A stretch of DNA of 64,000 nt from Microbacterium lushaniae. GTDB taxonomy: Bacteria > Actinomycetota > Actinomycetes > Actinomycetales > Microbacteriaceae. Location of the stretch: the NCBI RefSeq assembly GCF_008727775.1, contig NZ_CP044232.1:558001-622000 (forward strand). The letters are read 5' to 3'. Below the pieces are notes generated by a model. The model saw nothing but the letters and a program-made list of their open reading frames with translations. It did not search any database and was not told the origin of the DNA. Within the stretch, counting starts at the first letter, position 1, and each line of letters begins with the position of its first letter. Below are positions 1-64,000 of this stretch, one piece after another. A program made the translations under genes and the position numbers.

Positions 1-80
1 TCGGTTCGCTGGACGAGGTGACCGTGCGCATCTTCGCCGCGCTCGAGGTGCGCGGGTTCGCCCGCTCCGCCGCGGTCTGA
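1..80 (+). CDS. adk: Adenylate kinase, C-terminal end (partial)
   Basis: Only the last 25 codons are in the window; they read GSLDEVTVRIFAALEV followed by RGFARSAAV and a TGA. Adenylate kinase interconverts ATP, AMP and ADP in the cytoplasm. The call rests on the resemblance to adenylate kinase C-termini in related actinobacteria and above all on position: adk directly precedes map in the ribosomal protein cluster of this group. The next gene starts one base after this stop, so the two are translationally coupled. The catalytic core lies outside the window. Confidence 0.75.
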   Translation, partial: GSLDEVTVRIFAALEVRGFARSAAV

Positions 81-81
81 C

Positions 82-924
82 GTGGCTTTCCGCTCCTCCG
101 CCTACAAGTCCGCCGCGCAGCTGCGGTCGATGATCGAGCCCGGGCTCATCACCGCCGCGGCGCTGGATGCCGTGCGCGCGATGATCGCGCCGGGTGTCAC
201 GACGCTCGACCTCGACGCCGAGGCATCCCGTGTCATCCGCTCCCGCGGTGCGCGCTCGAACTTCCAGATGGTGCGCGGGTACCGGCACACGATCTGCGCC
301 TCGGTCAACGAGCAGGTCGTGCACGGGATCCCCGGCGACCGGGCGCTGCAGGCCGGCGACCTGGTGTCGATCGACGCCGGCGCCGAGCTCCGCGGCTGGA
401 ACGGCGACTCCGCGATCAGCGTGGTCGTCCCCGGTGATGCGCCGGCCGACCTCGTCGCCGCGCGTCAGCGGCTGTCGGATGTGACCGAGGGGTCGCTGTG
501 GGCCGGCATCGCGCGGCTGGCGACGGCATCGCATCTGGGCGAGGTGGGCGCGGCGATCCAGGAGTACATCGAGGCCCACAGCCCGGCGACCGGCTCCTAC
601 GGCATCCTGCGCGACTACGTCGGGCACGGCATCGGCCGCAAGATGCACGAGTCGCCGAGCGTGTTCAACTACCGCACGGCCGAGCCCGGAGCGCCCGTCC
701 GGCCGGGGCTGGCCGTCGCGATCGAGCCGATGGTCGTCGCCGGCGACCAGGAGACCTTCGTCGAGGACGACGGCTGGACGGTCTCGACCATCGATCGTTC
801 AGACGGCTCACACTGGGAACATAGCGTCGCAGTGCACGATGGAGGCATCTGGGTGCTCACGGCCCCCGACGGGGGCGCGGACAAGCTCGCACCCTTCGGT
901 GTGGTCCCGACGGAGATCGGATAG
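82..924 (+). CDS. map: Type I methionine aminopeptidase
   Basis: This enzyme removes the initiator methionine from nascent proteins in the cytoplasm. The 280-residue product has the complete pita-bread metallopeptidase site: His81 in VVHGIP, the metal ligands Asp98 (SIDAG), Asp109 (NGDSA), His182 (GHGIG), Glu215 (AIEPM) and Glu247 (WEHSV). There is no N-terminal SH3-binding zinc-finger extension, so it is the short bacterial form. The GTG start lies one base after the adk stop and no better start exists downstream. Gene order adk-map-(infA) is the usual one; here the cluster continues through a DsbA-like gene instead of directly to infA. Confidence 0.97.
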   Translation: MAFRSSAYKSAAQLRSMIEPGLITAAALDAVRAMIAPGVTTLDLDAEASRVIRSRGARSNFQMVRGYRHTICASVNEQVVHGIPGDRALQAGDLVSIDAGAELRGWNGDSAISVVVPGDAPADLVAARQRLSDVTEGSLWAGIARLATASHLGEVGAAIQEYIEAHSPATGSYGILRDYVGHGIGRKMHESPSVFNYRTAEPGAPVRPGLAVAIEPMVVAGDQETFVEDDGWTVSTIDRSDGSHWEHSVAVHDGGIWVLTAPDGGADKLAPFGVVPTEIG

Positions 925-927
925 ATC

Positions 928-1617
928 GTGGCGCAACGCAAGGTCAACTGGTTCGCAATCGGCATCAGCATCGCGGTGGTGGTGGTGCTCATCGGCATCG
1001 GCGCCGCGGTGTGGTGGGGCAACGCCCTGGCCAACTCCGCCGGTGAGGCACCGGACAGCCCCGCGGTGGATGCATCCACCGGCGCCATCTCGGTGGGCGA
1101 CGGACCAGACACCGTCGACACCTACGTCGACTTCATGTGCCCGGCGTGCGCGTCGTTCGAGCAGGCCTACGGCCCGACCCTCGCCGACCTCGCCGCCGAC
1201 GGCACGATCACCCTCAACATCCACCCCGTCTCGATCCTTGACCGCGCCTCCGGAGGGACGGAGTACTCCACGCGGGCGGCGTCCGCGGCCTACTGCGTCG
1301 CCGAGGACGACCCCGACAACGTGCTCCCGTTCGTGCAGGCGATGTACGCCAACCAGCCGAGCGAGGGCGGGACCGGCATGACCGACGACGAGATCATCGC
1401 GATCGCACAGGGGGCCGGAGCATCCGACGCCGTCGCCGAGTGCATCACCGACGGCACGTACAAGCGCTTCGTCACCGCGATGACCCGCGAGACGCCGGTG
1501 CAGGAGGGCGCCTCCGGTGTCGCCACCCCGACGATCGCGGTCAACGGAGAGGTCCTGTCCAACCAGACCGACCTGACCGGCGATCCCGAGCGCGACATCG
1601 TCTCCCGCTTCAACTGA
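928..1617 (+). CDS. Membrane-anchored DsbA-like thiol-disulfide oxidoreductase
   Basis: The 229-residue protein has a short basic N-terminus, one membrane helix at about residues 9-30, then an extracytoplasmic thioredoxin-fold domain with a CPAC motif at residues 71-74 (FMCPACASF) typical of the DsbA/Thioredoxin_4 family. Two further cysteines occur later (YCVAED and ECITDG). It probably catalyses disulfide formation or exchange in exported proteins outside the membrane. GTG start three bases after the map stop, so it is co-transcribed with map. Placement inside the ribosomal cluster is notable. Whether it is an oxidase or an isomerase cannot be told from the sequence. Confidence 0.88.
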   Translation: MAQRKVNWFAIGISIAVVVVLIGIGAAVWWGNALANSAGEAPDSPAVDASTGAISVGDGPDTVDTYVDFMCPACASFEQAYGPTLADLAADGTITLNIHPVSILDRASGGTEYSTRAASAAYCVAEDDPDNVLPFVQAMYANQPSEGGTGMTDDEIIAIAQGAGASDAVAECITDGTYKRFVTAMTRETPVQEGASGVATPTIAVNGEVLSNQTDLTGDPERDIVSRFN

Positions 1618-1622
1618 GCGCC

Positions 1623-1687
1623 GAGACACCACTTTTCGGCTGAAGCACCAGGCGTCGCCGGTGGTCTCAGCCGGAGTGTGGTGTTTC
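1623..1687. repeat. 65-bp palindromic repeat, copy 1
   Basis: Begins GAGACACCAC and ends GTGGTGTTTC. The outer 20 bases of each side pair as an imperfect inverted repeat (16 of 20), and the centre is GGCGTCGCC. Copy 2 at 2762-2826 has exactly the same length and agrees at about 47 of 65 positions by my manual alignment. The stop codon of the minus-strand gene at 1686-2660 lies inside this copy. It may double as a bidirectional terminator between the convergent genes. Confidence 0.8.
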
Positions 1688-2660
1688 AGCGCGCGCGAGG
1701 ATGGTCGCGCAGCGTCGCGAGCAGGGCGTGCTGGGGCGGGCGAACCGCCGGCACCCCGGCCATCCGCAGCTTGGCGTCCAGCGGAGCCGCCCGCATCGCG
1801 TCGCCGTAGTCCCACCGGGCGAAGCCGCGTTCGTATCTGCGGAGCCGGTCCTCGCGGGCCTTCTCCCTGCGTAGGGCGCGGGGATCCGCCGCATCCTGCC
1901 CCGACAGGTACTTCCCGAACCCGTCGGATTCGCCGATGACCCGCTCGTCGGGGAAGTAGAAGTCGCTGCGGTCCTCGGCTCCTTCGTAATGGAAGGTCTG
2001 CTGCAGGACCGGCGTCGGGAAGCCGCACCATTCGATGACCGCGCGGCTCACCGACTCACCCACCGATTCCGCGCGGTCGTCGATGCGCGCGAACACCCAC
2101 TCCAGCTGAGCTCGGCCCCGGCGGTTCGACTGCGTGCCGGCCACGGCGTGCAGGTCGTCGGCCGTGCAGGGGTCGGCCGGATGGCGCGCAGCCGCGTCGC
2201 CCACCGCAAGGGCGAACGCCGGTGGCAGGACCCGCAGCAGATCGACGGCGGTGTCGGCGACCGAGGTCACGATGAGGTCGCCCACCGTCATCGCCCGTCC
2301 GGTGTCGCTCGCATGGATGCACACATCGCCGTGCCGGCGTCCGCGGGCGCGACCGATGTCGAAGACGTGGATGTCGCGGGGTTCGCCGAACACCGGCAGC
2401 CCGAGCAGCGCGGCGGCGGACTCGAGGCAGAAGACCGCGTCCGGATGGACCAGGGCGTAGGCGTGCACGCGGGCGAGATACCGCTCCCACGGGCGCAGGG
2501 CGCTCCACTGGTCGGCACGGGCGTACACGCCGGGGCGCACCCGGACGTGCGTGTTCGAGGCCCGCAGCCGGGCGCCGGTCAGGGATTCGTCGCGCGCGGC
2601 GGAGAGGATGACCGGGGACGGCACCAGGGCGCGGAGGGAGTGAGGATCGAGCAGCGACAT
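1686..2660 (-). CDS. AbiEi-like / DUF559-type nuclease-fold protein flanked by repeats
   Basis: 324 residues. The N-terminal half resembles the winged-helix and linker region of AbiEi-type antitoxin-like proteins (RVRPGVYARAD, then LESAAALLGLP). The C-terminal part (about residues 200-300) looks like the Vsr/DUF559 PD-(D/E)xK fold: RSDFYF, then IGESDGFGKY, giving an Asp...Glu-x-Asp...Lys constellation. Proteins of this architecture are common and expanded in actinobacteria; their function is not established. I chose the ATG at 2660, where the family-like sequence MSLLDP begins, over an in-frame start 111 bases upstream. The gene stands alone, is opposite in strand to the ribosomal genes and sits between two 65-bp palindromic repeats, which suggests a mobile or inserted cassette. 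Confidence 0.7.
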   Translation of the reverse strand: MSLLDPHSLRALVPSPVILSAARDESLTGARLRASNTHVRVRPGVYARADQWSALRPWERYLARVHAYALVHPDAVFCLESAAALLGLPVFGEPRDIHVFDIGRARGRRHGDVCIHASDTGRAMTVGDLIVTSVADTAVDLLRVLPPAFALAVGDAAARHPADPCTADDLHAVAGTQSNRRGRAQLEWVFARIDDRAESVGESVSRAVIEWCGFPTPVLQQTFHYEGAEDRSDFYFPDERVIGESDGFGKYLSGQDAADPRALRREKAREDRLRRYERGFARWDYGDAMRAAPLDAKLRMAGVPAVRPPQHALLATLRDHPRAR

Positions 2661-2761
2661 GGCGCCATCCTCGGATCCGCGGTCGAAGCGCGGCGAGTGT
2701 GCGCGCGATCTGTGGATGGATCCTCGGATTCGCGCGCGGGGGAGGAGCGCCGCATCCGCTC

Positions 2762-2826
2762 GAGACACCACATCCTGGCTGGAACATCAGGCGACGCCGT
2801 GCGTTTCGGACGAGATGTGGTGTCTC
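2762..2826. repeat. 65-bp palindromic repeat, copy 2
   Basis: Begins GAGACACCACATC and ends with the exact reverse complement, giving perfect 13-bp arms; the centre is GGCGACGCC. Same length as copy 1 (1623-1687). It lies between the divergent starts of the nuclease-fold gene (2660) and infA (2985), about 100 bases upstream of that gene's start. Together the two copies bracket the gene. Confidence 0.8.
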
Positions 2827-2860
2827 GCGGGAGAGCGCGCGGGGGAGGGGAGCGGGCGGT

Positions 2861-2889
2861 TTGCTGGGGGGTGCGATACCACGTATGAT
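2861..2889 (+). promoter_or_regulatory. Probable housekeeping promoter of the infA operon
   Basis: TTGCTG at 2861-2866 and TATGAT at 2884-2889 are separated by 17 bases, an excellent sigma-70/HrdB-type match. It lies about 95 bases upstream of the infA start, just after the repeat copy 2 and a G/A-rich run. Confidence 0.7.
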
Positions 2890-2984
2890 TGATCTTTGGT
2901 GCGTTGCGCCTTCATTGGCGTGTCACAGCACCGAATCCCCATCCACCGCAGACCGACCGGTCTGCAACGAGCGATAGCGAGTAT

Positions 2985-3206
2985 ATGGCGAAGAAAGACG
3001 GTGTCATCGAGATCGAGGGTGTCATCTCCGAGGCGCTGCCCAACGCGATGTTCCGCGTCGAGCTCAGCAACGGACACAAGGTGCTCGCCACGATCTCCGG
3101 CAAGATGCGGCAGAACTACATCCGCATCATCCCCGAAGACCGTGTCGTCGTGGAGCTCAGCCCCTACGACCTCACGCGGGGCCGGATCGTCTACCGCTAC
3201 CGCTAG
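2985..3206 (+). CDS. infA: Translation initiation factor IF-1
   Basis: IF-1 binds the ribosomal A site during initiation. The 73-residue product starts [12 protein letters not shown] and carries the S1/OB-fold sequence typical of IF-1 ([37 protein letters not shown]). Length is exactly the family norm. The ATG at 2985 is chosen because the conserved N-terminus begins there; an in-frame ATG 96 bases upstream would add unrelated sequence. It starts the second part of the ribosomal cluster and is followed by rpmJ after 61 bases. Confidence 0.98.
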
Positions 3207-3267
3207 ACCGGTCGAGAAGTAACGGCCGTGCTCCGGCGCGGTACGAAGACAGCGAACAGGAAACACG

Positions 3268-3384
3268 ATGAAGGTCAACCCCAGCGTCAAGCCCATCTGC
3301 GATCACTGCAAGGTCATCCGCCGCCACGGCCGGGTGATGGTGATCTGCAAGAGCAACCCGCGCCACAAGCAGCGCCAGGGCTGA
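3268..3384 (+). CDS. rpmJ: 50S ribosomal protein L36
   Basis: A 38-residue protein beginning [15 protein letters not shown] and ending RHKQRQG. The zinc-ribbon ligands Cys11, Cys14, Cys27 and His32 are all present, so this is the zinc-binding (C+) form of L36, a component of the large ribosomal subunit. A purine-rich AACAGGAAA precedes the ATG. Position between infA and rpsM is the standard one. Confidence 0.97.
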
Positions 3385-3511
3385 CGCCCCCAGATTCACA
3401 ACTGAACACACAACGGCAGGATCAGAACCCGCGGATGCGGGGGACACCTCGGGGCGGAGGCCCGGGCACCGATCCTGCTCCACACCTCCACAACACTCCT
3501 AGGAGAGTCGC

Positions 3512-3886
3512 ATGGCACGTCTCGCCGGCGTCGACATCCCGCGCGACAAGCGCGTGGTCATCGCCCTGACCTACATCTACGGCGTTGGCCGTACCCGCTC
3601 GACCGAGATCCTCACGGCCACCGGCATCAGCCCGGATGTGCGCGTCAAGGACCTGTCCGACGACCAGCTGGTCGCCCTGCGCGACCACATCGAAGGCACC
3701 TACAAGGTGGAGGGTGACCTTCGCCGCGAGGTGGCCGCCGACATCCGCCGCAAGGTCGAGATCGGTTCCTACGAGGGAATCCGCCACCGCCGCGGCCTTC
3801 CCGTGCGCGGACAGCGCACCAAGACCAACGCGCGCACCCGCAAGGGTCCCAAGCGCACGGTCGCCGGCAAGAAGAAGGCGCGCTAG
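3512..3886 (+). CDS. rpsM: 30S ribosomal protein S13
   Basis: 124 residues with the S13 hallmarks: N-terminal [15 protein letters not shown], the helix-hairpin-helix [10 protein letters not shown], and the basic C-terminal tail [18 protein letters not shown]. It is in the head of the small subunit and contacts the P-site tRNA and 50S bridges. A clear ribosome binding site (AGGAGAG) precedes the ATG. Upstream, between rpmJ and rpsM, CAGGATC (3417-3423) and GATCCTG (3471-3477) can pair across a GC-rich spacer and might form a leader structure for the S13-S11 part of the operon. Confidence 0.98.
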
Positions 3887-3926
3887 GCCTCCGCCGGCGC
3901 CTCAGGATCTAGGGAGAACGCACACC

Positions 3927-4325
3927 ATGGCACAGGCCAAGAGCGCCGCGCGCAAGCCGCGTCGCAAGGAGAAGAAGAACATCGCGCTGGGCCACGCCCA
4001 CATCAAGTCGACGTTCAACAACACCATCGTCTCGATCACCGACCCCTCCGGCGCGGTCATCAGCTGGGCATCGTCGGGCGGCGTGGGCTTCAAGGGCTCG
4101 CGCAAGTCGACCCCGTACGCCGCCGGCATGGCGGCCGAGTCCGCCGCCCGCCAGGCGCAGGAGCACGGCGTCAAGAAGGTCGACGTCTTCGTCAAGGGCC
4201 CGGGTTCGGGTCGCGAGACCGCGATCCGCTCGCTGACGGCCGCCGGCCTCGAGGTCGGCTCGATCCAGGACGTCACCCCCCAGGCGCACAACGGCTGCCG
4301 TCCCCCCAAGCGCCGCCGCGTCTGA
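3927..4325 (+). CDS. rpsK: 30S ribosomal protein S11
   Basis: 132 residues with the S11 signature sequences [23 protein letters not shown] and the C-terminal [19 protein letters not shown]11 forms part of the platform of the small subunit near the mRNA exit. The ATG at 3927 gives the usual N-terminus and is preceded by an AGGGAGA ribosome binding site. It follows rpsM by 40 bases and is separated from rpoA by a 123-base gap that contains a strong hairpin. Confidence 0.98.
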
Positions 4326-4338
4326 CCCCTCGTCGCAC

Positions 4339-4378
4339 GGATGCTGCGGCCCCGCGTGACGCGGTGGCCGCAGCATCC
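4339..4378 (+). promoter_or_regulatory. Stable hairpin between rpsK and rpoA
   Basis: GGATGCTGCGGCC (4339-4351) and its exact reverse complement (4366-4378) form a 13-bp stem that can be extended inward. There is no T-run after it, so it may be an attenuator, an RNA-processing site or a weak terminator that adjusts rpoA relative to the upstream ribosomal genes. Confidence 0.6.
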
Positions 4379-4448
4379 CTGAGTACAACTCAACACCTCA
4401 CCCACCGCACGTGTCATATAGCGGGCACGTGATCGAAAGGAACCCATA

Positions 4449-5438
4449 GTGCTCATCGCACAGCGTCCCACTCTGACCGAGGAGAAGATCGGGGAGTTCC
4501 GCAGCCGCTTCGTCATCGAGCCGCTCGAGCCCGGCTTCGGTTACACGATCGGCAACGCGCTGCGTCGCAGCCTCCTGTCGTCGATCCCCGGCGCCGCCGT
4601 CACCAGCATCCGCATCGACGGCGTGCTGCACGAGTTCAGCACCATCCCGGGCGTGAAGGAGGATGTCACCGAGATCATCCTCAACATCAAGCAGCTCGTC
4701 GTCTCGAGCGAGCGCGACGAGCCCATCACGGCCTACCTGCGCAAGACCGGTGCGGGCGAAGTCACCGCGGCCGACATCTCCGCTCCGGCGGGCGTCGAGG
4801 TGCACAACCCCGAGCTGGTCATCGCGACCCTCAACGACACCGCCAAGTTCGAGCTCGAGCTGACGATCGAGCGTGGCCGCGGCTACGTCTCGGCCACCCA
4901 GAACCGCAACGAGTACGCCGAGGCGGGCCAGATCCCGATCGACTCGATCTACTCGCCCGTGCTGAAGGTCAGCTACCGCGTGGACGCCACGCGTGCCGGT
5001 GAGCGCACCGACTTCGACAAGCTCGTGCTGGACGTCGAGAGCAAGCCCTCGATGTCGCCGCGTGACGCCGTCGCGTCGGCCGGTCGCACCCTGACCGAGC
5101 TGTTCGGCCTGGCGCGCGAGCTCAACGTCGAAGCCGAGGGCATCGAGATCGGCCCCCCGCCGGTGGAGACCGTCCTCTCCAACGAGCTGGCCATGCCGAT
5201 CGAAGACCTCGATCTGTCGGTTCGCTCGTACAACTGCCTCAAGCGCGAGGGCATCAACACCGTGTCGGAGCTCGTCGCCCTGTCGGAGACGCAGCTGATG
5301 AACATCCGCAACTTCGGTCAGAAGTCGGTCGACGAGGTGCGCGACAAGCTCACCTCGCTCGGTCTGTCGCTGAAGGACTCGGTGCCCGGATTCGACGGCG
5401 CCCAGTTCTACGGCGGCTACGACGACGAGACCGTCTGA
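4449..5438 (+). CDS. rpoA: RNA polymerase alpha subunit
   Basis: The 329-residue product has the N-terminal dimerisation/assembly domain ([15 protein letters not shown], then [11 protein letters not shown]) and the C-terminal domain that contacts UP elements and activators ([15 protein letters not shown], then [12 protein letters not shown]). Length is normal for actinobacteria. GTG start after an AAAGGAA ribosome binding site; the conserved N-terminus begins [12 protein letters not shown]. An acidic tail (YGGYDDETV) closes the protein. It is in the usual place, between rpsK and rplQ. Confidence 0.98.
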
Positions 5439-5481
5439 CCTGCGGCCCCCCGACACGACACCTTCCAGGAGTAACTGAGAC

Positions 5482-6018
5482 ATGCCCAAGCCCACGAAGG
5501 GTCCCCGCCTCGGCGGCGGCCCCGCCCACGAGCGCCTGCTGCTTGCCAACCTCGCCGCGGCCCTGTTCACGCACAAGTCGATCAAGACGACCGAGACCAA
5601 GGCCAAGCGCCTGCGTCCCCTCGCCGAGCGCCTCATCACCTTCGCCAAGCGCGGCGACCTGCACGCGCGCCGCCGGGTGCTGAGCGTCATCGGCGACAAG
5701 GAGGTCGTGCACGTCCTCTTCACCGAGATCGCGCCGCTGGTGGCCGACCGCCCGGGTGGCTACACCCGCATCACCAAGGTGGGCAACCGCAAGGGTGACA
5801 ACGCGCCGATGGCCGTCATCGAGCTCGTCCTCGAGCCGATGACCCCCAAGGTGAAGTCGTCCAAGACGTCGTCGGCTCCCGCCGCCGCCGCTCCGGCTGC
5901 CACCGAGCCCGCCGCCGAGGCGCCGGCCGAGGATGCAGCCGCCGAGGCGGACGCCGGAGCGGAGTCGCCCGAGGAGGGCGAAGCCGCAGAGGCCGCCGCC
6001 GAGGACGCCGCGAAGTAA
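5482..6018 (+). CDS. rplQ: 50S ribosomal protein L17 with acidic Ala/Glu tail
   Basis: The first ~125 residues are standard L17 ([19 protein letters not shown], then [14 protein letters not shown], ending near VIELVLEP). A further ~50 residues are low-complexity Ala, Glu, Pro and Ser, a C-terminal extension often seen in actinobacterial L17. L17 lies near the polypeptide exit tunnel. AGGAG ribosome binding site before the ATG. It is the last gene of the cluster and is followed by a strong terminator hairpin. Confidence 0.98.
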
Positions 6019-6039
6019 CCGCTCGTCGCGCATTCGATC

Positions 6040-6069
6040 GAGACCCCCGTCCCTGCGGACGGGGGTCTC
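6040..6069 (+). terminator. Terminator of the rpoA-rplQ operon
   Basis: GAGACCCCCGTCC (6040-6052), loop CTGC and a perfect reverse complement (6057-6069) form a 13-bp GC-rich stem 21 bases after the rplQ stop. There is no U-tract, as is common for actinobacterial terminators. Confidence 0.8.
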
Positions 6070-6085
6070 CTCGTAGGGTGGATCG

Positions 6086-7108
6086 GTGAACGACACACCC
6101 CTGTCCGCGCGCGTACACGCGCCCGAACGCCTCCCGGCGCCGCAGCATCCGGAGGCGCCGGTGTGGCGCGGCGCGACGGCGGACGACATCGACGCGGTGC
6201 ACGCGCTCTTCGCCGCCGCGGGCCTGGTGGATCACCCCACGTACACGGTTCCGCGTGAGGAGATCGCCGACCACTTCACGCTCCCGCACATCGATCCGTC
6301 CCGCGACACGGTCCTCGCGTTCGGTGCGGACGGTGAGCTGGTGGCCGCCTCCAGCGCCATCCTGCATCCCTCCCGCGACACGGTGGCCAAGGTGATTCTG
6401 GAGGGCACGGTGCATCCGGACCGCCGCCGACGCGGCATCGGCACGGTGGCCCTCGCGTGGGCGTACGACCGCGCCCTGCAGCACCTCGGGTCGATCCCGG
6501 CGCCCATCCCGGGCGAGGTGGCGATGTACGCCGAGGAGCGCACCACGGATGCCGCGGCCATCGCCGAGCGGATCGGGCTGTCCACCGGACGCTGGTTCAC
6601 CACGATGGTCCGCGACCTCGACGACCCCGTCCCGGAGCGGGCGGCGCCGGCGGGGACGCGCCTGGTGCCCTACGCGCCGGAGCGGGCGATGGATGTCCTG
6701 GCCGCCCGCAACGACGCCTTCCGCTACCACTGGGGGAGCCTGCCGTCGGTCGAGGCGACGTGGCGCGCCTTCGTGGACGGCCCGTACCTGCGCCCCGACC
6801 TGTCGAGCCTGCTCGTGGAGGGCGACCGCGTCGTGGCGCTGTGCCTGGCGTCGGTCAACGAGGACGACTGGGCGGCGCTGGGGGAGCCGAACACCTACAT
6901 CGACCTCATCGGCGTGGTCCGTGACCGCCGCGGTCGCGGCTACGCCCCCACGGTGATCGCCCGCACGCTCGGGGCCGCGCGCGACGCGGGCCTGCGCAAG
7001 GCCGTGCTGGATGTCGACACCGCCAGCCCCACCGGCGCGCTCGGGCTGTACGAGCGGCTGGGCTTCGCCGCCACCGACCGCTCACGCGTGCTCACCCGTC
7101 ACTTCTGA
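6086..7108 (+). CDS. Tandem GNAT-family N-acetyltransferase
   Basis: 340 residues with two GNAT folds. The first has the acetyl-CoA loop RRRRGIGTVALAWAY (about residues 112-126), the second RGRGYAPTVIA (about residues 281-291) followed by the typical tail GLYERLGF. The double-domain layout resembles mycothiol synthase (MshD) and related actinobacterial acetyltransferases, but I see no feature that fixes the substrate. GTG start exactly 6 bases after a TAGGGT box (6074-6079), with no ribosome binding site, so the mRNA is probably leaderless. It is convergent with the acyltransferase gene and overlaps it by 10 bases at the 3' end. Confidence 0.85.
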   Translation: MNDTPLSARVHAPERLPAPQHPEAPVWRGATADDIDAVHALFAAAGLVDHPTYTVPREEIADHFTLPHIDPSRDTVLAFGADGELVAASSAILHPSRDTVAKVILEGTVHPDRRRRGIGTVALAWAYDRALQHLGSIPAPIPGEVAMYAEERTTDAAAIAERIGLSTGRWFTTMVRDLDDPVPERAAPAGTRLVPYAPERAMDVLAARNDAFRYHWGSLPSVEATWRAFVDGPYLRPDLSSLLVEGDRVVALCLASVNEDDWAALGEPNTYIDLIGVVRDRRGRGYAPTVIARTLGAARDAGLRKAVLDVDTASPTGALGLYERLGFAATDRSRVLTRHF

Positions 7109-8943
7109 GCGGATGCGGCGCGGCGCGCCTCGGCCGCATCCACGGCTCCCGCGACCGTGTCGGCGAACAGCACCCCGCCGGCATCGCCGGGGTGGATGCC
7201 GTCGCCGGCGAGCACGTCGGGGCGCGGTGCCACCGCGCCCGCCCAGTCGGCCAGCCCCACGCCGGTGATCCGCGCGAACGTCGTGAGCTCCTCGTTGACG
7301 CCGGCGATCCAGTCGCGCGGGGCGTGCGCGGTCACGAGGATCAGGATGCGGTCGGGGCCGACGATCTCCCGCATGCGCTGGAGGGTGGATCGCTCGATCG
7401 AGCCGTTCGTCCCCAGCGCCACCACGACGTAGCGGCGGAGCGTGCCGGCGGCCTCCAGCTGCTCGAGGATCCCCGGCGCGGCGTACATCGACCGTGACAC
7501 CGACGCATCCACGTGGATGCCCGGGAAGCGCTCCACGAGAGCGGGAGCCGAGGCGAGCATCACCGAGTCGCCGACGGCGGTGATCTCGGCGCCCTGCACG
7601 GGCGTGGGGGAGGGCGCCGGCGTCGCGGTCGGCTCGGGCTCGGGTGTCGCAGCCGGCGCCGCCTCCTGGTCGCGGAGCGCGTCGATGCCGGCCTGTACGG
7701 CGCTCTGCGCGGTGGTGGCAGCGGGCGCTCCGGCGATCGCGGCGGTGGTCCCGCCCAGCACGAGCACCGCGCACGTCACGGTGGCCAGGGCGCCCAGGCG
7801 CCGCACCGGTCCGCCGGTGAGGGATGCTGCGAGCCGGCGCACGGCGCCGCGGAACCCGTGCCGGCGCACGGGGGTCTCCACGAAGCGGTACGACGCCTCG
7901 GCGAAGGCGGCGGTGAGGGCCAGCGACACCACGCCCGTCCCCGCCGGCACGCCCGCGCCGGGGGCGCTGCCGGCGGCGAGCAGGATCACGAGGGGCCAGT
8001 GCCACAGGTACAGCCCGTAGGAGCGGTCGCCGATCCACCGCAGCGGCGCCGCGTCGATGCCACGACCGAACCACGAGCCCGGCCACACCCCGGCGGCGAT
8101 CGCGACGGCCGTCAGCACGGATGCCGCCAGCAGCGCGCCGGGGAAGGTCGCCGCCGAATCGGTGGCGGGGAGGGTCCCCACCCACACGATCCCGGCGACG
8201 GCGGCGACGCCGGCTGCGAGGGCTCCCACGCGCCACGGCCGCCGCTGCATCCACGCGGGCGGATCGTGCAGCACCCGCTGCATCGCGAAGGCGAGGGCGA
8301 CGCCGATGAGGATGCCGAACGCGTGCGAATCGGTGCCGAAGTAGGCGCGCGTGACGGCGCCGTCCTCGACCACGAGGCGGGCCATCCACCACGCCGATGC
8401 GGCGGCGGCCGCCAGCGCGAGCCCGACGCGCGCCGCACGCCAGGGCAGCAGCAGCACGAGCGGCAGCAGGAGCGGCCAGACGACGTAGAACTGCTCCTCC
8501 ACCGCGAGCGACCAGAGGTTGCGCAGCAGCTCGGGCGCGGAGGCGGCGAAATAGCTCGAACCCTCCGCGAGCGAGATCCAGTTGTAGCCGAACGTCGCCG
8601 CGCCCAGGACCTGTGCGCCCACGCGGGCGAGCACATCGCCGCCGACGAGCCACGCCGCGCTCGCGCACACCGTCACCACGAGCGCCAGCGCGGGCAGGAG
8701 CCTGCGGGCCCGGCGCTTCCAGAACCCGCTCAGGGAGATGCGTCCGGTGCGCTCCCGCTCGCTCAGCAGGAGCGTCGTGATCAGGAACCCGCTGATGACG
8801 AAGAACACGTCCACGCCCACGAAGCCGCCCGCGAACACCCACCCGGGGAACAGGTGGTACACGATCACGAGGGCGACCGCGATCGCGCGGAGCCCGTCGA
8901 GCCCGGCGAAACGCGCGGGGCGGGGCGAGGCAGGCAGGGTCAT
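7099..8943 (-). CDS. Membrane acyltransferase fused to an SGNH hydrolase domain (OafA/YrhL type)
   Basis: 614 residues. The N-terminal ~400 residues form an acyltransferase-3 domain with about ten membrane helices; the family motifs GLDGLRAIAVALVIVYH and FFVISGFLI are near the start, with FWKRRARRLLP after the second helix. After a Pro/Ala/Thr linker (PEPEPTATPAPSP) comes an extracytoplasmic SGNH domain with GDSVM, GTNGS and DGIHPGD carrying the catalytic Ser and Asp/His. Such proteins O-acetylate surface polysaccharides or peptidoglycan. The substrate is unknown. The gene interrupts the frequently seen rplQ-truA order. Confidence 0.9.
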   Translation of the reverse strand: MTLPASPRPARFAGLDGLRAIAVALVIVYHLFPGWVFAGGFVGVDVFFVISGFLITTLLLSERERTGRISLSGFWKRRARRLLPALALVVTVCASAAWLVGGDVLARVGAQVLGAATFGYNWISLAEGSSYFAASAPELLRNLWSLAVEEQFYVVWPLLLPLVLLLPWRAARVGLALAAAAASAWWMARLVVEDGAVTRAYFGTDSHAFGILIGVALAFAMQRVLHDPPAWMQRRPWRVGALAAGVAAVAGIVWVGTLPATDSAATFPGALLAASVLTAVAIAAGVWPGSWFGRGIDAAPLRWIGDRSYGLYLWHWPLVILLAAGSAPGAGVPAGTGVVSLALTAAFAEASYRFVETPVRRHGFRGAVRRLAASLTGGPVRRLGALATVTCAVLVLGGTTAAIAGAPAATTAQSAVQAGIDALRDQEAAPAATPEPEPTATPAPSPTPVQGAEITAVGDSVMLASAPALVERFPGIHVDASVSRSMYAAPGILEQLEAAGTLRRYVVVALGTNGSIERSTLQRMREIVGPDRILILVTAHAPRDWIAGVNEELTTFARITGVGLADWAGAVAPRPDVLAGDGIHPGDAGGVLFADTVAGAVDAAEARRAASAQK

Positions 8944-9025
8944 AGAGGCGTGCGGGTCGGAGGTCGCGGCCGGGGGACATGCCAGTCTAGACGAGGCGTG
9001 CGCGGGCTCCGATTAGGCTGATCGG

Positions 9026-9862
9026 GTGCGCATCCGCCTCGACATCGCCTACGACGGCACGCACTTCCGCGGCTGGGCCGCCCAGCCGGGGCTGCGCACC
9101 GTGCAGGGCACGCTCGAAGACGCCCTCGCCCGCATCCTCGGCACATCCCCCCGCCTCGTCGTCGCCGGTCGCACCGATGCGGGCGTGCACGCGAGCGGAC
9201 AGGTCGCCCACATCGACCTCGACGAGCAGCAGCGCCTGCGCCTGCCCCGGGGGCGGCGGGACGGCGACCCGGTCGCCGCGCTGGCGGGGCGTCTGCGCGG
9301 CGTCCTCGGTGCGTATCCCGACGTCACCGTGCGGCAGTCCGCCCCGGCTCCCGACGGCTTCGACGCGCGGTTCTCGGCCGTGTGGCGGCGGTACCGCTAT
9401 CGCCTGGCGGATGCGGCGAGCCGGTACGACCCGCTCGAACGCCACCGCACGACCACCGTGCGCAGCATCCTGGATGAGGCGGCGATGGATGCGGCGGCCC
9501 GCTCGCTCATCGGCCTGCACGACTTCGCCGCCTACTGCAAACCGCGCGAGAAGGCCACCACGATCCGCACGCTGCTGGATTTCCGGTGGCAGCGCGACGC
9601 GGCGGGCGTGCTCGTGGCGGAGGTGAAGGCCGATGCGTTCTGCCACAGCATGGTGCGCGCCCTCGTGGGCGCGTGCGCCGCGGTGGGCGAGGGGCGGCTG
9701 AGCGTGGGCGACGTGGCGGCCATCCGCGATGCGGGGGAGCGCACGGCGCAGGCGAAGGTGCTCGCCGCCCGCGGGCTGACCCTCGCGGAGGTGGGGTACC
9801 CCGCGGCCGACCTGCTGGCGGCACGGGCGGAGCAGACCCGCAACCGCCGCGACGCGGAGTGA
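9026..9862 (+). CDS. truA: tRNA pseudouridine(38-40) synthase
   Basis: The enzyme isomerises uridines 38-40 in the anticodon stem of many tRNAs. The 278-residue product begins RIRLDIAYDGTHFRGWA and has the catalytic aspartate Asp51 in AGRTDAGVHA, plus the C-terminal motif HSMVRALVGAC. Length is typical. GTG start 6 bases after a TAGGCT box (9014-9019), with no ribosome binding site, which suggests a leaderless message. The gene normally follows rplQ in this group; here it is separated from it by two inserted genes. Confidence 0.96.
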   Translation: MRIRLDIAYDGTHFRGWAAQPGLRTVQGTLEDALARILGTSPRLVVAGRTDAGVHASGQVAHIDLDEQQRLRLPRGRRDGDPVAALAGRLRGVLGAYPDVTVRQSAPAPDGFDARFSAVWRRYRYRLADAASRYDPLERHRTTTVRSILDEAAMDAAARSLIGLHDFAAYCKPREKATTIRTLLDFRWQRDAAGVLVAEVKADAFCHSMVRALVGACAAVGEGRLSVGDVAAIRDAGERTAQAKVLAARGLTLAEVGYPAADLLAARAEQTRNRRDAE

Positions 9863-9936
9863 GCGTCCTTCGGGAACGCTGAAGGTCGTGTCAACCGGCT
9901 CCGTGCCGACTCTGCGTGTGCAAGGGTGGAATCGTC

Positions 9937-10629
9937 ATGAGGGTCATCTCGTACAACCTGCGCAAACACCGCGCCGCCGGCGAACTGGTCGATCTGGTCG
10001 AGGGGCACGCGGCCGACGTGCTGTGCCTGCAGGAATGCGACACCACCGACATGCCGGAGGAGATCGGCGGACTGCGTCTGGCGGATTCGACGCAGCGCAA
10101 CCGGCTGGGCCTGGCGGTCTACTACCGCGCGAACACCTTCCGTCCCGTGGAGGTGCGCGCGCTGGCGCTGAAGAAGTCGCTGCACGACTACGTGCTCAAG
10201 CCCGCCGAGGAGCGCCTCCTCGGGGTGCGGCTGCACGACATCGACCACGGCCGCGACATCATCGTCGCCTCCTTCCACGCCGCCCCGCTGACGGCACTGA
10301 ACTCGCTGCGCCGCCACCAGATCCGCACCGCCCTGGCCGAGCTGGAGAACCTCGGCGAGGGGCTTCCGGCGCTCATGGTCGGCGACTACAACTACCCCGT
10401 CTTCAAGGAGTACCTGGGACAGAAGGTGCGCGCCCAGGGGTACGAGCTGACCCTGAGCGATGCCCGCACCTACACGCGCTACCGGTTCTTCCGCGGGCAC
10501 TACGACTTCGCCACGTCGTACCTGTTCGACATCGAGCACATCCGCACGCTGCCGCAGGGATCGAGCGACCATCTGCCGATCCTCGTGACGGCGGAAGTGT
10601 CGTCGGGGCGGGCGGCCGCGGTCGCCTGA
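9937..10629 (+). CDS. Endonuclease/exonuclease/phosphatase (EEP) family hydrolase
   Basis: 230 residues with the EEP fold landmarks: MRVISYNLRKH at the N-terminus (active-site Asn), VLCLQECD (metal-binding Glu), ALMVGDYNYP (Asp and Asn) and SSDHLPILV (Asp-His pair). Members cleave phosphodiesters or phosphomonoesters in nucleic acids, lipids or nucleotides; the substrate here is unknown. I chose the ATG at 9937, preceded by GGGTGGA, over an in-frame ATG seven codons upstream that has no ribosome binding site. No signal peptide is visible, so it is cytoplasmic. Confidence 0.85.
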   Translation: MRVISYNLRKHRAAGELVDLVEGHAADVLCLQECDTTDMPEEIGGLRLADSTQRNRLGLAVYYRANTFRPVEVRALALKKSLHDYVLKPAEERLLGVRLHDIDHGRDIIVASFHAAPLTALNSLRRHQIRTALAELENLGEGLPALMVGDYNYPVFKEYLGQKVRAQGYELTLSDARTYTRYRFFRGHYDFATSYLFDIEHIRTLPQGSSDHLPILVTAEVSSGRAAAVA

Positions 10630-10641
10630 CCGCCGCCGGGC

Positions 10642-11175
10642 CTACGCCGCGTCTCGGCGGCGCCGCACGACGGCGGTGGCCACGGCGACGGCCCCGCCCG
10701 CGAGCGCGAGCGCCCCGCCGCCGACCCAGATGCCCAGGTACGGGCCGAAATCCGCCCCGGTGGCGGAGAGCCCGTTGACGGTCACCGTGACGGTGTCGCC
10801 GGGCGAGGAGGCCGTGAAGACGGCGATCGTGTAGGCCCCGCGGGCGTCGGCGGGGAAGGAGATGCGCACGGGGTCCAGCCCGCCCTGGGCATTCGTGACG
10901 GCGTCGCGGTACGTCGCGGTCGACACCGCGGCGCGCACCATCCCGAACGTCGCGCCGGCGCCGTTCTCACCGGTGACGGTGATGGTGGCGGACTCGTTCG
11001 CTCCGAACGTGCCGTCGGCGACCGAGAGCGTCGCGCTGCCACCGGGTTCCACCACCGCGCTGGAGATGCTCGCGGCATCCTGGGCGGGGTAGGCCAGAGC
11101 GACGCCGGGGACGGCGAACACGGCACCGGCTGCGAGAGCCGTGACGGCGGCGAGACGGGGAAGGAACTTCTTCAT
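10642..11175 (-). CDS. Secreted cell-wall-anchored protein with variant sorting signal
   Basis: 177 residues. Signal peptide MKKFLPRLAAVTALAAGAVF with a likely cleavage after ALA; an Ig-like or beta-rich extracellular domain (SATLSVADGTFG, TVTGENGAG, VRISFPADARG); then LSATGAD, a membrane helix and the basic tail VVRRRRDAA. LSATG has the layout of an LPXTG sortase signal with Ser in place of Pro. It is probably anchored to peptidoglycan by a sortase encoded elsewhere, but simple membrane anchoring is possible. The ATG at 11175 is chosen because the signal peptide begins there. Function unknown. Confidence 0.75.
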   Translation of the reverse strand: MKKFLPRLAAVTALAAGAVFAVPGVALAYPAQDAASISSAVVEPGGSATLSVADGTFGANESATITVTGENGAGATFGMVRAAVSTATYRDAVTNAQGGLDPVRISFPADARGAYTIAVFTASSPGDTVTVTVNGLSATGADFGPYLGIWVGGGALALAGGAVAVATAVVRRRRDAA

Positions 11176-11218
11176 CGGGCCGCTTCCGGTGATGTGGATG
11201 GTGCCGCGTGGGCGTGGC

Positions 11219-13012
11219 TCATTGTCCCGTAGGCGTGCACCCCGGAGCAAGTTCGGCCGATTCCACCTCGCGCATGGTGGGCGTCACGACGGCTTCCAGG
11301 ACGGGGGTGGCGGGCGTGCGCACCCGCACGATGACCGTCGCCTCCTCGCCCGGCAGCAGGTTCGTCGCCCACGTGAGCACGCGCCGGCCCTCGTGCATGC
11401 CACCGCCGAACCCCGCGGTCGGCTGCGACGCGGTGCCGCCCGGCTGCGCCGCGACGATCTCGGCGCCCTCCGGGAGGTACAGGTAGGCGACGGTCTCGGT
11501 CGTGCCGGCGGGCGTGCCGAAGGAGCCGCCGCCGGTGATGTAGTCCGGCAGGGCCGCCGCATCGGCGGGGGCGTCGCTGCGCAGCCGCACCGACAGCAGC
11601 GCGTCGGGCGAGCCCTCCGTGTCGGTGCACCATCCGACGGATGCCGCGACGTTCATGTAGTAGTCCATCTTCGAGCCGGTGCCGTCGTTGAGGTACACGC
11701 CGAACCGCGTCGCCTCCGCATCCGTCTCCGGCAGCCGGCCCTGCAGGCTCGTGCCGTCGAGGATGGCCTGGTCGGCCTCGTCGGCGTTCCACAGGTACAG
11801 GCGCCGCTCGCTGCCGGCCCGCGCGAGGGCGTCGACGAGCTTGGCGGGGTCGGCGGTGCCGGAGGAGAGCGTGTCGAAGACCGCGGCGGTCGCGGCGGCG
11901 AAGAACGCGTCCTGCTGGGCGGGCGCCTCGTAACGCTGGTACACCTCGTTCAGCAGCAGCGGCACGGCCGTCTCGGCCGACAGCACGTCACCGGTGGGGA
12001 GGGTGACCGGCCCCGTGGCCTGCAGGAGGTAGGACAGCGTCACCGGATCGACGGCGACGACGCCGCTGAGCTGGCTGCCGAACTCCCGCTGCCACATCTC
12101 GCGGGCAAGAGGCGCGCCGACGGTGAAGTCGGGGATCTGCGTGACGTTCTGCACGAACTGCGCGGGGCGGAGGGCGTAGATCTCCTCGAGCTCGGGAGAC
12201 AGGGGCAGCACCGGGTCGGCGTACCGCTGGAAGTCGCGCGTGGACCCCTGCGCGCTGAGCGAGATGCGGCCGTCCTCGGTGTGCACGACCGCCATCGCCC
12301 CGGCGATGCCGCCGAGCGAGCGCCACTCGGCGTTGTTCTGGAAGAGCACGAGGTAATCGCGCGGCCCTTCGGCCCCCAGCATCGCGGGCATGAGCGCGGT
12401 CGCCCGCCCCAGCGCGTCGGCGCCGACGGCGACGTCGGCGAAGAGATCCTGCACCTCCGCCACCGGTTCCCGCAGCGGCGCGAGCAGGTTCTCGGGGCGG
12501 ATCCGGGCCACTTCCTCGGATGCGGCGGCCAGACGTGCGGCGCTGGTGACGGCGGGCTCGTGCAGGTCGGCGAGGGCGGCGACGTCGAACCGGCCCTCCT
12601 GCGGCCGCAGCGAGTCGACGGAGAACGACGTGGCGACCTCGGCCAGCGGCGCGATCGCGGTGGTGGCGACGTCATCGGCGGTGCGGGTGAGGGTGGCGAC
12701 GGCGTCCAGCTGCGGCCCGATCCAGGGGAGTCCCGCCGCCAGCGCCCACACGGGGTCGCCGGTGAGCGCCCTGGCCGCGGAGGTGTGCTCCGAGATCCGG
12801 TCGATGACTTCGGCGGCCTGCGCAGGGTCGGACAGCGACTGCTGGGCATCGGCCGCCGCGGCGCGGGCGTCGACGACGTGGCCGTAGGCCATCGCGCCGC
12901 GCACGCCGATCCACAGGCCGCCGAGGAGCAGGACGGCGACGAAGGCGGCCAGAAGCCCCGCGACGACGCGGCCCGCGACCCGGCGTGAGGCGCTCACGGG
13001 GTATTCGGTCAC
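11219..13012 (-). CDS. DUF4012 domain membrane-anchored extracellular protein
   Basis: 597 residues: a short cytoplasmic start, one membrane helix at about residues 12-34 (VVAGLLAAFVAVLLLGGLW), then a large extracytoplasmic domain with the DUF4012 landmarks YLVLFQNNAEWRSLGG and ALAREMWQREF and a C-terminal beta-rich part. DUF4012 proteins are frequent in actinobacteria, often near polysaccharide genes; their role is unknown. GTG start 6 bases after a TAGGGT box read on the minus strand (13019-13024), hence probably leaderless. It lies upstream of, and in the same direction as, the wall-anchored protein gene. Confidence 0.85.
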   Translation of the reverse strand: MTEYPVSASRRVAGRVVAGLLAAFVAVLLLGGLWIGVRGAMAYGHVVDARAAAADAQQSLSDPAQAAEVIDRISEHTSAARALTGDPVWALAAGLPWIGPQLDAVATLTRTADDVATTAIAPLAEVATSFSVDSLRPQEGRFDVAALADLHEPAVTSAARLAAASEEVARIRPENLLAPLREPVAEVQDLFADVAVGADALGRATALMPAMLGAEGPRDYLVLFQNNAEWRSLGGIAGAMAVVHTEDGRISLSAQGSTRDFQRYADPVLPLSPELEEIYALRPAQFVQNVTQIPDFTVGAPLAREMWQREFGSQLSGVVAVDPVTLSYLLQATGPVTLPTGDVLSAETAVPLLLNEVYQRYEAPAQQDAFFAAATAAVFDTLSSGTADPAKLVDALARAGSERRLYLWNADEADQAILDGTSLQGRLPETDAEATRFGVYLNDGTGSKMDYYMNVAASVGWCTDTEGSPDALLSVRLRSDAPADAAALPDYITGGGSFGTPAGTTETVAYLYLPEGAEIVAAQPGGTASQPTAGFGGGMHEGRRVLTWATNLLPGEEATVIVRVRTPATPVLEAVVTPTMREVESAELAPGCTPTGQ

Positions 13013-13108
13013 TCGATCACCCTAAGCGAGCCGCCGCGCGATGGTCGACGCGCGCGGGAGGAGGTGACGGCTCCCCCTAGACTGGCGGCGTACGACGAAG
13101 GGTGCCCC

Positions 13109-13744
13109 ATGGTTCGATCGACCCGTCGCCGCGCAGCAGTGAGCGCCGCTTTCGTCCTCGTGGGCATGTCGCTGACGGCATGCGGGCCGGCCCCGTGGGC
13201 GGGCGGCGCCGCGGGAACCTCCGCACCGCCGAGCCCCACGCGCACCGCGGCGGTCGCCCCCCAGCCCGTGCCGAACGACCTCTCCAGCGGATCGACCGAG
13301 CGCTCGCTGCAGGCCGGCGCGGTCGCCGCGGCCGCGAACTACTGGTCGACGCTGTCGATGGACCAGTGGACTCCGACAGCGCTCAAACCGATCAGCCTGT
13401 CGATGACGACGACGGTCACGCCCGACGACGGCAAGCAGGTGGGCCTGCAGCGGGTGTCGATGATCGCCGTGCCGGCCAACCCGACCGAGACCTTCCCGCC
13501 GCTGGCGGCGCAGGTCGACCAGTCGAGCCAGACCGCGGGCTACCCCGTGCTCGCGCCGTACAGCTACTCGCAGACCTTCAACATCGGCGAGGTGCCCCAG
13601 GCAGCGACCCATGTCACCCTGCAGTTCACGTACGAGTTCCTGGTGCAGACGACTCCCACCTCGGCCGAGTACGCGAAGCAGACCACGACCGACACGCTGC
13701 GCGTCGCCATCGCCGGCGACGCCGCAGCGGCTCCGGAGGGCTGA
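13109..13744 (+). CDS. Putative lipoprotein of unknown function
   Basis: 211 residues. The N-terminus MVRSTRRRAAVSAAFVLVGM runs into the lipobox LTAC, so the mature protein is probably attached to the outer face of the membrane through Cys27. The rest is Ser/Thr-rich with no recognised motif (NYWSTLSMDQW, YSYSQTFNIGE, LQFTYEFLV). I chose the ATG at 13109, preceded by GAAGGGT, over an in-frame upstream start. It ends three bases before the convergent GGDEF-like gene. I do not recognise the family. Confidence 0.7.
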   Translation: MVRSTRRRAAVSAAFVLVGMSLTACGPAPWAGGAAGTSAPPSPTRTAAVAPQPVPNDLSSGSTERSLQAGAVAAAANYWSTLSMDQWTPTALKPISLSMTTTVTPDDGKQVGLQRVSMIAVPANPTETFPPLAAQVDQSSQTAGYPVLAPYSYSQTFNIGEVPQAATHVTLQFTYEFLVQTTPTSAEYAKQTTTDTLRVAIAGDAAAAPEG

Positions 13745-13746
13745 GG

Positions 13747-14877
13747 CTACGCGCCGACGCGCTGCCAGCGATCTCCGCCGCTGTCGGATGCGTCCTCCGA
13801 CGCCTGCTGGGCGTGGGCGAGCAGCGTGTCGAAGTCATACCCCACGACGTCCGCCGAGGCCCACCCGACGCTCGCCGACAGCTGCACCGCCATCGGCTGT
13901 GCGGCATCGAGCTCGGTGATCTCCCGCAGCATCCGGCTCACGTGCTCGCGCAGCACCGGCCCTGGGCGCGACACCAGCACGGCGACACGCCCCCGACCCT
14001 CCCGTCCCATGTCGGCCTCCGCCGGGAACGACGCGCGCACGGTGTGCTCGAACCGCTCGACGATCTCCCCGAACAGGGCCTCACCGGCGGCGGCCCGGAT
14101 GTCGTCGGGGTCGTCCAGGCGCACCACGAGCATGGCCCACGACGTCTCGCCGGCCGCCCGGGCGCGCGCGAGCCGGTCGCTCGCGGTGACGGTGAACTGC
14201 GGCCAGGAGGCGGCGGTCTCCGCGCCCACCGGTGACACCGTGGTGAAGAACAGCAGCGTGACCGTCGCGCACACGAGGTAGATCAGCATCCCGAGGGTGT
14301 TCAGGAGGCGGACGAAGGAGAGCTCCTCGAGCGATCCGGACGGCTGGAACAGGCCGGCGATGAGGATGAAGAGGGCGAGCAGGACGAAGCTGGCCGACAC
14401 CAGCACGAGCGGGATCACCAGTCGCTCGTGCCGGTCGGGGGAGCGGCGGATCTCCAGCAGGGTCAGGCCGGCGAAGATCGACGCGATGAAGAAGTCCACG
14501 CGGAAGATCAGGTTGTACATCTCGGTGTGGGACCCGAGCCACAGGGCCAGGGCCGACAGCACGGAGACCGCCGCCGCGATCCAGGGGAGGGCGGCAACGC
14601 GCCGCCGCGCCCGGAAGCCCGACCAGATGAGGGCGGGTGCGCCCAGGAGCACTCCCAGGCCGATGCGCCGCACCGGTTCGTTGCCGAGCGCTTCGCCCGC
14701 CAGGCTCACCCACGTGCTCACCATGGCCACGACGAAGGCGAGCGACCACAGCAGCGACGCCCGCGACGGGCGCTGAAGGAAGCCCAGGCCGATGATCATG
14801 ACCGTGCCGAGGGTGGCGACGGTGGCCTGGGCGATCCCGAGGTTGGCGGTCGCGATGGAGTCCAGGCCGCCGGTCAT
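13747..14877 (-). CDS. Membrane protein with degenerate GGDEF-like domain
   Basis: 376 residues. The N-terminal ~225 residues contain seven or eight membrane helices (MIIGLGFLQRP, WSLAFVVAMVSTWVSL, LVIPLVLVSASFVLLALFIL). The C-terminal domain has the outline of a nucleotide-cyclase fold: SWAMLVVRLDD, VERFEHTVRASF, the stretch GREGRGRVAVL where GGDEF should be, then LSASVGWA and LLAHAQQASEDA. The GG(D/E)EF loop is absent, so it is probably not an active diguanylate cyclase and may be a c-di-GMP or nucleotide sensor or pseudo-enzyme. Its ATG overlaps the histidine kinase stop (ATGA), so the two are co-translated. Confidence 0.75.
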   Translation of the reverse strand: MTGGLDSIATANLGIAQATVATLGTVMIIGLGFLQRPSRASLLWSLAFVVAMVSTWVSLAGEALGNEPVRRIGLGVLLGAPALIWSGFRARRRVAALPWIAAAVSVLSALALWLGSHTEMYNLIFRVDFFIASIFAGLTLLEIRRSPDRHERLVIPLVLVSASFVLLALFILIAGLFQPSGSLEELSFVRLLNTLGMLIYLVCATVTLLFFTTVSPVGAETAASWPQFTVTASDRLARARAAGETSWAMLVVRLDDPDDIRAAAGEALFGEIVERFEHTVRASFPAEADMGREGRGRVAVLVSRPGPVLREHVSRMLREITELDAAQPMAVQLSASVGWASADVVGYDFDTLLAHAQQASEDASDSGGDRWQRVGA

Positions 14878-16538
14878 GCGCCGCGCTCCGCCGGCAGGGT
14901 GATGGTCACGGTCGTGCCGGTGCCCTGCTCGCTCTCCAGCTGCAGCGTGCCGCGGTGCTCCTCGATGATGGTGCGGAGGATCCCCATGCCCAGCCCCGTC
15001 CCCGGCGTCGAGCTCTCCCGCGCCGTGCGCGCGCGGAAGTACGGGTCGAAGACGCGTGGCAGCTCGTCGGCGGAGATGCCGATCCCGGTGTCGGCGACCA
15101 CGATCACCGCGTGGCCTGCCTCCGCGCGCGCACCGATGTGCACCGACCCGCCTCCCGGCGTGTACTTGATGGCGTTGCTGAGCACGTTGTCGACGGCCTG
15201 CCGCAGGCGGAACGCGTCTCCGCGCACCTCCAGCGACGGCGGTGCGTCGACGATCACGCGCACGCGACGGCCGTCGGCGGCGGGGCGGAACGACTCCACC
15301 GAGGCGTCCAGGATGCGGCGGACGTCGGTGGAGGATGCGGCCGTGTGGTCGCGCGCTTCGGCGCGCGACCCGGCGAGGATCTCGGAGATGAGGGTCTGCA
15401 TGCGCTCCGCGGCGTTGTCGATGACCTCCAGCTGCTCGCGCGTCTTGGCCGGCAGGTGCTCGGCCTCCAGTGCGAGCTCGGCGTGGCCCATGATGGCGGT
15501 GAGGGGATTGCGCAGCTCGTGGGAGACGACCGCGGCGAGGCGCTCCCGGGCGCGCTCGGCCTCGATGAGGGCGGTGATGTCGTGGACGATCAGCAACGTG
15601 CTCTCCGGCTCGTCGCCTGCCGGCATCAGCCGTCGCGTCGACACCGACAGGGCATGCCACTCGCCTTCGGTGTCGAAGAGCCACACGCGCTCGTCCTCGA
15701 ACAGCTCCCCGCGGGCCGCGCGCGCGAACGGGCGGTCCAGCTCGGCCAGTGGATCGCCGCGCAGGGCCGAGTACTCCACCGAGCGCCCCGGCCGCTTGGG
15801 GTCGTCGCGGTCGATGGCGTACAGCGACACATAGGTGTCGTTGAGGGCGAGCACCTCTCCCGCGCGCGAGAGCCGGGCGATGCCGGTGTCCAGGCCGTTG
15901 AGCATCTGCGACACGCGCCGCTCCTGCCCGCTGACGCGGGAGAGCGTCCCCTGCAGGCGACCGGCCTGCCGGCGCAGGAGCTGGCGGAACGCCCGGCTCT
16001 GCCGCGCCGCGAGATACGTGGTCAGGCCGATGAAGGCCAGCGCCAGCAGTACCACCATGAGCCGGACGACGTCGTGGGTGTCGGGTCCGGAGAGGGTGGC
16101 GTCGAGGACGATGACCCCGGCGACCATCGCGAAGGCGCCCAGGAGTGCCGGTAGCGCGAAGTAGGTCGCGATCCACGTGACGGGGAAGACCCAGAAATAG
16201 CCGAACTGCAGGTCGCTCTGCAGAACGAGGAAGCTCACGCCGATGAGGTCGCCGAAGGGAACGAGCGCGATGTACTCGCGCGGCACGCGCCGCCACGGGA
16301 CGGCGAGGCAGATGGCGGTGAGCGCGATGATGATCGCCACCCCGGTGGAGAAGGTCCACACCCCGAACAGCGCCGGTTCCATCGCCTGCACCACCAGCAC
16401 GGTGACAACGACGCTCGCGGCCAGCACGAGCTGGAGCAGCCAGATGGATCGGGTGCGGTTGTCGACGAGGCCGCCTTCGTCGCCTTCCCGTGCGTTGTCG
16501 GCAGGCGACGTGGCCGGGAGGCTGTTCGCGGCTGCCAT
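14874..16538 (-). CDS. Membrane PAS sensor histidine kinase
   Basis: 554 residues: about six membrane helices (residues 30-175), a coiled segment, a PAS-like domain (about 205-325, GLDTGIARLSRAGEVLALND), HisKA with the phosphorylatable His340 in VVSHELRNPLTAIMG, and HATPase with the N box (NVLSNAIKYTP), G1 (ADTGIGIS) and G2 (GTGLGMGI). It should autophosphorylate in response to a membrane or intracellular cue. The likely partner is the response regulator at 18232-19176. ATG start 7 bases after a TAGACT box on the minus strand (16546-16551), so probably leaderless. Forms a two-gene operon with the GGDEF-like gene. Confidence 0.9.
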   Translation of the reverse strand: MAAANSLPATSPADNAREGDEGGLVDNRTRSIWLLQLVLAASVVVTVLVVQAMEPALFGVWTFSTGVAIIIALTAICLAVPWRRVPREYIALVPFGDLIGVSFLVLQSDLQFGYFWVFPVTWIATYFALPALLGAFAMVAGVIVLDATLSGPDTHDVVRLMVVLLALAFIGLTTYLAARQSRAFRQLLRRQAGRLQGTLSRVSGQERRVSQMLNGLDTGIARLSRAGEVLALNDTYVSLYAIDRDDPKRPGRSVEYSALRGDPLAELDRPFARAARGELFEDERVWLFDTEGEWHALSVSTRRLMPAGDEPESTLLIVHDITALIEAERARERLAAVVSHELRNPLTAIMGHAELALEAEHLPAKTREQLEVIDNAAERMQTLISEILAGSRAEARDHTAASSTDVRRILDASVESFRPAADGRRVRVIVDAPPSLEVRGDAFRLRQAVDNVLSNAIKYTPGGGSVHIGARAEAGHAVIVVADTGIGISADELPRVFDPYFRARTARESSTPGTGLGMGILRTIIEEHRGTLQLESEQGTGTTVTITLPAERGA

Positions 16539-16740
16539 AGGTCTGAGTCTAGTGACCGTGGCCCACTCGCCTAGGCGCCATCCTGTCTCTTCCGGCGGTC
16601 CGCCTGCGGACGCGGAGCGCAGGCGGTCTTGAGGCAATCTTGCGGTTGCACTGTCGCCGCGTGCGGGCTACCTCGCGGCCCGTGGGCCAATCTGTGAGTG
16701 CCGGAGGATCACCTCCCCGGCATGACCAGGAGGCGCGGCC

Positions 16741-18210
16741 GTGAACGCATCGACCAATCTCGCACCTGTCGCACACGCCCCGTCGTATGCGACCGCGCCG
16801 CTGCGCGCCGCCGTCGACATGGACCTCGCCGACGACTTCTCCTCTGTGCTGGAGAACAGCACCGGTCACCGTTCCACGATCGGATGCATCATCCCGGCGT
16901 ACAACGAGGAGGACTCGATCGCCGGAGTGATCGAGGGCCTGCTGAGCCAGACGCGGGTGCCCGACGTGATCCACGTCGTGGTCAACAACACCTCCGACAA
17001 CACCGTGAAGATCGCCTCCGAGTACAGCGGCCCGCACGAGATCGTCACCGACCTGGGGGAGCAGTTCACCGAGGTCTTCGTGCACGACATCGGCAAGAAC
17101 CCCGACAAGAAGGTCGGCGCGCTCAACTACGGCTACTCGCTCGTGGAGGGCTACGACTACCTGCTGGGCGTGGACGGCGACACCATCGCCGATGCCAAGG
17201 CCGTCGAATACCTCGAGACCGAGGCGGTCTCCGACTCCCGCATCGGCGGCATCTCGGCCATCTACTCCATCGACGACCGCCCCATGAAGGGCCTGATCGC
17301 GAAGTTCCTCACCGCCGGCCAGCGCACGCAGTTCGCCGCGTTCAACCTGCAGAACCTCCTGCGGGGGCGCAACATGGCCGTCCTCGGCGGGCAGTTCTCG
17401 ATCTTCGCCACGAACGCCCTGCGCGACGCGATGAAGCAGAACCACCAGAGCACGCCGTGGGTGCGCGACTCCGAGGTGGAGGACTCGCTGCTGTCGCTGC
17501 AGATCAAGAGCGCCGGCTACCTCACCAAGATCAGCCCGTACGCCCGCGCCGACGTGGGCGGTATGACGACGCTGTCGGCCTACGACGCGCAGCAGGTGAA
17601 GTGGACCTACGGCGCCATCGAGCTGATGTGGCCGGGTCAGCGCGGCGACACCAAGGGTCAGCCGTTCCACCCCAACCTGCGTCTGCGCTGGTTCGAGAAC
17701 TTCGGCATGCTGACGAACCTCTTCGTGCGCGTGGCTTTCTTCACGCTGCTGGCCGGTTCGCTCTCGATCGACGCGTTCATCTTCTCCCCGCTGTGGCTCC
17801 TGCCGCCGGTGGTCGCGATCCTGCTGAACGTCCGCATCGCTCGCACGATGCAGAACTGCAACGGCCGCGACCTCCTGTTCGCCGCGACGTTCATCCCGGC
17901 GGAGATCTTCATGTGGATCCGCATCAGCCACTTCGTCCGCTCGTGGACCCGATTCCTCTCCCGCAAGCAGGTCGACAACTGGGCGATGCAGGCCAAGGCC
18001 GAGAAGGGCGGAGGCCTCGGCCACTGGGCACCGTTCATCGTGCTGCTGGCCGTCGCGGTCGCGATGGCCGTCATCTGGAACCTCGTGGGTCCGGTCGCGC
18101 AGTCCTCGATCCTGTGGATCGGGTGGCCCATCGTCGGTGTCGTCACCGTGCTGCAGACCCTGCTCATGTTCGGAAAGCTCATCCGTCGCCACCACGGATT
18201 CAAGGTCTGA
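16741..18210 (+). CDS. Processive family 2 glycosyltransferase (cellulose/hyaluronan synthase-like)
   Basis: 489 residues. GT2 catalytic domain with IPAYNEEDSI (51-60), the UDP-binding DGD at 145-147, the acceptor-site motif EVED at 245-248, and QQVKW at 284-288 in place of the processive QxxRW; four or more membrane helices follow (from about residue 320). These are the features of inverting synthases that polymerise and export a beta-linked glycan through the membrane. GTG start with a strong AGGAGG at about 16730. Flanked by a two-component system and a GH6 glucanase, like the Streptomyces CslA-CslZ arrangement, which suggests a cellulose-like product. Substitution of Lys for Arg in QxxRW is unusual. 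Confidence 0.85.
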   Translation: MNASTNLAPVAHAPSYATAPLRAAVDMDLADDFSSVLENSTGHRSTIGCIIPAYNEEDSIAGVIEGLLSQTRVPDVIHVVVNNTSDNTVKIASEYSGPHEIVTDLGEQFTEVFVHDIGKNPDKKVGALNYGYSLVEGYDYLLGVDGDTIADAKAVEYLETEAVSDSRIGGISAIYSIDDRPMKGLIAKFLTAGQRTQFAAFNLQNLLRGRNMAVLGGQFSIFATNALRDAMKQNHQSTPWVRDSEVEDSLLSLQIKSAGYLTKISPYARADVGGMTTLSAYDAQQVKWTYGAIELMWPGQRGDTKGQPFHPNLRLRWFENFGMLTNLFVRVAFFTLLAGSLSIDAFIFSPLWLLPPVVAILLNVRIARTMQNCNGRDLLFAATFIPAEIFMWIRISHFVRSWTRFLSRKQVDNWAMQAKAEKGGGLGHWAPFIVLLAVAVAMAVIWNLVGPVAQSSILWIGWPIVGVVTVLQTLLMFGKLIRRHHGFKV

Positions 18211-18231
18211 CGCGCTCGGACGGGTCGGAGA

Positions 18232-19176
18232 CTAGGGGGCCAGGAGCTCCGATGTGAGGCGATAGCCCACGCCGCGCACGGTCTCGATGTACCGCGGAGT
18301 CGTGGGGTTGTCGCCGAGCTTGCGGCGCAGGTTCGTCATGTGCGCTTCGATCGCGCGCTTGTCGGCATCGCCGACGAAGTAGCTCGTGACGTAGGACTCC
18401 CCGCGCAGCACGAGGGTCAGGTCGGCCTTGCTGCGCACGCGCCGCTTGGACTCCAGGAGCGTGGCGAGCAGGTCGAACTCCGTGCGCGTGAGCTCCAGCT
18501 CGCGTCCACCCAGGAGCACGATCCGGCTGTCGGGGTCGAGCTGCAGGTCGCGGTGCACGAGCCAGTCCGCCGCCGCCGGGACGACATCGCCGAACCCGCG
18601 CGGCGCCAGATCGGTGCCGGCGGCCGCCTGCGGCTCAGGACCCTGCGTCGAGGGGACGATGACAGGCGCGTCCGATGTCGCCGCTGCGGCGGCGTACTCC
18701 TCGGGCCGCACGACGGGCACGCTCTGGGTGGCCGGGCGGGCGCCGGGGAAGGAGGGCCCGACGGGGCCTTGGCGCGGCGCACCGGCAGCCCCACTGCGCG
18801 GTCGGCGCAGCAGCGCCTCGATGCGGGCGCGGAGTTCGCGCGGGCGGAAGGGCTTCACGATGTACTCATCGGCGCCGGCGCCCAGCCCCAGCACGACGTC
18901 GGCCTCGTCTTCGAGCCCCGTGAGCATGATGATGTAGGTGTCGGACTGGGCCCGGATGCGGCGGGCCGCTTCGAATCCGTCGATGCCCGGCATGTTGACA
19001 TCCAGCGTCGTGATGAGCGGCTGATAGGCGATCACGGCCCGCACTCCGTCGATGCCGTTGCCCACCGAGACCGTGGAGAAGCCGGCCGACTCGAGCACCT
19101 CGACCAGGAGGTGCCGGATGTCGGGGTCGTCCTCGACGATCACGGCGGTCTTGTGCGCGTCCGCGGAGTCGCTCAT
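18232..19176 (-). CDS. OmpR/PhoB-family response regulator with long linker
   Basis: 314 residues. Receiver domain with AVIVEDDPDIR, phospho-acceptor Asp in TTLDVNMPGIDG and the conserved Lys in YIVKPFRPRE; a long Ala/Pro-rich linker of about 80 residues; then a winged-helix DNA-binding domain (RELELTRTEFDLLATLL, NLRRKLGDNP, TVRGVGYRL). The linker is much longer than in usual PhoB-type regulators. Start taken at MSDSADAHK. It lies downstream of the GH6 gene on the same strand and beside the GT2 gene, so it probably controls this polysaccharide locus with the kinase at 14874-16538. Confidence 0.92.
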   Translation of the reverse strand: MSDSADAHKTAVIVEDDPDIRHLLVEVLESAGFSTVSVGNGIDGVRAVIAYQPLITTLDVNMPGIDGFEAARRIRAQSDTYIIMLTGLEDEADVVLGLGAGADEYIVKPFRPRELRARIEALLRRPRSGAAGAPRQGPVGPSFPGARPATQSVPVVRPEEYAAAAATSDAPVIVPSTQGPEPQAAAGTDLAPRGFGDVVPAAADWLVHRDLQLDPDSRIVLLGGRELELTRTEFDLLATLLESKRRVRSKADLTLVLRGESYVTSYFVGDADKRAIEAHMTNLRRKLGDNPTTPRYIETVRGVGYRLTSELLAP

Positions 19177-19269
19177 CCTTGTTATCGCCTCACTCGATCC
19201 ACCGCTGGGTCGTGCGCCATCCTCGCACACTTCGAAGGTCGCGTTGTGCGCGGCCGATCGCCGGCGGCC

Positions 19270-20298
19270 TCATCGCACGTCGCGCGTGAGCTCGACCGCC
19301 GCCTCGGGCCACCACACCCCCGCGGCCGGTCCGCCGTTGCACTCGCCGTCGCTCTCACCCGGTGGCTTGATCCACAGATTCGTGTCCACGACGTCGTCGC
19401 CGTACGTGCCGCCGGGCTCGCCGACGAGACGCCCGGGCGGGTTGCACCACTCCGCGCCATCGGGCCCGGCGCCGTTGCGGGAGGTGTCGATGACCGCGTG
19501 GGCGCCCTCGAGCAGGGTCGAGAGCTCGTGGGCGTAGGCGAACTCCGCCGAGGTCGTCTGATAGTTCGACACGTTGGTCGCGAAGCCGCGCACGCGGTCG
19601 AGCACGCCGATGCCGCGGATGAGGTCGGCCATCTGCTCGGCGGGAAGCCAACTGGAGTGACCGCCGTCGAGGTAGATCCAGGTATCGACGCCGGTCATCG
19701 CGTCGACGGCGCCGGAGAGCTGCGCCCCGCGATCGGCGAGGTTGCCGCACTCGGGGGCGAGGGCGAGGCTGTCCGGCTCCAGGACGACGATCTTCTGCAC
19801 ATCGCGGGCATTGCGCAGCGCCTCTCCGATCCGCTGGGTCCATATGGCGTAGTCCGCCTCGTCCAGCCCGCCGGCCGAATGATTGCCGCAGTCCCGACCG
19901 GGAAGGCCGTAGACGACCACGGCGAGGGCGGCGTCCTGATCGCGCGCTTCCGCGGCCAGATGGGCGATGCGGTCCCACACCTTGTCGGCGGGGTCGAGTT
20001 CAGGGGTGAGCCAGTACGCCGTCGGCTGGGCGGCGAGATACTCCGTCGCGGCGGTCTCGGCAGCGGTGGGGGGCTCGCCTTCGGTGAGAGCGCGGGCCGC
20101 CTTGGACTCGTCGGGGACCACGACGACCGTGCCGACGGCCGGTGGACGGGCGGAGATCATCTGGACGAAGGTCTGCGTGTGGGTGGCGACGAGGACGATG
20201 GCGGCGATGAGACCGGCGACAGCGAGTGAGGATCCGCCCACGAGCAGGATCCGCCGGAGACGCCGACGGTTCGCCGGTGGCGAGGTCGGTCTCATCAT
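19270..20298 (-). CDS. Membrane-anchored GH6 endoglucanase (CslZ-like)
   Basis: 342 residues with one N-terminal membrane helix or uncleaved signal (RILLVGGSSLAVAGLIAAI). The GH6 active-site motifs are present: LPGRDCGNHSAGG (acid Asp), VLEPDSLAL, DTSRNG, and LWIKPPGESDG. GH6 enzymes cleave beta-1,4-glucan with inversion. In Streptomyces a GH6 protein (CslZ) works with the cellulose-synthase-like CslA, and here too a GT2 synthase is two genes away. ATG at 20298 is 7 bases after TAGAGT on the minus strand (20306-20311), so probably leaderless. Transcribed ahead of the response regulator gene. Confidence 0.9.
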   Translation of the reverse strand: MMRPTSPPANRRRLRRILLVGGSSLAVAGLIAAIVLVATHTQTFVQMISARPPAVGTVVVVPDESKAARALTEGEPPTAAETAATEYLAAQPTAYWLTPELDPADKVWDRIAHLAAEARDQDAALAVVVYGLPGRDCGNHSAGGLDEADYAIWTQRIGEALRNARDVQKIVVLEPDSLALAPECGNLADRGAQLSGAVDAMTGVDTWIYLDGGHSSWLPAEQMADLIRGIGVLDRVRGFATNVSNYQTTSAEFAYAHELSTLLEGAHAVIDTSRNGAGPDGAEWCNPPGRLVGEPGGTYGDDVVDTNLWIKPPGESDGECNGGPAAGVWWPEAAVELTRDVR

Positions 20299-20342
20299 CA
20301 CCTGGACTCTAGCCGAGCCCGGCCGTCGCGTGCACAAAGGAA

Positions 20343-20384
20343 AAGCCCCCGACGGCGGATGGAAATCCACGCCGGCAGGGGCTT
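20343..20384. promoter_or_regulatory. Nested hairpin downstream/upstream of intergenic region
   Basis: AAGCCCC at 20343 pairs with GGGGCTT ending at 20384; inside, GGCG...CGCC encloses the palindrome TGGAAATCCA. It sits in the 254-bp gap between the divergent GH6 gene (20298) and the small protein gene (20553). It could be a structured leader, a small RNA or a terminator of something transcribed through the gap. Confidence 0.45.
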
Positions 20385-20425
20385 CGCGACCGGTGCCGGG
20401 TCGCTTCCATGAGTATACAGAGCGT

Positions 20426-20443
20426 GTCCCCCGTTCGGGGGAC
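20426..20443 (+). terminator. Terminator-like hairpin
   Basis: GTCCCCC (20426-20432), loop GTTC, GGGGGAC (20437-20443): a perfect 7-bp GC stem. It lies in the same intergenic region as the nested hairpin and before the small protein gene at 20553. No U-tract. Confidence 0.45.
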
Positions 20444-20552
20444 AGGTCACTCCCCTTGTGGAAAAGCCCGCGAGCGGCTAGCCGTCAGGAGTGAGGTGGT
20501 TCATGCGGCCATCCTGGAATGGTTAGGCGCCGTCGTTGGGTACGCTCGGACG

Positions 20553-20876
20553 GTGGGAAAACTGATTTACACGGGGCTCGGGTTTTCGTTCGATATCGAG
20601 GATCGCGCGTTGGCCCACCTCCGGGTGATCTTCATGAACAAACTGCGCCGGGGCGAGCCGTTCATGTTCCACCACACCGCCGGCGACGGCAGCGGGACCC
20701 GCAGCTCATGGATCCATCCGTCGATTCCGGTGGTTTTCCACTTCTACGGCAGTCGCGCCCCCGTGCTGAACCGGCGGTGGGTGGAAGACCTCATGCGCGA
20801 GGCCAACGGTCCGCACGGGCTGACGGTGGTGCCGGAGCCCGACCCCGACTCACCGCTGATGACGGAGCGCGCTTAA
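20553..20876 (+). CDS. Small conserved protein, paralogue A (DUF7882-like)
   Basis: 107 residues beginning MGKLIYTGLGFSFDIEDR. It is clearly related to the protein at 21526-21888: both share LIY/LFY at the start, LLAH/ALAH-(I/L)-(K/R)-V, a KLRRGE-(P/S)-F block and W-(I/L)-x-PSIP. I know this family as small cytoplasmic proteins typical of Microbacteriaceae, sometimes mis-annotated as ATP-dependent DNA ligase; the function is unknown. The GTG is 6 bases after TACGCT (20541-20546) with no ribosome binding site, so probably leaderless. Its stop overlaps the convergent MarR gene stop (TTAA). Confidence 0.75.
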   Translation: MGKLIYTGLGFSFDIEDRALAHLRVIFMNKLRRGEPFMFHHTAGDGSGTRSSWIHPSIPVVFHFYGSRAPVLNRRWVEDLMREANGPHGLTVVPEPDPDSPLMTERA

Positions 20877-21331
20877 GCGCACTCCTGGTCGACGGCCTCC
20901 CGCACGCGCTCGAGGAACTGCGCGACGTGTTCGGCCTCGGTGGGGGAGAGTTCGCCGGCGAACTCCCGGATGCGCGTGCTGAGCGGATCGACGTCGGTGA
21001 GGTCGATGTCGCGGTCGAAGGGGACGACGAACTTGCTGCGCCGATCCGTCGGGTTCGAGGTGAACGCGATGAGGCCGCCGGCGTGGAGGCGGTCGAGCAT
21101 TCCCGTGACGGAGGCGGTGGAAACGCCCAGATGCTGCGCGATCCCCGTGGGCGTCACGGATTCGCCCTCGTCGGTGCATTCCAGGATGTAGCGCATGGCG
21201 GCTCGCGCGTTCTCGCTCGGTCCGCACGCGTTCTGGCGACGGCGGGCCAAGCGCGACTCCGACTGCCGGAGTCGTTCGACGGCCCGTACAGCCTCGGCGA
21301 TCGCATCGCCGGTGTCGGTGGGGGTGGTCAC
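20873..21331 (-). CDS. MarR-family transcriptional regulator
   Basis: About 152 residues with a winged helix: YILECTDEGESVTPTGIAQHL, the recognition helix STASVTGMLDRLHAGG and the wing TSNPTDRRSKFVV. I place the start at the GTG at 21331 because GGAAGG (21338-21343) is six bases upstream; an ATG at 21337 abuts that site, and an ATG at 21376 would lie inside a TACAAT -10 box. It sits between two paralogous small-protein genes and is divergent from the second, with palindromes in the shared intergenic region, so it may control itself and that gene. Confidence 0.85.
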   Translation of the reverse strand: MTTPTDTGDAIAEAVRAVERLRQSESRLARRRQNACGPSENARAAMRYILECTDEGESVTPTGIAQHLGVSTASVTGMLDRLHAGGLIAFTSNPTDRRSKFVVPFDRDIDLTDVDPLSTRIREFAGELSPTEAEHVAQFLERVREAVDQECA

Positions 21332-21397
21332 CTGCATCCTTCCGTCGGGCGGAGCCGGGAACGGTGAAGTGACCATTGTAGTTAGGCACGGTGATTA

Positions 21398-21410
21398 CTC
21401 ACCAGGTGAG
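21398..21410. promoter_or_regulatory. Palindrome, candidate MarR operator
   Basis: CTCACC-A-GGTGAG is a perfect 13-bp palindrome 67 bases upstream of the chosen MarR start and within the divergent intergenic region shared with the small-protein gene at 21526. Size and symmetry fit a MarR dimer site. Confidence 0.5.
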
Positions 21411-21429
21411 CTTTCTCGTCGCCGACCGA

Positions 21430-21447
21430 CATGAGACGTTTCTCATG
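21430..21447. promoter_or_regulatory. Second palindrome in the MarR divergent promoter region
   Basis: CATGAGA-CGTT-TCTCATG: 7-bp perfect arms with a 4-base spacer, followed by the AT-rich TTGCCT (21467-21472) and a TAAATC-like -10 region at the expected spacing before the gene at 21526. A candidate operator for the same or another regulator. Confidence 0.4.
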
Positions 21448-21525
21448 CAGTTGCCTGATAGCTAGTTTGCCTAGTAACGTGACGAGTAATAAATCAATCA
21501 CCTGACATGCAGAGGGGACCGCATC

Positions 21526-21888
21526 ATGGGACGCCTGTTTTACGGGAACGCAACTCAGCCCATCGAGATGCCGGACCGGCTGCTCGCACACATCAAGGTC
21601 GTCACGGCCACCAAGCTGCGTCGTGGCGAGAGCTTCACGCTCTCCTGGCGGCACCCCGAGGACGTCCCGGGTGGACGCTCGACCATCTGGTTGCAGCCCT
21701 CGATCCCCCTTCGGTTCGTCTTCTCCACCCCCGAGCCCGAGCTGCTCGACCCCGCATTCCTGAAAGACCTGGCCAACGCCGCCAATTCGTCGGGCGGCCT
21801 ATCCGTCGACCTCAACATGCCGGTGCCGGTGAACGACGAGGTTTCGACGCCGCAGGCCCGCGTCCCGGTCGGGGCGCGGGCCGCCTGA
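21526..21888 (+). CDS. Small conserved protein, paralogue B (DUF7882-like)
   Basis: 120 residues, MGRLFYGNATQPIEMPDRL at the start, then HIKVVTATKLRRGESF, RSTIWLQPSIPLRFVF and a C-terminal NSSGGLSVDLNMP. Paralogue of the protein at 20553-20876. No signal peptide or membrane helix. Ribosome binding site GAGGGGA before the ATG. It is divergent from the MarR gene across a 150-bp region unusually rich in A/T for this genome. Function unknown; a stress or envelope role is only a guess from the MarR context. Confidence 0.75.
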   Translation: MGRLFYGNATQPIEMPDRLLAHIKVVTATKLRRGESFTLSWRHPEDVPGGRSTIWLQPSIPLRFVFSTPEPELLDPAFLKDLANAANSSGGLSVDLNMPVPVNDEVSTPQARVPVGARAA

Positions 21889-22013
21889 GCGGCTCGCGGC
21901 GGGGACCGGGTGGGCTTCTTGGGGGAGTCCATCCGTCGCTGTCAAGCCCATCGATCGCGCGGCGTGGGCGAGGGATCGTGGGGTGAGCGACGACGCAGAA
22001 TACGGAGCATCCC

Positions 22014-22172
22014 ATGTACTCCTCGCAAGAGCCGTGGCGGCGGCCCGTGGACATCCCGCACCGTCCTCCACTGCGACACCGCATCGCAATCGAACGGGAA
22101 TGGGCCCGCGCGCTCGTCGACGACGACGACGAGCCGCCGCCGGTGGCCCCACGGCATCCCCTCGTGATGTGA
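22014..22172 (+). CDS. Small hypothetical protein, 52 residues
   Basis: An open frame starting MYSSQEPWRRPVDIPHRP and continuing through HRIAIEREWARALV to an acidic-proline stretch (DDDDEPPP) and the stop. GGAG lies six bases upstream of the ATG, and codon third positions are mostly G or C. No recognised domain; the IAIEREWARAL segment could be an amphipathic helix. It precedes the SGNH lipoprotein gene by about 120 bases. I think it is a real small gene, but only comparison with relatives can show that. Confidence 0.5.
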   Translation: MYSSQEPWRRPVDIPHRPPLRHRIAIEREWARALVDDDDEPPPVAPRHPLVM

Positions 22173-22294
22173 GCGGCGTGGTGGACGTCGGCCGGTCGGG
22201 GCAGTCGGCCGACGGCCACGTATCGCGCCCGTCGCTGCGAAGCGACTCGGCGACAATCCTGCCCCCGCGAATGCGGTCGCGCGAGAGGCCGCCG

Positions 22295-22963
22295 GTGAGG
22301 ATCTTCTCATCTGCGTTGGGCGTCGTGCTGGCCCTTGTCCTCGTCGCACTCGCACCCGGCTGCGCTCGCACGACCGCGCACCCCGCGCCTTCGTCCGCGA
22401 GCCCCGCCGCGACCGCGGCGGCCGCGGAAGACCCGGTGCGCATGGCAGTGGTGGGGGACTCGCTCAGCGAGGGCGACAGCGCCGATTTCTCCGGCGGCGA
22501 CTTCGGCGACCGGTCATGGCTGCCGTGGGCGCTGGATGAGCGCGTGGTGTTCGCCGGCGGATGGGCGGTGTCCGGCGCTCTGACCGAGGCGATGGCAGAG
22601 AACGTGCGGCCCTACGATGCCGACGTGCTCGTCATCCTCGGCGGCACGAACGACCTGGCCCTGGGCATCGACCTGCGGGACACTCAGCGCCACCTCGTCG
22701 AGATCGCCGACACGGCGAGCGTGGAGCGGGTCGTGCTCGTCGGCGTCCCGCCCATCGACTTCGCCCCCGACACCGTCGGGCCCTACAACCAGGCGCTGCG
22801 CGAGCTCGCCGCCGAGCGCGGGTGGGAGTTCGCCGACGCCGCGGCGGATCTGCGTGCTCCCGATGAGACCTTTCGCGAGGGCCTGACGTGGGATGGCCTT
22901 CATCCCACCGCCGAGGGCGCGCGACTGCTGGGCGAGGCCATCCGGGCCCACGTCCTCCGATGA
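22295..22963 (+). CDS. SGNH/GDSL hydrolase lipoprotein
   Basis: 222 residues. Signal sequence with lipobox (VLVALAPGC), so it is anchored outside the membrane by its cysteine. SGNH hydrolase blocks are intact: VVGDSLSEGDS (nucleophile Ser), GGTNDLALG (Asn) and DGLHPTAEG (Asp and His). Likely an esterase or deacetylase acting on surface polysaccharide or lipid. The GTG at 22295 with GAGAGG six bases upstream gives a compact signal peptide; an ATG at 22271 is the alternative. It is followed after 17 bases by the DoxX-type gene, probably the same operon. Confidence 0.8.
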   Translation: MRIFSSALGVVLALVLVALAPGCARTTAHPAPSSASPAATAAAAEDPVRMAVVGDSLSEGDSADFSGGDFGDRSWLPWALDERVVFAGGWAVSGALTEAMAENVRPYDADVLVILGGTNDLALGIDLRDTQRHLVEIADTASVERVVLVGVPPIDFAPDTVGPYNQALRELAAERGWEFADAAADLRAPDETFREGLTWDGLHPTAEGARLLGEAIRAHVLR

Positions 22964-22980
22964 ACCACAGAGGAGACCGC

Positions 22981-23358
22981 ATGCGCACATTCGCCCGCTG
23001 GATGCTGGGGGCCGCGATGCTGTTCGCGGGGCTCAGCCATGTGTTCTGGGCCCGGCGCGACTTCCAGGCGCAGGTGCCCGACTGGGCGGTGGAGGCGGTG
23101 CCGCTGGACAAGGACGACGTCGTGCTGGCCTCGGGGGTCGTGGAGATCGCGTTCGGAGCGGCACTCATCGCCCTGCCGCGAGAGCGCCGCACCATCGGCG
23201 CCGCTCTCGCGGCGTTCTTCCTCGCCGTCTTCCCCGGCAACATCGATCAGTGGCGCAAGCACCGGTCGGCGTTCGGGCTCGACACCGACCGCAAGCGCTT
23301 CATCCGCCTGTTCTTCCAGCCCGCCCTCGTCGCGTGGGCGTGGTGGTCGACGCGCTAG
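22981..23358 (+). CDS. DoxX-family small membrane protein
   Basis: 125 residues with four predicted membrane helices and DoxX-like sequence: ARWMLGAAMLFAGLSHVFWARRDFQAQVPDW at the start (shown only as a landmark, residues 5-35), then VEIAFGAALIAL and FPGNIDQW. DoxX-type proteins are linked to membrane thiol redox balance in mycobacteria, but the exact role of this subgroup is unclear. AGAGGAGA ribosome binding site. Its stop shares bases with the convergent GH114 gene (CTAG at 23355-23358). Confidence 0.75.
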   Translation: MRTFARWMLGAAMLFAGLSHVFWARRDFQAQVPDWAVEAVPLDKDDVVLASGVVEIAFGAALIALPRERRTIGAALAAFFLAVFPGNIDQWRKHRSAFGLDTDRKRFIRLFFQPALVAWAWWSTR

Positions 23359-24152
23359 CAGTTCTCGAACACGTACCCCGGATCGGACGGGCCCACCAGC
23401 CCCCGGTCGCGCAGCACGATCGACTCCGGTACGGCCGAGTCGGCGCACACCTCCTCGAAGCGGCGGGGGAGGACGTCGGCGTACTCGATGTCGAGCACGT
23501 GCGCCCCGTACACGTCCTCGTACGCGTCGCACTCCTGGAATGCCGCGCACTCCTCGGCGATGGCGAAGTCGAAGCCGGCCTCACGCGCGAAGAGCCCGGC
23601 GAATTCGGCGGCGTTCTTCTGCGCGGCCGCCAGGCCCGCACGGTGGGCCGCGTCGACCAGCTCGGCGGCGAGCGCGACGCTGTCGTCGACGGTGATCGCT
23701 CCGCCGGAGCGGGCGAACGTGTCGAGATTGTCGAACTCGACGGCGTCGAACCCGGCATCGGCGCACTCATGGATCCACGGCGTCACGACGGCCGCGATCT
23801 CCGCTCTGCGCTCGGACGTCGAGACATCCAGCAGGATCTCATCCGGCCACATCGGGTCGACCACCGGTGCTCCCTCCCGCCGGAGGAGGGCGTCGGCCGG
23901 CCACGCGTCATCCTCGCCGGGCTGGGTCTGGAAGGCGTTGACGTAGCAGATCGAATAGCCGTCCTCCAGCGGGGACGCCGACCGGTCGCGCACGACCACC
24001 TCCACGCCGTCGGGCGGCGGATACGCGCGGCCGAGCTGATAGTCGAACGGGGCGCCCGCGGGCGGCGGGGCGGGGGCGTCGGGCGCGCTGCATCCGGCGG
24101 CGAGCAGGGCCACCGCAGGCACGAGCACCGCCCGCCACGACTTCGCGTTCAT
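23355..24152 (-). CDS. GH114-type endo-alpha-1,4-polygalactosaminidase lipoprotein
   Basis: 265 residues with a lipobox (VALLAAGC) and a TIM-barrel domain bearing GH114 landmarks: ICYVNAFQTQPGE, ILLDVST, GFDAVEFDNLDTF, KNAAEFAGLF and FAIAEECAAFQECDAY. GH114 enzymes hydrolyse alpha-1,4-linked galactosamine polymers. The acidic residues in VEFDN and AEEC are candidate catalytic groups. It may trim the cell's own or a neighbour's exopolysaccharide. It starts just before the terC gene stop on the same strand (7-base gap), so it may lie at the end of the terC transcript. Confidence 0.85.
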   Translation of the reverse strand: MNAKSWRAVLVPAVALLAAGCSAPDAPAPPPAGAPFDYQLGRAYPPPDGVEVVVRDRSASPLEDGYSICYVNAFQTQPGEDDAWPADALLRREGAPVVDPMWPDEILLDVSTSERRAEIAAVVTPWIHECADAGFDAVEFDNLDTFARSGGAITVDDSVALAAELVDAAHRAGLAAAQKNAAEFAGLFAREAGFDFAIAEECAAFQECDAYEDVYGAHVLDIEYADVLPRRFEEVCADSAVPESIVLRDRGLVGPSDPGYVFENC

Positions 24153-24159
24153 CGGACCA

Positions 24160-25143
24160 TCATGTCGGGGACTCCTCGCGGCGGAGGGTGCGCGTGCGCA
24201 CGAGGCTCGCCACCGTCGCCACCAGGATCGTCGCGCCGATGAACAGCAGCGAGAACCAGATGGGGATCTCCGGTGCCCACTTCACGCCCTGGCCGCCGTT
24301 GATGAAGGGCAGCTCGTTGACGTGCAGGGCGTGCAGCACGAGCTTCATCCCGATGAAGCCCAGGATGACCGCCAGGCCCTGCGAGAGGTAGATCAGGCGC
24401 TTCAGCAGCCCGCCGATGAGGAAGTAGAGCTGCCGCAGCCCCATGAGGGCGAAGGCGTTCGCGGTGAAGACGATGTAGGCCTGCTCGGTGAGTCCGTAGA
24501 TCGCGGGGATGGAATCGACGGCGAAGATCAGGTCGACGAACCCGATGGTGATGATGGTCAGCAGCATCGGGGTGACGAAGCGGCGGCCGTCCTTGACGAC
24601 CGTCAGCCGGTCGCGGTGGTACTCGTCGGTGACCGGGAGGTGACGGCGCACGAAGCGCATGACCCGCCCGTCGGCGGGGTTGCCGTCGCCGTGCGCGAAC
24701 GCCTGCCGGTACGCCAGGAACAGCAGCAGCGCCCCGAAGACGTAGAAGATCCACGACAGGTTCTCGATGAGCGCTGCGCCCACGGCGATGAACCCCCCGC
24801 GCAGGATGAGCGCGATGACGATGCCGATCATCAGCACCTTCTGCTGGTAGATGCGGGGCACCGCGAAGCCGGTCATGACGATGAGGAACACGAAGAGGTT
24901 GTCGATGGACAGCGCCTTCTCGGTCAGGTAGCCCGCGTAGTACTCGCCGCCGAAGTCCCACCCCCACACGAGGCCGATGACGAGGCCGAAGATGAGGGCG
25001 AGGCCGATGTAGAACGCCGACCAGCGCGCCGATTCCCCGATGCTCGGTTCATGCGCCTTGCGCACGTGGGCGAAGAACTCGTACACGAAGAACGCGACGG
25101 TGACGGCGAGGGTGATGCCCCAGACGAGCGGGGTGACGAGCAT
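24160..25143 (-). CDS. TerC/Alx-family membrane protein (probable Mn2+ exporter)
   Basis: 327 residues, about eight membrane helices, with the two family repeats containing acidic motifs: SIDNLFVFLIVMTGF and FVDLIFAVDSIPAIYG. TerC/Alx proteins export manganese and support metallation of secreted proteins. ATG at 25143 with TGGAGA four bases upstream; a much longer in-frame extension upstream overlaps the riboswitch and is not coding. The untranslated leader carries a probable yybP-ykoY manganese riboswitch, which fits this function. Confidence 0.9.
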   Translation of the reverse strand: MLVTPLVWGITLAVTVAFFVYEFFAHVRKAHEPSIGESARWSAFYIGLALIFGLVIGLVWGWDFGGEYYAGYLTEKALSIDNLFVFLIVMTGFAVPRIYQQKVLMIGIVIALILRGGFIAVGAALIENLSWIFYVFGALLLFLAYRQAFAHGDGNPADGRVMRFVRRHLPVTDEYHRDRLTVVKDGRRFVTPMLLTIITIGFVDLIFAVDSIPAIYGLTEQAYIVFTANAFALMGLRQLYFLIGGLLKRLIYLSQGLAVILGFIGMKLVLHALHVNELPFINGGQGVKWAPEIPIWFSLLFIGATILVATVASLVRTRTLRREESPT

Positions 25144-25159
25144 GGGATCTCCAGAGGGT

Positions 25160-25275
25160 AGGCGTTGCCGAACGCCAAGGTCTCCTCCGTCCCGAAAGTA
25201 GCCGGGCCGGCGGGCCGGGACGCTGCATCGAGTCCGTATTGACGGGTCCGCCGCTGGTGGGAGTACTCCCCTTGC
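25160..25275 (-). ncRNA. Probable yybP-ykoY (Mn2+) riboswitch upstream of terC
   Basis: Read on the minus strand, the leader has CAAGGGGAGTA near its 5' end (25263-25275 region) and GGAGACCTTGG near its 3' end (about 25175-25185), the two conserved blocks of yybP-ykoY aptamers; CAAGG and CCTTG can form P1. It is followed by a hairpin GGCGTT-CGGC-AACGCC (25161-25176) just ahead of the ribosome binding site, a plausible expression platform. Association with a TerC gene is classic for this riboswitch. I matched it from memory; a covariance-model search would settle it. Confidence 0.72.
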
Positions 25276-25312
25276 TGTGTGTCGAGGGTACCCGACGCTT
25301 AGCATTGCGCGT

Positions 25313-26510
25313 ATGTCGGATTCTCGGGTCGTCGTGATCGGCGGCGGCAACGCCGGACTGTCGGTGGCCGGACGGCTCAAGCGCGCCGGCATCCGTGACG
25401 TGGTGGTCATCGAGCCGCGGGAGACGCACGTCTTCGCGCCGCTGCAGTCGCACATCGCCGGCGGTGCCGCGCTGGCCGCAGACGCCGTGCGTCCGCAGGG
25501 GGAGGTGACACCGCGCGGCGTGGAGTGGATCCGGGATGCCGCGGTCGACATCCGGCCCGATGCGCGCGAGGTGGTGCTGGCCTCCGGGGCGACCGTCGCC
25601 TACGACCAGCTCGTGGTGTGCCCGGGCATCCAGATGAACTGGTCTGCCGTGCCGGGCCTGGCCGAAGCGATGCAGACGCCGGCGGGGGTGTCGAACTACG
25701 ACCATGCGCTCGCCGTCAAGGCCTCCCCGTTGCTGCGGGATCTGCGCGAGGGCACCGTCGTCTTCGTGCAGGCGGCCGACACGACCTCGTGCCCCGGCGC
25801 CGCGCAGAAGCCCATGTACCTGGCGTGCGCATGGTGGCGGGCGGTGGGCGTGCTCGACCGCATCCGCGTCGTCCTCGTCACGCCCGAGCCGACTCCGCAC
25901 GGCATCCCCGCCATCGACGCCGAGCTGCAGCGCAAGATCGACGAGTACGGCATCGAGGTGCGCTCCGGCACGCACCTGCTGTCGGTGGAGCCGTCGGCGC
26001 GCATGGTCACGATCGGGCGGGGCGATGTCACCGAGACGCTCTCCTACGACGTGCTGCACGCCGCGCCCCGCGCCCCCGCAGAGCGCCCCCGACTGGCTCG
26101 CCGCGACGCCCCTGGCCGCCCCGGCGTCGGAGGGCGGCTGGCTGCGGGTGGATCCGGAGACGCTGCGGCACCGCGACCACCCCGACGTGTGGGGGCTCGG
26201 CGATGCCGCCGACACCGCCTCGTACCGCTCCGGAGGCGCGCTGCGACGCCAGGCCACGGTGCTCGTGCGCAATCTCCTCGCCGCCGTGCGGGGCCAGGAG
26301 CCGCGGGCGCGCTTCGACGGATACTCGGTCTGCCCCTACACCGTGAGCCGGCGCACGGTCGTGTTCGCCGAGTTCGACCGCGCAGGCCGGCTCGCCCCCA
26401 CCGTCCCGTTCTGGCGGACCCTGTTCCGCGAACGTCGTCTGTCGTGGATCGCCGACCGTCGCGTACTCCCGTGGGTGTACTGGCACATGATCCTCAAAGG
26501 ACGAGCCTGA
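25313..26510 (+). pseudogene. SQR-type FAD/NAD(P) oxidoreductase with 7-bp duplication frameshift
   Basis: The first ~250 codons encode a sulfide:quinone-oxidoreductase-like flavoprotein: FAD-binding VVVIGGGNAGLSVAG, Cys103 (VVCPGI), Cys160 in TTSCPGAAQKPMYLAC. At 26063-26076 the heptamer GCGCCCC occurs twice in tandem; it shifts the frame, and with one copy the reading would be HAAPPQSAPDW, as in the family. After the shift the second half continues in the next frame (VWGLGDAADTASYRSGG, CPYTVSRRTVVFAEF) to the TGA at 26508. Unless corrected, the protein is truncated in unrelated sequence. ATG 7 bases after TAGCAT (25300-25305), so leaderless. Could be a sequencing error, recent mutation or a switchable locus. 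Confidence 0.8.
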
Positions 26511-26528
26511 TCTAGTACCTTCTGAGCT

Positions 26529-26675
26529 ATGCCAAGCCGTAGAGGTAAGTCTCGCTCTCGGGTGCCCGTCCGTTCGCCGTACCGTCAGCCGGTGTGGCTC
26601 ATCGTCGGAGTCTCGATCATCGCGCTCGGCACCATCGTGCTGGTGATCGCCGCCTTCCTCACCTACGCGCGTTGA
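26529..26675 (+). CDS. Small basic single-pass membrane protein, 48 residues
   Basis: Starts MPSRRGKSRSRVPVRSPYRQ, followed by one hydrophobic helix (VWLIVGVSIIALGTIVLVI) and a short tail AAFLTYAR. Strongly basic N-terminus, so an N-in orientation is likely. The ATG lies 7 bases after TACCTT (26516-26521), the same leaderless spacing seen at many genes here. Unknown function, possibly a small envelope or regulatory peptide. It is followed by the convergent LLM oxidoreductase gene 14 bases later. Confidence 0.65.
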   Translation: MPSRRGKSRSRVPVRSPYRQPVWLIVGVSIIALGTIVLVIAAFLTYAR

Positions 26676-26689
26676 TCACAGGCGTTTGA

Positions 26690-27673
26690 TCACAGTGCGC
26701 GCAGCTTCTCCAGCAGCGGCTCGGCGACCTCGGTGACGAAGCGGTCCTGCTGCTCGTCACCGATCTGCACGATCGCGACGTCGGTGAAGCCGGCATCCAC
26801 GTAGGGCCGGACGCTCTCGGCCAGTTCGTCCAGGTCGGGACCGCTCGCGATGGACTCGGCGACGTCTTCGGGACGCACGAACTGGGATGCCGCGGAGAAT
26901 CCCGCCGGCGTCGGCAGATCGGCGTTGACGGCCCAGCCGCCCCCGAACCAGCGGAACTGATCGTGTGCGCGGGCGATCGCGGTGTCGCGGTCGGGGTCCC
27001 AGCTGATCGGGATCTGACCGATCTTGCGCGACTCTCCCGACTCCGACCCGCCCATCGGCGACACCGAGTTCCACTTCTGGACCAGCTCGGCGTCGGGGTC
27101 GACGGCGATCATGTGCTCGGCGAGGTCGGTGAAGCTGTCGATGGACTTGTCGCCGGAGACCGCCACGGCGATCGGCACGCCGCCGTCGGGGCAGTCCCAG
27201 ATGCGCGCCGAGTCGACGCGGAAGTAGTCCCCCTCGTAGGTGACGAGGTCGCCGCCATGCAGCTCGCGGATAATCTCGAGGGCTTCCACGAGCATGTCCT
27301 GACGCACCGAGACGGCGGGCCATCCCTCGCCCACGACGTGCTCGTTGAGGTTCTCGCCCGAGCCGACGCCGAGGATGAAGCGCCCCTCCGACAGGAGCTG
27401 CAGCGTCGCGGCCTTCTGCGCGACGACGGCGGGGTGGTAGCGCATCGTGGGGCACGTGACGTAGGTCATGAGTCCGACGTCCTTGGTGGCGTAGGCGACG
27501 GCGCCCAGCACGCTCCACGCGTACGGCGCGTGACCCTGCGACATCAGCCACGGCGAGTAGTGGTCGCTGGAGACGATGAAGTCGAACCCGGCCGACTCGG
27601 CCTTCACGGCGTAGTCGACCAGGTCGCGCGGCCCGCTCTGCTCGGTCATGAGGGTGTATCCGAAACGTGTCAT
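26690..27673 (-). CDS. LLM-class F420-dependent oxidoreductase (G6PDH-like)
   Basis: 327 residues with the luciferase-like TIM barrel: FGYTLMTEQSGPRDLVDYAV, FDFIVSSDHYSPWLMSQGHAP, SEGRFILGVGSGENLNEH. The SSDH...GHAPYAW pattern is that of the group related to F420-dependent glucose-6-phosphate dehydrogenase. It probably transfers hydride to or from coenzyme F420, with an unknown substrate. ATG at 27673 is 7 bases after TATCGT on the minus strand (27681-27686), so leaderless. A long upstream in-frame extension is spurious because it overlaps corA. Confidence 0.85.
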   Translation of the reverse strand: MTRFGYTLMTEQSGPRDLVDYAVKAESAGFDFIVSSDHYSPWLMSQGHAPYAWSVLGAVAYATKDVGLMTYVTCPTMRYHPAVVAQKAATLQLLSEGRFILGVGSGENLNEHVVGEGWPAVSVRQDMLVEALEIIRELHGGDLVTYEGDYFRVDSARIWDCPDGGVPIAVAVSGDKSIDSFTDLAEHMIAVDPDAELVQKWNSVSPMGGSESGESRKIGQIPISWDPDRDTAIARAHDQFRWFGGGWAVNADLPTPAGFSAASQFVRPEDVAESIASGPDLDELAESVRPYVDAGFTDVAIVQIGDEQQDRFVTEVAEPLLEKLRAL

Positions 27674-27745
27674 GGCCTGCACGATACGGATCCGTCTTCC
27701 GTGGCGCCGGGGGCTTGACGGGCCGCGGTGGTCCAGAATGTTCGG

Positions 27746-28744
27746 ATGCCCCTCATCGACAACGGCGTGTACGTCGCCGGCCGCCGCATCCAGAACCCGG
27801 TGAGCCTGGAGCAGACATTCGAGTACATGCGCGAGAACCACGGCATGGCGTGGATCGGGCTCGCCCGGCCCAGCCGCGAGGAGCTCGAGCAGGTCGCGGC
27901 GGAGTTCTCGCTGCATCCCCTCGCCGTGGAAGACGCCCTGTCGGGCCATCAGCGCGCGAAGCTCGAACGCTACGGCGACATCCTCTTCGCCGTCCTCCGC
28001 CCCGCCCACTACGACGATGCGACCGAGTCGGTGGAGTTCGGCGAGCTGCACGTGTTCGTCGGTCCTGACTTCGTCGTCACGGTGCGCCACGCCGACGTCC
28101 CCGACCTCGCGCGCGTGCGCAAGCGCATGGAGGCCCAGCCCGACCTCCTCGCCACGGGTCCCGAGGCCGTGCTCTACGCGATCATGGACGAGGTCGTCGA
28201 CGAGTACGCCCCCGTCACGGCCGGTCTGCAGAACGACGTCGACGAGATCGAAGACCAGCTCTTCTCCGGAAGCGGGGCGGGGCTCTCCCGCCGCATCTAC
28301 GACCTCTCGCGCGAAGTCATCCTGTTCCAGCGGGCCACCGAGCCGCTGCGCGGGATGCTGGATTCCCTCCTGCGCGGAGCCGACAAGTACGGCGTCGACA
28401 TCGAACTGCAGCGATCGCTGCGCGACGTGCTCGACCACGCCCTGCGCATCACCGACAAGCTCGCCTCCCTCCGCGCGATCCTCGAGAACGCCTTGACGGT
28501 CAACGCGACCCTGGAGACCCAGCGGCAGACCGAGACCTCCCTCGCGCAGAACGAGCAGGTGAAGCGGATCTCCGCGTGGGCCGCGATCCTGTTCGGTCCG
28601 ACCCTGGTGGGCACGATCTACGGCATGAACTTCACCTACATGCCCGAGCTGGACTGGGTGTGGGGCTACCCCGCCGCCCTCGCGCTGATGGCCGGGACGT
28701 CGGTCGCGCTGTGGGCGGTGTTCCGCCGCAAGCAGTGGCTCTGA
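27746..28744 (+). CDS. CorA-family Mg2+/Co2+ transporter
   Basis: 332 residues: a large cytoplasmic alpha/beta domain with a long helical region (YDLSREVILFQRATEPLRGM, LRITDKLASLRAILENAL) and two C-terminal membrane helices joined by the diagnostic YGMNF selectivity motif (TIYGMNFTYMPEL). CorA pentamers take up Mg2+ (and Co2+/Ni2+). ATG 27746 chosen: it is 6 bases after CAGAAT (27734-27739) and avoids an 18-base N-terminal extension. Divergent from the LLM oxidoreductase gene. Confidence 0.92.
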   Translation: MPLIDNGVYVAGRRIQNPVSLEQTFEYMRENHGMAWIGLARPSREELEQVAAEFSLHPLAVEDALSGHQRAKLERYGDILFAVLRPAHYDDATESVEFGELHVFVGPDFVVTVRHADVPDLARVRKRMEAQPDLLATGPEAVLYAIMDEVVDEYAPVTAGLQNDVDEIEDQLFSGSGAGLSRRIYDLSREVILFQRATEPLRGMLDSLLRGADKYGVDIELQRSLRDVLDHALRITDKLASLRAILENALTVNATLETQRQTETSLAQNEQVKRISAWAAILFGPTLVGTIYGMNFTYMPELDWVWGYPAALALMAGTSVALWAVFRRKQWL

Positions 28745-28771
28745 CCGACCGCGGGGCCGCCCGGCCGACGG

Positions 28772-29704
28772 TTACGGCACGCGGTGCCCCGCGGCCCGCG
28801 TGAGCGCGTACCACTCGGGGCGGGTGAGCGGGATGTCCGAGCCCTGGGCCGCGCCGGTCACCCGCTCGGGCGTGGTCGTGCCGAGGACGACCTGCATGCC
28901 GGCGGGGTGACGCGTGATCCATGCGGTCGCGATGGCGATCGGCGGCACGTCGTAGGTCGCGGCCAGTTCGTCGATCACCGCGTTGAGCTCGGCGTACTCG
29001 GGCGCGCCGAGGAACACCCCGGTGAAGAACCCGGCCTGGAACGGCGACCACGCCTGCACGGTGATGCCGTGCACGCGGCAGTAGTCCAGGATGCCGCCGG
29101 CGTCGCGCGTGACGGACTGGTCGATGTCCATGTTGGCCGCCAGGCCCTGCGCGACGATCGGGGAGTGGGGGATCGACAGCTGCAGCTGGTTGGCGACGAG
29201 GGGCTGGCGGACCGCCGTGCGCAGCAGGTCGATCTGCCGCGGCGTGTGATTGGACACCCCGAAGGCGCGCACCTTTCCGGCAGCCTCGAGGTCTTCGAAC
29301 GCGCGGGCCACTTCTTCGGGTTCGACGAGGGCGTCGGGGCGATGCAGCAGGAGGATGTCGATGTAATCGGTGCGCAGCGCCTTCAGCGAACCCTCGACCG
29401 AGCGCACCAGGTGCTCGTAGGAGAAGTCGAAGTACGGGCCGTCCTTGACGATGCCCGCCTTCGTCTGGATCGTGATCTCCGCACGCTCGGCGGGGGAGAG
29501 CAGCAGGGCCTCGGCGAAGCGCCGCTCGCAGTGGTGCGGCTCGTTGCCGTAGATGTCGGCATGGTCGAAGAAGTCGATGTCGGCCTCGCGAGCGGCCGAG
29601 ACGAGGGCGCGGATCTCGTCGTCGCTCTTGTCGGTGATGCGCATCATCCCGGCGACGACGTTGGGCACGAGGACATCGGTGGGTCCGAGGAGAACGGTTC
29701 TCAT
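28772..29704 (-). CDS. Aldo/keto reductase
   Basis: 310 residues with the AKR TIM barrel and catalytic tetrad regions: FFDHADIYG (Asp, Tyr), IQTKAG (Lys), ILLLHRPD (His), and the NADPH-binding C-terminal part VVLGTTTPERV. Reduces carbonyl compounds with NADPH; the substrate is not predictable. Similar to the YdhF subgroup. ATG at 29704 is 6 bases after TACCGT (29711-29716, minus strand), so leaderless. Divergent from the PEBP-family gene, with the two promoters back to back in 61 bases. Confidence 0.88.
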   Translation of the reverse strand: MRTVLLGPTDVLVPNVVAGMMRITDKSDDEIRALVSAAREADIDFFDHADIYGNEPHHCERRFAEALLLSPAERAEITIQTKAGIVKDGPYFDFSYEHLVRSVEGSLKALRTDYIDILLLHRPDALVEPEEVARAFEDLEAAGKVRAFGVSNHTPRQIDLLRTAVRQPLVANQLQLSIPHSPIVAQGLAANMDIDQSVTRDAGGILDYCRVHGITVQAWSPFQAGFFTGVFLGAPEYAELNAVIDELAATYDVPPIAIATAWITRHPAGMQVVLGTTTPERVTGAAQGSDIPLTRPEWYALTRAAGHRVP

Positions 29705-29765
29705 GACTTCACGGTAGCCGCGCAAGCCCGCCACCGGGCCGGTTGCGCCTCGATAGGTTCGGGGT

Positions 29766-30290
29766 ATGACCGACCTCACGCGCCCCCAGGCACCCGACCC
29801 GTATCCGCTGCTTCCCGCGGTGGCCGCCTTCCGCCTCGAAAGCGACGACGTCGTCGACGGCCGGCCGCTCGCTCCCGCTCAGGTGGCCGACCACGGCGAC
29901 ACGTCGCCGCACCTGCGCTGGTCGGACGTGCCCGAGGGGACGAAGTCGTTCGTCGTGACGTGCTTCGACCCGGATGCGCCGACCCCGAGCGGGTACTGGC
30001 ACTGGGTTCTGGTCGACCTCCCGGCCTCCGTCACGGAGCTGCCCGCGGGGGCGGCGGACGCGCCGCTTCCGCCCGGCGCCTTCCACGTGCGCAACGACGG
30101 CGGAAAGGCCGGCTACTCCGGCGCCGCACCGCCCGAGGGCGACCAGATGCACCGCTACTTCTTCGTCGTGCATGCGGTGGGAGAGGAGTCCCTCGGCGTG
30201 ACGCCCGACGCCTCCCCGGCGGTGGTGTCGTTCCGTCTGGCCTTCGCGACGCTCGGCCGGGCGATCATCCAAGGGACGTACCAGCGATGA
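29766..30290 (+). CDS. YbhB/YbcL-family (PEBP) protein
   Basis: 174 residues of the phosphatidylethanolamine-binding/Raf-kinase-inhibitor-like family: [60 protein letters not shown] and [10 protein letters not shown] mark the anion-binding pocket (Asp, His). Bacterial members are small cytoplasmic proteins of unclear role. ATG 6 bases after TAGGTT (29754-29759), leaderless. The stop overlaps the next gene's ATG (ATGA), so it is translated together with the F420-type oxidoreductase. Confidence 0.9.
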
Positions 30291-31132
30291 CCGCGGCATC
30301 CGCGTGGAGCACGCGACTGGGGCAGCTGGGCGTCTGGGCGCGCGTGAGCGAGGTCGACGTCGCCTTCGCCCGCGAGGCCGAGCGCCTCGGCTACGGGACG
30401 GTGTGGCTGGGCGGTTCACCCAGCGCCGACCTCCAGCGCGCCGAGGAGGTGCTGGATGGCACGGAGTCGGTGGTCGTGGCCACCGGCATCGTGAACATCT
30501 GGCGTGATGAGGCGGCCGAGCTCGCCGACGCGTACCACCGCATCGTCGCCCGTCACCCGGGGAGGCTGGTGCTCGGCATCGGCTCGGGCCACCAGGAGGC
30601 CACACCGCACCGCACGAAGCCCCTGCAGGCGATGGCCGATTACCTCGACGTGCTGGATGAGCACGGGGTTCCGATCGAGGACCGGGTGCTGTCGGCGCTG
30701 GGGCCGCGGATGCTGGCGCTCGCCGCCGAGCGCAGCGGTGGCACGCATCCGTACCTCACGGTGCCGAGTCAGACGGCAGAGGCTCGTGCGGCCCTCGGAC
30801 CCGACAAGCTCGTCGCCCCCGAGCAGACCGTCGTCCTCGACGCCGACGTCGACGCGGCCCGCCGGGCGGGACGGGCATTCCTGCGGCGGTACCTGCAGCT
30901 GACCAACTACACCGGCAACATGCGTCGCGCCGGGTTCACCGAGTCCGATGTCGCGGGGGAGGGCAGCGACGAGCTGATCGACCGCATCGTCGTGCACGGG
31001 GAGGCGCCCGACCTCGTGCGCGCCGTGCGCGCGCACCTGGACGCCGGAGCCGACCACGTGTGCGTACAGGTGCAGCCGGACGAGGACGCTCCGCGCGCGC
31101 TGGCGGAGATCGCGGCCGCCTTCGCGGAGTAG
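30287..31132 (+). CDS. LLM-class F420-dependent oxidoreductase
   Basis: 281 residues: [29 protein letters not shown] at the start (landmark only, residues 7-35), then [33 protein letters not shown] and a C-terminal [10 protein letters not shown]. This is the luciferase-like group labelled TIGR03620-type in actinobacteria. F420 or flavin dependence is inferred from family. ATGA overlap with the PEBP gene shows co-translation. A strong terminator hairpin lies about 30 bases after the stop. Confidence 0.85.
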
Positions 31133-31476
31133 CCGTCGACCCGGCTGCATCGCCGCGGAACGCACGAGCGCCCGCCTCCCCACAGGACGGCGGGCGCTCG
31201 GGCCACGCGGAGCGTGACCGTACGGCGGGGAACCCCCCGGTGTCCCAGCCGAACGTGGCTGCGCTGCGGTTCGAGACGAACGCGCGGCGCTGATGCCGTT
31301 TCCATTGAACCGGGCCGGGGGAGGCGTGCGGGCGCGGATGAGCCCGATCCGAACGCATCCGGAAATCCCGAACACCTCCGAACGCCGCTCGAGATCCCGA
31401 TGCGTGTGCATGGACTCACCCATGCCCCGGGTGGTATACATCAATTCGACGAACTGCGAGCCTCGGGGGAGGGTCA
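31133..31476. other. Intergenic region with terminator and promoter
   Basis: 344 bases. The first part holds the terminator at 31165-31200. The middle has no convincing reading frame on either strand. Near the right end, TGGACT (31411-31416) and TATACA (31435-31440), 18 bases apart, are a plausible promoter for the HTH-DUF2690 gene. Confidence 0.6.
31165..31200 (+). terminator. Terminator of the PEBP-LLM operon
   Basis: CGAGCGCCCGCC (31165-31176) pairs perfectly with GGCGGGCGCTCG (31189-31200), a 12-bp GC-rich stem with a 12-base loop. Confidence 0.8.
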
Positions 31477-32241
31477 TTGCCGGATGTCGATGTGACGGAG
31501 AACGCCGATTCGGTCGCCCAGTTCGTGGCCGATCTGCGCAAGCTGCGGCTGGCCGCGGGAAGCCCGACGCTCGCACGGCTGCAGCACGACACCGGCATCT
31601 CGCGCACCGTCCTTTCGGAGGCCTTCTCCGGGCGCCATCTGCCCTCCACCCGCACGGTGGACGGCATCGCGCGCGCCTGCGGTGGCGACCCCGCCGCCTG
31701 GATCGACCGGCGCGACGCGCTCGCGCAGGCTCGCCGCGCCGCCACCGCCGCGACCGCCGAAACCCCCGCGACCGAGGGCGCAGGCGAGGCACCCCCCGCC
31801 GTCCCGGAGCGGGCGGCGTCCATCCCGCGGCGCACCGCGGGATGGCTCATGGCAGCGGCGTTCCTCGTCGGGGCGCTCGTGAGCGGCACGATCGCCGCCG
31901 TCATCGCGACGCAGATCCTCTCCGCGCAGACCGCGGGTGCTGCGGCGCCGCAGATCGAGGTGGCCTCCGGCGAAGATCCGGCCCTGACGGCCTGCGTCGA
32001 CGACGCGCGCGTGGTCTCGGGCGACGCCCGTGCCGACAGCTTGCTGCTGGAGGTCGTCTGGTCGGACAAGTGCCAGGCCGGCTGGGATGGCCCCGACCGT
32101 CAGGAGGCGACCGAACACGACGTGCCGGGTGCCTACACCGCCCTGGTCGTGCGTCCGAGCCCCGACACGCTCCTGTGCGCCGAGGGCAGTGTCACCGTGG
32201 ACGGCACGCGCATCGATCTGGGTGAGCCGCTGTGCGCGTGA
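31477..32241 (+). CDS. HTH - transmembrane - DUF2690 extracellular domain protein
   Basis: 254 residues. Cytoplasmic N-terminus with an XRE-like helix-turn-helix (LARLQHDTGISRTVLSEAFSG, LPSTRTVDGIARACGG), an Ala/Pro linker, one membrane helix (WLMAAAFLVGALVSGTIAAV) and an outer domain resembling DUF2690: DPALTACVDDARVV, WSDKCQAGW, LLCAEGSV, PLCA with four cysteines. This is a single-chain candidate for reading an outside signal at a DNA-binding domain. TTG start after GGGGGAGGG; a GTG 14 bases downstream is out of frame, so TTG is preferred. It precedes the fused ECF sigma factor gene. Confidence 0.75.
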   Translation: MPDVDVTENADSVAQFVADLRKLRLAAGSPTLARLQHDTGISRTVLSEAFSGRHLPSTRTVDGIARACGGDPAAWIDRRDALAQARRAATAATAETPATEGAGEAPPAVPERAASIPRRTAGWLMAAAFLVGALVSGTIAAVIATQILSAQTAGAAAPQIEVASGEDPALTACVDDARVVSGDARADSLLLEVVWSDKCQAGWDGPDRQEATEHDVPGAYTALVVRPSPDTLLCAEGSVTVDGTRIDLGEPLCA

Positions 32242-32249
32242 GAAAGGAA

Positions 32250-32310
32250 GTGGCGGGGCCCGAACACTCCTCCGGAAGAGCGCTGGGGCCCCGCGTCGAC
32301 GCCCCGCCAC
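32250..32310 (+). terminator. Large nested hairpin after the HTH-DUF2690 gene
   Basis: GTGGCGGGGC (32250-32259) pairs perfectly with GCCCCGCCAC (32301-32310). Inside are further complementary blocks (GGGGCCC, GGGGCCCCG, CTCCTCCGG). It starts eight bases after the stop codon. Bigger and more structured than a simple terminator. Confidence 0.65.
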
Positions 32311-32517
32311 CCTAGTGGCCCCCAAGTAAGGCGTCGCAGACCCTAGCCCCCACCCCCAGGCAGGGGCGCTGGTGTCCTTCATTGATGAGACGCAGTGACG
32401 CGCGATCTATTACGCGGTTCTGCAGAAATCTTCCGCCGCCGCTCTGGGAGGCGTAATGTTTACGGGCGAGCGCTCGCCGTCGGGAATGACGGCGCTGCGC
32501 TCGCGGCGCGAAATCTC

Positions 32518-32538
32518 GCATGTTCAGGGGGAACATGC
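32518..32538. promoter_or_regulatory. Inverted repeat upstream of the ECF sigma gene
   Basis: GCATGTTC-AGGGG-GAACATGC: perfect 8-bp arms, 5-base spacer, ending 13 bases before the chosen ATG at 32552. Candidate operator or RNA hairpin. The whole gap 32242-32551 otherwise contains only the nested hairpin, a C-rich stretch and no convincing gene. Confidence 0.6.
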
Positions 32539-32551
32539 GTTGGGGGGAGAG

Positions 32552-34336
<1,785 letters not shown>

Positions 34337-34360
34337 GCAGAGTTCTCCCCAAGCACCGCG

Positions 34361-35686
34361 TCAGAACGGTGGGGGATCGCCGTCGGGAACGAACGTGACG
34401 CGCGGGGGAACCCGATCGGTGTAACCCCGGCCGAGCGGTGACGTCCAGTGGATGGATCCGTCGGGGGATTGGGAGGCGACCCACTCGGTCTCGGTCTTCA
34501 GGGTGTGGTGTCGCTTGCACAGGCAGGCCAGGTTGCACACGTCGGTCTGTCCGCCCAGCGCCCAATCGAAATTGTGGTCGTGATCGCACAGCCGGGCGGG
34601 CATGCGGCATCCGGGGAACCGGCAGTGCACGTCGCGCGCGGCGAGGAACCGCTCCATCTGGTTGCCGGCCCGGTAGCGATCGACGGCGAGGACGGTTCCG
34701 GTGACCGGGTGGGTGAGGACGCGGTCCCAGCCCGGTGCGCCGGCCATGAGGCACCGCGCGGTGTCGGCGTCGATGGGGCTCTTGCCGTCGATGGATGCCC
34801 CGCGATCGTCGCTGCCTGCCGCGGTGAGCGCCGGAACCGTGACCTGGATGCTCGCGCGGATCGCGCCCAGTCCGCCGGGAAGTGCGTCAGCGGTGGGATC
34901 GATGGCCGGCTGACCGGTGAGGAGCATGTCGCAGAAGAGATCGGCGCGTGTCTGGTCGAGCGTGCGCGTGTCGACGACGACCGCCGAGTCGGCGCCGTCC
35001 TCCTGCTCTCCGTGTTCGCGCGTCTCCTCGGCGGCGACCTGCCGGATCGCGCGGGCCTGCTGCGTGAGCCGGTCGTGGATGCCGTGGCCGAGAGCCGCGG
35101 CGACGATGGCTTCGACCTTCACCATCCCGTCGCCCAGCTCCGTGACGCTCACCTTGCGCCCCTTGTCGGCGCGCTCGAACCGCTCGGTGATCGACTCGGG
35201 GTTCATCTGCTCCGCGAGACCCTGGGCATAGTCGCGCGTCCGCGCGACGGTTTCGCACTCGGCCCACTCCAGCACGACGCGCTCGAAGGCGGCGCGTTCC
35301 GTGGCGTCGGGCAGCACGCAGCCGGCGTCTTGGATGACCGCGGCGTGCCGGGCGGTGATCCGCCCCGCCGCGAGCGCGTCGACGGTCGCGGGGAAGCGTT
35401 CGACGAGATCGAGCGCATCGGCCATCCGCTGCTGCGCGACCCGATCGCTCCAGCGCACCGCAGCGCCGATCTCCGCGGCGATCGAGCGCAGCTCCATCTC
35501 CCGCGCGCGCTGCGTGGGGTGCTTCCCCTCCATCCGCCGCAGCGCGATCCGCATCGCTGTGGCGAGCTGCGCGGTCTTCTGCGCCTCCATCGCCGCGATG
35601 CTCTCCTCACTCTCGCGCAGTCCATCGACGATGGAAGCGAGCTGCGCTTCTTCGTCGATATCTACGTCACTGAGAGGGTTGCTCAT
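34361..35686 (-). CDS. DUF222/HNH endonuclease (13E12-repeat type), copy 1
   Basis: 441 residues. N-terminal DUF222 helical domain (AQKTAQLATAMRIALRRM, RVAQQRMADALDLVERFP, ERFERADKGRKVSV), a variable Glu/Asp-rich middle, and a C-terminal HNH nuclease domain: CRFPGCRMPARLCDHDHNFD, then NLACLCKRHHTLK. All HNH and zinc-binding Cys/His residues are present. The C-terminal tail is VPPRVTFVPDGDPPPF. These proteins are abundant and multicopy in actinobacteria; their biological role (mobility or DNA defence) is unproven. Start MSNPLSDVD at 35686. Paralogue of 44916-46325. Confidence 0.88.
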   Translation of the reverse strand: MSNPLSDVDIDEEAQLASIVDGLRESEESIAAMEAQKTAQLATAMRIALRRMEGKHPTQRAREMELRSIAAEIGAAVRWSDRVAQQRMADALDLVERFPATVDALAAGRITARHAAVIQDAGCVLPDATERAAFERVVLEWAECETVARTRDYAQGLAEQMNPESITERFERADKGRKVSVTELGDGMVKVEAIVAAALGHGIHDRLTQQARAIRQVAAEETREHGEQEDGADSAVVVDTRTLDQTRADLFCDMLLTGQPAIDPTADALPGGLGAIRASIQVTVPALTAAGSDDRGASIDGKSPIDADTARCLMAGAPGWDRVLTHPVTGTVLAVDRYRAGNQMERFLAARDVHCRFPGCRMPARLCDHDHNFDWALGGQTDVCNLACLCKRHHTLKTETEWVASQSPDGSIHWTSPLGRGYTDRVPPRVTFVPDGDPPPF

Positions 35687-36045
35687 GCCATGAGTTTCGC
35701 ACCTACCACCGACATCGGGCAGGCGCACCCCATCGCCTGTGGAAAAGTCCAACACCCGCGTCGGCTGGGGAGGAGGGGGCCCCACCGAGAGCCCGCCCCC
35801 GCCACGGCTTCCGCCACACCGAGACGTGCGACCGGCTTTCGGCGGTGAAGGGCGTTCGCGCCCAGTCTGCCCACCGCTCCGCCTGCGTAGTGGTGCGACA
35901 CCAGAAGCCGATGGACAGTGTCGAACTCGTCGATGCCGAGGTGATCGTCCGAGATGTGGACCGGCTTGTAGGCCTCGTCGGGCCTTGTCCACACGTGGGG
36001 GGGGCGAGTCGGTCAGGCTAAAGCGACATGACCGGGCCCCACCAC
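35687..36045. other. Gene-poor region with possible gene remnant
   Basis: 359 bases upstream of the HNH gene. On the minus strand 35790-35994 an open stretch with G/C-biased third positions reads RPDEAYKPVHISDD, then LGIDEFDTVHRLLVSHHYAGG, but it has no ribosome binding site and its 3' third looks non-coding; it may be a decayed gene end. I see nothing else. Confidence 0.3.
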
Positions 36046-36177
36046 CTACTGCGTGGCCGGCTCCACCACGGCGAGCGCTCCTTCGCGGCGGTCGGCGAGC
36101 ATGATGCTCCGTCCGAGGAGAAGGCCGACCCCCAACGATCCGACGATCCAGGCCAGGACAATGGCAAGCGTGACCAA
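36046..36177 (-). CDS. Small single-pass membrane protein, 43 residues
   Basis: Reading from a TTG at 36177: LVTLAIVLAWIVGSLGVGLL is a clean membrane helix, followed by LGRSIMLADRREGALAVVEP and ATQ-stop. GGGGGGAG lies 4-5 bases upstream. Composition, codon bias and the helix-plus-charged-tail layout support a real small gene. Function unknown; it is too short for most gene finders. Confidence 0.55.
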   Translation of the reverse strand: MVTLAIVLAWIVGSLGVGLLLGRSIMLADRREGALAVVEPATQ

Positions 36178-36303
36178 CTGACTCCCCCCTCGAGTGCAGG
36201 CAGTGCGAAAGAACGGGTAGCGCCCACGGTAGCGGCGGCGAAGATCAGCGCGATGGCCTCTATCGCCGGCGAGCCGGATGCAGTATCTTCCGCGTCGGTC
36301 GGG

Positions 36304-37080
36304 CTACGCCGTGAAGTAGGCCCGGGTCGTCTCGTCGGCGGGCAGGAATGTCTCCAGGTGGAGACCCTCGAGCGCAACGTCGCTGGCCGTGGTCAGCCGG
36401 GCGGTCGTGCTGAACATCCGGAGCACCGTGTCATCGACCCGGAGATCCATCGTGAGCACCGGCCCGGTCGACGGCGAAAGGCGCGGGACTCCGCCGCGCA
36501 GCCGTGCGACCATGGCCGCCAGCTCGTGGTGTCGTGGCTCGCCGGTGCGGTCGGCACGGTGCGCGACCTGCCAGTACAGGTGCGCCGTCCACTCCTCGAG
36601 GTTCACGATCCGCTGTGCCAGCCCCTGCTCATCGACCGTCAGACGCAGGACGTTGATGGGCGGTTCCCGCAGCTCCGGGGCGCATCCGGCGAGGAGCGCG
36701 TCGACGGCGGCATTGGCATCCACGACGTCCCAGTCGTCGTCGAGCAGCAACGCCGGATAGGGGAGGTGTGCGTCCAGCAGGGAGCGAAGCCCTGCCATGA
36801 CGGATGCCACGGACGCGTCGCCCCGCGGCCGGTCGCTGTAACGCGGGGCGTAGCCGGCGGCCAGCAGCAGCCCGTTGCGGTCGCGCAGGGGCACGTCGAG
36901 GGTGTCGGCGAGGTGCAGGATCATCTCCGGCGTCGGGTGGGCCCGGCCGGTCTCCACGCGACTGAGATGGCGCGTGGACACGGTCGAGACGTCGGAGAGC
37001 TCCTGCTGGCTGAACCGGCGCCGCTGTCGCCACTCGCGCAGCATCGCGCCCACCGGCCGGTCGGGTGCGTAGGTCGACAT
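36304..37080 (-). CDS. XRE-family regulator with MmyB-like ligand-binding domain
   Basis: 258 residues: helix-turn-helix near the N-terminus (RRRFSQQELSDVSTVSTRHLSRVETG), then an MmyB-type C-terminal domain (LLAAGYAPRYSD, YPALLLDDDWDVVDANAAV, INVLRLTVDEQG, RLRGGVPRL). Proteins of this class in actinobacteria often repress a neighbouring enzyme gene and bind a small, possibly fatty-acid-like, ligand. ATG 6 bases after TAGGCT on the minus strand (37087-37092), so leaderless. Divergent from the SnoaL-like gene, with a palindrome between them. Confidence 0.88.
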   Translation of the reverse strand: MSTYAPDRPVGAMLREWRQRRRFSQQELSDVSTVSTRHLSRVETGRAHPTPEMILHLADTLDVPLRDRNGLLLAAGYAPRYSDRPRGDASVASVMAGLRSLLDAHLPYPALLLDDDWDVVDANAAVDALLAGCAPELREPPINVLRLTVDEQGLAQRIVNLEEWTAHLYWQVAHRADRTGEPRHHELAAMVARLRGGVPRLSPSTGPVLTMDLRVDDTVLRMFSTTARLTTASDVALEGLHLETFLPADETTRAYFTA

Positions 37081-37112
37081 GGGGTGAGCCTAAGACGTGG
37101 AGCCCGCGCTCT

Positions 37113-37131
37113 CATGACCTCGGAGGTCATG
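37113..37131. promoter_or_regulatory. Palindrome, candidate operator of the XRE/MmyB regulator
   Basis: CATGACCT-CGG-AGGTCATG: perfect 8-bp arms with a 3-base spacer, placed between the divergent regulator (37080) and SnoaL-like gene (37191), near the regulator's promoter. Well positioned to control both. Confidence 0.65.
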
Positions 37132-37190
37132 GCCCCGCTGCATCCGTTCGCCGATCCTTGCCGTACCGACAACGGATGAAGGAGAACCCC

Positions 37191-37541
37191 ATGGACGACA
37201 TCGTCACCGGCTACCTCGCCACCTGGAACGCCCGGCCGCAGGAGCGCGGCCGCCTGCTCGAGGAGCACTTCGCGCCGGCCGTGACCTACACCGACCCGCT
37301 CGCACAGGTGCGCGGGCGCGGCGAGCTCGGCAGTCTCATCGACGGAGTGCAGGCGCAGTTCCCCGGCTTCGTGTTCACGCCGGTCGGCGCACCCGACGCC
37401 CACCACGACCAGGTGCGGTTCCAGTGGGGTCTCGGACCCGAGGGAGTCGAGCCGGTCGTCATCGGCTTCGACGTCGTCGTGCTCGACGGGGAGGGGCGGG
37501 TCGCCGACGTGCGCGGCTTCCTCGACAAGGTCCCCGGCTGA
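37191..37541 (+). CDS. SnoaL-like (NTF2-fold) protein
   Basis: 116 residues: IVTGYLATWNARPQERGRLL, HFAPAVTYTDPLAQVRGR, GELGSLIDGVQAQFPGFVF and a C-terminal FDVVVLDGEGRVADVRGF. This is the cone-shaped NTF2/SnoaL fold used by small isomerases, cyclases and binding proteins; the substrate is unknown. ATG at 37191 with AAGGAGA upstream. It is probably repressed by the divergent XRE/MmyB protein through the palindrome at 37113-37131. Confidence 0.85.
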   Translation: MDDIVTGYLATWNARPQERGRLLEEHFAPAVTYTDPLAQVRGRGELGSLIDGVQAQFPGFVFTPVGAPDAHHDQVRFQWGLGPEGVEPVVIGFDVVVLDGEGRVADVRGFLDKVPG

Positions 37542-37552
37542 GCCGCACCCGC

Positions 37553-39166
37553 TCAGGAGCGAACGGCCCGAGGGCGCTCCGGCGGCACGGCGGCGAGCAG
37601 CTGCCGCGTGTAGGGCTCGCGCGGGTTCGCGAACAGCTCGGGGGCGGGCGCTGCCTCCACGACGCGGCCTTCCTTCAGCACGACGACGTCGTGGCTCATC
37701 TCCTGCACGATCGCGAGGTCGTGCGCGATGAAGAGGTAGGTCGTCCCGAGCTCGTCCTGCAGCCGGCGCAGGAGCGTCAGCACGTGGGCCTGCACGGAGA
37801 CGTCGAGGGATGCGGTGGCCTCATCGAGCACGATCACGTCGGGTTCGAGCGCCAGCGCGCGGGCGATCGACACGCGCTGGCGCTCGCCGCCGGACAGCTC
37901 GTGCGGGAATCTCTCGTGGAACGCCGTGGGCAGTCCGACCAGGTCGAGCAGCTCGGCGACGCGGTCTCGGCGCTGGGAAGCGGTGCGCCCGCCCAGACGG
38001 TGCACGCGCAGCGGCTCGGTGACGGCGTCGCCGACGCTGCGGCGCGGATCGAGCGAGGCGAAGGGGTCTTGGAACACCATCGCGATGCGGCGCCGGTCGG
38101 CGCGGCGGGCGCGCAGCAGGTCGGCGCCCGCGAGGGTGGCGGTGCCGGCCTTGGGCGAGACCAGCCCGGTGAGCGCGTTGGCGATCGTGGACTTCCCCGA
38201 CCCCGACTCGCCCACCAGGGCGAGCGTCGTGCCGCGGCGGACGTGGAACGACACGTCGTCGACGGCGTGCACGACGCGGGGCCCGGTGGGCGTGGCGATG
38301 GTGAACCGCACGTCGAGGTCGGCGACATCCAGGAGCGGCGCCGCATCCGGACGCGGTGGCGGCCCGGCGTCGGCGCGGATGCGGGGGCGGGCTGCCAGCA
38401 GCTCGCGCGTGTAGGCGTGCTCGGGCTGTGCGTACACGTCGGCGATCGGCCGCTGCTCGACGGCGACGCCCTTGCGCAGCACGAGCACGTCGTCGGCGAC
38501 CTGGCCGATGACGCCGAGGTCGTGGCTGATCCACACCACCGCGGTGCCGCGCTCGCGCTGCAGCGTCTGCACGAGATCGATGATCTGCGCCTGCGTCGTG
38601 ACGTCCAGCGCCGTGGTGGGCTCGTCGGCGATGAGCAGCGCCGGGTCGCACGCGAGGGCGACGGCGATCATGGCGCGCTGGCGCTGCCCGCCGGAGAACT
38701 GGTGCGGATAGGCGTCGACGCGCTCGTCCGGATGCGGGATGCCGACGGCCTCCAGCAGGTCGATCGCGCGCGTGCGCGCTGCCCGGCCGGAGAGGCCGCG
38801 GTGCGTCTCGAGCGATTCGGTGATCTGCCGCCCGATCGTCAGGAGCGGGTTGAGCGACGTGCCGGGGTCTTGGAAGACGAAGCCCACCGCATCCCCGTGC
38901 ACGCGGCGGAGCGTGCGATCGGATGCGCCGACGAGCTCGACCGCGTCATCCGTGCCGCGACGGAGCACGCTCGACCCCGACACCCGGCGGCCGGGCGCGT
39001 CGATGAGGCCGGTCGCGGCGAGCACCGTCATCGACTTGCCCGAGCCGGATTCGCCGACGATGCCGAGGGTCTGCTCCGCCTCGACGGCGAAGCTCACGCC
39101 GCGGACGATGTCGGCGCGGCCGATGGAGACCCGGAGGTCGTCCACGCGCAGCACGGGACCGGTCAT
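37553..39166 (-). CDS. Dipeptide/oligopeptide ABC transporter ATPase, DppD-DppF fusion
   Basis: 537 residues with two complete ABC ATPase domains: Walker A GESGSGKS at 38-45 and again in the second half, signatures FSGGQRQR and LSGGERQR, Walker B LLIADEPTTALD and VIVLDEATASLD. This fuses the two ATPases of a peptide/nickel-type importer into one chain. It overlaps the permease gene by four bases (ATGA) and is the last gene of a four-gene operon starting with the binding protein. Confidence 0.95.
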   Translation of the reverse strand: MTGPVLRVDDLRVSIGRADIVRGVSFAVEAEQTLGIVGESGSGKSMTVLAATGLIDAPGRRVSGSSVLRRGTDDAVELVGASDRTLRRVHGDAVGFVFQDPGTSLNPLLTIGRQITESLETHRGLSGRAARTRAIDLLEAVGIPHPDERVDAYPHQFSGGQRQRAMIAVALACDPALLIADEPTTALDVTTQAQIIDLVQTLQRERGTAVVWISHDLGVIGQVADDVLVLRKGVAVEQRPIADVYAQPEHAYTRELLAARPRIRADAGPPPRPDAAPLLDVADLDVRFTIATPTGPRVVHAVDDVSFHVRRGTTLALVGESGSGKSTIANALTGLVSPKAGTATLAGADLLRARRADRRRIAMVFQDPFASLDPRRSVGDAVTEPLRVHRLGGRTASQRRDRVAELLDLVGLPTAFHERFPHELSGGERQRVSIARALALEPDVIVLDEATASLDVSVQAHVLTLLRRLQDELGTTYLFIAHDLAIVQEMSHDVVVLKEGRVVEAAPAPELFANPREPYTRQLLAAVPPERPRAVRS

Positions 39167-40065
39167 CGCGTCCTCCGAGCCTCGATGATCGTGCGCTGCC
39201 GCGGATCCAGCACGTCGCGCAGGCCGTCGCCGAAGAGGTTGAAGGCGAGGGCTGTGACGAAGATCGCCGCTCCCGGGAACACGCTCATCCACCACGCCTG
39301 CGTGAGGAACCCCTGCGCCGTGAAGAGCATCCCGCCCCACGACGGCGCCGGCGGCTGGATGCCGAGGCCGAGGAACGACAGCGCGGCCTCGGAGAGGATC
39401 GCGAACGCCAGCGACAGGGAGGTCTGGACGACCAGCGGCCCGGCGATGTTCGGCAGCACGTGGCGGCGGACGATCGAGAGCCCGGGGGTGCCCATCGTCT
39501 GCGACACCTGCACGAAGGGGGAGACGCGCACCGACAGGGCGCTCGCGCGGGCGATGCGCGCGAAGATCGGCGTGTACACGACCCCGATCGCGATCATCGT
39601 GGTCACCATGCCGGGCTGGAAGATCGCGACGATCGCCAGCGCCAGGAGCAGCACGGGGAAGGCGAACATGACGTCGACCAGGCGCATCAGCACCATGTCG
39701 AGCCATCCGCCGCGGTATCCGGACGCCACGCCGAGGGTGAGCCCGACGACGAGCGCGAACGTCACCGCGACCACCGCGATCGACAGCGAGGTGCCGGCGG
39801 CGAGCATCACGCGCGAGAGCACGTCGCGGCCGAGCTCGTCGGTGCCGAACCAGTGCGCGGCGCTGGGCGGCTGCAGCTGCGCGCTGACGTCGATCGCGTT
39901 GACGCCGTACGGCGCGGTCCACGGCGCCAGCACCGCGACGAGCACGACGAGGGCGATGATGGCGGCGCTGACGACGGTGACCGGGTTGGCGGCGAGGATG
40001 CGCACCGCCGACATCCGCGGCTGGGCGGCGGGCACGTCGGCGACGAGGGGGCGGTCGGTGCTCAT
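39163..40065 (-). CDS. Peptide-type ABC transporter permease, DppC-like
   Basis: 300 residues, six membrane helices, with the N-terminal OppC-type region (ILAANPVTVVSAAIIALVVL) and the BPD_transp_1 domain: HWFGTDELGRDVLSRVM, then the EAA-like loop (FVQVSQTMGTPGLSIVRRHVLPN) that contacts the ATPase. Part of an importer for peptides or related compounds. ATGA overlaps on both sides tie it to the ATPase and the DppB-like gene. Confidence 0.94.
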   Translation of the reverse strand: MSTDRPLVADVPAAQPRMSAVRILAANPVTVVSAAIIALVVLVAVLAPWTAPYGVNAIDVSAQLQPPSAAHWFGTDELGRDVLSRVMLAAGTSLSIAVVAVTFALVVGLTLGVASGYRGGWLDMVLMRLVDVMFAFPVLLLALAIVAIFQPGMVTTMIAIGVVYTPIFARIARASALSVRVSPFVQVSQTMGTPGLSIVRRHVLPNIAGPLVVQTSLSLAFAILSEAALSFLGLGIQPPAPSWGGMLFTAQGFLTQAWWMSVFPGAAIFVTALAFNLFGDGLRDVLDPRQRTIIEARRTR

Positions 40066-41027
40066 GAGACGCGGATCCGAGGGTCGATGACGGCGTAGAG
40101 CACGTCGACGAGCAGGTTGACGAGCAGGAACATCACCGCGATCAGCAGCACCGCGCCCTGGATGAGCGGATAGTCGCGCGCGGCGACGGCGTCGTAGACG
40201 AGCCGGCCGAGCCCCGGCCACGCGAACACCACCTCGACGACGATCACGCCGCCGAGGATCGTCGCGAGCTGGATGCCCGCGATCGTGAGCACCGGCACCA
40301 GCGCGTTGCGCACGATGTGGCGGAAGGTGACGACGCGGCGGGGGAGTCCCTTCGACACCGCCGTGCGCACGAAGCCGGCGGATGCCACGTCGAGCACGGC
40401 CGCGCGGATGTAGCGGGTCATGATCGCCCCCGCGACAAGACCCACGGTCAGCGCCGGCAGCGCCACGCGCCGTGCCCACTCGGCGGGATCGTCGGTGATG
40501 GCGGTGTAGCCGCTGGCCGGCAGCAGGCCGAGGGTCACCGAGAACAGCGAGATCAGCAGCATCCCGAGCCAGAAGTCGGGGATGGAGACCCCGAACTGGC
40601 TCGCGGTGCGCACGATCGCATCGCTCACGCGTCCCTCGCGCAGCGCCGACCAGATTCCGGCGGGCACGGCGATAACCAGCGCGATCGCGAGCCCCGCCAA
40701 AGCGAGGGAGATCGTCGCCGGCAGGCGCGAGAGGAGCGTCGTGGTGACCGGCTCGCCGTTGCGGAAGCTCACACCCAGGTCGCCGGTGAGGGCGCCGCCG
40801 ACGTAGCCCACGAACTGCTCGGGCAGGGGACGGTCGAGCCCGGATGCGGCGCGCAGCGCCTCGTACGCCTCGGGGGTGTACCGCGTCCCGAGCGCGAGGC
40901 GCACCGGGTCGCCGGGCACGAGCTGCACGATCGCGAACACCACGACCAGCACGCCGAGCAGCACGACCGCCGACGACACGAACCGCACGCCGAGGAAGCG
41001 CAGCACGCGGGCCGGCTGCATCCTCAT
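40062..41027 (-). CDS. Peptide-type ABC transporter permease, DppB-like
   Basis: 321 residues with the DppB features: VRFVSSAVVLLGVLVVVFA, VQLVPGDPVRLALG, GDLGVSFRNGEPV, the EAA loop (FVRTAVSKGLPRRVVTFRHI) and a C-terminal VVEVVFAWPGLGRLVYDAV. Six membrane helices. Forms the heterodimeric channel with the DppC-like protein. Start at 41027 six bases after the binding-protein stop; a second ATG at 41021 is equally possible. Confidence 0.94.
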   Translation of the reverse strand: MRMQPARVLRFLGVRFVSSAVVLLGVLVVVFAIVQLVPGDPVRLALGTRYTPEAYEALRAASGLDRPLPEQFVGYVGGALTGDLGVSFRNGEPVTTTLLSRLPATISLALAGLAIALVIAVPAGIWSALREGRVSDAIVRTASQFGVSIPDFWLGMLLISLFSVTLGLLPASGYTAITDDPAEWARRVALPALTVGLVAGAIMTRYIRAAVLDVASAGFVRTAVSKGLPRRVVTFRHIVRNALVPVLTIAGIQLATILGGVIVVEVVFAWPGLGRLVYDAVAARDYPLIQGAVLLIAVMFLLVNLLVDVLYAVIDPRIRVS

Positions 41028-41032
41028 CGTGC

Positions 41033-42556
41033 TCAGTCGCCGAGTGCTGCGTCGCGGAAGCGGATGGCGCGGTCGGCGCGTGCCTCGTAGCCCGTGACCG
41101 AGGGCGACCACGTCTGGATCACCGACGGGTTGTAGAGGTAGATGTAGCTGGCCTCGTCGGCGATGATCGTCGCGGCCTGCGCATAGAGGTCTTTGCGCGC
41201 CTCGGTGTCGGTCTCGACGCGGCCGGCGTCGAGCAGCTGGTCGACCTCGGGATTGGCGTACTTCTGGGCGTTGCTGGCGCCCGTGCTGTGGTGCTGGGAG
41301 TAGTAGAAGTCGTCGGGGTCGATGTTGCCGAGCCATCCCATCATCAGCATGTCGAAGTTGCCGGAGTTCTGCTCGTCGAGCCACGTGGAGAAGTCGGGCT
41401 GACGGATGGAGACCTCGATGCCGAGGGGCTCCAGGTTCGCGGCGATGATCTGCGCGGCCGTCACCGTCTCGGGGTAGTCGCTCGTGGCGAGCAGGTCGAG
41501 CGTGCCACCGGTGAACCCGGCGTCCTGCATGAGCTGCTGCGCGGTGTCCATGTCGGTGGCGTACGTGTCGTACGCGGTGTGCCAGACGCTCTGCTCGGGG
41601 ATCGCGAGCTGGTTGAGCTCGGCGGTGCCGTAGCTGACGGCCTGCACGATCGCGTCGCGGTCGATGGCATAGGCGATGGCCTGGCGCACGCGCACGTCGC
41701 TCCACGGTTCGCGGGCCTGGTTGAGCGCCAGGTACCAGTAGTCGCTGGAGGGCGTGACACCCAGCTCGAGCGCCTCGTCGGTTTCCAGCTCGCCCACCTG
41801 CTGCGGCGGCACGACGTCGGTCCACTGGATCTCCCCGCCGCGCAGGGCCGCGAGCGCGGTGGCCGGTTCGGAGATGAAGCGGTACTCCACGCCACCGAGC
41901 TCGGGCGCGCCGCCCCAGTAGTCGGCGTTCGCGGTGAGGGTGATGTGGTCGCCGGAGACGTACTCCTCGACCGAGAAGGGACCCGTGCCCACGGGCGCGG
42001 TCGTGATGTCGCCGGATGCGACGTTGTCTTCCTGCACGATGGCCATGCCCTTGAACCCGCCGAGGTTGGACAGCAGGTTCGGTGTGGGCTGGGCGACCGT
42101 GATCACGACGGTCTGGTCGTCGGGCGCGGTCACGTCGGTGACGGCGGCGAACTTCCACGCGTTGGAGAGCTCTTCGTCGATGATGCGGTCGTAAGAGTAC
42201 ACGACGTCGGCGCTGGTGAATTCGCTCCCGTCGTGGAAGGTCACCCCGTCGTGCAGCGTGAAGGTCCACTCGAGCTGGTCGTCGCTGACCTCCCAGCTCT
42301 CGGCGAGCGCGGGCTGCATCTCCAGATTCTCGTCGGGTTCGACGAGCGTGCCGAACACGTTCTCGAGCACCTCGAATGCGAAGTACGACGTCGTCTTCTG
42401 CGGGTCGAGCTGGTCGGGCTCTCCGCCGATCGCGGCGACGAGTACTTCGCCCTCGGCGCCGGACGAATCGAGGTCGACGCCCTCGCCGGCGGAGCATCCG
42501 GCCACCAGCAGTGCAGCGACCGCCAGGGCGGCTCCGGAGATGACGCGCTTTCCCAT
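41033..42556 (-). CDS. Family 5 solute-binding lipoprotein (peptide-type ABC transporter)
   Basis: 507 residues. Lipobox ALLVAGCSAG, then the SBP_bac_5 domain: FTLHDGVTFHDGSEFTSADVV, PVGTGPFSVEEY, RQAIAYAIDRDAIVQA, DMLMMGWLGNIDPDDFYY. It delivers peptides or similar ligands to the DppB/C channel. ATG at 42556 with GGGGGA four bases upstream. First gene of the operon; the upstream region is divergent to the DUF1028 gene and relatively AT-rich. Ligand not predictable. Confidence 0.93.
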   Translation of the reverse strand: MGKRVISGAALAVAALLVAGCSAGEGVDLDSSGAEGEVLVAAIGGEPDQLDPQKTTSYFAFEVLENVFGTLVEPDENLEMQPALAESWEVSDDQLEWTFTLHDGVTFHDGSEFTSADVVYSYDRIIDEELSNAWKFAAVTDVTAPDDQTVVITVAQPTPNLLSNLGGFKGMAIVQEDNVASGDITTAPVGTGPFSVEEYVSGDHITLTANADYWGGAPELGGVEYRFISEPATALAALRGGEIQWTDVVPPQQVGELETDEALELGVTPSSDYWYLALNQAREPWSDVRVRQAIAYAIDRDAIVQAVSYGTAELNQLAIPEQSVWHTAYDTYATDMDTAQQLMQDAGFTGGTLDLLATSDYPETVTAAQIIAANLEPLGIEVSIRQPDFSTWLDEQNSGNFDMLMMGWLGNIDPDDFYYSQHHSTGASNAQKYANPEVDQLLDAGRVETDTEARKDLYAQAATIIADEASYIYLYNPSVIQTWSPSVTGYEARADRAIRFRDAALGD

Positions 42557-42693
42557 GGGGTCCCCCATCCGTGCGGATGCCAAGGCATCACTCTGATGAT
42601 GATTCGATCAGTATGTGTGAATATGGGGGTCAGGACAAGCAGTGGGCGCAGGCGAAACACGATCGTCACGTTCGCCCCGACCCGGAGGACTCT

Positions 42694-43353
42694 GTGACGT
42701 ACACCGTTCTCGCGCGGGATCCCCGCGGCGGCCTGATCGGGGCGGCGACGGCGAGTCGCTCGCTCGCGGTGGGCAACGCGGTGATCGCCGTCGACCCGCG
42801 GGTGGGGGCGGTGGCCAGTCAGGCGTGGACGAACCGGGCGCTGCGCGGCTTCCTGCTGGAGCGCCTGGGGGCGGGGGATGCCGCGGCCGATGCCGTCGGG
42901 ATGATCGGCGAGCAGGACGACCGCCCCGAGCTGCGGCAGGTCGCCGCCCTCACGTGGGCGGGAGCGCCCGCCGCGTTCACCGGCGCGCAGACGTCGGGCT
43001 GGGCGGGACACCTCGTGCTGCCCGACGGCGTCGTCGCCGGCAACCTGCTGGCGGATGCCGGGGTGCTGGCCGCGATGGCGACCGCGCTGTCGTCACCACC
43101 GGCAGAACCGGATGCCCTGGAGTTCGCCCGCCACCTGGTGGCGGTGCTGGCCCGCGGGGAGCAGGCGGGCGGCGACCTCCGGGGGAGGCAGAGCGCGGCC
43201 GTCCTGGTCGCGCGCGCCGAGGGCGACATCGTCGTCGACCTGCGCGTGGACGATGACCCCGACCCCGTGACGGAGCTCGCGCGCCTGGTGGACGTGCGGG
43301 CGTCGGATGCGGCGGATCTCTCCTCGCCGGGCGCCCTGCCGCCGCCGCGTTAG
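42694..43353 (+). CDS. DUF1028 family protein
   Basis: 219 residues: YTVLARDPRGGLIGAATASRSLAVG, ASQAWTNRALRGFLLERL, GHLVLPDGVVAGNLLA and a C-terminal acidic stretch. DUF1028 proteins have an Ntn-hydrolase-like appearance and are often near peptide transporters or amidohydrolases, which fits the divergent Dpp-type operon; an activity is not established. GTG at 42694 with GGAGGA six bases upstream. Its stop overlaps the convergent XRE-cupin gene (43350-43353). Confidence 0.85.
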   Translation: MTYTVLARDPRGGLIGAATASRSLAVGNAVIAVDPRVGAVASQAWTNRALRGFLLERLGAGDAAADAVGMIGEQDDRPELRQVAALTWAGAPAAFTGAQTSGWAGHLVLPDGVVAGNLLADAGVLAAMATALSSPPAEPDALEFARHLVAVLARGEQAGGDLRGRQSAAVLVARAEGDIVVDLRVDDDPDPVTELARLVDVRASDAADLSSPGALPPPR

Positions 43354-43943
43354 CGCTCGAAGGGTGTCACGGCGCCGAGCACGACGGTGACGTCGTCGTG
43401 CCCGTTGGCCCACCAGTGCGCTTCGGAGCACCGGTAGGTCACGGTGTCGCCGGCGTGCAGTTCGACCCGGCGGTCGCCCTGGGCGACGACGAGCACGCCG
43501 GATTCGACGGTGACGCACTCGGTGCCGATGTGGCGGAACGGACGCTGCTCGTTGCTGAACCCCGGGGGCAGGGTGGAGCGGATCAGTTGCAGCATGGCTT
43601 CGCCGCGGGGGGTGAGCAGTTCGCGCACCGCCTGCTGATCGCGCGGCAGGCCTGGCGCCGGGGGCATCACGTGCCGCCGTTCGGCCGGGACGACGGCGAG
43701 GTCGCCGGCGGGTTCGTCGAGGAGTTGCCCTGCCGGGACGCCCAGTGCGCCGGCGAGGCGCTGGATCGACTGCAGCGACGGATTCCCGAGGCCGCGCTCG
43801 AGCTGGCTCACGAGGCCGAAGCTGACCCCGGCGCGCTCGGAGAGGGCCTGCACCGAAAGTCCGAGCCTGCGGCGCGCGTCGCGGACGGCGGCGCCGAGGG
43901 TCTGGACCGCCCGCGACTCGTCGTGGTCGTCGTGGCGGGCCAT
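43350..43943 (-). CDS. XRE-family regulator with C-terminal cupin
   Basis: 197 residues: helix-turn-helix (LGLSVQALSERAGVSFGLVSQLERG) followed by a linker and a cupin-2 domain (RHIGTECVTVESGVLVVAQGDR, HAGDTVTYRCSEAHWW). This architecture is common in regulators of amino acid or peptide metabolism, so it may control the adjacent DUF1028 gene or transporter. ATG 6 bases after TAATGT on the minus strand (43950-43955), so leaderless. Confidence 0.9.
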   Translation of the reverse strand: MARHDDHDESRAVQTLGAAVRDARRRLGLSVQALSERAGVSFGLVSQLERGLGNPSLQSIQRLAGALGVPAGQLLDEPAGDLAVVPAERRHVMPPAPGLPRDQQAVRELLTPRGEAMLQLIRSTLPPGFSNEQRPFRHIGTECVTVESGVLVVAQGDRRVELHAGDTVTYRCSEAHWWANGHDDVTVVLGAVTPFER

Positions 43944-44191
43944 GCGCTCACATTACCCGCGGGGCGCGCGTGACCGGACGAGGCGACCGTCGCGGGGGTC
44001 GATCTCGGCGTGGCGATCGAGGATCTCTCCGGCTACTCCGACGGCCGGTCGCTGTTCGCCGGCAAACGGGATCGGGAGCGGCCGCGGTGCTGCGCGCCCG
44101 TCGCCGGCGCGCCCGGGCCTGACAGAAGCCGGGACATCACGCCGAGCACGGGGCGACCTCTCGTCCCAGCCCCGGCGCATCGATACGTGCG

Positions 44192-44584
44192 TCAGCTGCG
44201 GTGGCCGCCGGGCGCGTCGTCGAGAGGCTGGGTCGATGCCTTCCGCCGGCGGATCTCCTCTTCGAGTGCCGCGATCTCGATCTCGCGTTCGAGGGCGGCG
44301 AGCTGCGCCTCGGTGGAGTGAGGGACGGGTGGCGCGGACGGCTGGGCCGCCGCATCCGTCGCCCACCGGCGCGGGTCGCCGAAGCTCATCGGTTCGCGGC
44401 GGCTTCCCCACTCTCGCCCGATGGTGAACCACAGGATGGATCCGATGACGGGGAGCAGGACGATGAGGAGCACCCAGCCGAACTTGGGGAGGTGATTCAC
44501 CTGGTCGTCGCGGCGGGTGATGACGTCGATGAGCGCGATCACGAGGAGCGCAAAGAGCAGGAGGGGCATCACCAGCACGGTCAT
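44192..44584 (-). CDS. PLDc_N-type membrane protein
   Basis: 130 residues with two membrane helices (VLVMPLLLFALLVIALIDVI and FGWVLLIVLLPVIGSILWFT) separated by the short loop TRRDDQVNHLPK: the phospholipase D/nuclease N-terminal (PLDc_N) family. The C-terminal half is a charged coiled-coil-like stretch (TEAQLAALEREIEIAALEEE). Function unknown; small PLDc_N proteins occur in many actinobacteria. ATG at 44584 lacks an obvious ribosome binding site, so the start is less certain. Confidence 0.75.
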   Translation of the reverse strand: MTVLVMPLLLFALLVIALIDVITRRDDQVNHLPKFGWVLLIVLLPVIGSILWFTIGREWGSRREPMSFGDPRRWATDAAAQPSAPPVPHSTEAQLAALEREIEIAALEEEIRRRKASTQPLDDAPGGHRS

Positions 44585-44915
44585 AGCGTGGCGGAACTCG
44601 CCGCGCGTCGCAATGATGACGTGGACCGGATTCGGAACGGTGTCGGATGGCCGTCGTGGGGTACGTGCGCGCACGGGGGGCAGGTGGTCGACCGCGTGGG
44701 GGAGCGGCTCGGTGCAGCGGGGTTGTCTTCGCGGAGTCGGCGGGCGATCCGGACGGTCTCTGTGGTGAGAGGGCGGGCCACGGGGTGCGGTGCAGGCGGG
44801 AGCCGGGAGATGACGGCGGGTGCCGGCTACACGGCGCGACCTCGGGCGGGTGGTGCGGCCGGGCGGAGCAGGGGGGAGCGTCAGAAGGGTGGTGGGTCGC
44901 CGTCGGGGACGAACA

Positions 44916-46325
44916 TCACCCGTGGCGGCGGTTCGTCGGTGTAGACGTTGCCGAGGGACTGGTGAATTCGAGGGTGCCGTCGTGGAGCTGTCGCACGGTC
45001 CAGGCGGTTTCGGTCTTGAGGGTGTGATGTCGCGTGCACAGGTGGGCGAGGTTGCCGATCGCGGTCGGTCCGCCCTCGTGGTGCTCGTGATTGTGGTCGA
45101 GCTGACATCGGTGCGCGGGCTGGCGGCATCCGAATCCGCGGCAGTGCTGGTCGCGGGCACGGAGGAAGCGCTGCTGGTCGGCGCGCGGCGTGTATCGGTC
45201 GACTTCGAGGACCGTCCCGGTGATGGGATCGCACATCACCCGGTCCCACCCCGGGGCGTCGCCGGCGAGGCGCCGGGCGGTTTCGGGATCGATGGGGATC
45301 TGTCCGTGGAGACTTGCTCCCGCGTCGGTCTTGCCCGCGAGGGTCAGTACCGGCACGACCACCTGCACGTGCGCCCGGATCGCGCCGAGCCCGCCGGCGC
45401 TGCGGTCGGTCACCGGATCGATGGCCGGAGCGCCGGTCAACAGCATGTCGGAGACCAGGTCGGCGCCGATCTGCGCCATCGTGCGGGTGTCGTCGATCAC
45501 CTCGGCGGGCGCGGGCTCGGCATCCTCCCCGGCGGGCGGAGTCGTGAGGCCGTCGCGCGTGAAGTCCGCCGCATCCGCCGCGGTGGCAGCATCCGGTGTC
45601 GTCTCGGGTTCGGGCGGAGTGGTCACCGACTTCTCGGCGGCGCGGCGGGCGCGCTCGGCGTTGGCGGCGTCGCGGATGATGCGAGCCTGCTGACGGATGC
45701 GGTCGCGGATGCCGTAGGCGAGGGCGGCGGGGAGCCGGACCTGCAGGAGGGCCATCCCGTCATCGAGGTCGACGATGCTCACCCCGCGGGTCTCGCGCGC
45801 CTGGGCGTGGCGTTCCGACATGCCCACGGGATTGACCGCCTCGGCCAGCTGCCGCGCGAATGCGCGCGTGCGCCCCGGCGTCTCGCGCGCCGCACGTTCG
45901 AGCACGGTGTGCTCCCACGCCTCGCGGACATCGGCGTTGTCGATTGATGCGCCCACTTCGAGGATCACGTCGGCGTGCCGCTTGGAGATGCGGGCGTCTT
46001 CGAGCGCAGTGAGCGTCGCGGAGAACCGGGTGACGAACGCGTAGGCGTCGTTCAACTCTTTCTGCGCGGTGAGGTCGTGCACGTGAGTGGCGAAGGCCAC
46101 TTCGGCCGACAGCGACCGCATCGGCATTTCTCGATCACGGGAGACCTGCGAAGACAACCGCTCCATCTGCTCCAGCGCGACCGCGGCGAGCTCTGCCTGG
46201 TGGCGGATGAGGGCCGCCTGCGCGCGGGCGATGGCCGCCTTCTCTTCGAGCACCCCCGCCAGCCCGGCATGCATCCGGGTGGCTTCGTGGGGCCTGATTT
46301 CACCAGGCCGGGGGCTGTTCTCCAT
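44916..46325 (-). CDS. DUF222/HNH endonuclease, copy 2, with frameshifted C-terminal tail
   Basis: 469 residues. DUF222 domain (AQAALIRHQAELAAVALEQM, LNDAYAFVTRFSATLTAL) and an intact HNH domain (CRGFGCRQPAHRCQLDHNHEHH, HLCTRHHTLK). Compared with copy 1 the tail is out of frame: after EFTSP one base is missing in the GGG at 44955-44957 (plus strand), so the expected LGNVYTD...VPDGDPPPF is in another frame ending at 44881. The present protein ends in SATSTPTNRRHG. The nuclease core is unaffected. ATG 6 bases after TAGCTT on the minus strand (46332-46337), so leaderless. Confidence 0.85.
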   Translation of the reverse strand: MENSPRPGEIRPHEATRMHAGLAGVLEEKAAIARAQAALIRHQAELAAVALEQMERLSSQVSRDREMPMRSLSAEVAFATHVHDLTAQKELNDAYAFVTRFSATLTALEDARISKRHADVILEVGASIDNADVREAWEHTVLERAARETPGRTRAFARQLAEAVNPVGMSERHAQARETRGVSIVDLDDGMALLQVRLPAALAYGIRDRIRQQARIIRDAANAERARRAAEKSVTTPPEPETTPDAATAADAADFTRDGLTTPPAGEDAEPAPAEVIDDTRTMAQIGADLVSDMLLTGAPAIDPVTDRSAGGLGAIRAHVQVVVPVLTLAGKTDAGASLHGQIPIDPETARRLAGDAPGWDRVMCDPITGTVLEVDRYTPRADQQRFLRARDQHCRGFGCRQPAHRCQLDHNHEHHEGGPTAIGNLAHLCTRHHTLKTETAWTVRQLHDGTLEFTSPSATSTPTNRRHG

Positions 46326-46698
46326 GACCCGAAGCTACTCGGGGGTTCCGACATTCCCGGGTGCTCCGACCGGCCGAGGACGGAGCCTGTGGATAACTCG
46401 CCGGCGCGTCGTATCAAGGCGCCCGAGGGTCGCGGCGGGCCTATCGCGCCCCAACTTGTATCGGATGTCACAGGAGGGGTGGTCCACACGCGACGAGAGC
46501 GCCAGGGCGCCGTCGAAGCACGCAGCGACAAAACGCTGATCAGCGTATCTATTCGCAATCGCGCCCGCTCTTCGCGGGAATCATTCACTTGTCTCTTCTG
46601 CAGATACAAGTCGGTCCATCAGGATCGATACATGTCCGGCGATGCCGCCGGTGTCAGGGCCCACGAGACTCACCACGTTCGCTCACCGAAGAGGCTGA
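46326..46698. other. Regulatory intergenic region of the GntR operon
   Basis: 373 bases between the divergent HNH gene and gntR. It contains the HNH gene promoter at its left end, the 25-bp palindrome at 46587-46611, TGATCA palindromes around 46538-46547 and no convincing gene. The GntR start follows at 46699. Confidence 0.6.
46587..46611. promoter_or_regulatory. Imperfect palindrome, candidate GntR operator
   Basis: ACTTGT at the left and ACAAGT at the right frame a 25-bp palindrome (10 of 12 pairs match) with an inner CTGCAG. TTGT...ACAA symmetry is typical of GntR-family operators. It lies 87 bases before the gntR start and upstream of the whole lsr-like operon. Confidence 0.6.
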
Positions 46699-47547
46699 AT
46701 GTCCATGCTCGCGTTGCCACAACTCGACCGCGGATCGACCGCTCCGATCTGGTTTCAGATCATGCGAGCCATCGAGACGGAGATCGCGGATGGCGCCTGG
46801 TCACCGGGTGACCGCCTCCCGAGTGAGAGCGAGCTCTGTGGGCACTTCTCCGCCTCTCGCACCTCGGTTCGTGACGCGCTGGCCCGTCTGGAGAGCGCGG
46901 GCATCATTTCCCGTCAACAGGGCAAGGGGGCCTTCGTCGAGCGGGTGCAGGGCCCGTCGGCGTGGACGCTCCCTTCTGCCCCCAGCCTTCTCGGCGAGTA
47001 CAGCGAACAGGGCCGGAGCGCCCTGAGCTCACAGATCCTCCGCGCGGGCATCGAACCGCTCCCTTCCTGGGCGGCGGCTGTGGTCGGTCGCGACTCTCCT
47101 GACGGCCAGGGCTTCGTCCTCGAGCGCGTGCGCGCGGTGGGCGCCCGCACGGCGGTGCACGTCATCAACTACCTCCCCACACGCTTCGCCGGCGTCATTC
47201 CCGACCTCCGCGACCCTCGGGCAAGCCTCTACGCCACGATCACGAGGGTGGCCGACGTCCGCATCGCACGGATGCACCGCACTATCGAAGCCGTCGCTGC
47301 GGATCGCATCCTCGCCGGGCTCCTTGACATCGAGCCCGGCCATCCCATCGTCGTCGTGGAAGCGGTCGCGTACGACCAGAGCGGGGAGCCCATCGACTTC
47401 TCGCGAGCGTCGGTGCGAACCGACCGGCTTCGCGTGAGCGTGGATACGGGCTTCGACGCCGCGGGCATGACGAGCGAGACAGCTTCGGGCCGGTACCCAC
47501 CCGCCCCCCGTCAGAGCCGCCGCGCCGGCGCACGACCACCCCGCTGA
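46699..47547 (+). CDS. GntR/HutC-family transcriptional regulator
   Basis: 282 residues. N-terminal winged helix (FQIMRAIETEIADGAWSPGDRLPSESEL, SRTSVRDALARLESAGII, QGKGAFV) and a C-terminal UTRA ligand-binding domain (LERVRAVGARTAVHVINYLP, DIEPGHPIVVVEAVAYDQSG). It probably senses a phosphorylated intermediate of the downstream pathway and replaces LsrR, the regulator used in enteric lsr operons. ATG at 46699 or 46705. First gene of an eight-gene operon on the plus strand; the next gene begins 26 bases downstream. Confidence 0.9.
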   Translation: MSMLALPQLDRGSTAPIWFQIMRAIETEIADGAWSPGDRLPSESELCGHFSASRTSVRDALARLESAGIISRQQGKGAFVERVQGPSAWTLPSAPSLLGEYSEQGRSALSSQILRAGIEPLPSWAAAVVGRDSPDGQGFVLERVRAVGARTAVHVINYLPTRFAGVIPDLRDPRASLYATITRVADVRIARMHRTIEAVAADRILAGLLDIEPGHPIVVVEAVAYDQSGEPIDFSRASVRTDRLRVSVDTGFDAAGMTSETASGRYPPAPRQSRRAGARPPR

Positions 47548-47573
47548 ACGCCCCCGCACATGGAGATCATTCG

Positions 47574-48593
47574 ATGACCGACCCTCGCATCCTCATCATC
47601 GGCGACAGCTACATGCCCGCCGACGTGTTCGTGCGCGCTTTCGATCGCCACGGACTCGTCGCCGGCTCCGTCTCGATGACGATGGCGGACCCGACGTGGG
47701 ACACCGCCGGGATCCAAGAGTTCGAAGGCGATCCCGCGGAGGTCGCACGTCTCGCGGAGGGTTACGAGATCCTCGCATTCCATGCGGCGCCCGTGACAGC
47801 CGAGGTGCTCGCGGAGCTGCCCGAGCTCCGGCTCCTCGGGTGCGCTCGCGGCGGACCCGTCAATGTGGACCTCGCTGCGGCCAAAGCGCGCGGGGTGCGT
47901 GTGACGACGACGCCCGGGAAGAACGCCGATGCGGTCGCCGACCTCACGATCGGATTCCTGATCTCGCTCGTGCGCAACGTTCCGGCATCCGTGCGCGACG
48001 TCGACGAGCGCGTGGCTGACGGGCGACCACTCGCGGAATCCACGTTCGAGGGCGCCCGGTGGTTCGGTCGCGAAGTGAAGGGGTTGCGGCTGGGACTCAT
48101 CGGGTACGGAAACGTCGCGCGACTCGTGGCGCAGCGGGCGAGAGCCCTCGGCGCCGACATCATCGCCTACGACCCGTTCATCGACCCCGGATCCGTCGCC
48201 GACGCGTCGATCGTGACGGATCTCGACGCGCTTCTCGAGCAGAGCGACGTCGTCAGCGTCCATGCCCGGGCGACAGCAGAGAACCGCCACATGATCGCCG
48301 CGCCGCAGATCGCCCGGATGCCCCGGGGGTCGTTCCTGATCAACACCGCGAGGGAGTCGCTCGTCGACGAACAGGCCATGCTCGACGCGATGCGCAGCGG
48401 ACAACTCGCCGGAGTCGCGCTCGATGTCAACGAACCGGACGGGCCGTGGCGCGAGCTCGTGGCGCAGCCCAACCTCCTCCTCACCCCTCACCTGGCGGGG
48501 GCGACGCGGGAGACCTTGTCGCGCGGCGCCGACATGCTCGCATCCGAGGTCAGGTCGTTCATGTCCGGGGAAGCACTGCGGTGGGAACGATGA
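47574..48593 (+). CDS. D-isomer 2-hydroxyacid dehydrogenase (SerA-like)
   Basis: 339 residues with the family's substrate-binding and NAD-binding domains: LGCARGGPVNVDLAAAKARG, Rossmann motif GLIGYGNVARLVA, and catalytic Arg (VHARATAENRHM), Glu (LDVNEPDG) and His (TPHLAGATRE). It would oxidise a 2-hydroxyacid or reduce a 2-ketoacid with NAD(H). No equivalent enzyme exists in the enteric lsr pathway, so its presence suggests an extra step or a different substrate. Its stop overlaps the kinase ATG (ATGA). Confidence 0.9.
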   Translation: MTDPRILIIGDSYMPADVFVRAFDRHGLVAGSVSMTMADPTWDTAGIQEFEGDPAEVARLAEGYEILAFHAAPVTAEVLAELPELRLLGCARGGPVNVDLAAAKARGVRVTTTPGKNADAVADLTIGFLISLVRNVPASVRDVDERVADGRPLAESTFEGARWFGREVKGLRLGLIGYGNVARLVAQRARALGADIIAYDPFIDPGSVADASIVTDLDALLEQSDVVSVHARATAENRHMIAAPQIARMPRGSFLINTARESLVDEQAMLDAMRSGQLAGVALDVNEPDGPWRELVAQPNLLLTPHLAGATRETLSRGADMLASEVRSFMSGEALRWER

Positions 48594-50176
48594 GCGACGT
48601 CTTCCTCGCGATAGACGCCGGCACCGGATCGGCGCGGGCGCTCGCTTTCGACATCGAAGGCCGGCTCGTCGCACAGGCCGGTCGGGAATGGTCGCATGCG
48701 ACGGTGCCGGGCCACCCGGGCGGCACGACCTTCGACACGTCTGCCGGCTGGCGGGCGATCGGTGACGCCGTGTCGGAGGTGGTCGCGCACCTCGACGGCC
48801 GCCGCATCGCCGCGATCGCAGCGTCGAGTATGCGAGAGGGGTTCGTCCTCTACGGCGCGGATGGAGATGAGCTCTGGGCGTGCCCGAACACCGACGGCCG
48901 GTCCCGCGCCGAGGCTGACGAACTGGTGGCCCTCGGGATCGCCGACGCGATCTACCGCACTGCCGGCGACTGGGTGTCGATCACCGCGCCCGCGCGCTTG
49001 CGATGGATCGCGCGCCACGAACCCGACGTGCTCGCGCGCGCTCGTCATCTCGGGATGCTCAGCGACTGGGTCACCCGGCGCCTCACCGGTGCGTTCGTGA
49101 CCGACCCGACGTGCGGATCGAGTTCTGCGCTGTTCGACCTGCGGGCACGGGAATGGTCGGCGGATCTGGCCGACCTGGTCGGCGTCGATCGCGCCATCCT
49201 CCCTCCCGTCGTCGAATGCGGCGCGGTCGTCGGCGTCGTGACGCCCACCGCAGCCGCCGCGACCGGCGTTCCCGCGGGCACTCCGGTGGTGACCGGGGGT
49301 GCCGACACGCAGCTCGCGCTTCACGGCATCGACGCGCGCGAAGGAACGCCGACGATCGTGGCGGGCACGTTCTGGCAGACCGCAGCGGTCATGTCCGAGC
49401 CGCTCATCGATCCCGACCGGCGCCTGCGCACGCTCTGCCATGTCGAGCAGGACACTTGGATGCTGGAGGGGATCGGATTCCTCTCGGGCCTGGCCATGCG
49501 GTGGTTCCGGGATGCCATGTGTCCCGACGCCGTGAGTACCGGGGCCGCTACCGGCCGTTCGGCCTTCTCCGTCATGGAGGAGTGGGCTGCGGACGTGCCG
49601 CCGGGGGCGAACGGGATCGTCGCGACGATGGGCAACGTCATGCAGGCGGATGCGTGGCACCACGCCGCGCCTTCGTTCACGGGCTTCGACATCAACGATG
49701 CCGTCCGCTCATCGCGTGGCGCGTTCATCCGGGCGATCGAGGAGTCTGCCGCGATCGTCGCGGCGGCTCATCTCGACATCCTGTCCGCTCTCACGGAAGG
49801 ACGTGCCGTCGCGCAAGGGGTTGTCACGTTCACCGGCGGATCGAGCGCTGGCGCATTGTGGCCCGCCGTCATCGCCGGCGTCACCGGCTTGGAGACGCTC
49901 GTCACCCCGGCTCCCGAGGCCACCTCGTACGGCGCCGCCCGGCTCGCGGCGAAGGGCGTCGGCGCCTCACTCCCTCCGATGGGGGAGCCCGACCGTGTCG
50001 TGCGGGTCGACCCGGAAGAACGTGACGCCTACGGCGACGTCGTGGCGCGGTGGCACCGGGTCTACCGCGACGTCCTCTCGATCTCTGGCCCTGACCTCCC
50101 ACCTCTCTTCCTGCCTCCGGGAGCCGCGCGCGGTCCCGCGGAGTTCCGGCGCACGAGCGCCGGAAACCTCAGCTGA
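48590..50176 (+). CDS. lsrK: FGGY-family kinase, LsrK-like (autoinducer-2 kinase type)
   Basis: 528 residues. Recalled alignment to E. coli LsrK is strong across the protein: DAGTGSARALAFDIEGRL, SSMREGFVLYGADGDELWACPN, MLSDWVTRRLTG, GGADTQLALHGI, GTFWQTAAVMSEP, GLAMRWFRDAMCP, WHHAAPSFTGFDI, FTGGSSAGALWP. LsrK phosphorylates autoinducer-2 (DPD) on entry. With the LsrF-like gene next to it, the phosphorylated-DPD pathway is the best guess, though another C4-C5 sugar is possible. ATGA overlap with the dehydrogenase; gap of 24 bases to lsrF. Confidence 0.85.
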   Translation: MSDVFLAIDAGTGSARALAFDIEGRLVAQAGREWSHATVPGHPGGTTFDTSAGWRAIGDAVSEVVAHLDGRRIAAIAASSMREGFVLYGADGDELWACPNTDGRSRAEADELVALGIADAIYRTAGDWVSITAPARLRWIARHEPDVLARARHLGMLSDWVTRRLTGAFVTDPTCGSSSALFDLRAREWSADLADLVGVDRAILPPVVECGAVVGVVTPTAAAATGVPAGTPVVTGGADTQLALHGIDAREGTPTIVAGTFWQTAAVMSEPLIDPDRRLRTLCHVEQDTWMLEGIGFLSGLAMRWFRDAMCPDAVSTGAATGRSAFSVMEEWAADVPPGANGIVATMGNVMQADAWHHAAPSFTGFDINDAVRSSRGAFIRAIEESAAIVAAAHLDILSALTEGRAVAQGVVTFTGGSSAGALWPAVIAGVTGLETLVTPAPEATSYGAARLAAKGVGASLPPMGEPDRVVRVDPEERDAYGDVVARWHRVYRDVLSISGPDLPPLFLPPGAARGPAEFRRTSAGNLS

Positions 50177-50200
50177 CCGACCCCGAACAAGGAGAAACCC

Positions 50201-51091
50201 ATGGCAGATCTCGAAGGCAACTCCGCCGCGAAGCGGTTCCACCCCGACACGCCCGCTGCGCGGTTCGAACACCAGATCCGGGGAGCCGGGAATCTCGACT
50301 GGGGTATGCAGAACCGCCTGGCGCGGATCCTCGACCCCGGAACCGGTCGCACCGTCATGCTCGCGTTCGATCACGGGTACTTCCAAGGCCCCACGTCGGG
50401 CCTCGAGCGCATCGACCTCAACATCGCGCCGCTCGCCCCGTACGCCGATGCCCTCATGTGCACGCGGGGCGCGCTACGCACCTCGATCCCGCCCGCGACG
50501 CGCGCGGGACTCGTGCTGCGCGCATCGGGAGGTCCGTCCATCCTCAAGGAGCTCTCCGACGAGTTCACGGCGATGACGATGGCCGACGCGGTCCGGATCA
50601 ATGCCGATGCCGTCGCCGTGCAGGTGTTCGTCGGCGGGGAGCACGAGACGCGCAGCATCCGCAATCTCACGACACTCGTCGACGAGGGCTACTCCGCAGG
50701 CATCCCGGTTCTCGGGGTCACCGCAGTCGGCAAGGAGCTGACGCGTGATGCCCGGTACCTCGGGCTTGCGACGCGCATCATCGCGGAGCTCGGGGCACAA
50801 CTCGTGAAGACGTACTACTGCGAGGAGGGCTTCGAAGATGTCGTCGCCGGCTGCCCCGTGCCCGTCATCATGGCCGGTGGCAAGAAGCTGCCCGAGCTCG
50901 ATGCGCTCACAATGGCGTCCTACGCCGTCCGCGCCGGGGCGGCCGGCGTCGATATGGGCCGGAACATCTTCCAGAGCTCCCACCCCGCCGCGATGATGAC
51001 CGCCGTCCGCGGGGTCGTCCACGACGATCTCGACCCGGCTGACGCCTACGAGTTGTTCCGCGACGCCACGGAGACGAAGGCGCTCGCATGA
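50201..51091 (+). CDS. lsrF: LsrF-like 3-hydroxy-5-phosphonooxypentane-2,4-dione thiolase
   Basis: 296 residues, DeoC/FbaB-type aldolase barrel. By recalled comparison it matches E. coli LsrF closely over its whole length: [66 protein letters not shown] and [13 protein letters not shown]. The Schiff-base lysine is Lys203 (QLVKTYY), the same number I recall for E. coli. LsrF splits the phosphorylated diketone and passes the acetyl group to CoA, giving dihydroxyacetone phosphate and acetyl-CoA. AAGGAGA ribosome binding site. Confidence 0.88.
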
Positions 51092-51495
51092 GCGCCGAGA
51101 TCCTCCGGTCGGCAGACGCTGCGCTGCGCTTCGGCGAGTGGGGGCCGGCCTACCTGTCGACGACGGATGCCGCAGCGTTCGGGATCGTCGTGCTCCGACC
51201 CGGCGATGAGTTCGACAACCACCTCCACGAACAGCACACCGAGTCGTTCGTCGTCCTCGAAGGACGCGCGGAGTTCTGGATAGACCGGGCGCAGCCGGTC
51301 GTCGCCTCCGCGGGCGAGATACTGCACGCCGAGCCGAACGAAGAGCACTTCGTGCGAAACCCCTTCGAGGAGACCTTCCGCGCCATCTTCGTCAAGTCCC
51401 CTTGGGTCGAGGGCGACAAGGTGGACAAGCCCTGGACGCCGGACGCGTCCGCCACAGACCCGCAGCCCCACCCCATCGAAAGGACACGACCATGA
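51088..51495 (+). CDS. Cupin-fold protein of the lsr-like operon
   Basis: 135 residues, a single cupin domain: [20 protein letters not shown] with the His-x-His-x2-His metal site, [12 protein letters not shown], and a second motif [18 protein letters not shown] metal-dependent isomerase, dioxygenase or binding protein. In its place the enteric operon has LsrG, the isomerase acting between LsrK and LsrF, so this cupin may be a non-homologous replacement; that is inference only. ATGA overlaps on both sides show tight coupling. Confidence 0.8.
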
Positions 51496-52814
51496 GTGTG
51501 CAACGACGCTCCTCATCACCCGCTCGCCGAGCCCGCCGCCTGACGGCCGTCATCGCTGTCGCATCGAGCGCGGGCCTCGTGCTCAGCGGCTGCGGAGGCG
51601 GAACGGGCGACGACTCCGGCGGCGGAAGTCAGACGCTCAAGGTGCTGATCGCCGCGCCGCAGGAAGGCGCGGGGAAGATCCTCGAGGCCGACTTCGAAGA
51701 GGAGACGGGAGTCGAGGTCGAAGTTGAGGTGGTTCCGTACGACCAGATCCAAACCAAGGCGATCCTCGACGCGCAGTCGGGGACGAACAACTACGACGTC
51801 ATCCAGTACTGGTACACGTCGGTCGGTGCGCTCGCCGAGGCCGACGCGCTCGCGGACATCACCGAGTGGGTCGAGGGCGATGAAGAGATCGACTCGTCCG
51901 ACTTCATCGAAGCCATCACCGCGCCGTACACGGAGTATGAGGGCGCCACCTTTGGACTGCCGATCGACGGCGACACGCACGTGCTCTTCTACAACAAGGC
52001 GATCTTCGAACGCAATGGCGTCGAGGTCCCCGCGACCTGGGACGAGTACCTCCAGGTGTCGAAGACGATCACCGACGCGGAGAAGGCGAACGGCGTCTAC
52101 GGTAACGCCCTGCTCGGGTCCAAGAGCGCCTTCAACATCGGCTCCACGTTCTTCAACCGCCTCGCGACGATGTCTCCCGACCCGATCGACTCGCAGATGC
52201 CGCAGCTGAACACGGATGCGGCGGTCGCGGCCGCCCAGTCCATGCTGGATGCGGCGCCCTACGCGCTGCCGAGCCCGCTCGAGATCGGCTTCGAGCAGGC
52301 GCTCCCGCAGTTCCTATCGGGATCGGTCGGAATGATCGAGTTCTGGACCGACCTCGGCGTCTTCGCACAGGATCCCGAGCAGTCCAAGATCGTCGACGGA
52401 TGGGGCGTCGCGCCGCTCCCCGTCGGCCCCGAGGGGTCGGTGTCGGGTGCACTCAATGCCGGATGGGCCATGGGAATCAGCCCTAACGCGAGCGACGAGG
52501 ACCTCGCGAAGCAGTTCGTCGCATTCGCGTCGTCGAAGGACATGAACGAGAAGCTCATCACGACGACCGGTTCGGGCGTCGACCCGATCCGGACCTCGAC
52601 GCTGGAGAGCTCCGCATACACCGAGTTCGCCCCCGAGGTGTCGGCGGTCGCGGCGGAGGTGCTGCCGAACGCGCAGTCGTGGCCGACGTCGCCTCAGGCT
52701 CCGGAGATGATCCAGTCCCTCAGCGACAATCTCGCGCTCATGCTGCAAGGCAGCCTCACAGCCGAAGAAGCCATGCAGCAGACGTGGGACTCGTGGCAGT
52801 CGATGGCCGACTGA
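51492..52814 (+). CDS. Family 1 solute-binding lipoprotein (sugar-type ABC transporter)
   Basis: 440 residues. Signal with lipobox (GLVLSGCGGG) and Gly/Asp linker, then the SBP_bac_1 fold: QTLKVLIAAPQEGAG, YDVIQYWYTSVGALAEADAL, GLPIDGDTHVLFYNKAIFERNG, VGMIEFWTDLG. This is a maltose/oligosaccharide-type binding protein, unrelated to LsrB, so the ligand delivered need not be AI-2. ATGA overlap with the cupin gene. Begins the transport part of the operon. Confidence 0.93.
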   Translation: MSVQRRSSSPARRARRLTAVIAVASSAGLVLSGCGGGTGDDSGGGSQTLKVLIAAPQEGAGKILEADFEEETGVEVEVEVVPYDQIQTKAILDAQSGTNNYDVIQYWYTSVGALAEADALADITEWVEGDEEIDSSDFIEAITAPYTEYEGATFGLPIDGDTHVLFYNKAIFERNGVEVPATWDEYLQVSKTITDAEKANGVYGNALLGSKSAFNIGSTFFNRLATMSPDPIDSQMPQLNTDAAVAAAQSMLDAAPYALPSPLEIGFEQALPQFLSGSVGMIEFWTDLGVFAQDPEQSKIVDGWGVAPLPVGPEGSVSGALNAGWAMGISPNASDEDLAKQFVAFASSKDMNEKLITTTGSGVDPIRTSTLESSAYTEFAPEVSAVAAEVLPNAQSWPTSPQAPEMIQSLSDNLALMLQGSLTAEEAMQQTWDSWQSMAD

Positions 52815-52843
52815 CCCGTCACCGCCCTGGGAAAGGACCCTCC

Positions 52844-53749
52844 ATGTCGCAGCTCGCTTCGGGCAAACGCGTCTCGCGACGCGCGGCTTGGACGGGGCGC
52901 GCGCTGCTCGCACCGGCGATCGTCGCCATCGGGCTGATCGCCGTCTATCCGCTCGCGTACATCGTCGCTGCCTCCTTCTCGGAGTCGTCGCTGGGGCGTC
53001 CTTTCTCGGAGTGGGTAGGCTTCGGCAACTTCGCGGCATTGCTGGGGGACGGGGTCACGCTCCCGTCCCTCGGCAGGTCGCTCATTTTCGCGATCCCCTC
53101 GGCGCTCCTCGCGCTCATTGCGGGGCTCATCGTGGCCCTGTCGTTGGACGCGGCGGTCAAGGGCGGGCGCGTCATCCGCGTGCTCCTCCTGCTTCCCCTG
53201 ATGACACCGCCTGTCATGGCCGGGGTGATCTGGAAGCTCATGCTCGCCCCGACGGGCGGGCTTCTCAACAACATCGGACAGACCTTCTCTCCGGGCGCCG
53301 AGCCGTTCCTGTTTCTCGGTTCCAGCCCCGCCGCGATGGTCTCCCTCATCCTCGTCGACGCGTGGCAGTGGACGCCCTTCTGCGTTCTGCTCGTGTTCGC
53401 CGCGCTGCAAACGTTGCCGACGGAGGTGTACGAGGCATCGCAAGTCGATGGTGCGAGCGTCTGGCAGACGTTCTGGCGCATCACCTTCCCGCTCGTGCTG
53501 CCGAGTCTCGTTACGGTGCTCCTCCTCAAGCTCGTCGTGTCGTTCAAGGTCTTCGATCTGGTCTTCATCATGACCAGCGGAGGGCCCGGCTTCGATACGA
53601 CCGTCAGCAGCTACGAGATCTACCGGACCGGGTTGCAGACTTTCGACGTCGGGGCGGCGGCGGCTCAGACGATCGCATTCCTCGTGCTCGTCACCATCGT
53701 CATCCTGCCGCTCAACGCTGCGCGCCAGCGCATGCACAAGGAGGGATGA
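52844..53749 (+). CDS. Sugar ABC transporter permease, MalF-like
   Basis: 301 residues, six membrane helices (LLAPAIVAIGLIAVYPLAYI and others), with the EAA loop EVYEASQVDGASVWQTFWRITFP that contacts the ATPase and the typical FIMTSGGPG before the last helices. Forms the membrane channel with the following MalG-like protein. AAAGGA ribosome binding site. Its stop overlaps the next ATG. No ATP-binding gene follows. Confidence 0.94.
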   Translation: MSQLASGKRVSRRAAWTGRALLAPAIVAIGLIAVYPLAYIVAASFSESSLGRPFSEWVGFGNFAALLGDGVTLPSLGRSLIFAIPSALLALIAGLIVALSLDAAVKGGRVIRVLLLLPLMTPPVMAGVIWKLMLAPTGGLLNNIGQTFSPGAEPFLFLGSSPAAMVSLILVDAWQWTPFCVLLVFAALQTLPTEVYEASQVDGASVWQTFWRITFPLVLPSLVTVLLLKLVVSFKVFDLVFIMTSGGPGFDTTVSSYEIYRTGLQTFDVGAAAAQTIAFLVLVTIVILPLNAARQRMHKEG

Positions 53750-54678
53750 ACGTGTCGCTCACGGTTCGTAACGAGGCCCTTGGTGAAGAGACTCGAACGC
53801 TCGTCGTCCCGCCAGGGCGGCGTCGCACCAAGTCGCGCACATCGAGCACGTCGCGGCCGGGGCGGCCGTCCGGGTTCGTGACGGCGCTGAAGTGGATCGT
53901 CATCGGCGTCGCGATCACACTCGCGTTGCTACCCGTCCTCTACATGGTGGGCATGTCGTTCAAGAGCCCCGACGACATCCTCTCGACGCGCATTTTCCCG
54001 TCCCGCCTCGCGGGGGAGAACTGGGTCGCGGCTTTCGAGAACTGGCCCATCCTCACGTATCTACGCAACTCGTTCGGCGCCGCGTTCGTCGCGGTGATCG
54101 TGGCGCTCGCGATCTCGATACCGGCGAACTACGCGATGGCGCGCCTGCGGGTAGGGGGAAAGCAGACGCTGGGCCTCATCGTCTCCGCGTATGTTGCGCC
54201 CCCGATCGTCGCGATCATCCCGCTATTCGTACTCGTCCGGAGCGCCGGCCTCATGGACTCGGTCATCGGGCTGGGCGTCGTCGAAGGTCTCTTGCTCACG
54301 CCGGTGGCGGTGTGGCTCCTCGACGGCTTCTTCCGCGCGATCCCGCTCGAGATCGACGAAGCGGCAGCGCTCGACGGCTGTGGACCGCTGCGCACGCTGT
54401 GGTCGGTGATCCTGCCGCTTGCGGCACCCGGCATCATTGCCGTGTCGATCATCGTGTTCATCCTCGTCTACAACGACTTCCTCATCCCATTGCTGCTGAC
54501 GCAGAGCGTGGACTCGCAGACGCTCCCGGTCGGCATCGCCCTCATGCAGGGCGGCCGCGAGGTGATGTTCGGTCAGATGGCGGCAGCCAGCCTTTCCGGG
54601 CTCATCCCGATCTACCTGCTGGCGCTGTTCCTGCAGAAGTGGCTCGTGGGAGGCCTCACCCACGGGAGTATCAAGTAA
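53746..54678 (+). CDS. Sugar ABC transporter permease, MalG-like
   Basis: 310 residues with a longer basic N-terminal extension (PPGRRRTKSRTSSTS) before the first of six membrane helices; MalG-type features include GMSFKSPDDIL, the EAA loop (EIDEAAALDGCGPLRTLWSVILP) and a C-terminal LFLQKWLVGGLTHGSIK. Last gene of the operon. The operon lacks an ATPase, so the transporter must borrow one from elsewhere, as MsiK-type ATPases serve many sugar importers in actinobacteria. Confidence 0.94.
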   Translation: MNVSLTVRNEALGEETRTLVVPPGRRRTKSRTSSTSRPGRPSGFVTALKWIVIGVAITLALLPVLYMVGMSFKSPDDILSTRIFPSRLAGENWVAAFENWPILTYLRNSFGAAFVAVIVALAISIPANYAMARLRVGGKQTLGLIVSAYVAPPIVAIIPLFVLVRSAGLMDSVIGLGVVEGLLLTPVAVWLLDGFFRAIPLEIDEAAALDGCGPLRTLWSVILPLAAPGIIAVSIIVFILVYNDFLIPLLLTQSVDSQTLPVGIALMQGGREVMFGQMAAASLSGLIPIYLLALFLQKWLVGGLTHGSIK

Positions 54679-54693
54679 GCCGCCGCAGCGGTT

Positions 54694-54743
54694 GGGCTGA
54701 CTTGGCCACACTCCAATAAGAGTGCAGCCCCCGCGTCAGCGGG
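54694..54743. terminator. Hairpins between the lsr-like operon and ugd
   Basis: GGGCTG (54694-54699) pairs with CAGCCC (54725-54730) around an inner CACTC...GAGTG stem; a separate CCCGC-GTCA-GCGGG stem (54730-54743) adjoins. Together they form a likely bidirectional terminator for the convergent genes. Confidence 0.55.
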
Positions 54744-56054
54744 TTACGGCCGTCCCATTCCGTGGTATTCCCAGCCCGCACCGCGCCAGGCGGCGGCGTC
54801 GAGGCAGTTGCGCCCGTCGACGATGACCTTTCCTGCGACGAGTTCGCCGGCGTGCTCGGGGGAGAGCTCGCGGCGGTACTCGTCCCACTCCGTGACGACG
54901 ATCACTGCATCCGCGCCTCGCAGGGCCTCGTCGCGGTCTTCGACGTAGTTGAGTTGTGGGTGGATGCGGCGGGCGTTCGCGATCGCGGCAGGGTCGGTGA
55001 TCGTGACCCACGCGCCGAGGCCGTGCAGGCGGACGGCGACGTCGAGGGCGGGGGAGTCACGGATGTCGTCGCTGTGCGGTTTGAACGCCGCACCGAGGAC
55101 GGTGATGTTCTTCTTGAACACCGACCCGCCGAATGCGCCCACGACGATGTCGACGGCGCGGTCGCGGCGTCGAAGGTTGATGGCGTCGACCTCGCGTAGA
55201 AACGCCACGGATTCGCCGCGGCCGAGCTCTTCGGCGCGCGCGGAGAAGGCGCGGATGTCTTTGGGCAGGCACCCGCCGCCGAAGCCGATGCCGGCGCCGA
55301 GGAACCGCCGGCCGATCCGGGCGTCATGCCCGATCGCGTCAGCGAGAGTCGTGACATCGGCGCCGGTGACTTCGGCGATCTCGGCCATTGCGTTGATGAA
55401 GGAAATCTTGGTCGCCAGGAACGCGTTCGCCGAGACCTTCACGAGCTCGGCGGTCGCGTAGTCGGTGACGATGAAGGGCGTGTTCTTCGCGATCGAGGGG
55501 TGGTAGACCTCGCGGAGCACGTCGGCTGCTCGCTTGCCCTCCTCCCCGGCGGGGACACCGGCCACGAGCCGGTCGGGGTCGATGGTGTCTTGCACGGCCC
55601 AGCCTTCGCGGAGGAACTCCGGGTTCCAGACCAACGTCGCACCGGTCGGGGTCACCCGCTCAGCGAGGGTCGCGGCGGTGCCGACAGGGACGGTCGACTT
55701 CCCCGCGACGATGTCGCCGGCGGCCAAGTAAGGGAGCAGGCCGTCGATCGCGGCGTTGACGTAGGTCATGTCGGCCGCGTAGCCGTCCTTCACCTGAGGT
55801 GTGCCCACCCCCACGAAGTGGACCTTCGCGCCGGCAGCCTCAGCCATGTCGGTCGTGAACCGCAGGCGCCCCGACTGGATGCCTTCGGTCAGGATCTCCG
55901 GGAGCCCGGGCTCAAAGAACGGCGCCTCACCCTTGGACAGCGAAGCGATCTTGCGCTCGTCCACATCGATGCCGACGACCTCGTGCCCGATCGACGCCAT
56001 GGATGCGGCGTGCACCGCACCAAGGTATCCACAACCGATGACTGACAGACGCAT
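54744..56054 (-). CDS. ugd: UDP-glucose 6-dehydrogenase
   Basis: 436 residues of the UDP-glucose/GDP-mannose dehydrogenase family: NAD motif MRLSVIGCGYLGAVHAA, STVPVGTAATL, WNPEFLREGWAVQDTIDPDR, catalytic Cys in GIGFGGGCLPKD, and GAAFKPHSDDIRDSP. Oxidises UDP-glucose to UDP-glucuronate, a building block for acidic capsular polysaccharides. ATG with GGGAG five bases upstream (minus strand). First recognisable gene of the surface-polysaccharide region, though separated from the polymerase gene by a degraded stretch. Confidence 0.95.
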   Translation of the reverse strand: MRLSVIGCGYLGAVHAASMASIGHEVVGIDVDERKIASLSKGEAPFFEPGLPEILTEGIQSGRLRFTTDMAEAAGAKVHFVGVGTPQVKDGYAADMTYVNAAIDGLLPYLAAGDIVAGKSTVPVGTAATLAERVTPTGATLVWNPEFLREGWAVQDTIDPDRLVAGVPAGEEGKRAADVLREVYHPSIAKNTPFIVTDYATAELVKVSANAFLATKISFINAMAEIAEVTGADVTTLADAIGHDARIGRRFLGAGIGFGGGCLPKDIRAFSARAEELGRGESVAFLREVDAINLRRRDRAVDIVVGAFGGSVFKKNITVLGAAFKPHSDDIRDSPALDVAVRLHGLGAWVTITDPAAIANARRIHPQLNYVEDRDEALRGADAVIVVTEWDEYRRELSPEHAGELVAGKVIVDGRNCLDAAAWRGAGWEYHGMGRP

Positions 56055-56274
56055 GGAACTCCCTATATTTGCCGTACTCTTGCGCGGTCACTCACCGTCG
56101 AGCTTCTCTATTCATATCAACTTCCTCACGTGAGCATGTGGCGCGCGCGGGGCTAGCCGCGGCTTCGCCGCCCATCATTCGGAGGTGGAGCAGTCCCCTT
56201 CAGGAGCTACGTTCTCTTGCATCGTCGCCAAGCATGACTGCCCTGATGGGGTTTGCCAGCCACCGTAGTAGGGC

Positions 56275-56307
56275 TGACCTGCCGGCTTTTTAGCACCCGG
56301 CAGGTCA
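56275..56307. terminator. Hairpin with T-rich loop
   Basis: TGACCTGCCGG (56275-56285) and its reverse complement (56297-56307) give an 11-bp stem; the loop contains TTTTT. On both strands it could terminate transcription or be an end of a lost mobile element. Confidence 0.55.
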
Positions 56308-56343
56308 CCGTCACGGGTCTCCCGGCGTCTGCGAGCTCCGCAG

Positions 56344-56535
56344 TCACGAGCGGCAGAGCCTATTTCGGTAGGGCGCCTGCGAAAGATTCGCCGCCGCTCG
56401 CCGCAGTGCTTCGACCTCTTGCTCCAGCCGCCGATAGTTGTTGGGCCTCCCGACGTTCGAGCCTTCTGAATGCGTCTGACCCGGCTTAGTACCCTCTTCG
56501 ACCGCGGCTCGAGGCCACCACTTCCACGGCGTCAC
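56344..56535 (-). pseudogene. Remnant of an IS3-family OrfA transposase
   Basis: On the minus strand a frame reads VEEGTKPGQTHSEGS, then RRLEQEVEALRRAAANL: the GT(R/K)PG-x-T-x-x-E motif and following coiled coil resemble the middle of IS3-type OrfA proteins. The helix-turn-helix N-terminus and OrfB are missing and frames break soon after, so it is a fragment at most. Weak evidence, from pattern memory only. Confidence 0.35.
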
Positions 56536-56684
56536 CGGGTGGGTGGTGGACTCGGAAGTCGGTCGCGATCGGCTCGGCGGTCACTCCGGCCTCGCGGGTA
56601 TACGCGACGTGGACACATTCTTCCCGCGTTCCGCGCAGGTCAACTCGACTCTGATGTCGCCTACTCCTGCGCCAGACCCTCCTG

Positions 56685-57974
56685 TTAGAGGCTGGAGAGC
56701 GGGCGGTTTGCCCACCTGCGAGCCATCCGCGCAACATGTCGCTCCTTGGCTGTGGTCTTTTGCCCAACGGGGCTGGCGTCGTTCAGGACGGCCGCAGCGA
56801 CCAGGATCGGTATCCAATAATGCGACTGTGTATAGAAGGCCGAGGTCATGCCGAACGCCAGCACAGCCCCGATCACCGCCGACGGTGCGATGAGGTTGGT
56901 CTTACGCATGCCGTTCATCGCCACGACGAGAAGCGAGATCGTGATCAAGATGAACCCCATGAGAAGGAATATGCCCCCCTGGTACCAACCGCGCAGGATG
57001 TAGTTGTGGACGACCAGAGATGGCGTCAACGTCCCCTGGTTCAGTGCGTCCATGCCTACGCCCACCCACGGATCCGCGGTGATGTAGTTCCAAGCCCACT
57101 CGTATGTCTGGAAACGAACGAGCAAAGAGGCGACTCCCCCCTCTGCGGAGGCCCCCGTGACTTGCTGGACGCGGCTGGCGAAAGCTTCGGGAAGCAACAC
57201 CGAGAGGTCACCGTTCGCGACCCAGAGGGACACCAGTAAGGAGACCGCCGCGATTAGAAACGAGAGCATCTTGGCAGTGGTGGAAAGACGGACGAAGAAG
57301 AAGAGCAAGCCCACCAACAGAGTGATCAACGAGCTCAGACTTGCCGTTGCCAAAAGCGCAACGACGTTGATTCCAAGAGCGCAAACAAGCAGAAAAGGCC
57401 GAGCGGCCTTACGGCGCAGCAGATCCAGAAGCACGAGAATCGCGAGCGTAGACATAATGCCCAGAACGTTCGGGTGGTACGCAAGTCCATTCACTCGCCC
57501 CTCTCGCGCGATGACCCCGAAAATGGCGATGCCGCCGAGCTGCGCGATCCCGGCAGCCGCGGAAGCAGTCTGTACAACGAGCGTGAGCGTGACGGTGATT
57601 CGCACGAATGACGGGTGTCGGCGTGTCTGAAACAGGATCGCCGCGGGCGCCACCGTTACGAGGAGCGCGAACGTGACAGCGACCGTGGTGCTCTCCGTCA
57701 GATTGCTGTTCTGGCCGGAACTGAGCCCTCCCAAGACAATCATTGCCGCCGCGGCGATGAGCACACCCTGCATACGGGGTCGTGAGACACGGCCCAGGAG
57801 CAGACTCACAAGCGCGAGCACGACCGGAGCAATGCGGACTTGATATGAAACCAAGGCGAAGATCAGCTGCTGGATTGGCGTGATAGCTACCACGACGACC
57901 CAAAGCCAACTGTCCAGCCCAAGTCGATCCGTTCGCTGCTTCCGCGCGGGGCGCACGAGAGTTGTGGGGGGCAT
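56685..57974 (-). CDS. O-antigen ligase/polymerase-like membrane protein (Wzy type)
   Basis: 429 residues with about ten to twelve membrane helices and a Wzy_C-like segment: NGLAYHPNVLGIMSTL, a large outer loop with WVGVGMDALNQGTL and HNYILRGWYQGG. Such proteins join oligosaccharide repeat units outside the membrane. ATG 7 bases after TAGGTT on the minus strand (57982-57987); the promoter box and start together form a perfect palindrome. Sequence is less GC-rich than the core genes, as expected for a polymerase in a variable polysaccharide locus. Confidence 0.82.
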   Translation of the reverse strand: MPPTTLVRPARKQRTDRLGLDSWLWVVVVAITPIQQLIFALVSYQVRIAPVVLALVSLLLGRVSRPRMQGVLIAAAAMIVLGGLSSGQNSNLTESTTVAVTFALLVTVAPAAILFQTRRHPSFVRITVTLTLVVQTASAAAGIAQLGGIAIFGVIAREGRVNGLAYHPNVLGIMSTLAILVLLDLLRRKAARPFLLVCALGINVVALLATASLSSLITLLVGLLFFFVRLSTTAKMLSFLIAAVSLLVSLWVANGDLSVLLPEAFASRVQQVTGASAEGGVASLLVRFQTYEWAWNYITADPWVGVGMDALNQGTLTPSLVVHNYILRGWYQGGIFLLMGFILITISLLVVAMNGMRKTNLIAPSAVIGAVLAFGMTSAFYTQSHYWIPILVAAAVLNDASPVGQKTTAKERHVARMARRWANRPLSSL

Positions 57975-57987
57975 AGGTTCGAACCTA
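57974..57987 (-). promoter_or_regulatory. Leaderless promoter and 14-bp palindrome at the polymerase start
   Basis: TAGGTTC-GAACCTA is a perfect palindrome whose inner half is the -10 box and whose end overlaps the ATG (start base at 57974). It may combine -10 recognition with a repressor site. The neighbouring block CGAACCTACC (57980-57989) recurs at 59647-59656 before a decayed frame. Confidence 0.6.
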
Positions 57988-57995
57988 CCTCGCGG

Positions 57996-59006
57996 CTAGG
58001 AGGGGAGCCGGCTGGCAGATCTTGCCCTGGCAGTAGACGGGTGGAACTCGAATATCCAGCGGGTCACAGGGACTCGCCTGGTGACCGCAGACAATCCCCA
58101 GGGGATCAGGAAGCCCGCGGCGATCACGATGATAACGAGGAGGGGGCCATTATCGCTGGCTCGCTTGGCGAGATTTGCGACGATGATCATCACCGGGTAG
58201 TGCGCAATGTAGAAGACCAGCGACTCCACGCCGAGGTACTTGAAGGGGGTCGTCCATCTCTGCGGTGAGAGTTTGCGTGCAAGTCTGAGGCCCGCGACAA
58301 CGAGGAAGAAGACGAACGGGGCGAGGTACCAGAAGTACCGAACTTCGCCTGCGACCAGTCCGAGCGCGACCATGCAGATGAGGCATGCTGCTCCAAGGAT
58401 GGCGGCCCAGCCCTGTCTTAGAAGGAACACGAGCCCTTCGGGGTGCCAGGAGCAGGCCACCCCCATGAAGAAGAAGCAGCCGAGGAACCCGAAGATCTGA
58501 AGGTCGCTAAGACCGGTGACGCTTCCGATCACGTTCACAACCAGGAACGCGCCAGCAATGACCTCTGCGCGCATACGAAGCGTGAGGAGAGCCACGAAGT
58601 AGTAGCCCATCAGGTAGTAGAGGAACCACAGATGCTCCACCGGGTCAATCGGAACGGTCACTAGACGAGAGAGAGAGTACTTTTCTGGGGCGGCGACTGC
58701 GAGGAGGACAACGAAACCAACGGACCACAGCACGTACGGCCAGAGGATCCGCCGAGCCTTACCCGTGAGATACGGCGCGGTGCCCTTCTTGATCGATGGG
58801 GCGACGAGCAGTCCCGATAGGAAGACCATGGCGGGCATTCGTACTGGAGCGAAGACGGCGTTAAATGTCTGTAACCAGGAGGGAACGTCCATGTCCGCAC
58901 GTAGCACCGTAGACGCGTGGAACAAGATCACCAGCATGATCGCTAATCCGCGCATTAGGTCGAGGGAGCCGTCACGCTTCTTCGTCTGCTGAACCGCCGC
59001 GTTCAC
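57996..59006 (-). CDS. Acyltransferase family 3 membrane protein
   Basis: 336 residues with about ten membrane helices: DGSLDLMRGLAIMLVILFHAS, MPAMVFLSGLLVAPSI, WPYVLWSVGFVVLL, LWFLYYLMGYYFVALL. The RGLAI...H pattern is the acyltransferase-3 signature; no SGNH domain is attached. Probably acetylates the polysaccharide made by this locus. GTG start at 59006. It precedes the polymerase gene by 21 bases on the same strand. Confidence 0.85.
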   Translation of the reverse strand: MNAAVQQTKKRDGSLDLMRGLAIMLVILFHASTVLRADMDVPSWLQTFNAVFAPVRMPAMVFLSGLLVAPSIKKGTAPYLTGKARRILWPYVLWSVGFVVLLAVAAPEKYSLSRLVTVPIDPVEHLWFLYYLMGYYFVALLTLRMRAEVIAGAFLVVNVIGSVTGLSDLQIFGFLGCFFFMGVACSWHPEGLVFLLRQGWAAILGAACLICMVALGLVAGEVRYFWYLAPFVFFLVVAGLRLARKLSPQRWTTPFKYLGVESLVFYIAHYPVMIIVANLAKRASDNGPLLVIIVIAAGFLIPWGLSAVTRRVPVTRWIFEFHPSTARARSASRLPS

Positions 59007-59245
59007 GCGTGTCTCGCCCTATCTGCGTCTGCGGGCGCCTGTGCGCCGAGTCTCCGAAATGCTACCCCGTGTGTGGGCAACTCTATTTTGCCTGCGTAAC
59101 GGAATACTTTTGAAGGTGAGGAGCCCCGCCGGGGCGGGCTTTGTGGTCGCGACCGTTACCTTGGTGGAGACGCCCTCTCATCGTCACCCCCATCTCCCCT
59201 CCCGGGTAACACTGCGCACTACTTTGGCCCCCCTTGGAGGTGCAG

Positions 59246-59452
59246 ATGAACCCGTCTAAAGATCGCGCGTTGTATCGCCCCGGCCTCACAGGGATGCGCA
59301 CGCTCGCCATCGTGCCGGTGGTCATCTTCCACGCGGGAGGCTACTTCCTGCCGCCCGCGCGCGCAGAGGGTGCGCACTCTCGCAGAGAGTCTGGCGCCTT
59401 GACGGACCGCGCAGGCCGGGGGTTCCGGAGAAACGGAACTCTCGACGGCTGA
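59246..59452 (+). pseudogene. Truncated OafA-type acyltransferase, N-terminal remnant
   Basis: A good ribosome binding site (GGAGG) and ATG begin MNPSKDRALYRPGLTGMRTL, then AIVPVVIFHAGGYFLP, the N-terminus of an OafA/YrhL-type acyltransferase (RPGLTGMRTLA...FHAG). After about 35 codons similarity stops abruptly and the frame ends. The rest of the gene is missing, so it is a 5' remnant left by a deletion or replacement. Orientation is opposite to the flanking polysaccharide genes. Confidence 0.65.
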
Positions 59453-59829
59453 GACGCGTCTCTTGAACGTGACCATGCGAGCCGGGCGCTCGCTACTGTT
59501 ACCAGCCTGATCCATGCGATGGCACGTGGAATGCTGCGATCAGTGCGACGACGAGCGGCTACGTCACCGTCTAGTTGGAGAACCCGATCTGGCGTGTGAC
59601 GCCACGCTGTGGGCCCCCTGCGTCGCAGCCGCGGGCTGCACTGGTACGAACCTACCGTGGGGAGGAGTGAAGCACTGAAGGACCGGGGGTGATGAAGTAT
59701 GCGCCGAAGGCCCCGCCCCTCTCGTCGAAACCGGTTCGCTGGATGGGTTGCGTTCTCCGGCGTCGGGGTAACGACAATGGTCACATTGGGTGGCCCAGAG
59801 GTGGCGCCCATGAGGTGGCGCCCGGGGAG
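59453..59829. other. Non-coding or decayed sequence
   Basis: 377 bases without a recognisable gene. A minus-strand block GGTAGGTTCG (around 59649-59658), 7 bases before a GTG at 59641, looks like a leaderless promoter and start, but the frame stops after about 25 codons. Upstream, 59122-59143 holds a GC hairpin (AGCCCC...GGGGC) followed by TTT. The whole interval 59007-59829 appears to be the scar of replaced genes. Confidence 0.45.
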
Positions 59830-61314
59830 TCAATCACGGCCGGGACCTGGCGAGCGCCTTGTGGTGGCAAGCCGTAGAACCCGCGCGGTGGTCTGCATCG
59901 CGCCCCGCGCGGGGCGGATCAGTAGATAGGCCAGAAGAAGCCACGTCACCGACGCAAGCACCGAGGTAATTATGGCCAGCCAGGGGTTCGGAACCCACGT
60001 AGTCGATAGCCAGCCGATTGCGCCGATCGGAACTAGGAAGCATGTCGCGATAACCGCCGCCTGCAGAAAAGTGCGGCGACTGTCGAGCAGCGTGGAGCGG
60101 CCGCACCACGTGGTAGTTATGGCCCACGCCGCAGCGTAACCGACCGAGTGTCCCCAGGCCACGCCCGTAGCCCCCCAGGGCAGCCCCAGCGCCATCGCGA
60201 AAATGATCAAGGGTTGGGTGACGAGATGCGCACGGAAGAGCGAACCGGTTCGTGACGTTGAAACGAATGCCCAGTAGGACGCCTGGTTGAGCGACCGGAA
60301 AACGCCGCCCACGCAAAGGGCCTGGAAGATGGGAATCGCTGGTAGCCATTGATCTCCGAGGAGGATCGTGACGAGGGGACCAGCTGTGCCGAATGCAAGC
60401 GCGTAGGCCGTAGCAAGTGGGGCTCCCGCAGCGAGCTGGGCGGCGAGGATTTGACGGTTGAAGGTTTGCGGGGCGCTGGCTCGGGAAAGGACGGGGACGG
60501 CAACCCTGGTTAATGGGGCCAGAATTTGGTTTATCGGTGCCATCAGGAGTTGATAAGCACGGCTGTAGTAGCCCAAGGCCGCCGCGCCCGTAAACGCGCC
60601 CAACATGTAGTTGTCCGCGTTGCGGGCGCCATACGCTAGCAGTTGAGCGCCCAGGAGCCCTACTCCGAAGTTGAGGAACTCACTTACCGAGGCCCGGTTC
60701 GGAAGCCCGGGTCGCCACCGCGATAGTGCTACGGCGAGAACTGCTCCAACCAGCGCCGTCGTCAGTTGTTGCGCCACAAGAGCCCATACTGATGGTTCGA
60801 GCACCGCCCACAAGATGCCCACCACGAGTCCGACGGCGACGGGTGCGGTGTCCGTGATCGTCAGTCGGAGGAACTGAAGCCGGCGGTTCATTTCTCCGCG
60901 AAACTGCGTGGAGAATCCCGTAAGTAGGAGGCTGACCGATATCCACTGCAGCATCGCAGCTAGCTCGTTGGATCCGAATACCGCAGCCACGAGCCAAGAC
61001 GCACCGAAGGTGAGCATGGCGACTGAGGCCCCTAAACCCAGGTTGATCCAGAAGAGATTGGACTTCTGGTGTTGAGAGAGCGGGACACCGCGGGCAACCG
61101 CCAGCCCCAACCCGGAGTCGCGGACCAGTTCTCCTAGCGCGACGACGCTCAGACAGATAGCCATGAGGCCAAAATCACCCGGTGAGAGCAGACGTGACAG
61201 GCTCACCGTAGATATGAGGAGAAGCAGTACGCGGGCCAACTGCCCAGCCGTTACGAGCGACGCTCCCCTTGCTCCGCGCGAACTGAAGGAGTCGTCAGTT
61301 GCTGTATCGCTCAT
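59830..61314 (-). CDS. Polysaccharide flippase (Wzx/WzxC-type)
   Basis: 494 residues with about 12-14 membrane helices: RLLSPGDFGLMAICLSVVAL, YMLGAFTGAAALGYYSRAYQLLM (landmark, about residues 245-267), GDQWLPAIPIFQALCVGGVF. This is the WzxC-like branch of oligosaccharide flippases, which move lipid-linked repeat units to the outer face for the polymerase. ATG at 61314 overlaps the stop of the upstream pyruvyltransferase gene. A longer in-frame extension upstream is inside that gene and spurious. Confidence 0.88.
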   Translation of the reverse strand: MSDTATDDSFSSRGARGASLVTAGQLARVLLLLISTVSLSRLLSPGDFGLMAICLSVVALGELVRDSGLGLAVARGVPLSQHQKSNLFWINLGLGASVAMLTFGASWLVAAVFGSNELAAMLQWISVSLLLTGFSTQFRGEMNRRLQFLRLTITDTAPVAVGLVVGILWAVLEPSVWALVAQQLTTALVGAVLAVALSRWRPGLPNRASVSEFLNFGVGLLGAQLLAYGARNADNYMLGAFTGAAALGYYSRAYQLLMAPINQILAPLTRVAVPVLSRASAPQTFNRQILAAQLAAGAPLATAYALAFGTAGPLVTILLGDQWLPAIPIFQALCVGGVFRSLNQASYWAFVSTSRTGSLFRAHLVTQPLIIFAMALGLPWGATGVAWGHSVGYAAAWAITTTWCGRSTLLDSRRTFLQAAVIATCFLVPIGAIGWLSTTWVPNPWLAIITSVLASVTWLLLAYLLIRPARGAMQTTARVLRLATTRRSPGPGRD

Positions 61315-62342
61315 GCCGGAGCGACACGCTCGGTTGCCGTAAGTACGGATGCACGAGCGTGCCGGATGGCTGCATCGACATCCACATCGAGCGCCGTCAT
61401 ATTCGGGTATTCTTGCGGCCCTTCGCCCTCGTGCTGGCCGACCCACGGCATTCCAGCCGCCAGGAAGTGGCGGCCAATCTTTCCCCTTGATGTGGGAACC
61501 CATCCGATTGGGATCGCGCCCTCGGTCGCCGCCACTACAAGCCCGTGCAAACGGTCGCTGATTAGGAACGCGCATTGACGATAGAAGCCACGGATCGACT
61601 CCTCGTGGGCGCGATGTTCATTATCCGCAAATAGCACTGAACGAACCCCGAACCGAGTGGCGAGCTCCTCCGCGCGAGCGTTATCCCGTGTGACCTGGGA
61701 CGCGAACGCCAACTCGAGGCCAAGTTCACGCGCCTGCGCGGCCACCCAATCGAACCATGCGGGCTCGGGCTCAGCTCGATCACCGCGGAGCATAACCCCG
61801 AGATAACTACGAGGCGTCATCTTCGCGTCTTCCGTGGCAAGGCTGAAGGCCCAATCTGGCACGATCACAGACCCAGGCAGCATCGCTGCTGTCACCCCGT
61901 CTCTTGCCCACACCGCTGTGGCGAGGTGGGACATTAAGCGGTATGGCGCAGCCAGTGGCCCGCGGTGCTTAGGCACGCCCACGCCAAGCCAAAGCACCGC
62001 GCCGCCCCGCGCACGCGTCGCTAGTGCGAGCGGCAATAGCGACGCCATTCGCAGTGCCCCCCGACGGGAGACCGGAACCTCGCCCGCGTTCAGGGCGAGC
62101 ACGATCCGTCCTCGAATGGACGTAATCCAGGCTCGTCGGTACCAGGAGGAGTAGGACGGTTGCACACGATCGCCGGCGACCAACCCGAGCCCGGACAGGA
62201 AGCCCTCGTCCGCGTTCTTCACCCACACATGCATATCGCCAAAGCGACGCAGAGTGGCAAGGTAGGGCCTTCGCAACAAGGAATCGCCGATGTTGTCTAG
62301 TTGGCCGGTGCACCAAACGAATACATCCCTCTTATCGCTCAC
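61311..62342 (-). CDS. Polysaccharide pyruvyl transferase family protein
   Basis: 343 residues: VWCTGQLDNIGDSLLRRPYL, GGAVLWLGVGVPKHRGPLAAP, SYLGVMLRGDRAEPEPAW, FRQCAFLISDRLHGLVVAATEGAIPI-like motif near residues 255-285 (read as FLISDRLHGLVVAATEGAIP). The C-terminal SDRLHG...G.P block is the family hallmark. Adds pyruvate ketals, making the polymer acidic. ATGA overlap with the flippase; its start overlaps the GT2 gene by 11 bases. Confidence 0.85.
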   Translation of the reverse strand: MSDKRDVFVWCTGQLDNIGDSLLRRPYLATLRRFGDMHVWVKNADEGFLSGLGLVAGDRVQPSYSSWYRRAWITSIRGRIVLALNAGEVPVSRRGALRMASLLPLALATRARGGAVLWLGVGVPKHRGPLAAPYRLMSHLATAVWARDGVTAAMLPGSVIVPDWAFSLATEDAKMTPRSYLGVMLRGDRAEPEPAWFDWVAAQARELGLELAFASQVTRDNARAEELATRFGVRSVLFADNEHRAHEESIRGFYRQCAFLISDRLHGLVVAATEGAIPIGWVPTSRGKIGRHFLAAGMPWVGQHEGEGPQEYPNMTALDVDVDAAIRHARASVLTATERVAPA

Positions 62343-63213
62343 TTCGACTCCTCAGACCTCGAAAATGCTTACCGACTCGAGCGGCGGCTGCACGTGGGTC
62401 GGACCAGATCCAGCGCCACGCGGCGCCGATGAGGGCGACCGGTCTGCTCGCGGAAAGCGCCGCGCGGGCAATTCGAGCTTGAGTTGACTGCAGAATTTCC
62501 CTCTCCGTCATTGGGCGAATAGCTATGCCATAGGCATTGCTATAGTGAGCGCGAATCAGTTCCTTTGAACGGATTGCCGACTCAGCCGATTTCACCGACT
62601 TCCCACCATCCATGCAGTAAAGAGAGGTGGCTTCGTCGCGGACGGAGATGTAACCCTCGCGGGAGAGGCGAAGGAGCAACTCATAGTCGTCCCCATAACG
62701 GGGTCGTAGTGGTTCGGGCGCAGCCTGTTCGGCCTTTCGAAGCGCGCTTACACGGACTACGGCATTGCAGGGTGGCCAGGGCCCGTACCCCTCAGTCAAC
62801 AGGGAGTGGGTGTTGACAGGAGAGTATCGGATGGGAAACTTCGTCTTCCTTGTCGATGAGCGGCTGAAGCCGACAACAACGCCTGCCGCGACAGCGACTG
62901 CGGGAGCTTCGTCGAGGGCCAGGACGGAGTTCTTCACTCCTTCCGGAATCAACAGATCGTCCGCATCGAGGAAGATCACGTAACCGCTCTCCAACAGGCT
63001 AGATCCGGTAGCGCGTGCTACGTATGCTCCTGAGTTTTCTTGGGTGTGAACTTCAGCACCGCACGCGGCAGCAAGATTTGCCGTCGCGTCTGTGGAACCG
63101 TCGTCTACTACTATCACTCTTGCTGCGCCTGCCAGCTGCGCTGAACTGATGGCTTCTCGTATGGTCGACTCCGCGTTGTATGCCGGGATGACCACGGTCA
63201 GGTCTGCGATCAT
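62332..63213 (-). CDS. Family 2 glycosyltransferase
   Basis: 293 residues with the GT-A motifs VVIPAYNAESTIREAISSA, VIVVDDGSTDATANLA and the DxD site FLDADDLL, then GDDYELLLRLSREGY. A non-processive enzyme that adds one sugar to the repeat unit; no membrane helices except a hydrophobic stretch near the C-terminus. Overlaps genes on both sides (ATGA with the next upstream gene), so all four lie on one transcript. Confidence 0.9.
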   Translation of the reverse strand: MIADLTVVIPAYNAESTIREAISSAQLAGAARVIVVDDGSTDATANLAAACGAEVHTQENSGAYVARATGSSLLESGYVIFLDADDLLIPEGVKNSVLALDEAPAVAVAAGVVVGFSRSSTRKTKFPIRYSPVNTHSLLTEGYGPWPPCNAVVRVSALRKAEQAAPEPLRPRYGDDYELLLRLSREGYISVRDEATSLYCMDGGKSVKSAESAIRSKELIRAHYSNAYGIAIRPMTEREILQSTQARIARAALSASRPVALIGAAWRWIWSDPRAAAARVGKHFRGLRSRSER

Positions 63214-64000
63214 GTGCTGGCCGCCCCGAGGGTCGAAATGATCTCGTTGCGCGCAGTGGTCAAGCGTGTGAGCGATCTGCGGATCCGTGACCAGTACTCC
63301 GTGGGATCGGACGCGATCTCTTCCAGTTGCCGTGCCACATGCTGAACGTCAAAATCAAAGGCGTTGTGGACGAACGGAGTCAGTCCCAGATCTTCGTACG
63401 CCCCCCAACCTTTCCTTTCGTAGCTCAGATGGACGGCAGGAACGCCATTTCGAATGCTCTGGATGGCGCCGTGCAACCTGACCGAGACCACTACGGATAC
63501 TCGAGACGGCCCAGGAAGGGTACCCTCCACGAGCGAGCGGCTGGCGGCGCCGCCGAGGAAGTGATGGTAGAACGATGCATCGTCATTTCCACGCGCGGAC
63601 GCTTGGACGAGCAATTCGCCGTCAGTAACCCGGACGAGTTCACGGACGTTCTCCGTGTATCGTTTTTGCCGCGTCCGAGAGCTAGAAAGCTGCCGTGCGA
63701 CGACTCCGATGTTCAGAGCGTCCGGCGGGGTAGCCGGAACAGTCTGAGTCGTGTCGGTGGTGAGCGCCAGGAGCGCTGTGTCTGGGAGTCGTTTTACATT
63801 CACCTTGCGGCGAAGGAGATCGGCCGTGCGGTCGTCGCGCGCGAGGTAGGCGCGAGCTTTCCCGAGCCGTCGATCGATCATGCGAGTCGGTGCGTATCGG
63901 AATGGTCCCGCGCTCTGAGAGAGGTACACGGTCGCGCCGTTGAGTGCGCCAGCCTCAAGTTGCGGGTAGTGAACCAACATCATCTTCAAAGCCTCGACCG
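63210..64000 (-). CDS. Polysaccharide pyruvyl transferase family protein (partial)
   Basis: The frame is open to the right edge of the window, so the N-terminus lies outside. Visible are ATVYLSQSAGPFRYA, ALNIGVVARQLSSS, and the family motif VVVSVRLHGAIQSIRNGVPAVHLSYE. An internal TTG at 63989 is unlikely to be the true start because family members have about 100 more residues at the front. Second pyruvyltransferase of the locus. ATGA overlap with the GT2 gene. Confidence 0.8.
   Translation of the reverse strand, partial: VEALKMMLVHYPQLEAGALNGATVYLSQSAGPFRYAPTRMIDRRLGKARAYLARDDRTADLLRRKVNVKRLPDTALLALTTDTTQTVPATPPDALNIGVVARQLSSSRTRQKRYTENVRELVRVTDGELLVQASARGNDDASFYHHFLGGAASRSLVEGTLPGPSRVSVVVSVRLHGAIQSIRNGVPAVHLSYERKGWGAYEDLGLTPFVHNAFDFDVQHVARQLEEIASDPTEYWSRIRRSLTRLTTARNEIISTLGAAST

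What the first reader, a model, noticed from the sequence alone, without database searches (positions are those of the whole stretch)
46587..54678. Actinobacterial lsr-like operon rebuilt with different regulator, isomerase and transporter
Seen: one plus-strand unit with four ATGA overlaps encoding GntR, 2-hydroxyacid dehydrogenase, LsrK-like kinase, LsrF-like thiolase with Lys203, cupin, family 1 binding protein and two MalFG-type permeases. Known: in enteric bacteria LsrK and LsrF act on autoinducer-2 with LsrR, LsrG and LsrACDB. Inferred: here LsrR is replaced by GntR/UTRA, LsrG perhaps by the cupin, and LsrACDB by a sugar-type importer; the added dehydrogenase points to an extra step or a new substrate. 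It could be an AI-2 quenching system or a pathway for a related phosphorylated diketose.
Basis: partly seen in the sequence, partly recalled or inferred. Interest (0 to 1): 0.85.

Follow-up and report, generated by a model that had tools for sequence, protein, structure and literature searches.

The report
Lsr-like deoxysugar operon in Microbacterium
A Microbacterium carries an eight-gene unit whose kinase, cupin and thiolase resemble enzymes that other bacteria use to break down the signal molecule AI-2, but with a different importer, a different switch and an extra dehydrogenase, so it more likely burns a related deoxysugar than serves signalling.

Summary
In detail: eight plus-strand genes (46699-54678), four ATGA overlaps, and a palindromic operator-like site (46587-46611) found once in the genome. 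The same eight kinds of gene stand in the same order in five other loci (four Microbacterium, one probable Agrococcus). It is not an lsr operon with parts swapped. The kinase is sister to the LsrK of lsr loci, misses NCBI's LsrK cut-off, yet keeps 9 of 10 proposed DPD-pocket residues. The thiolase passes the LsrF model, but so do three of three stand-alone homologues tested, and Lys203 is invariant in 104 of 104 sequences; neither is diagnostic. The cupin belongs to the family that stands in for LsrG in 15 of 20 lsrK loci (LsrG in the other 5, never both). LuxS occurs in 2 of 6 carriers. The dehydrogenase gene adjoins the kinase gene in 7 of 7 loci with this kinase type and suggests a substrate two electrons more reduced than DPD. 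Best reading: a deoxypentulose is oxidised, phosphorylated, isomerised by the cupin and thiolysed to acetyl-CoA and DHAP (confidence 0.4). AI-2 scavenging and another sugar remain open. New variant of a known kind; no activity was tested.

The parts
46587..46611 (.). Inverted repeat, probable operator of the GntR regulator
   Evidence: Arms of 10 nt, 90% complementary; only site in the genome with up to 2 mismatches; conserved upstream of the same operon in L009 and L014, variant forms in L015 and L158. Binding not tested.
46699..47547 (+). GntR family regulator with UTRA ligand domain
   Evidence: PF00392 E 1e-19 and PF07702 E 7e-21
47574..48593 (+). D-2-hydroxyacid dehydrogenase superfamily protein with an ARGGPVN loop
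48590..50176 (+). FGGY kinase, sister group of LsrK, with LsrK-type substrate pocket
   Evidence: 5ya0 (LsrK) E 3e-103; NF008187 446 bits, cut-off 528; tree; pocket 9 of 10 identical
50201..51091 (+). LsrF-family thiolase/aldolase, Lys203 conserved
   Evidence: NF006081 458 bits, cut-off 297; 3gkf (LsrF) E 2e-113; tree
51088..51495 (+). Small cupin of the family found in place of LsrG in many lsr loci
   Evidence: PF07883 E 2e-15; model of lsr-locus cupins alone scores it E 7e-29, first hit outside the operon types discussed 0.001; model pLDDT 91.6, best fold match a phosphomannose isomerase
51492..52814 (+). Family 1 (CUT1-type) solute-binding lipoprotein
   Evidence: PF01547 E 8e-39
52844..53749 (+). 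MalF/UgpA-type permease
   Evidence: PF00528 E 1e-17; best NCBIfam UgpA, under its cut-off
53746..54678 (+). MalG-type permease
   Evidence: PF00528 E 3e-13; best NCBIfam MalG, under its cut-off. No ATPase gene in the unit; one UgpC-type ATPase over the family cut-off elsewhere in the genome.

Best explanation
The unit is a sugar-catabolic operon that uses Lsr chemistry. Inferred steps: the family 1 ABC importer, powered by a shared ATPase, brings in a five-carbon deoxyketose (or a compound giving one). The dehydrogenase oxidises a secondary hydroxyl of it, before or after the kinase phosphorylates its terminal hydroxymethyl group, so that P-DPD or an isomeric phosphorylated dione arises. The cupin isomerises this to 3-hydroxy-5-phosphonooxypentane-2,4-dione, as LsrG does. 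The LsrF-type enzyme transfers the acetyl group to CoA and releases DHAP. GntR/UTRA represses the unit at 46587-46611 until a pathway sugar phosphate binds. Shown by sequence: gene content, conservation, families, trees, kinase pocket, cupin-LsrG alternation, unique operator-like site. Not shown: every substrate and every reaction.
For: Kinase sister to LsrK with 9 of 10 pocket residues identical, the tenth variable within LsrK; the eight FGGY rows outside this group share one to four. Cupin family replaces LsrG in 15 of 20 lsrK loci. LsrF family. Dehydrogenase and kinase are joined by ATGA here and occur in the same 2 of 148 genomes, the own one included. They adjoin in 7 of 7 loci with a window-type kinase (window, L009, L014, L015, L104, L105, L158) and in L024, there with LsrR, an epimerase and a thiolase. 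The sister thiolases, five rows, lie beside an aldolase-SDR fusion in 4, MtnA in 3 and the same cupin in 3; the fifth, L019, is a 4.4-kb contig that begins just before the thiolase and shows none. Known chemistry (LsrF/LsrG products from passages of PMC8016206; 5-deoxyribulose 1-phosphate from passages of PMC6079011; the comparison of formulas is mine): 5-deoxyribulose 1-phosphate minus two hydrogens is the LsrF substrate. LuxS is in 2 of 6 carriers.
Against: No member of the D-2-hydroxyacid dehydrogenase superfamily is known to me to oxidise a ketose, and the usual catalytic Glu position is Asp here. Relatives of this dehydrogenase sit next to FGGY kinases with quite different pockets, so the pair does not by itself point to DPD. 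The kinase of L106, next outside the window-type clade, has no such dehydrogenase beside it, and L104 has the pair without LsrF or cupin. LsrF-family proteins are mostly without an LsrK-type kinase (7 of 50 genomes have one), so thiolysis rather than aldol cleavage is assumed. Family 1 importers often carry oligosaccharides or polyols (recalled). By recalled stereochemistry, 1-deoxy-D-xylulose would give the other C4 enantiomer of DPD. Own genome has luxS, which suits AI-2.
Confidence: 0.4

Rival explanations
1. AI-2 scavenging or quenching: the importer takes up AI-2/DPD from neighbours, the kinase, cupin and thiolase consume it as in Lsr, and the dehydrogenase only drains or detoxifies a side product.
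For: LsrK pocket kept; cupin and LsrF family as in lsr loci; luxS in the own genome.
Against: LuxS in 2 of 6 full-cassette carriers, against 10 of 11 tested carriers of cupin-type lsr operons in one actinobacterial family; no LsrB/LsrACDB or LsrR in the unit; kinase outside the LsrK clade; the dehydrogenase has no known role in AI-2 breakdown (recalled).
Confidence: 0.25
2. Catabolism of another sugar (tetrulose, pentulose, 6-deoxyhexulose or a sugar acid): kinase and dehydrogenase give a 1,3-dicarbonyl sugar phosphate R-CO-CHOH-CO-CH2OP, which the LsrF-type enzyme cleaves to another acyl-CoA or, as an aldolase, to an aldehyde, plus DHAP.
For: The dehydrogenase subfamily adjoins other FGGY kinases in Streptomyces, Paracoccus and Sagittula plasmids, in two of the three with a class II aldolase; LsrF relatives adjoin FGGY kinase and glycerol-3-phosphate dehydrogenase/oxidase-type genes in Sagittula and Shinella; the known catalytic residues are invariant through the sampled LsrF family; family 1 importer.
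Against: The LsrK-type pocket (Met92, Phe276, Gln278, Ile310 of E. coli numbering) is kept, unlike in those other kinases, and the cupin is of the lsr type.
Confidence: 0.25

Closest known systems
Lsr system of E. coli (LsrK, LsrR, LsrACDB, LsrF, LsrG)
   Same: FGGY kinase with the same proposed DPD pocket, LsrF-family thiolase, genes together
   Different: Kinase is in a sister clade below the NCBI LsrK cut-off; GntR/UTRA for LsrR; family 1 importer for LsrACDB; cupin for LsrG; added dehydrogenase
Cupin-type lsr operons (L107, L108, L121-L130 of one actinobacterial family; L135 Lacticaseibacillus plasmid; L041 UASB270)
   Same: Same cupin family next to the kinase or thiolase gene
   Different: Those with full flanks keep LsrR, LsrACDB and true LsrK and show no match to the dehydrogenase. 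PATRIC already names a 'Cupin domain protein in autoinducer 2 (AI-2)-related operon' in a Bacillus (table passage of PMC8876208).
L024, Acidimicrobiaceae bin: LsrR, DUF4432, SDR, ribulose-phosphate epimerase, VOC, dehydrogenase, LsrK-type kinase, LsrF
   Same: Dehydrogenase-kinase-thiolase core; its kinase passes the LsrK cut-off (589 bits)
   Different: LsrR-type regulator, VOC protein and epimerase, a membrane transporter gene of another type downstream, no cupin
5-deoxyribose disposal / DHAP shunt (DrdK, DrdI/MtnA, DrdA)
   Same: Five-carbon deoxysugar phosphate split to DHAP plus a two-carbon unit (proposed here)
   Different: Drd has an MtnA-type isomerase and a class II aldolase and gives acetaldehyde (passages of PMC6079011); the window has an FGGY kinase, a dehydrogenase and LsrF

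Membership tests
Lsr (AI-2 uptake and processing) system | Kinase within the LsrK clade | tested here: not met
   LsrK 12 rows 100/99, window-type 15 rows 100/100; window-type plus intermediate rows form the sister group at 85/94; all 37 joined at 100/100 against the outgroup
Lsr (AI-2 uptake and processing) system | NCBIfam LsrK equivalog NF008187 over its cut-off | tested here: not met
   446 bits against 528
Lsr (AI-2 uptake and processing) system | Proposed DPD pocket of LsrK | tested here: met
   9 of 10 residues listed in PMC8016206 (passage) identical; V254 is Thr, and varies in LsrK too
Lsr (AI-2 uptake and processing) system | LsrACDB importer | tested here: not met
   No LsrA/B/C/D match within the unit; family 1 binding protein and two MalFG-type permeases. 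The rest of the genome was not searched for LsrB.
Lsr (AI-2 uptake and processing) system | LsrR regulator | tested here: not met
   GntR/UTRA in the unit; the rest of the genome was not searched
Lsr (AI-2 uptake and processing) system | P-DPD isomerase: LsrG or the lsr-type cupin | tested here: inconclusive
   No LsrG-type gene in window 44001-58000; cupin of the lsr type, E 7e-29. That the cupin is an isomerase is inferred.
Lsr (AI-2 uptake and processing) system | Phosphorylates DPD and is induced by phospho-AI-2 | not testable with these tools
   Needs enzyme and reporter assays
LsrF family (NF006081) | Model over cut-off; D57, H58, K203, D251, R254 kept | tested here: met
   458 bits, cut-off 297; sites kept. 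Not diagnostic for AI-2: L016, L064, L138, which have no LsrK-type gene in the stretch, score 498, 514, 471, and the sites are invariant in 104 of 104 rows.
LsrF family (NF006081) | CoA-dependent thiolysis | not testable with these tools
   Needs assay
D-2-hydroxyacid dehydrogenase superfamily | Fold and both Pfam domains | tested here: met
D-2-hydroxyacid dehydrogenase superfamily | Catalytic Arg/Glu/His triad (recalled) | tested here: inconclusive
   Arg260 and His306 invariant; canonical Glu position is Asp289, an invariant Glu287 lies two residues earlier
MalFGK-type (CUT1) importer | Binding protein, two permeases, ATPase | tested here: inconclusive
   First three in the unit; no ATPase gene in the unit; one UgpC-type ATPase over cut-off at G000:C1:2619734-2620810. 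Sharing is inferred.

The most novel reading that the evidence does not exclude
Bacteria make DPD, or its phosphate, as an ordinary catabolic intermediate without LuxS: a dehydrogenase oxidises a deoxypentulose to the level of the AI-2 precursor, and an LsrK-like kinase, a cupin isomerase and an LsrF-type thiolase turn it into DHAP and acetyl-CoA. The AI-2-consuming Lsr enzymes would then be the signalling branch of an older deoxysugar pathway.
Probability: 0.25. Interest if true: 0.78.

Novelty: new variant of a known kind. Interest (0 to 1): 0.55.

Why it matters
It offers a testable alternative to reading LsrK- and LsrF-like genes as quorum sensing. If the kinase uses a deoxypentulose-derived dione, many genes now labelled 'autoinducer-2 kinase' or LsrF may serve sugar catabolism, and the origin of AI-2 processing becomes a direct question. 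The cupin-LsrG alternation also names a candidate for the isomerase in lsr operons that lack LsrG.

Tried and rejected
The LsrF model and Lys203 as proof of AI-2 processing: rejected, because homologues from an Acidobacteria bin, a Chlorobiaceae bin and Parabacteroides pass and carry the same residues. Position 56 (Phe) and 191 (Thr) are shared by the window's clade and lsr LsrFs but also by the MtnA-type and second-paralogue groups, so they do not settle the substrate.

AI-2 quorum sensing of its own by coupling to luxS: not supported by 2 of 6 carriers; background 6 of 20 genomes, the own one included.

Origin of the unit from the lsr operons of family f35 in the same phylum: their 12 kinases group with Lacticaseibacillus LsrK, not with the window (four of them).

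Naming the substrate from the binding protein: its PDB matches are mixed sugar binders with no clear winner. A consensus promoter scan found none, which says little for this organism. Literature searches: LsrK+LsrF+Actinobacteria gave 4 papers, 'autoinducer-2 kinase'+Microbacterium none, 2-hydroxyacid dehydrogenase+FGGY+aldolase+kinase none, cupin+lsrK+AI-2 one. They cover openly licensed papers only; of the papers cited I saw passages, none whole.

Limits: three candidates at most were scored in each genome, so weaker relatives could be missed. One search kept the best 80 of 587 loci; 50 of the 80 were searched for the kinase. Phylogenies are of single genes; many loci come from bins. The cupin and LsrG models contain some of the loci they then match; rebuilt the cupin model from the 15 lsrK loci alone. 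L124 and L132 show only kinase and cupin, not a full lsr operon. One duplicate locus (L131, same place as L108) was left out of the 20. A weak LsrG-type hit in L042 (34 bits) lies outside the 20. An earlier count said that other FGGY kinases keep only D253 of the pocket; one search shows one to four, and the report says so.
Full report
OBSERVATION. Translation and domain scans confirm eight genes on the plus strand: GntR/UTRA, D-2-hydroxyacid dehydrogenase, FGGY kinase, LsrF-family enzyme, cupin, family 1 binding protein and two MalFG-type permeases. Four neighbours overlap by ATGA, at 48590, 51088, 51492 and 53746. Between kinase and thiolase there are 24 bases. A 25-bp inverted repeat lies at 46587-46611, 87 bases before the first gene. 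It occurs once in the 3.65-Mb genome with up to 2 mismatches. It is conserved in front of the operon of L009 and L014; L015 and L158 have variants. The genome is probably a Microbacterium near M. lushaniae, whose dehydrogenase is 98% identical.

CONSERVATION. The same eight kinds of gene stand in the same order in L009 (unnamed, same genus), L014 (M. paraoxydans), L015 (Microbacterium sp. VKM Ac-2870) and L105 (unnamed, same family; its contig length equals that of the Agrococcus sp. SGAir0287 hit P0103) (for the length). L158 (M. halotolerans record) has them too, with a family 2 type permease, a sugar-binding protein, an ATPase and a VOC protein between cupin and binding protein. L104 has dehydrogenase and kinase with a ThuA protein and an importer but no LsrF or cupin. 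The unit is rare: kinase in 2 of 148 genomes at E 1e-70, the own one included, dehydrogenase in the same 2, LsrF-type at E 1e-30 in 6 of 148; kinase at E 1e-100 in 3 of 398 genomes of the family and 4 of 396 of the phylum.

KINASE. Its best solved relative is LsrK (5ya0, E 3e-103; the next, 5e-24). It scores 446 bits on NCBI's LsrK model, cut-off 528; two other window-type kinases score 435 and 391, the kinases of L024 and L040 589 and 584, and those of five lsrK loci 705-852. A tree with 43 rows puts 12 LsrKs of lsr loci in one clade (100/99), 15 window-type rows in another (100/100), and window-type plus intermediate rows beside LsrK (85/94), all 37 apart from other FGGY kinases (100/100). 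A larger quick tree agrees. Of ten residues that PMC8016206 lists for the putative DPD pocket (passage; predicted by models, not from a bound structure), nine are identical; the tenth, V254, is Thr here and is Val, Ala, Cys or Ser among the nine LsrKs compared. The eight FGGY kinases outside this group keep one to four of the ten.

THIOLASE. It passes the LsrF model (458, cut-off 297) and is near the LsrF structures. Yet the family is much wider than AI-2. The 80 best loci kept from one genome per species come from many phyla, and 7 of 50 of those genomes searched have a LsrK-type kinase at E 1e-70. Three members without an LsrK-type gene in the stretch score 471-514 on the same model. The ten sites discussed in the LsrF structure paper (PMC2728841, passages) are invariant in 104 of 104 sequences. 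LsrFs of lsr loci fall in several places of the tree; E. coli LsrF joins enzymes that lie next to FGGY kinase and glycerol-3-phosphate dehydrogenase/oxidase-type genes in Sagittula and Shinella (97). The window's six thiolases form one clade (99), which joins a five-row group from Cellulomonadaceae and other bacteria (93).

SISTER CONTEXT. In that five-row group (L019, L021, L036, L045, L069) the thiolase adjoins an aldolase-SDR fusion in 4 loci, MtnA in 3, and the same cupin in 3 (domains). L019 is a short contig that begins just before the thiolase and shows none; L069 is short too, without MtnA; L045 has no cupin. MtnA-like isomerases make 5-deoxyribulose 1-phosphate in the 5-deoxyribose pathway (PMC6079011, passages). 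By its formula, this compound minus two hydrogens is 3-hydroxy-5-phosphonooxypentane-2,4-dione, the LsrF substrate. This is my inference and the main ground for the deoxypentulose reading.

CUPIN. In 20 loci with a kinase scoring 500 bits or more against E. coli LsrK, 15 have the cupin and 5 have LsrG; none has both or neither. Twelve of the 15 belong to one unnamed actinobacterial family (f35), so lineages are fewer; the others are UASB270, Lacticaseibacillus and Deinococcus. The five with LsrG are E. coli, two rhizobia, Roseicitreum and a Rhodospirillales bin. A model from the 15 lsrK-locus cupins alone scores the window's cupin E 7e-29; beyond the window-type and MtnA-type cupins the first hit scores 0.001. 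The metal motif residues His45, His47, Glu52 and His87 are invariant in 36 sequences. Its predicted fold (pLDDT 91.6) is nearest to a phosphomannose isomerase (E 1e-8), though many cupins follow closely. PATRIC already uses the name 'Cupin domain protein in autoinducer 2 (AI-2)-related operon' (PMC8876208, table passage), so the association is not new. That was the one paper holding cupin, lsrK and AI-2, and the passage says nothing of LsrG.

LUXS. The own genome has luxS, so it may make AI-2. Of the six full-cassette carriers, G000 and G999 have it, G060, G474, G997 and G998 do not; of the lsr carriers in family f35, 10 of 11 tested have it (a twelfth, G934, was not tested). The cassette is therefore not tied to making AI-2, though scavenging from others is possible.

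TRANSPORT. No ATPase gene lies in the unit. One ATPase over the UgpC cut-off lies 2.0 Mb away and may serve several importers, as MsiK does elsewhere (recalled).

JUDGEMENT. The unit works like Lsr in its last three steps with fair likelihood, but by the tests made it is not a member of the Lsr system. I rate deoxypentulose catabolism through a DPD-level intermediate at 0.4, AI-2 scavenging at 0.25, another sugar at 0.25. On rechecking, the pocket counts of the other kinases, the fifth sister thiolase (L019) and the L106 exception were added; the odds stand.

Noticed in passing
G000:C1:2807348-2808151 (L008): A second LsrF-type gene (66% identical) in the same genome, near a GntR gene, a family 2 type importer, an FGGY kinase of another clade and an aldolase-SDR fusion; the same set recurs in L010, L011, L070.
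   Followed up: partly
L041, L107, L108, L121-L130, L132, L135 against L065, L094, L133, L134, L139: Cupin and LsrG exclude each other in 20 of 20 lsrK loci (15 and 5), which suggests that the cupin is a non-orthologous LsrG.
   Followed up: yes
NCBIfam NF006081: The LsrF equivalog model may over-call: proteins of an Acidobacteria bin, a Chlorobiaceae bin and Parabacteroides with no LsrK-type gene nearby pass it well above the cut-off.
   Followed up: partly
L132 9001-10970: Deinococcus psychrotolerans plasmid with lsrK and the cupin next to an MFS transporter gene, no lsr importer or LsrF annotated in the stretch.
   Followed up: no
L134, L139: Ensifer and Sinorhizobium lsr loci carry a class II aldolase gene and no LsrF in the stretch read.
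   Followed up: no
L161, L162, L163: A recurrent module of ARGGPVN dehydrogenase and FGGY kinase, in two of three with a class II aldolase, of unknown substrate.
   Followed up: partly
L024 6830-7363 and L158 3261-3761: Homologous VOC (glyoxalase-type) proteins beside both dehydrogenase-kinase-thiolase clusters, perhaps an epimerase or isomerase.
   Followed up: partly
window 44916-46325 (-) and 54744-59006 (-): Flanks: a DUF222 protein upstream; a UDP-glucose dehydrogenase-type, an O-antigen ligase-type and an acyltransferase gene downstream, on the other strand.
   Followed up: no
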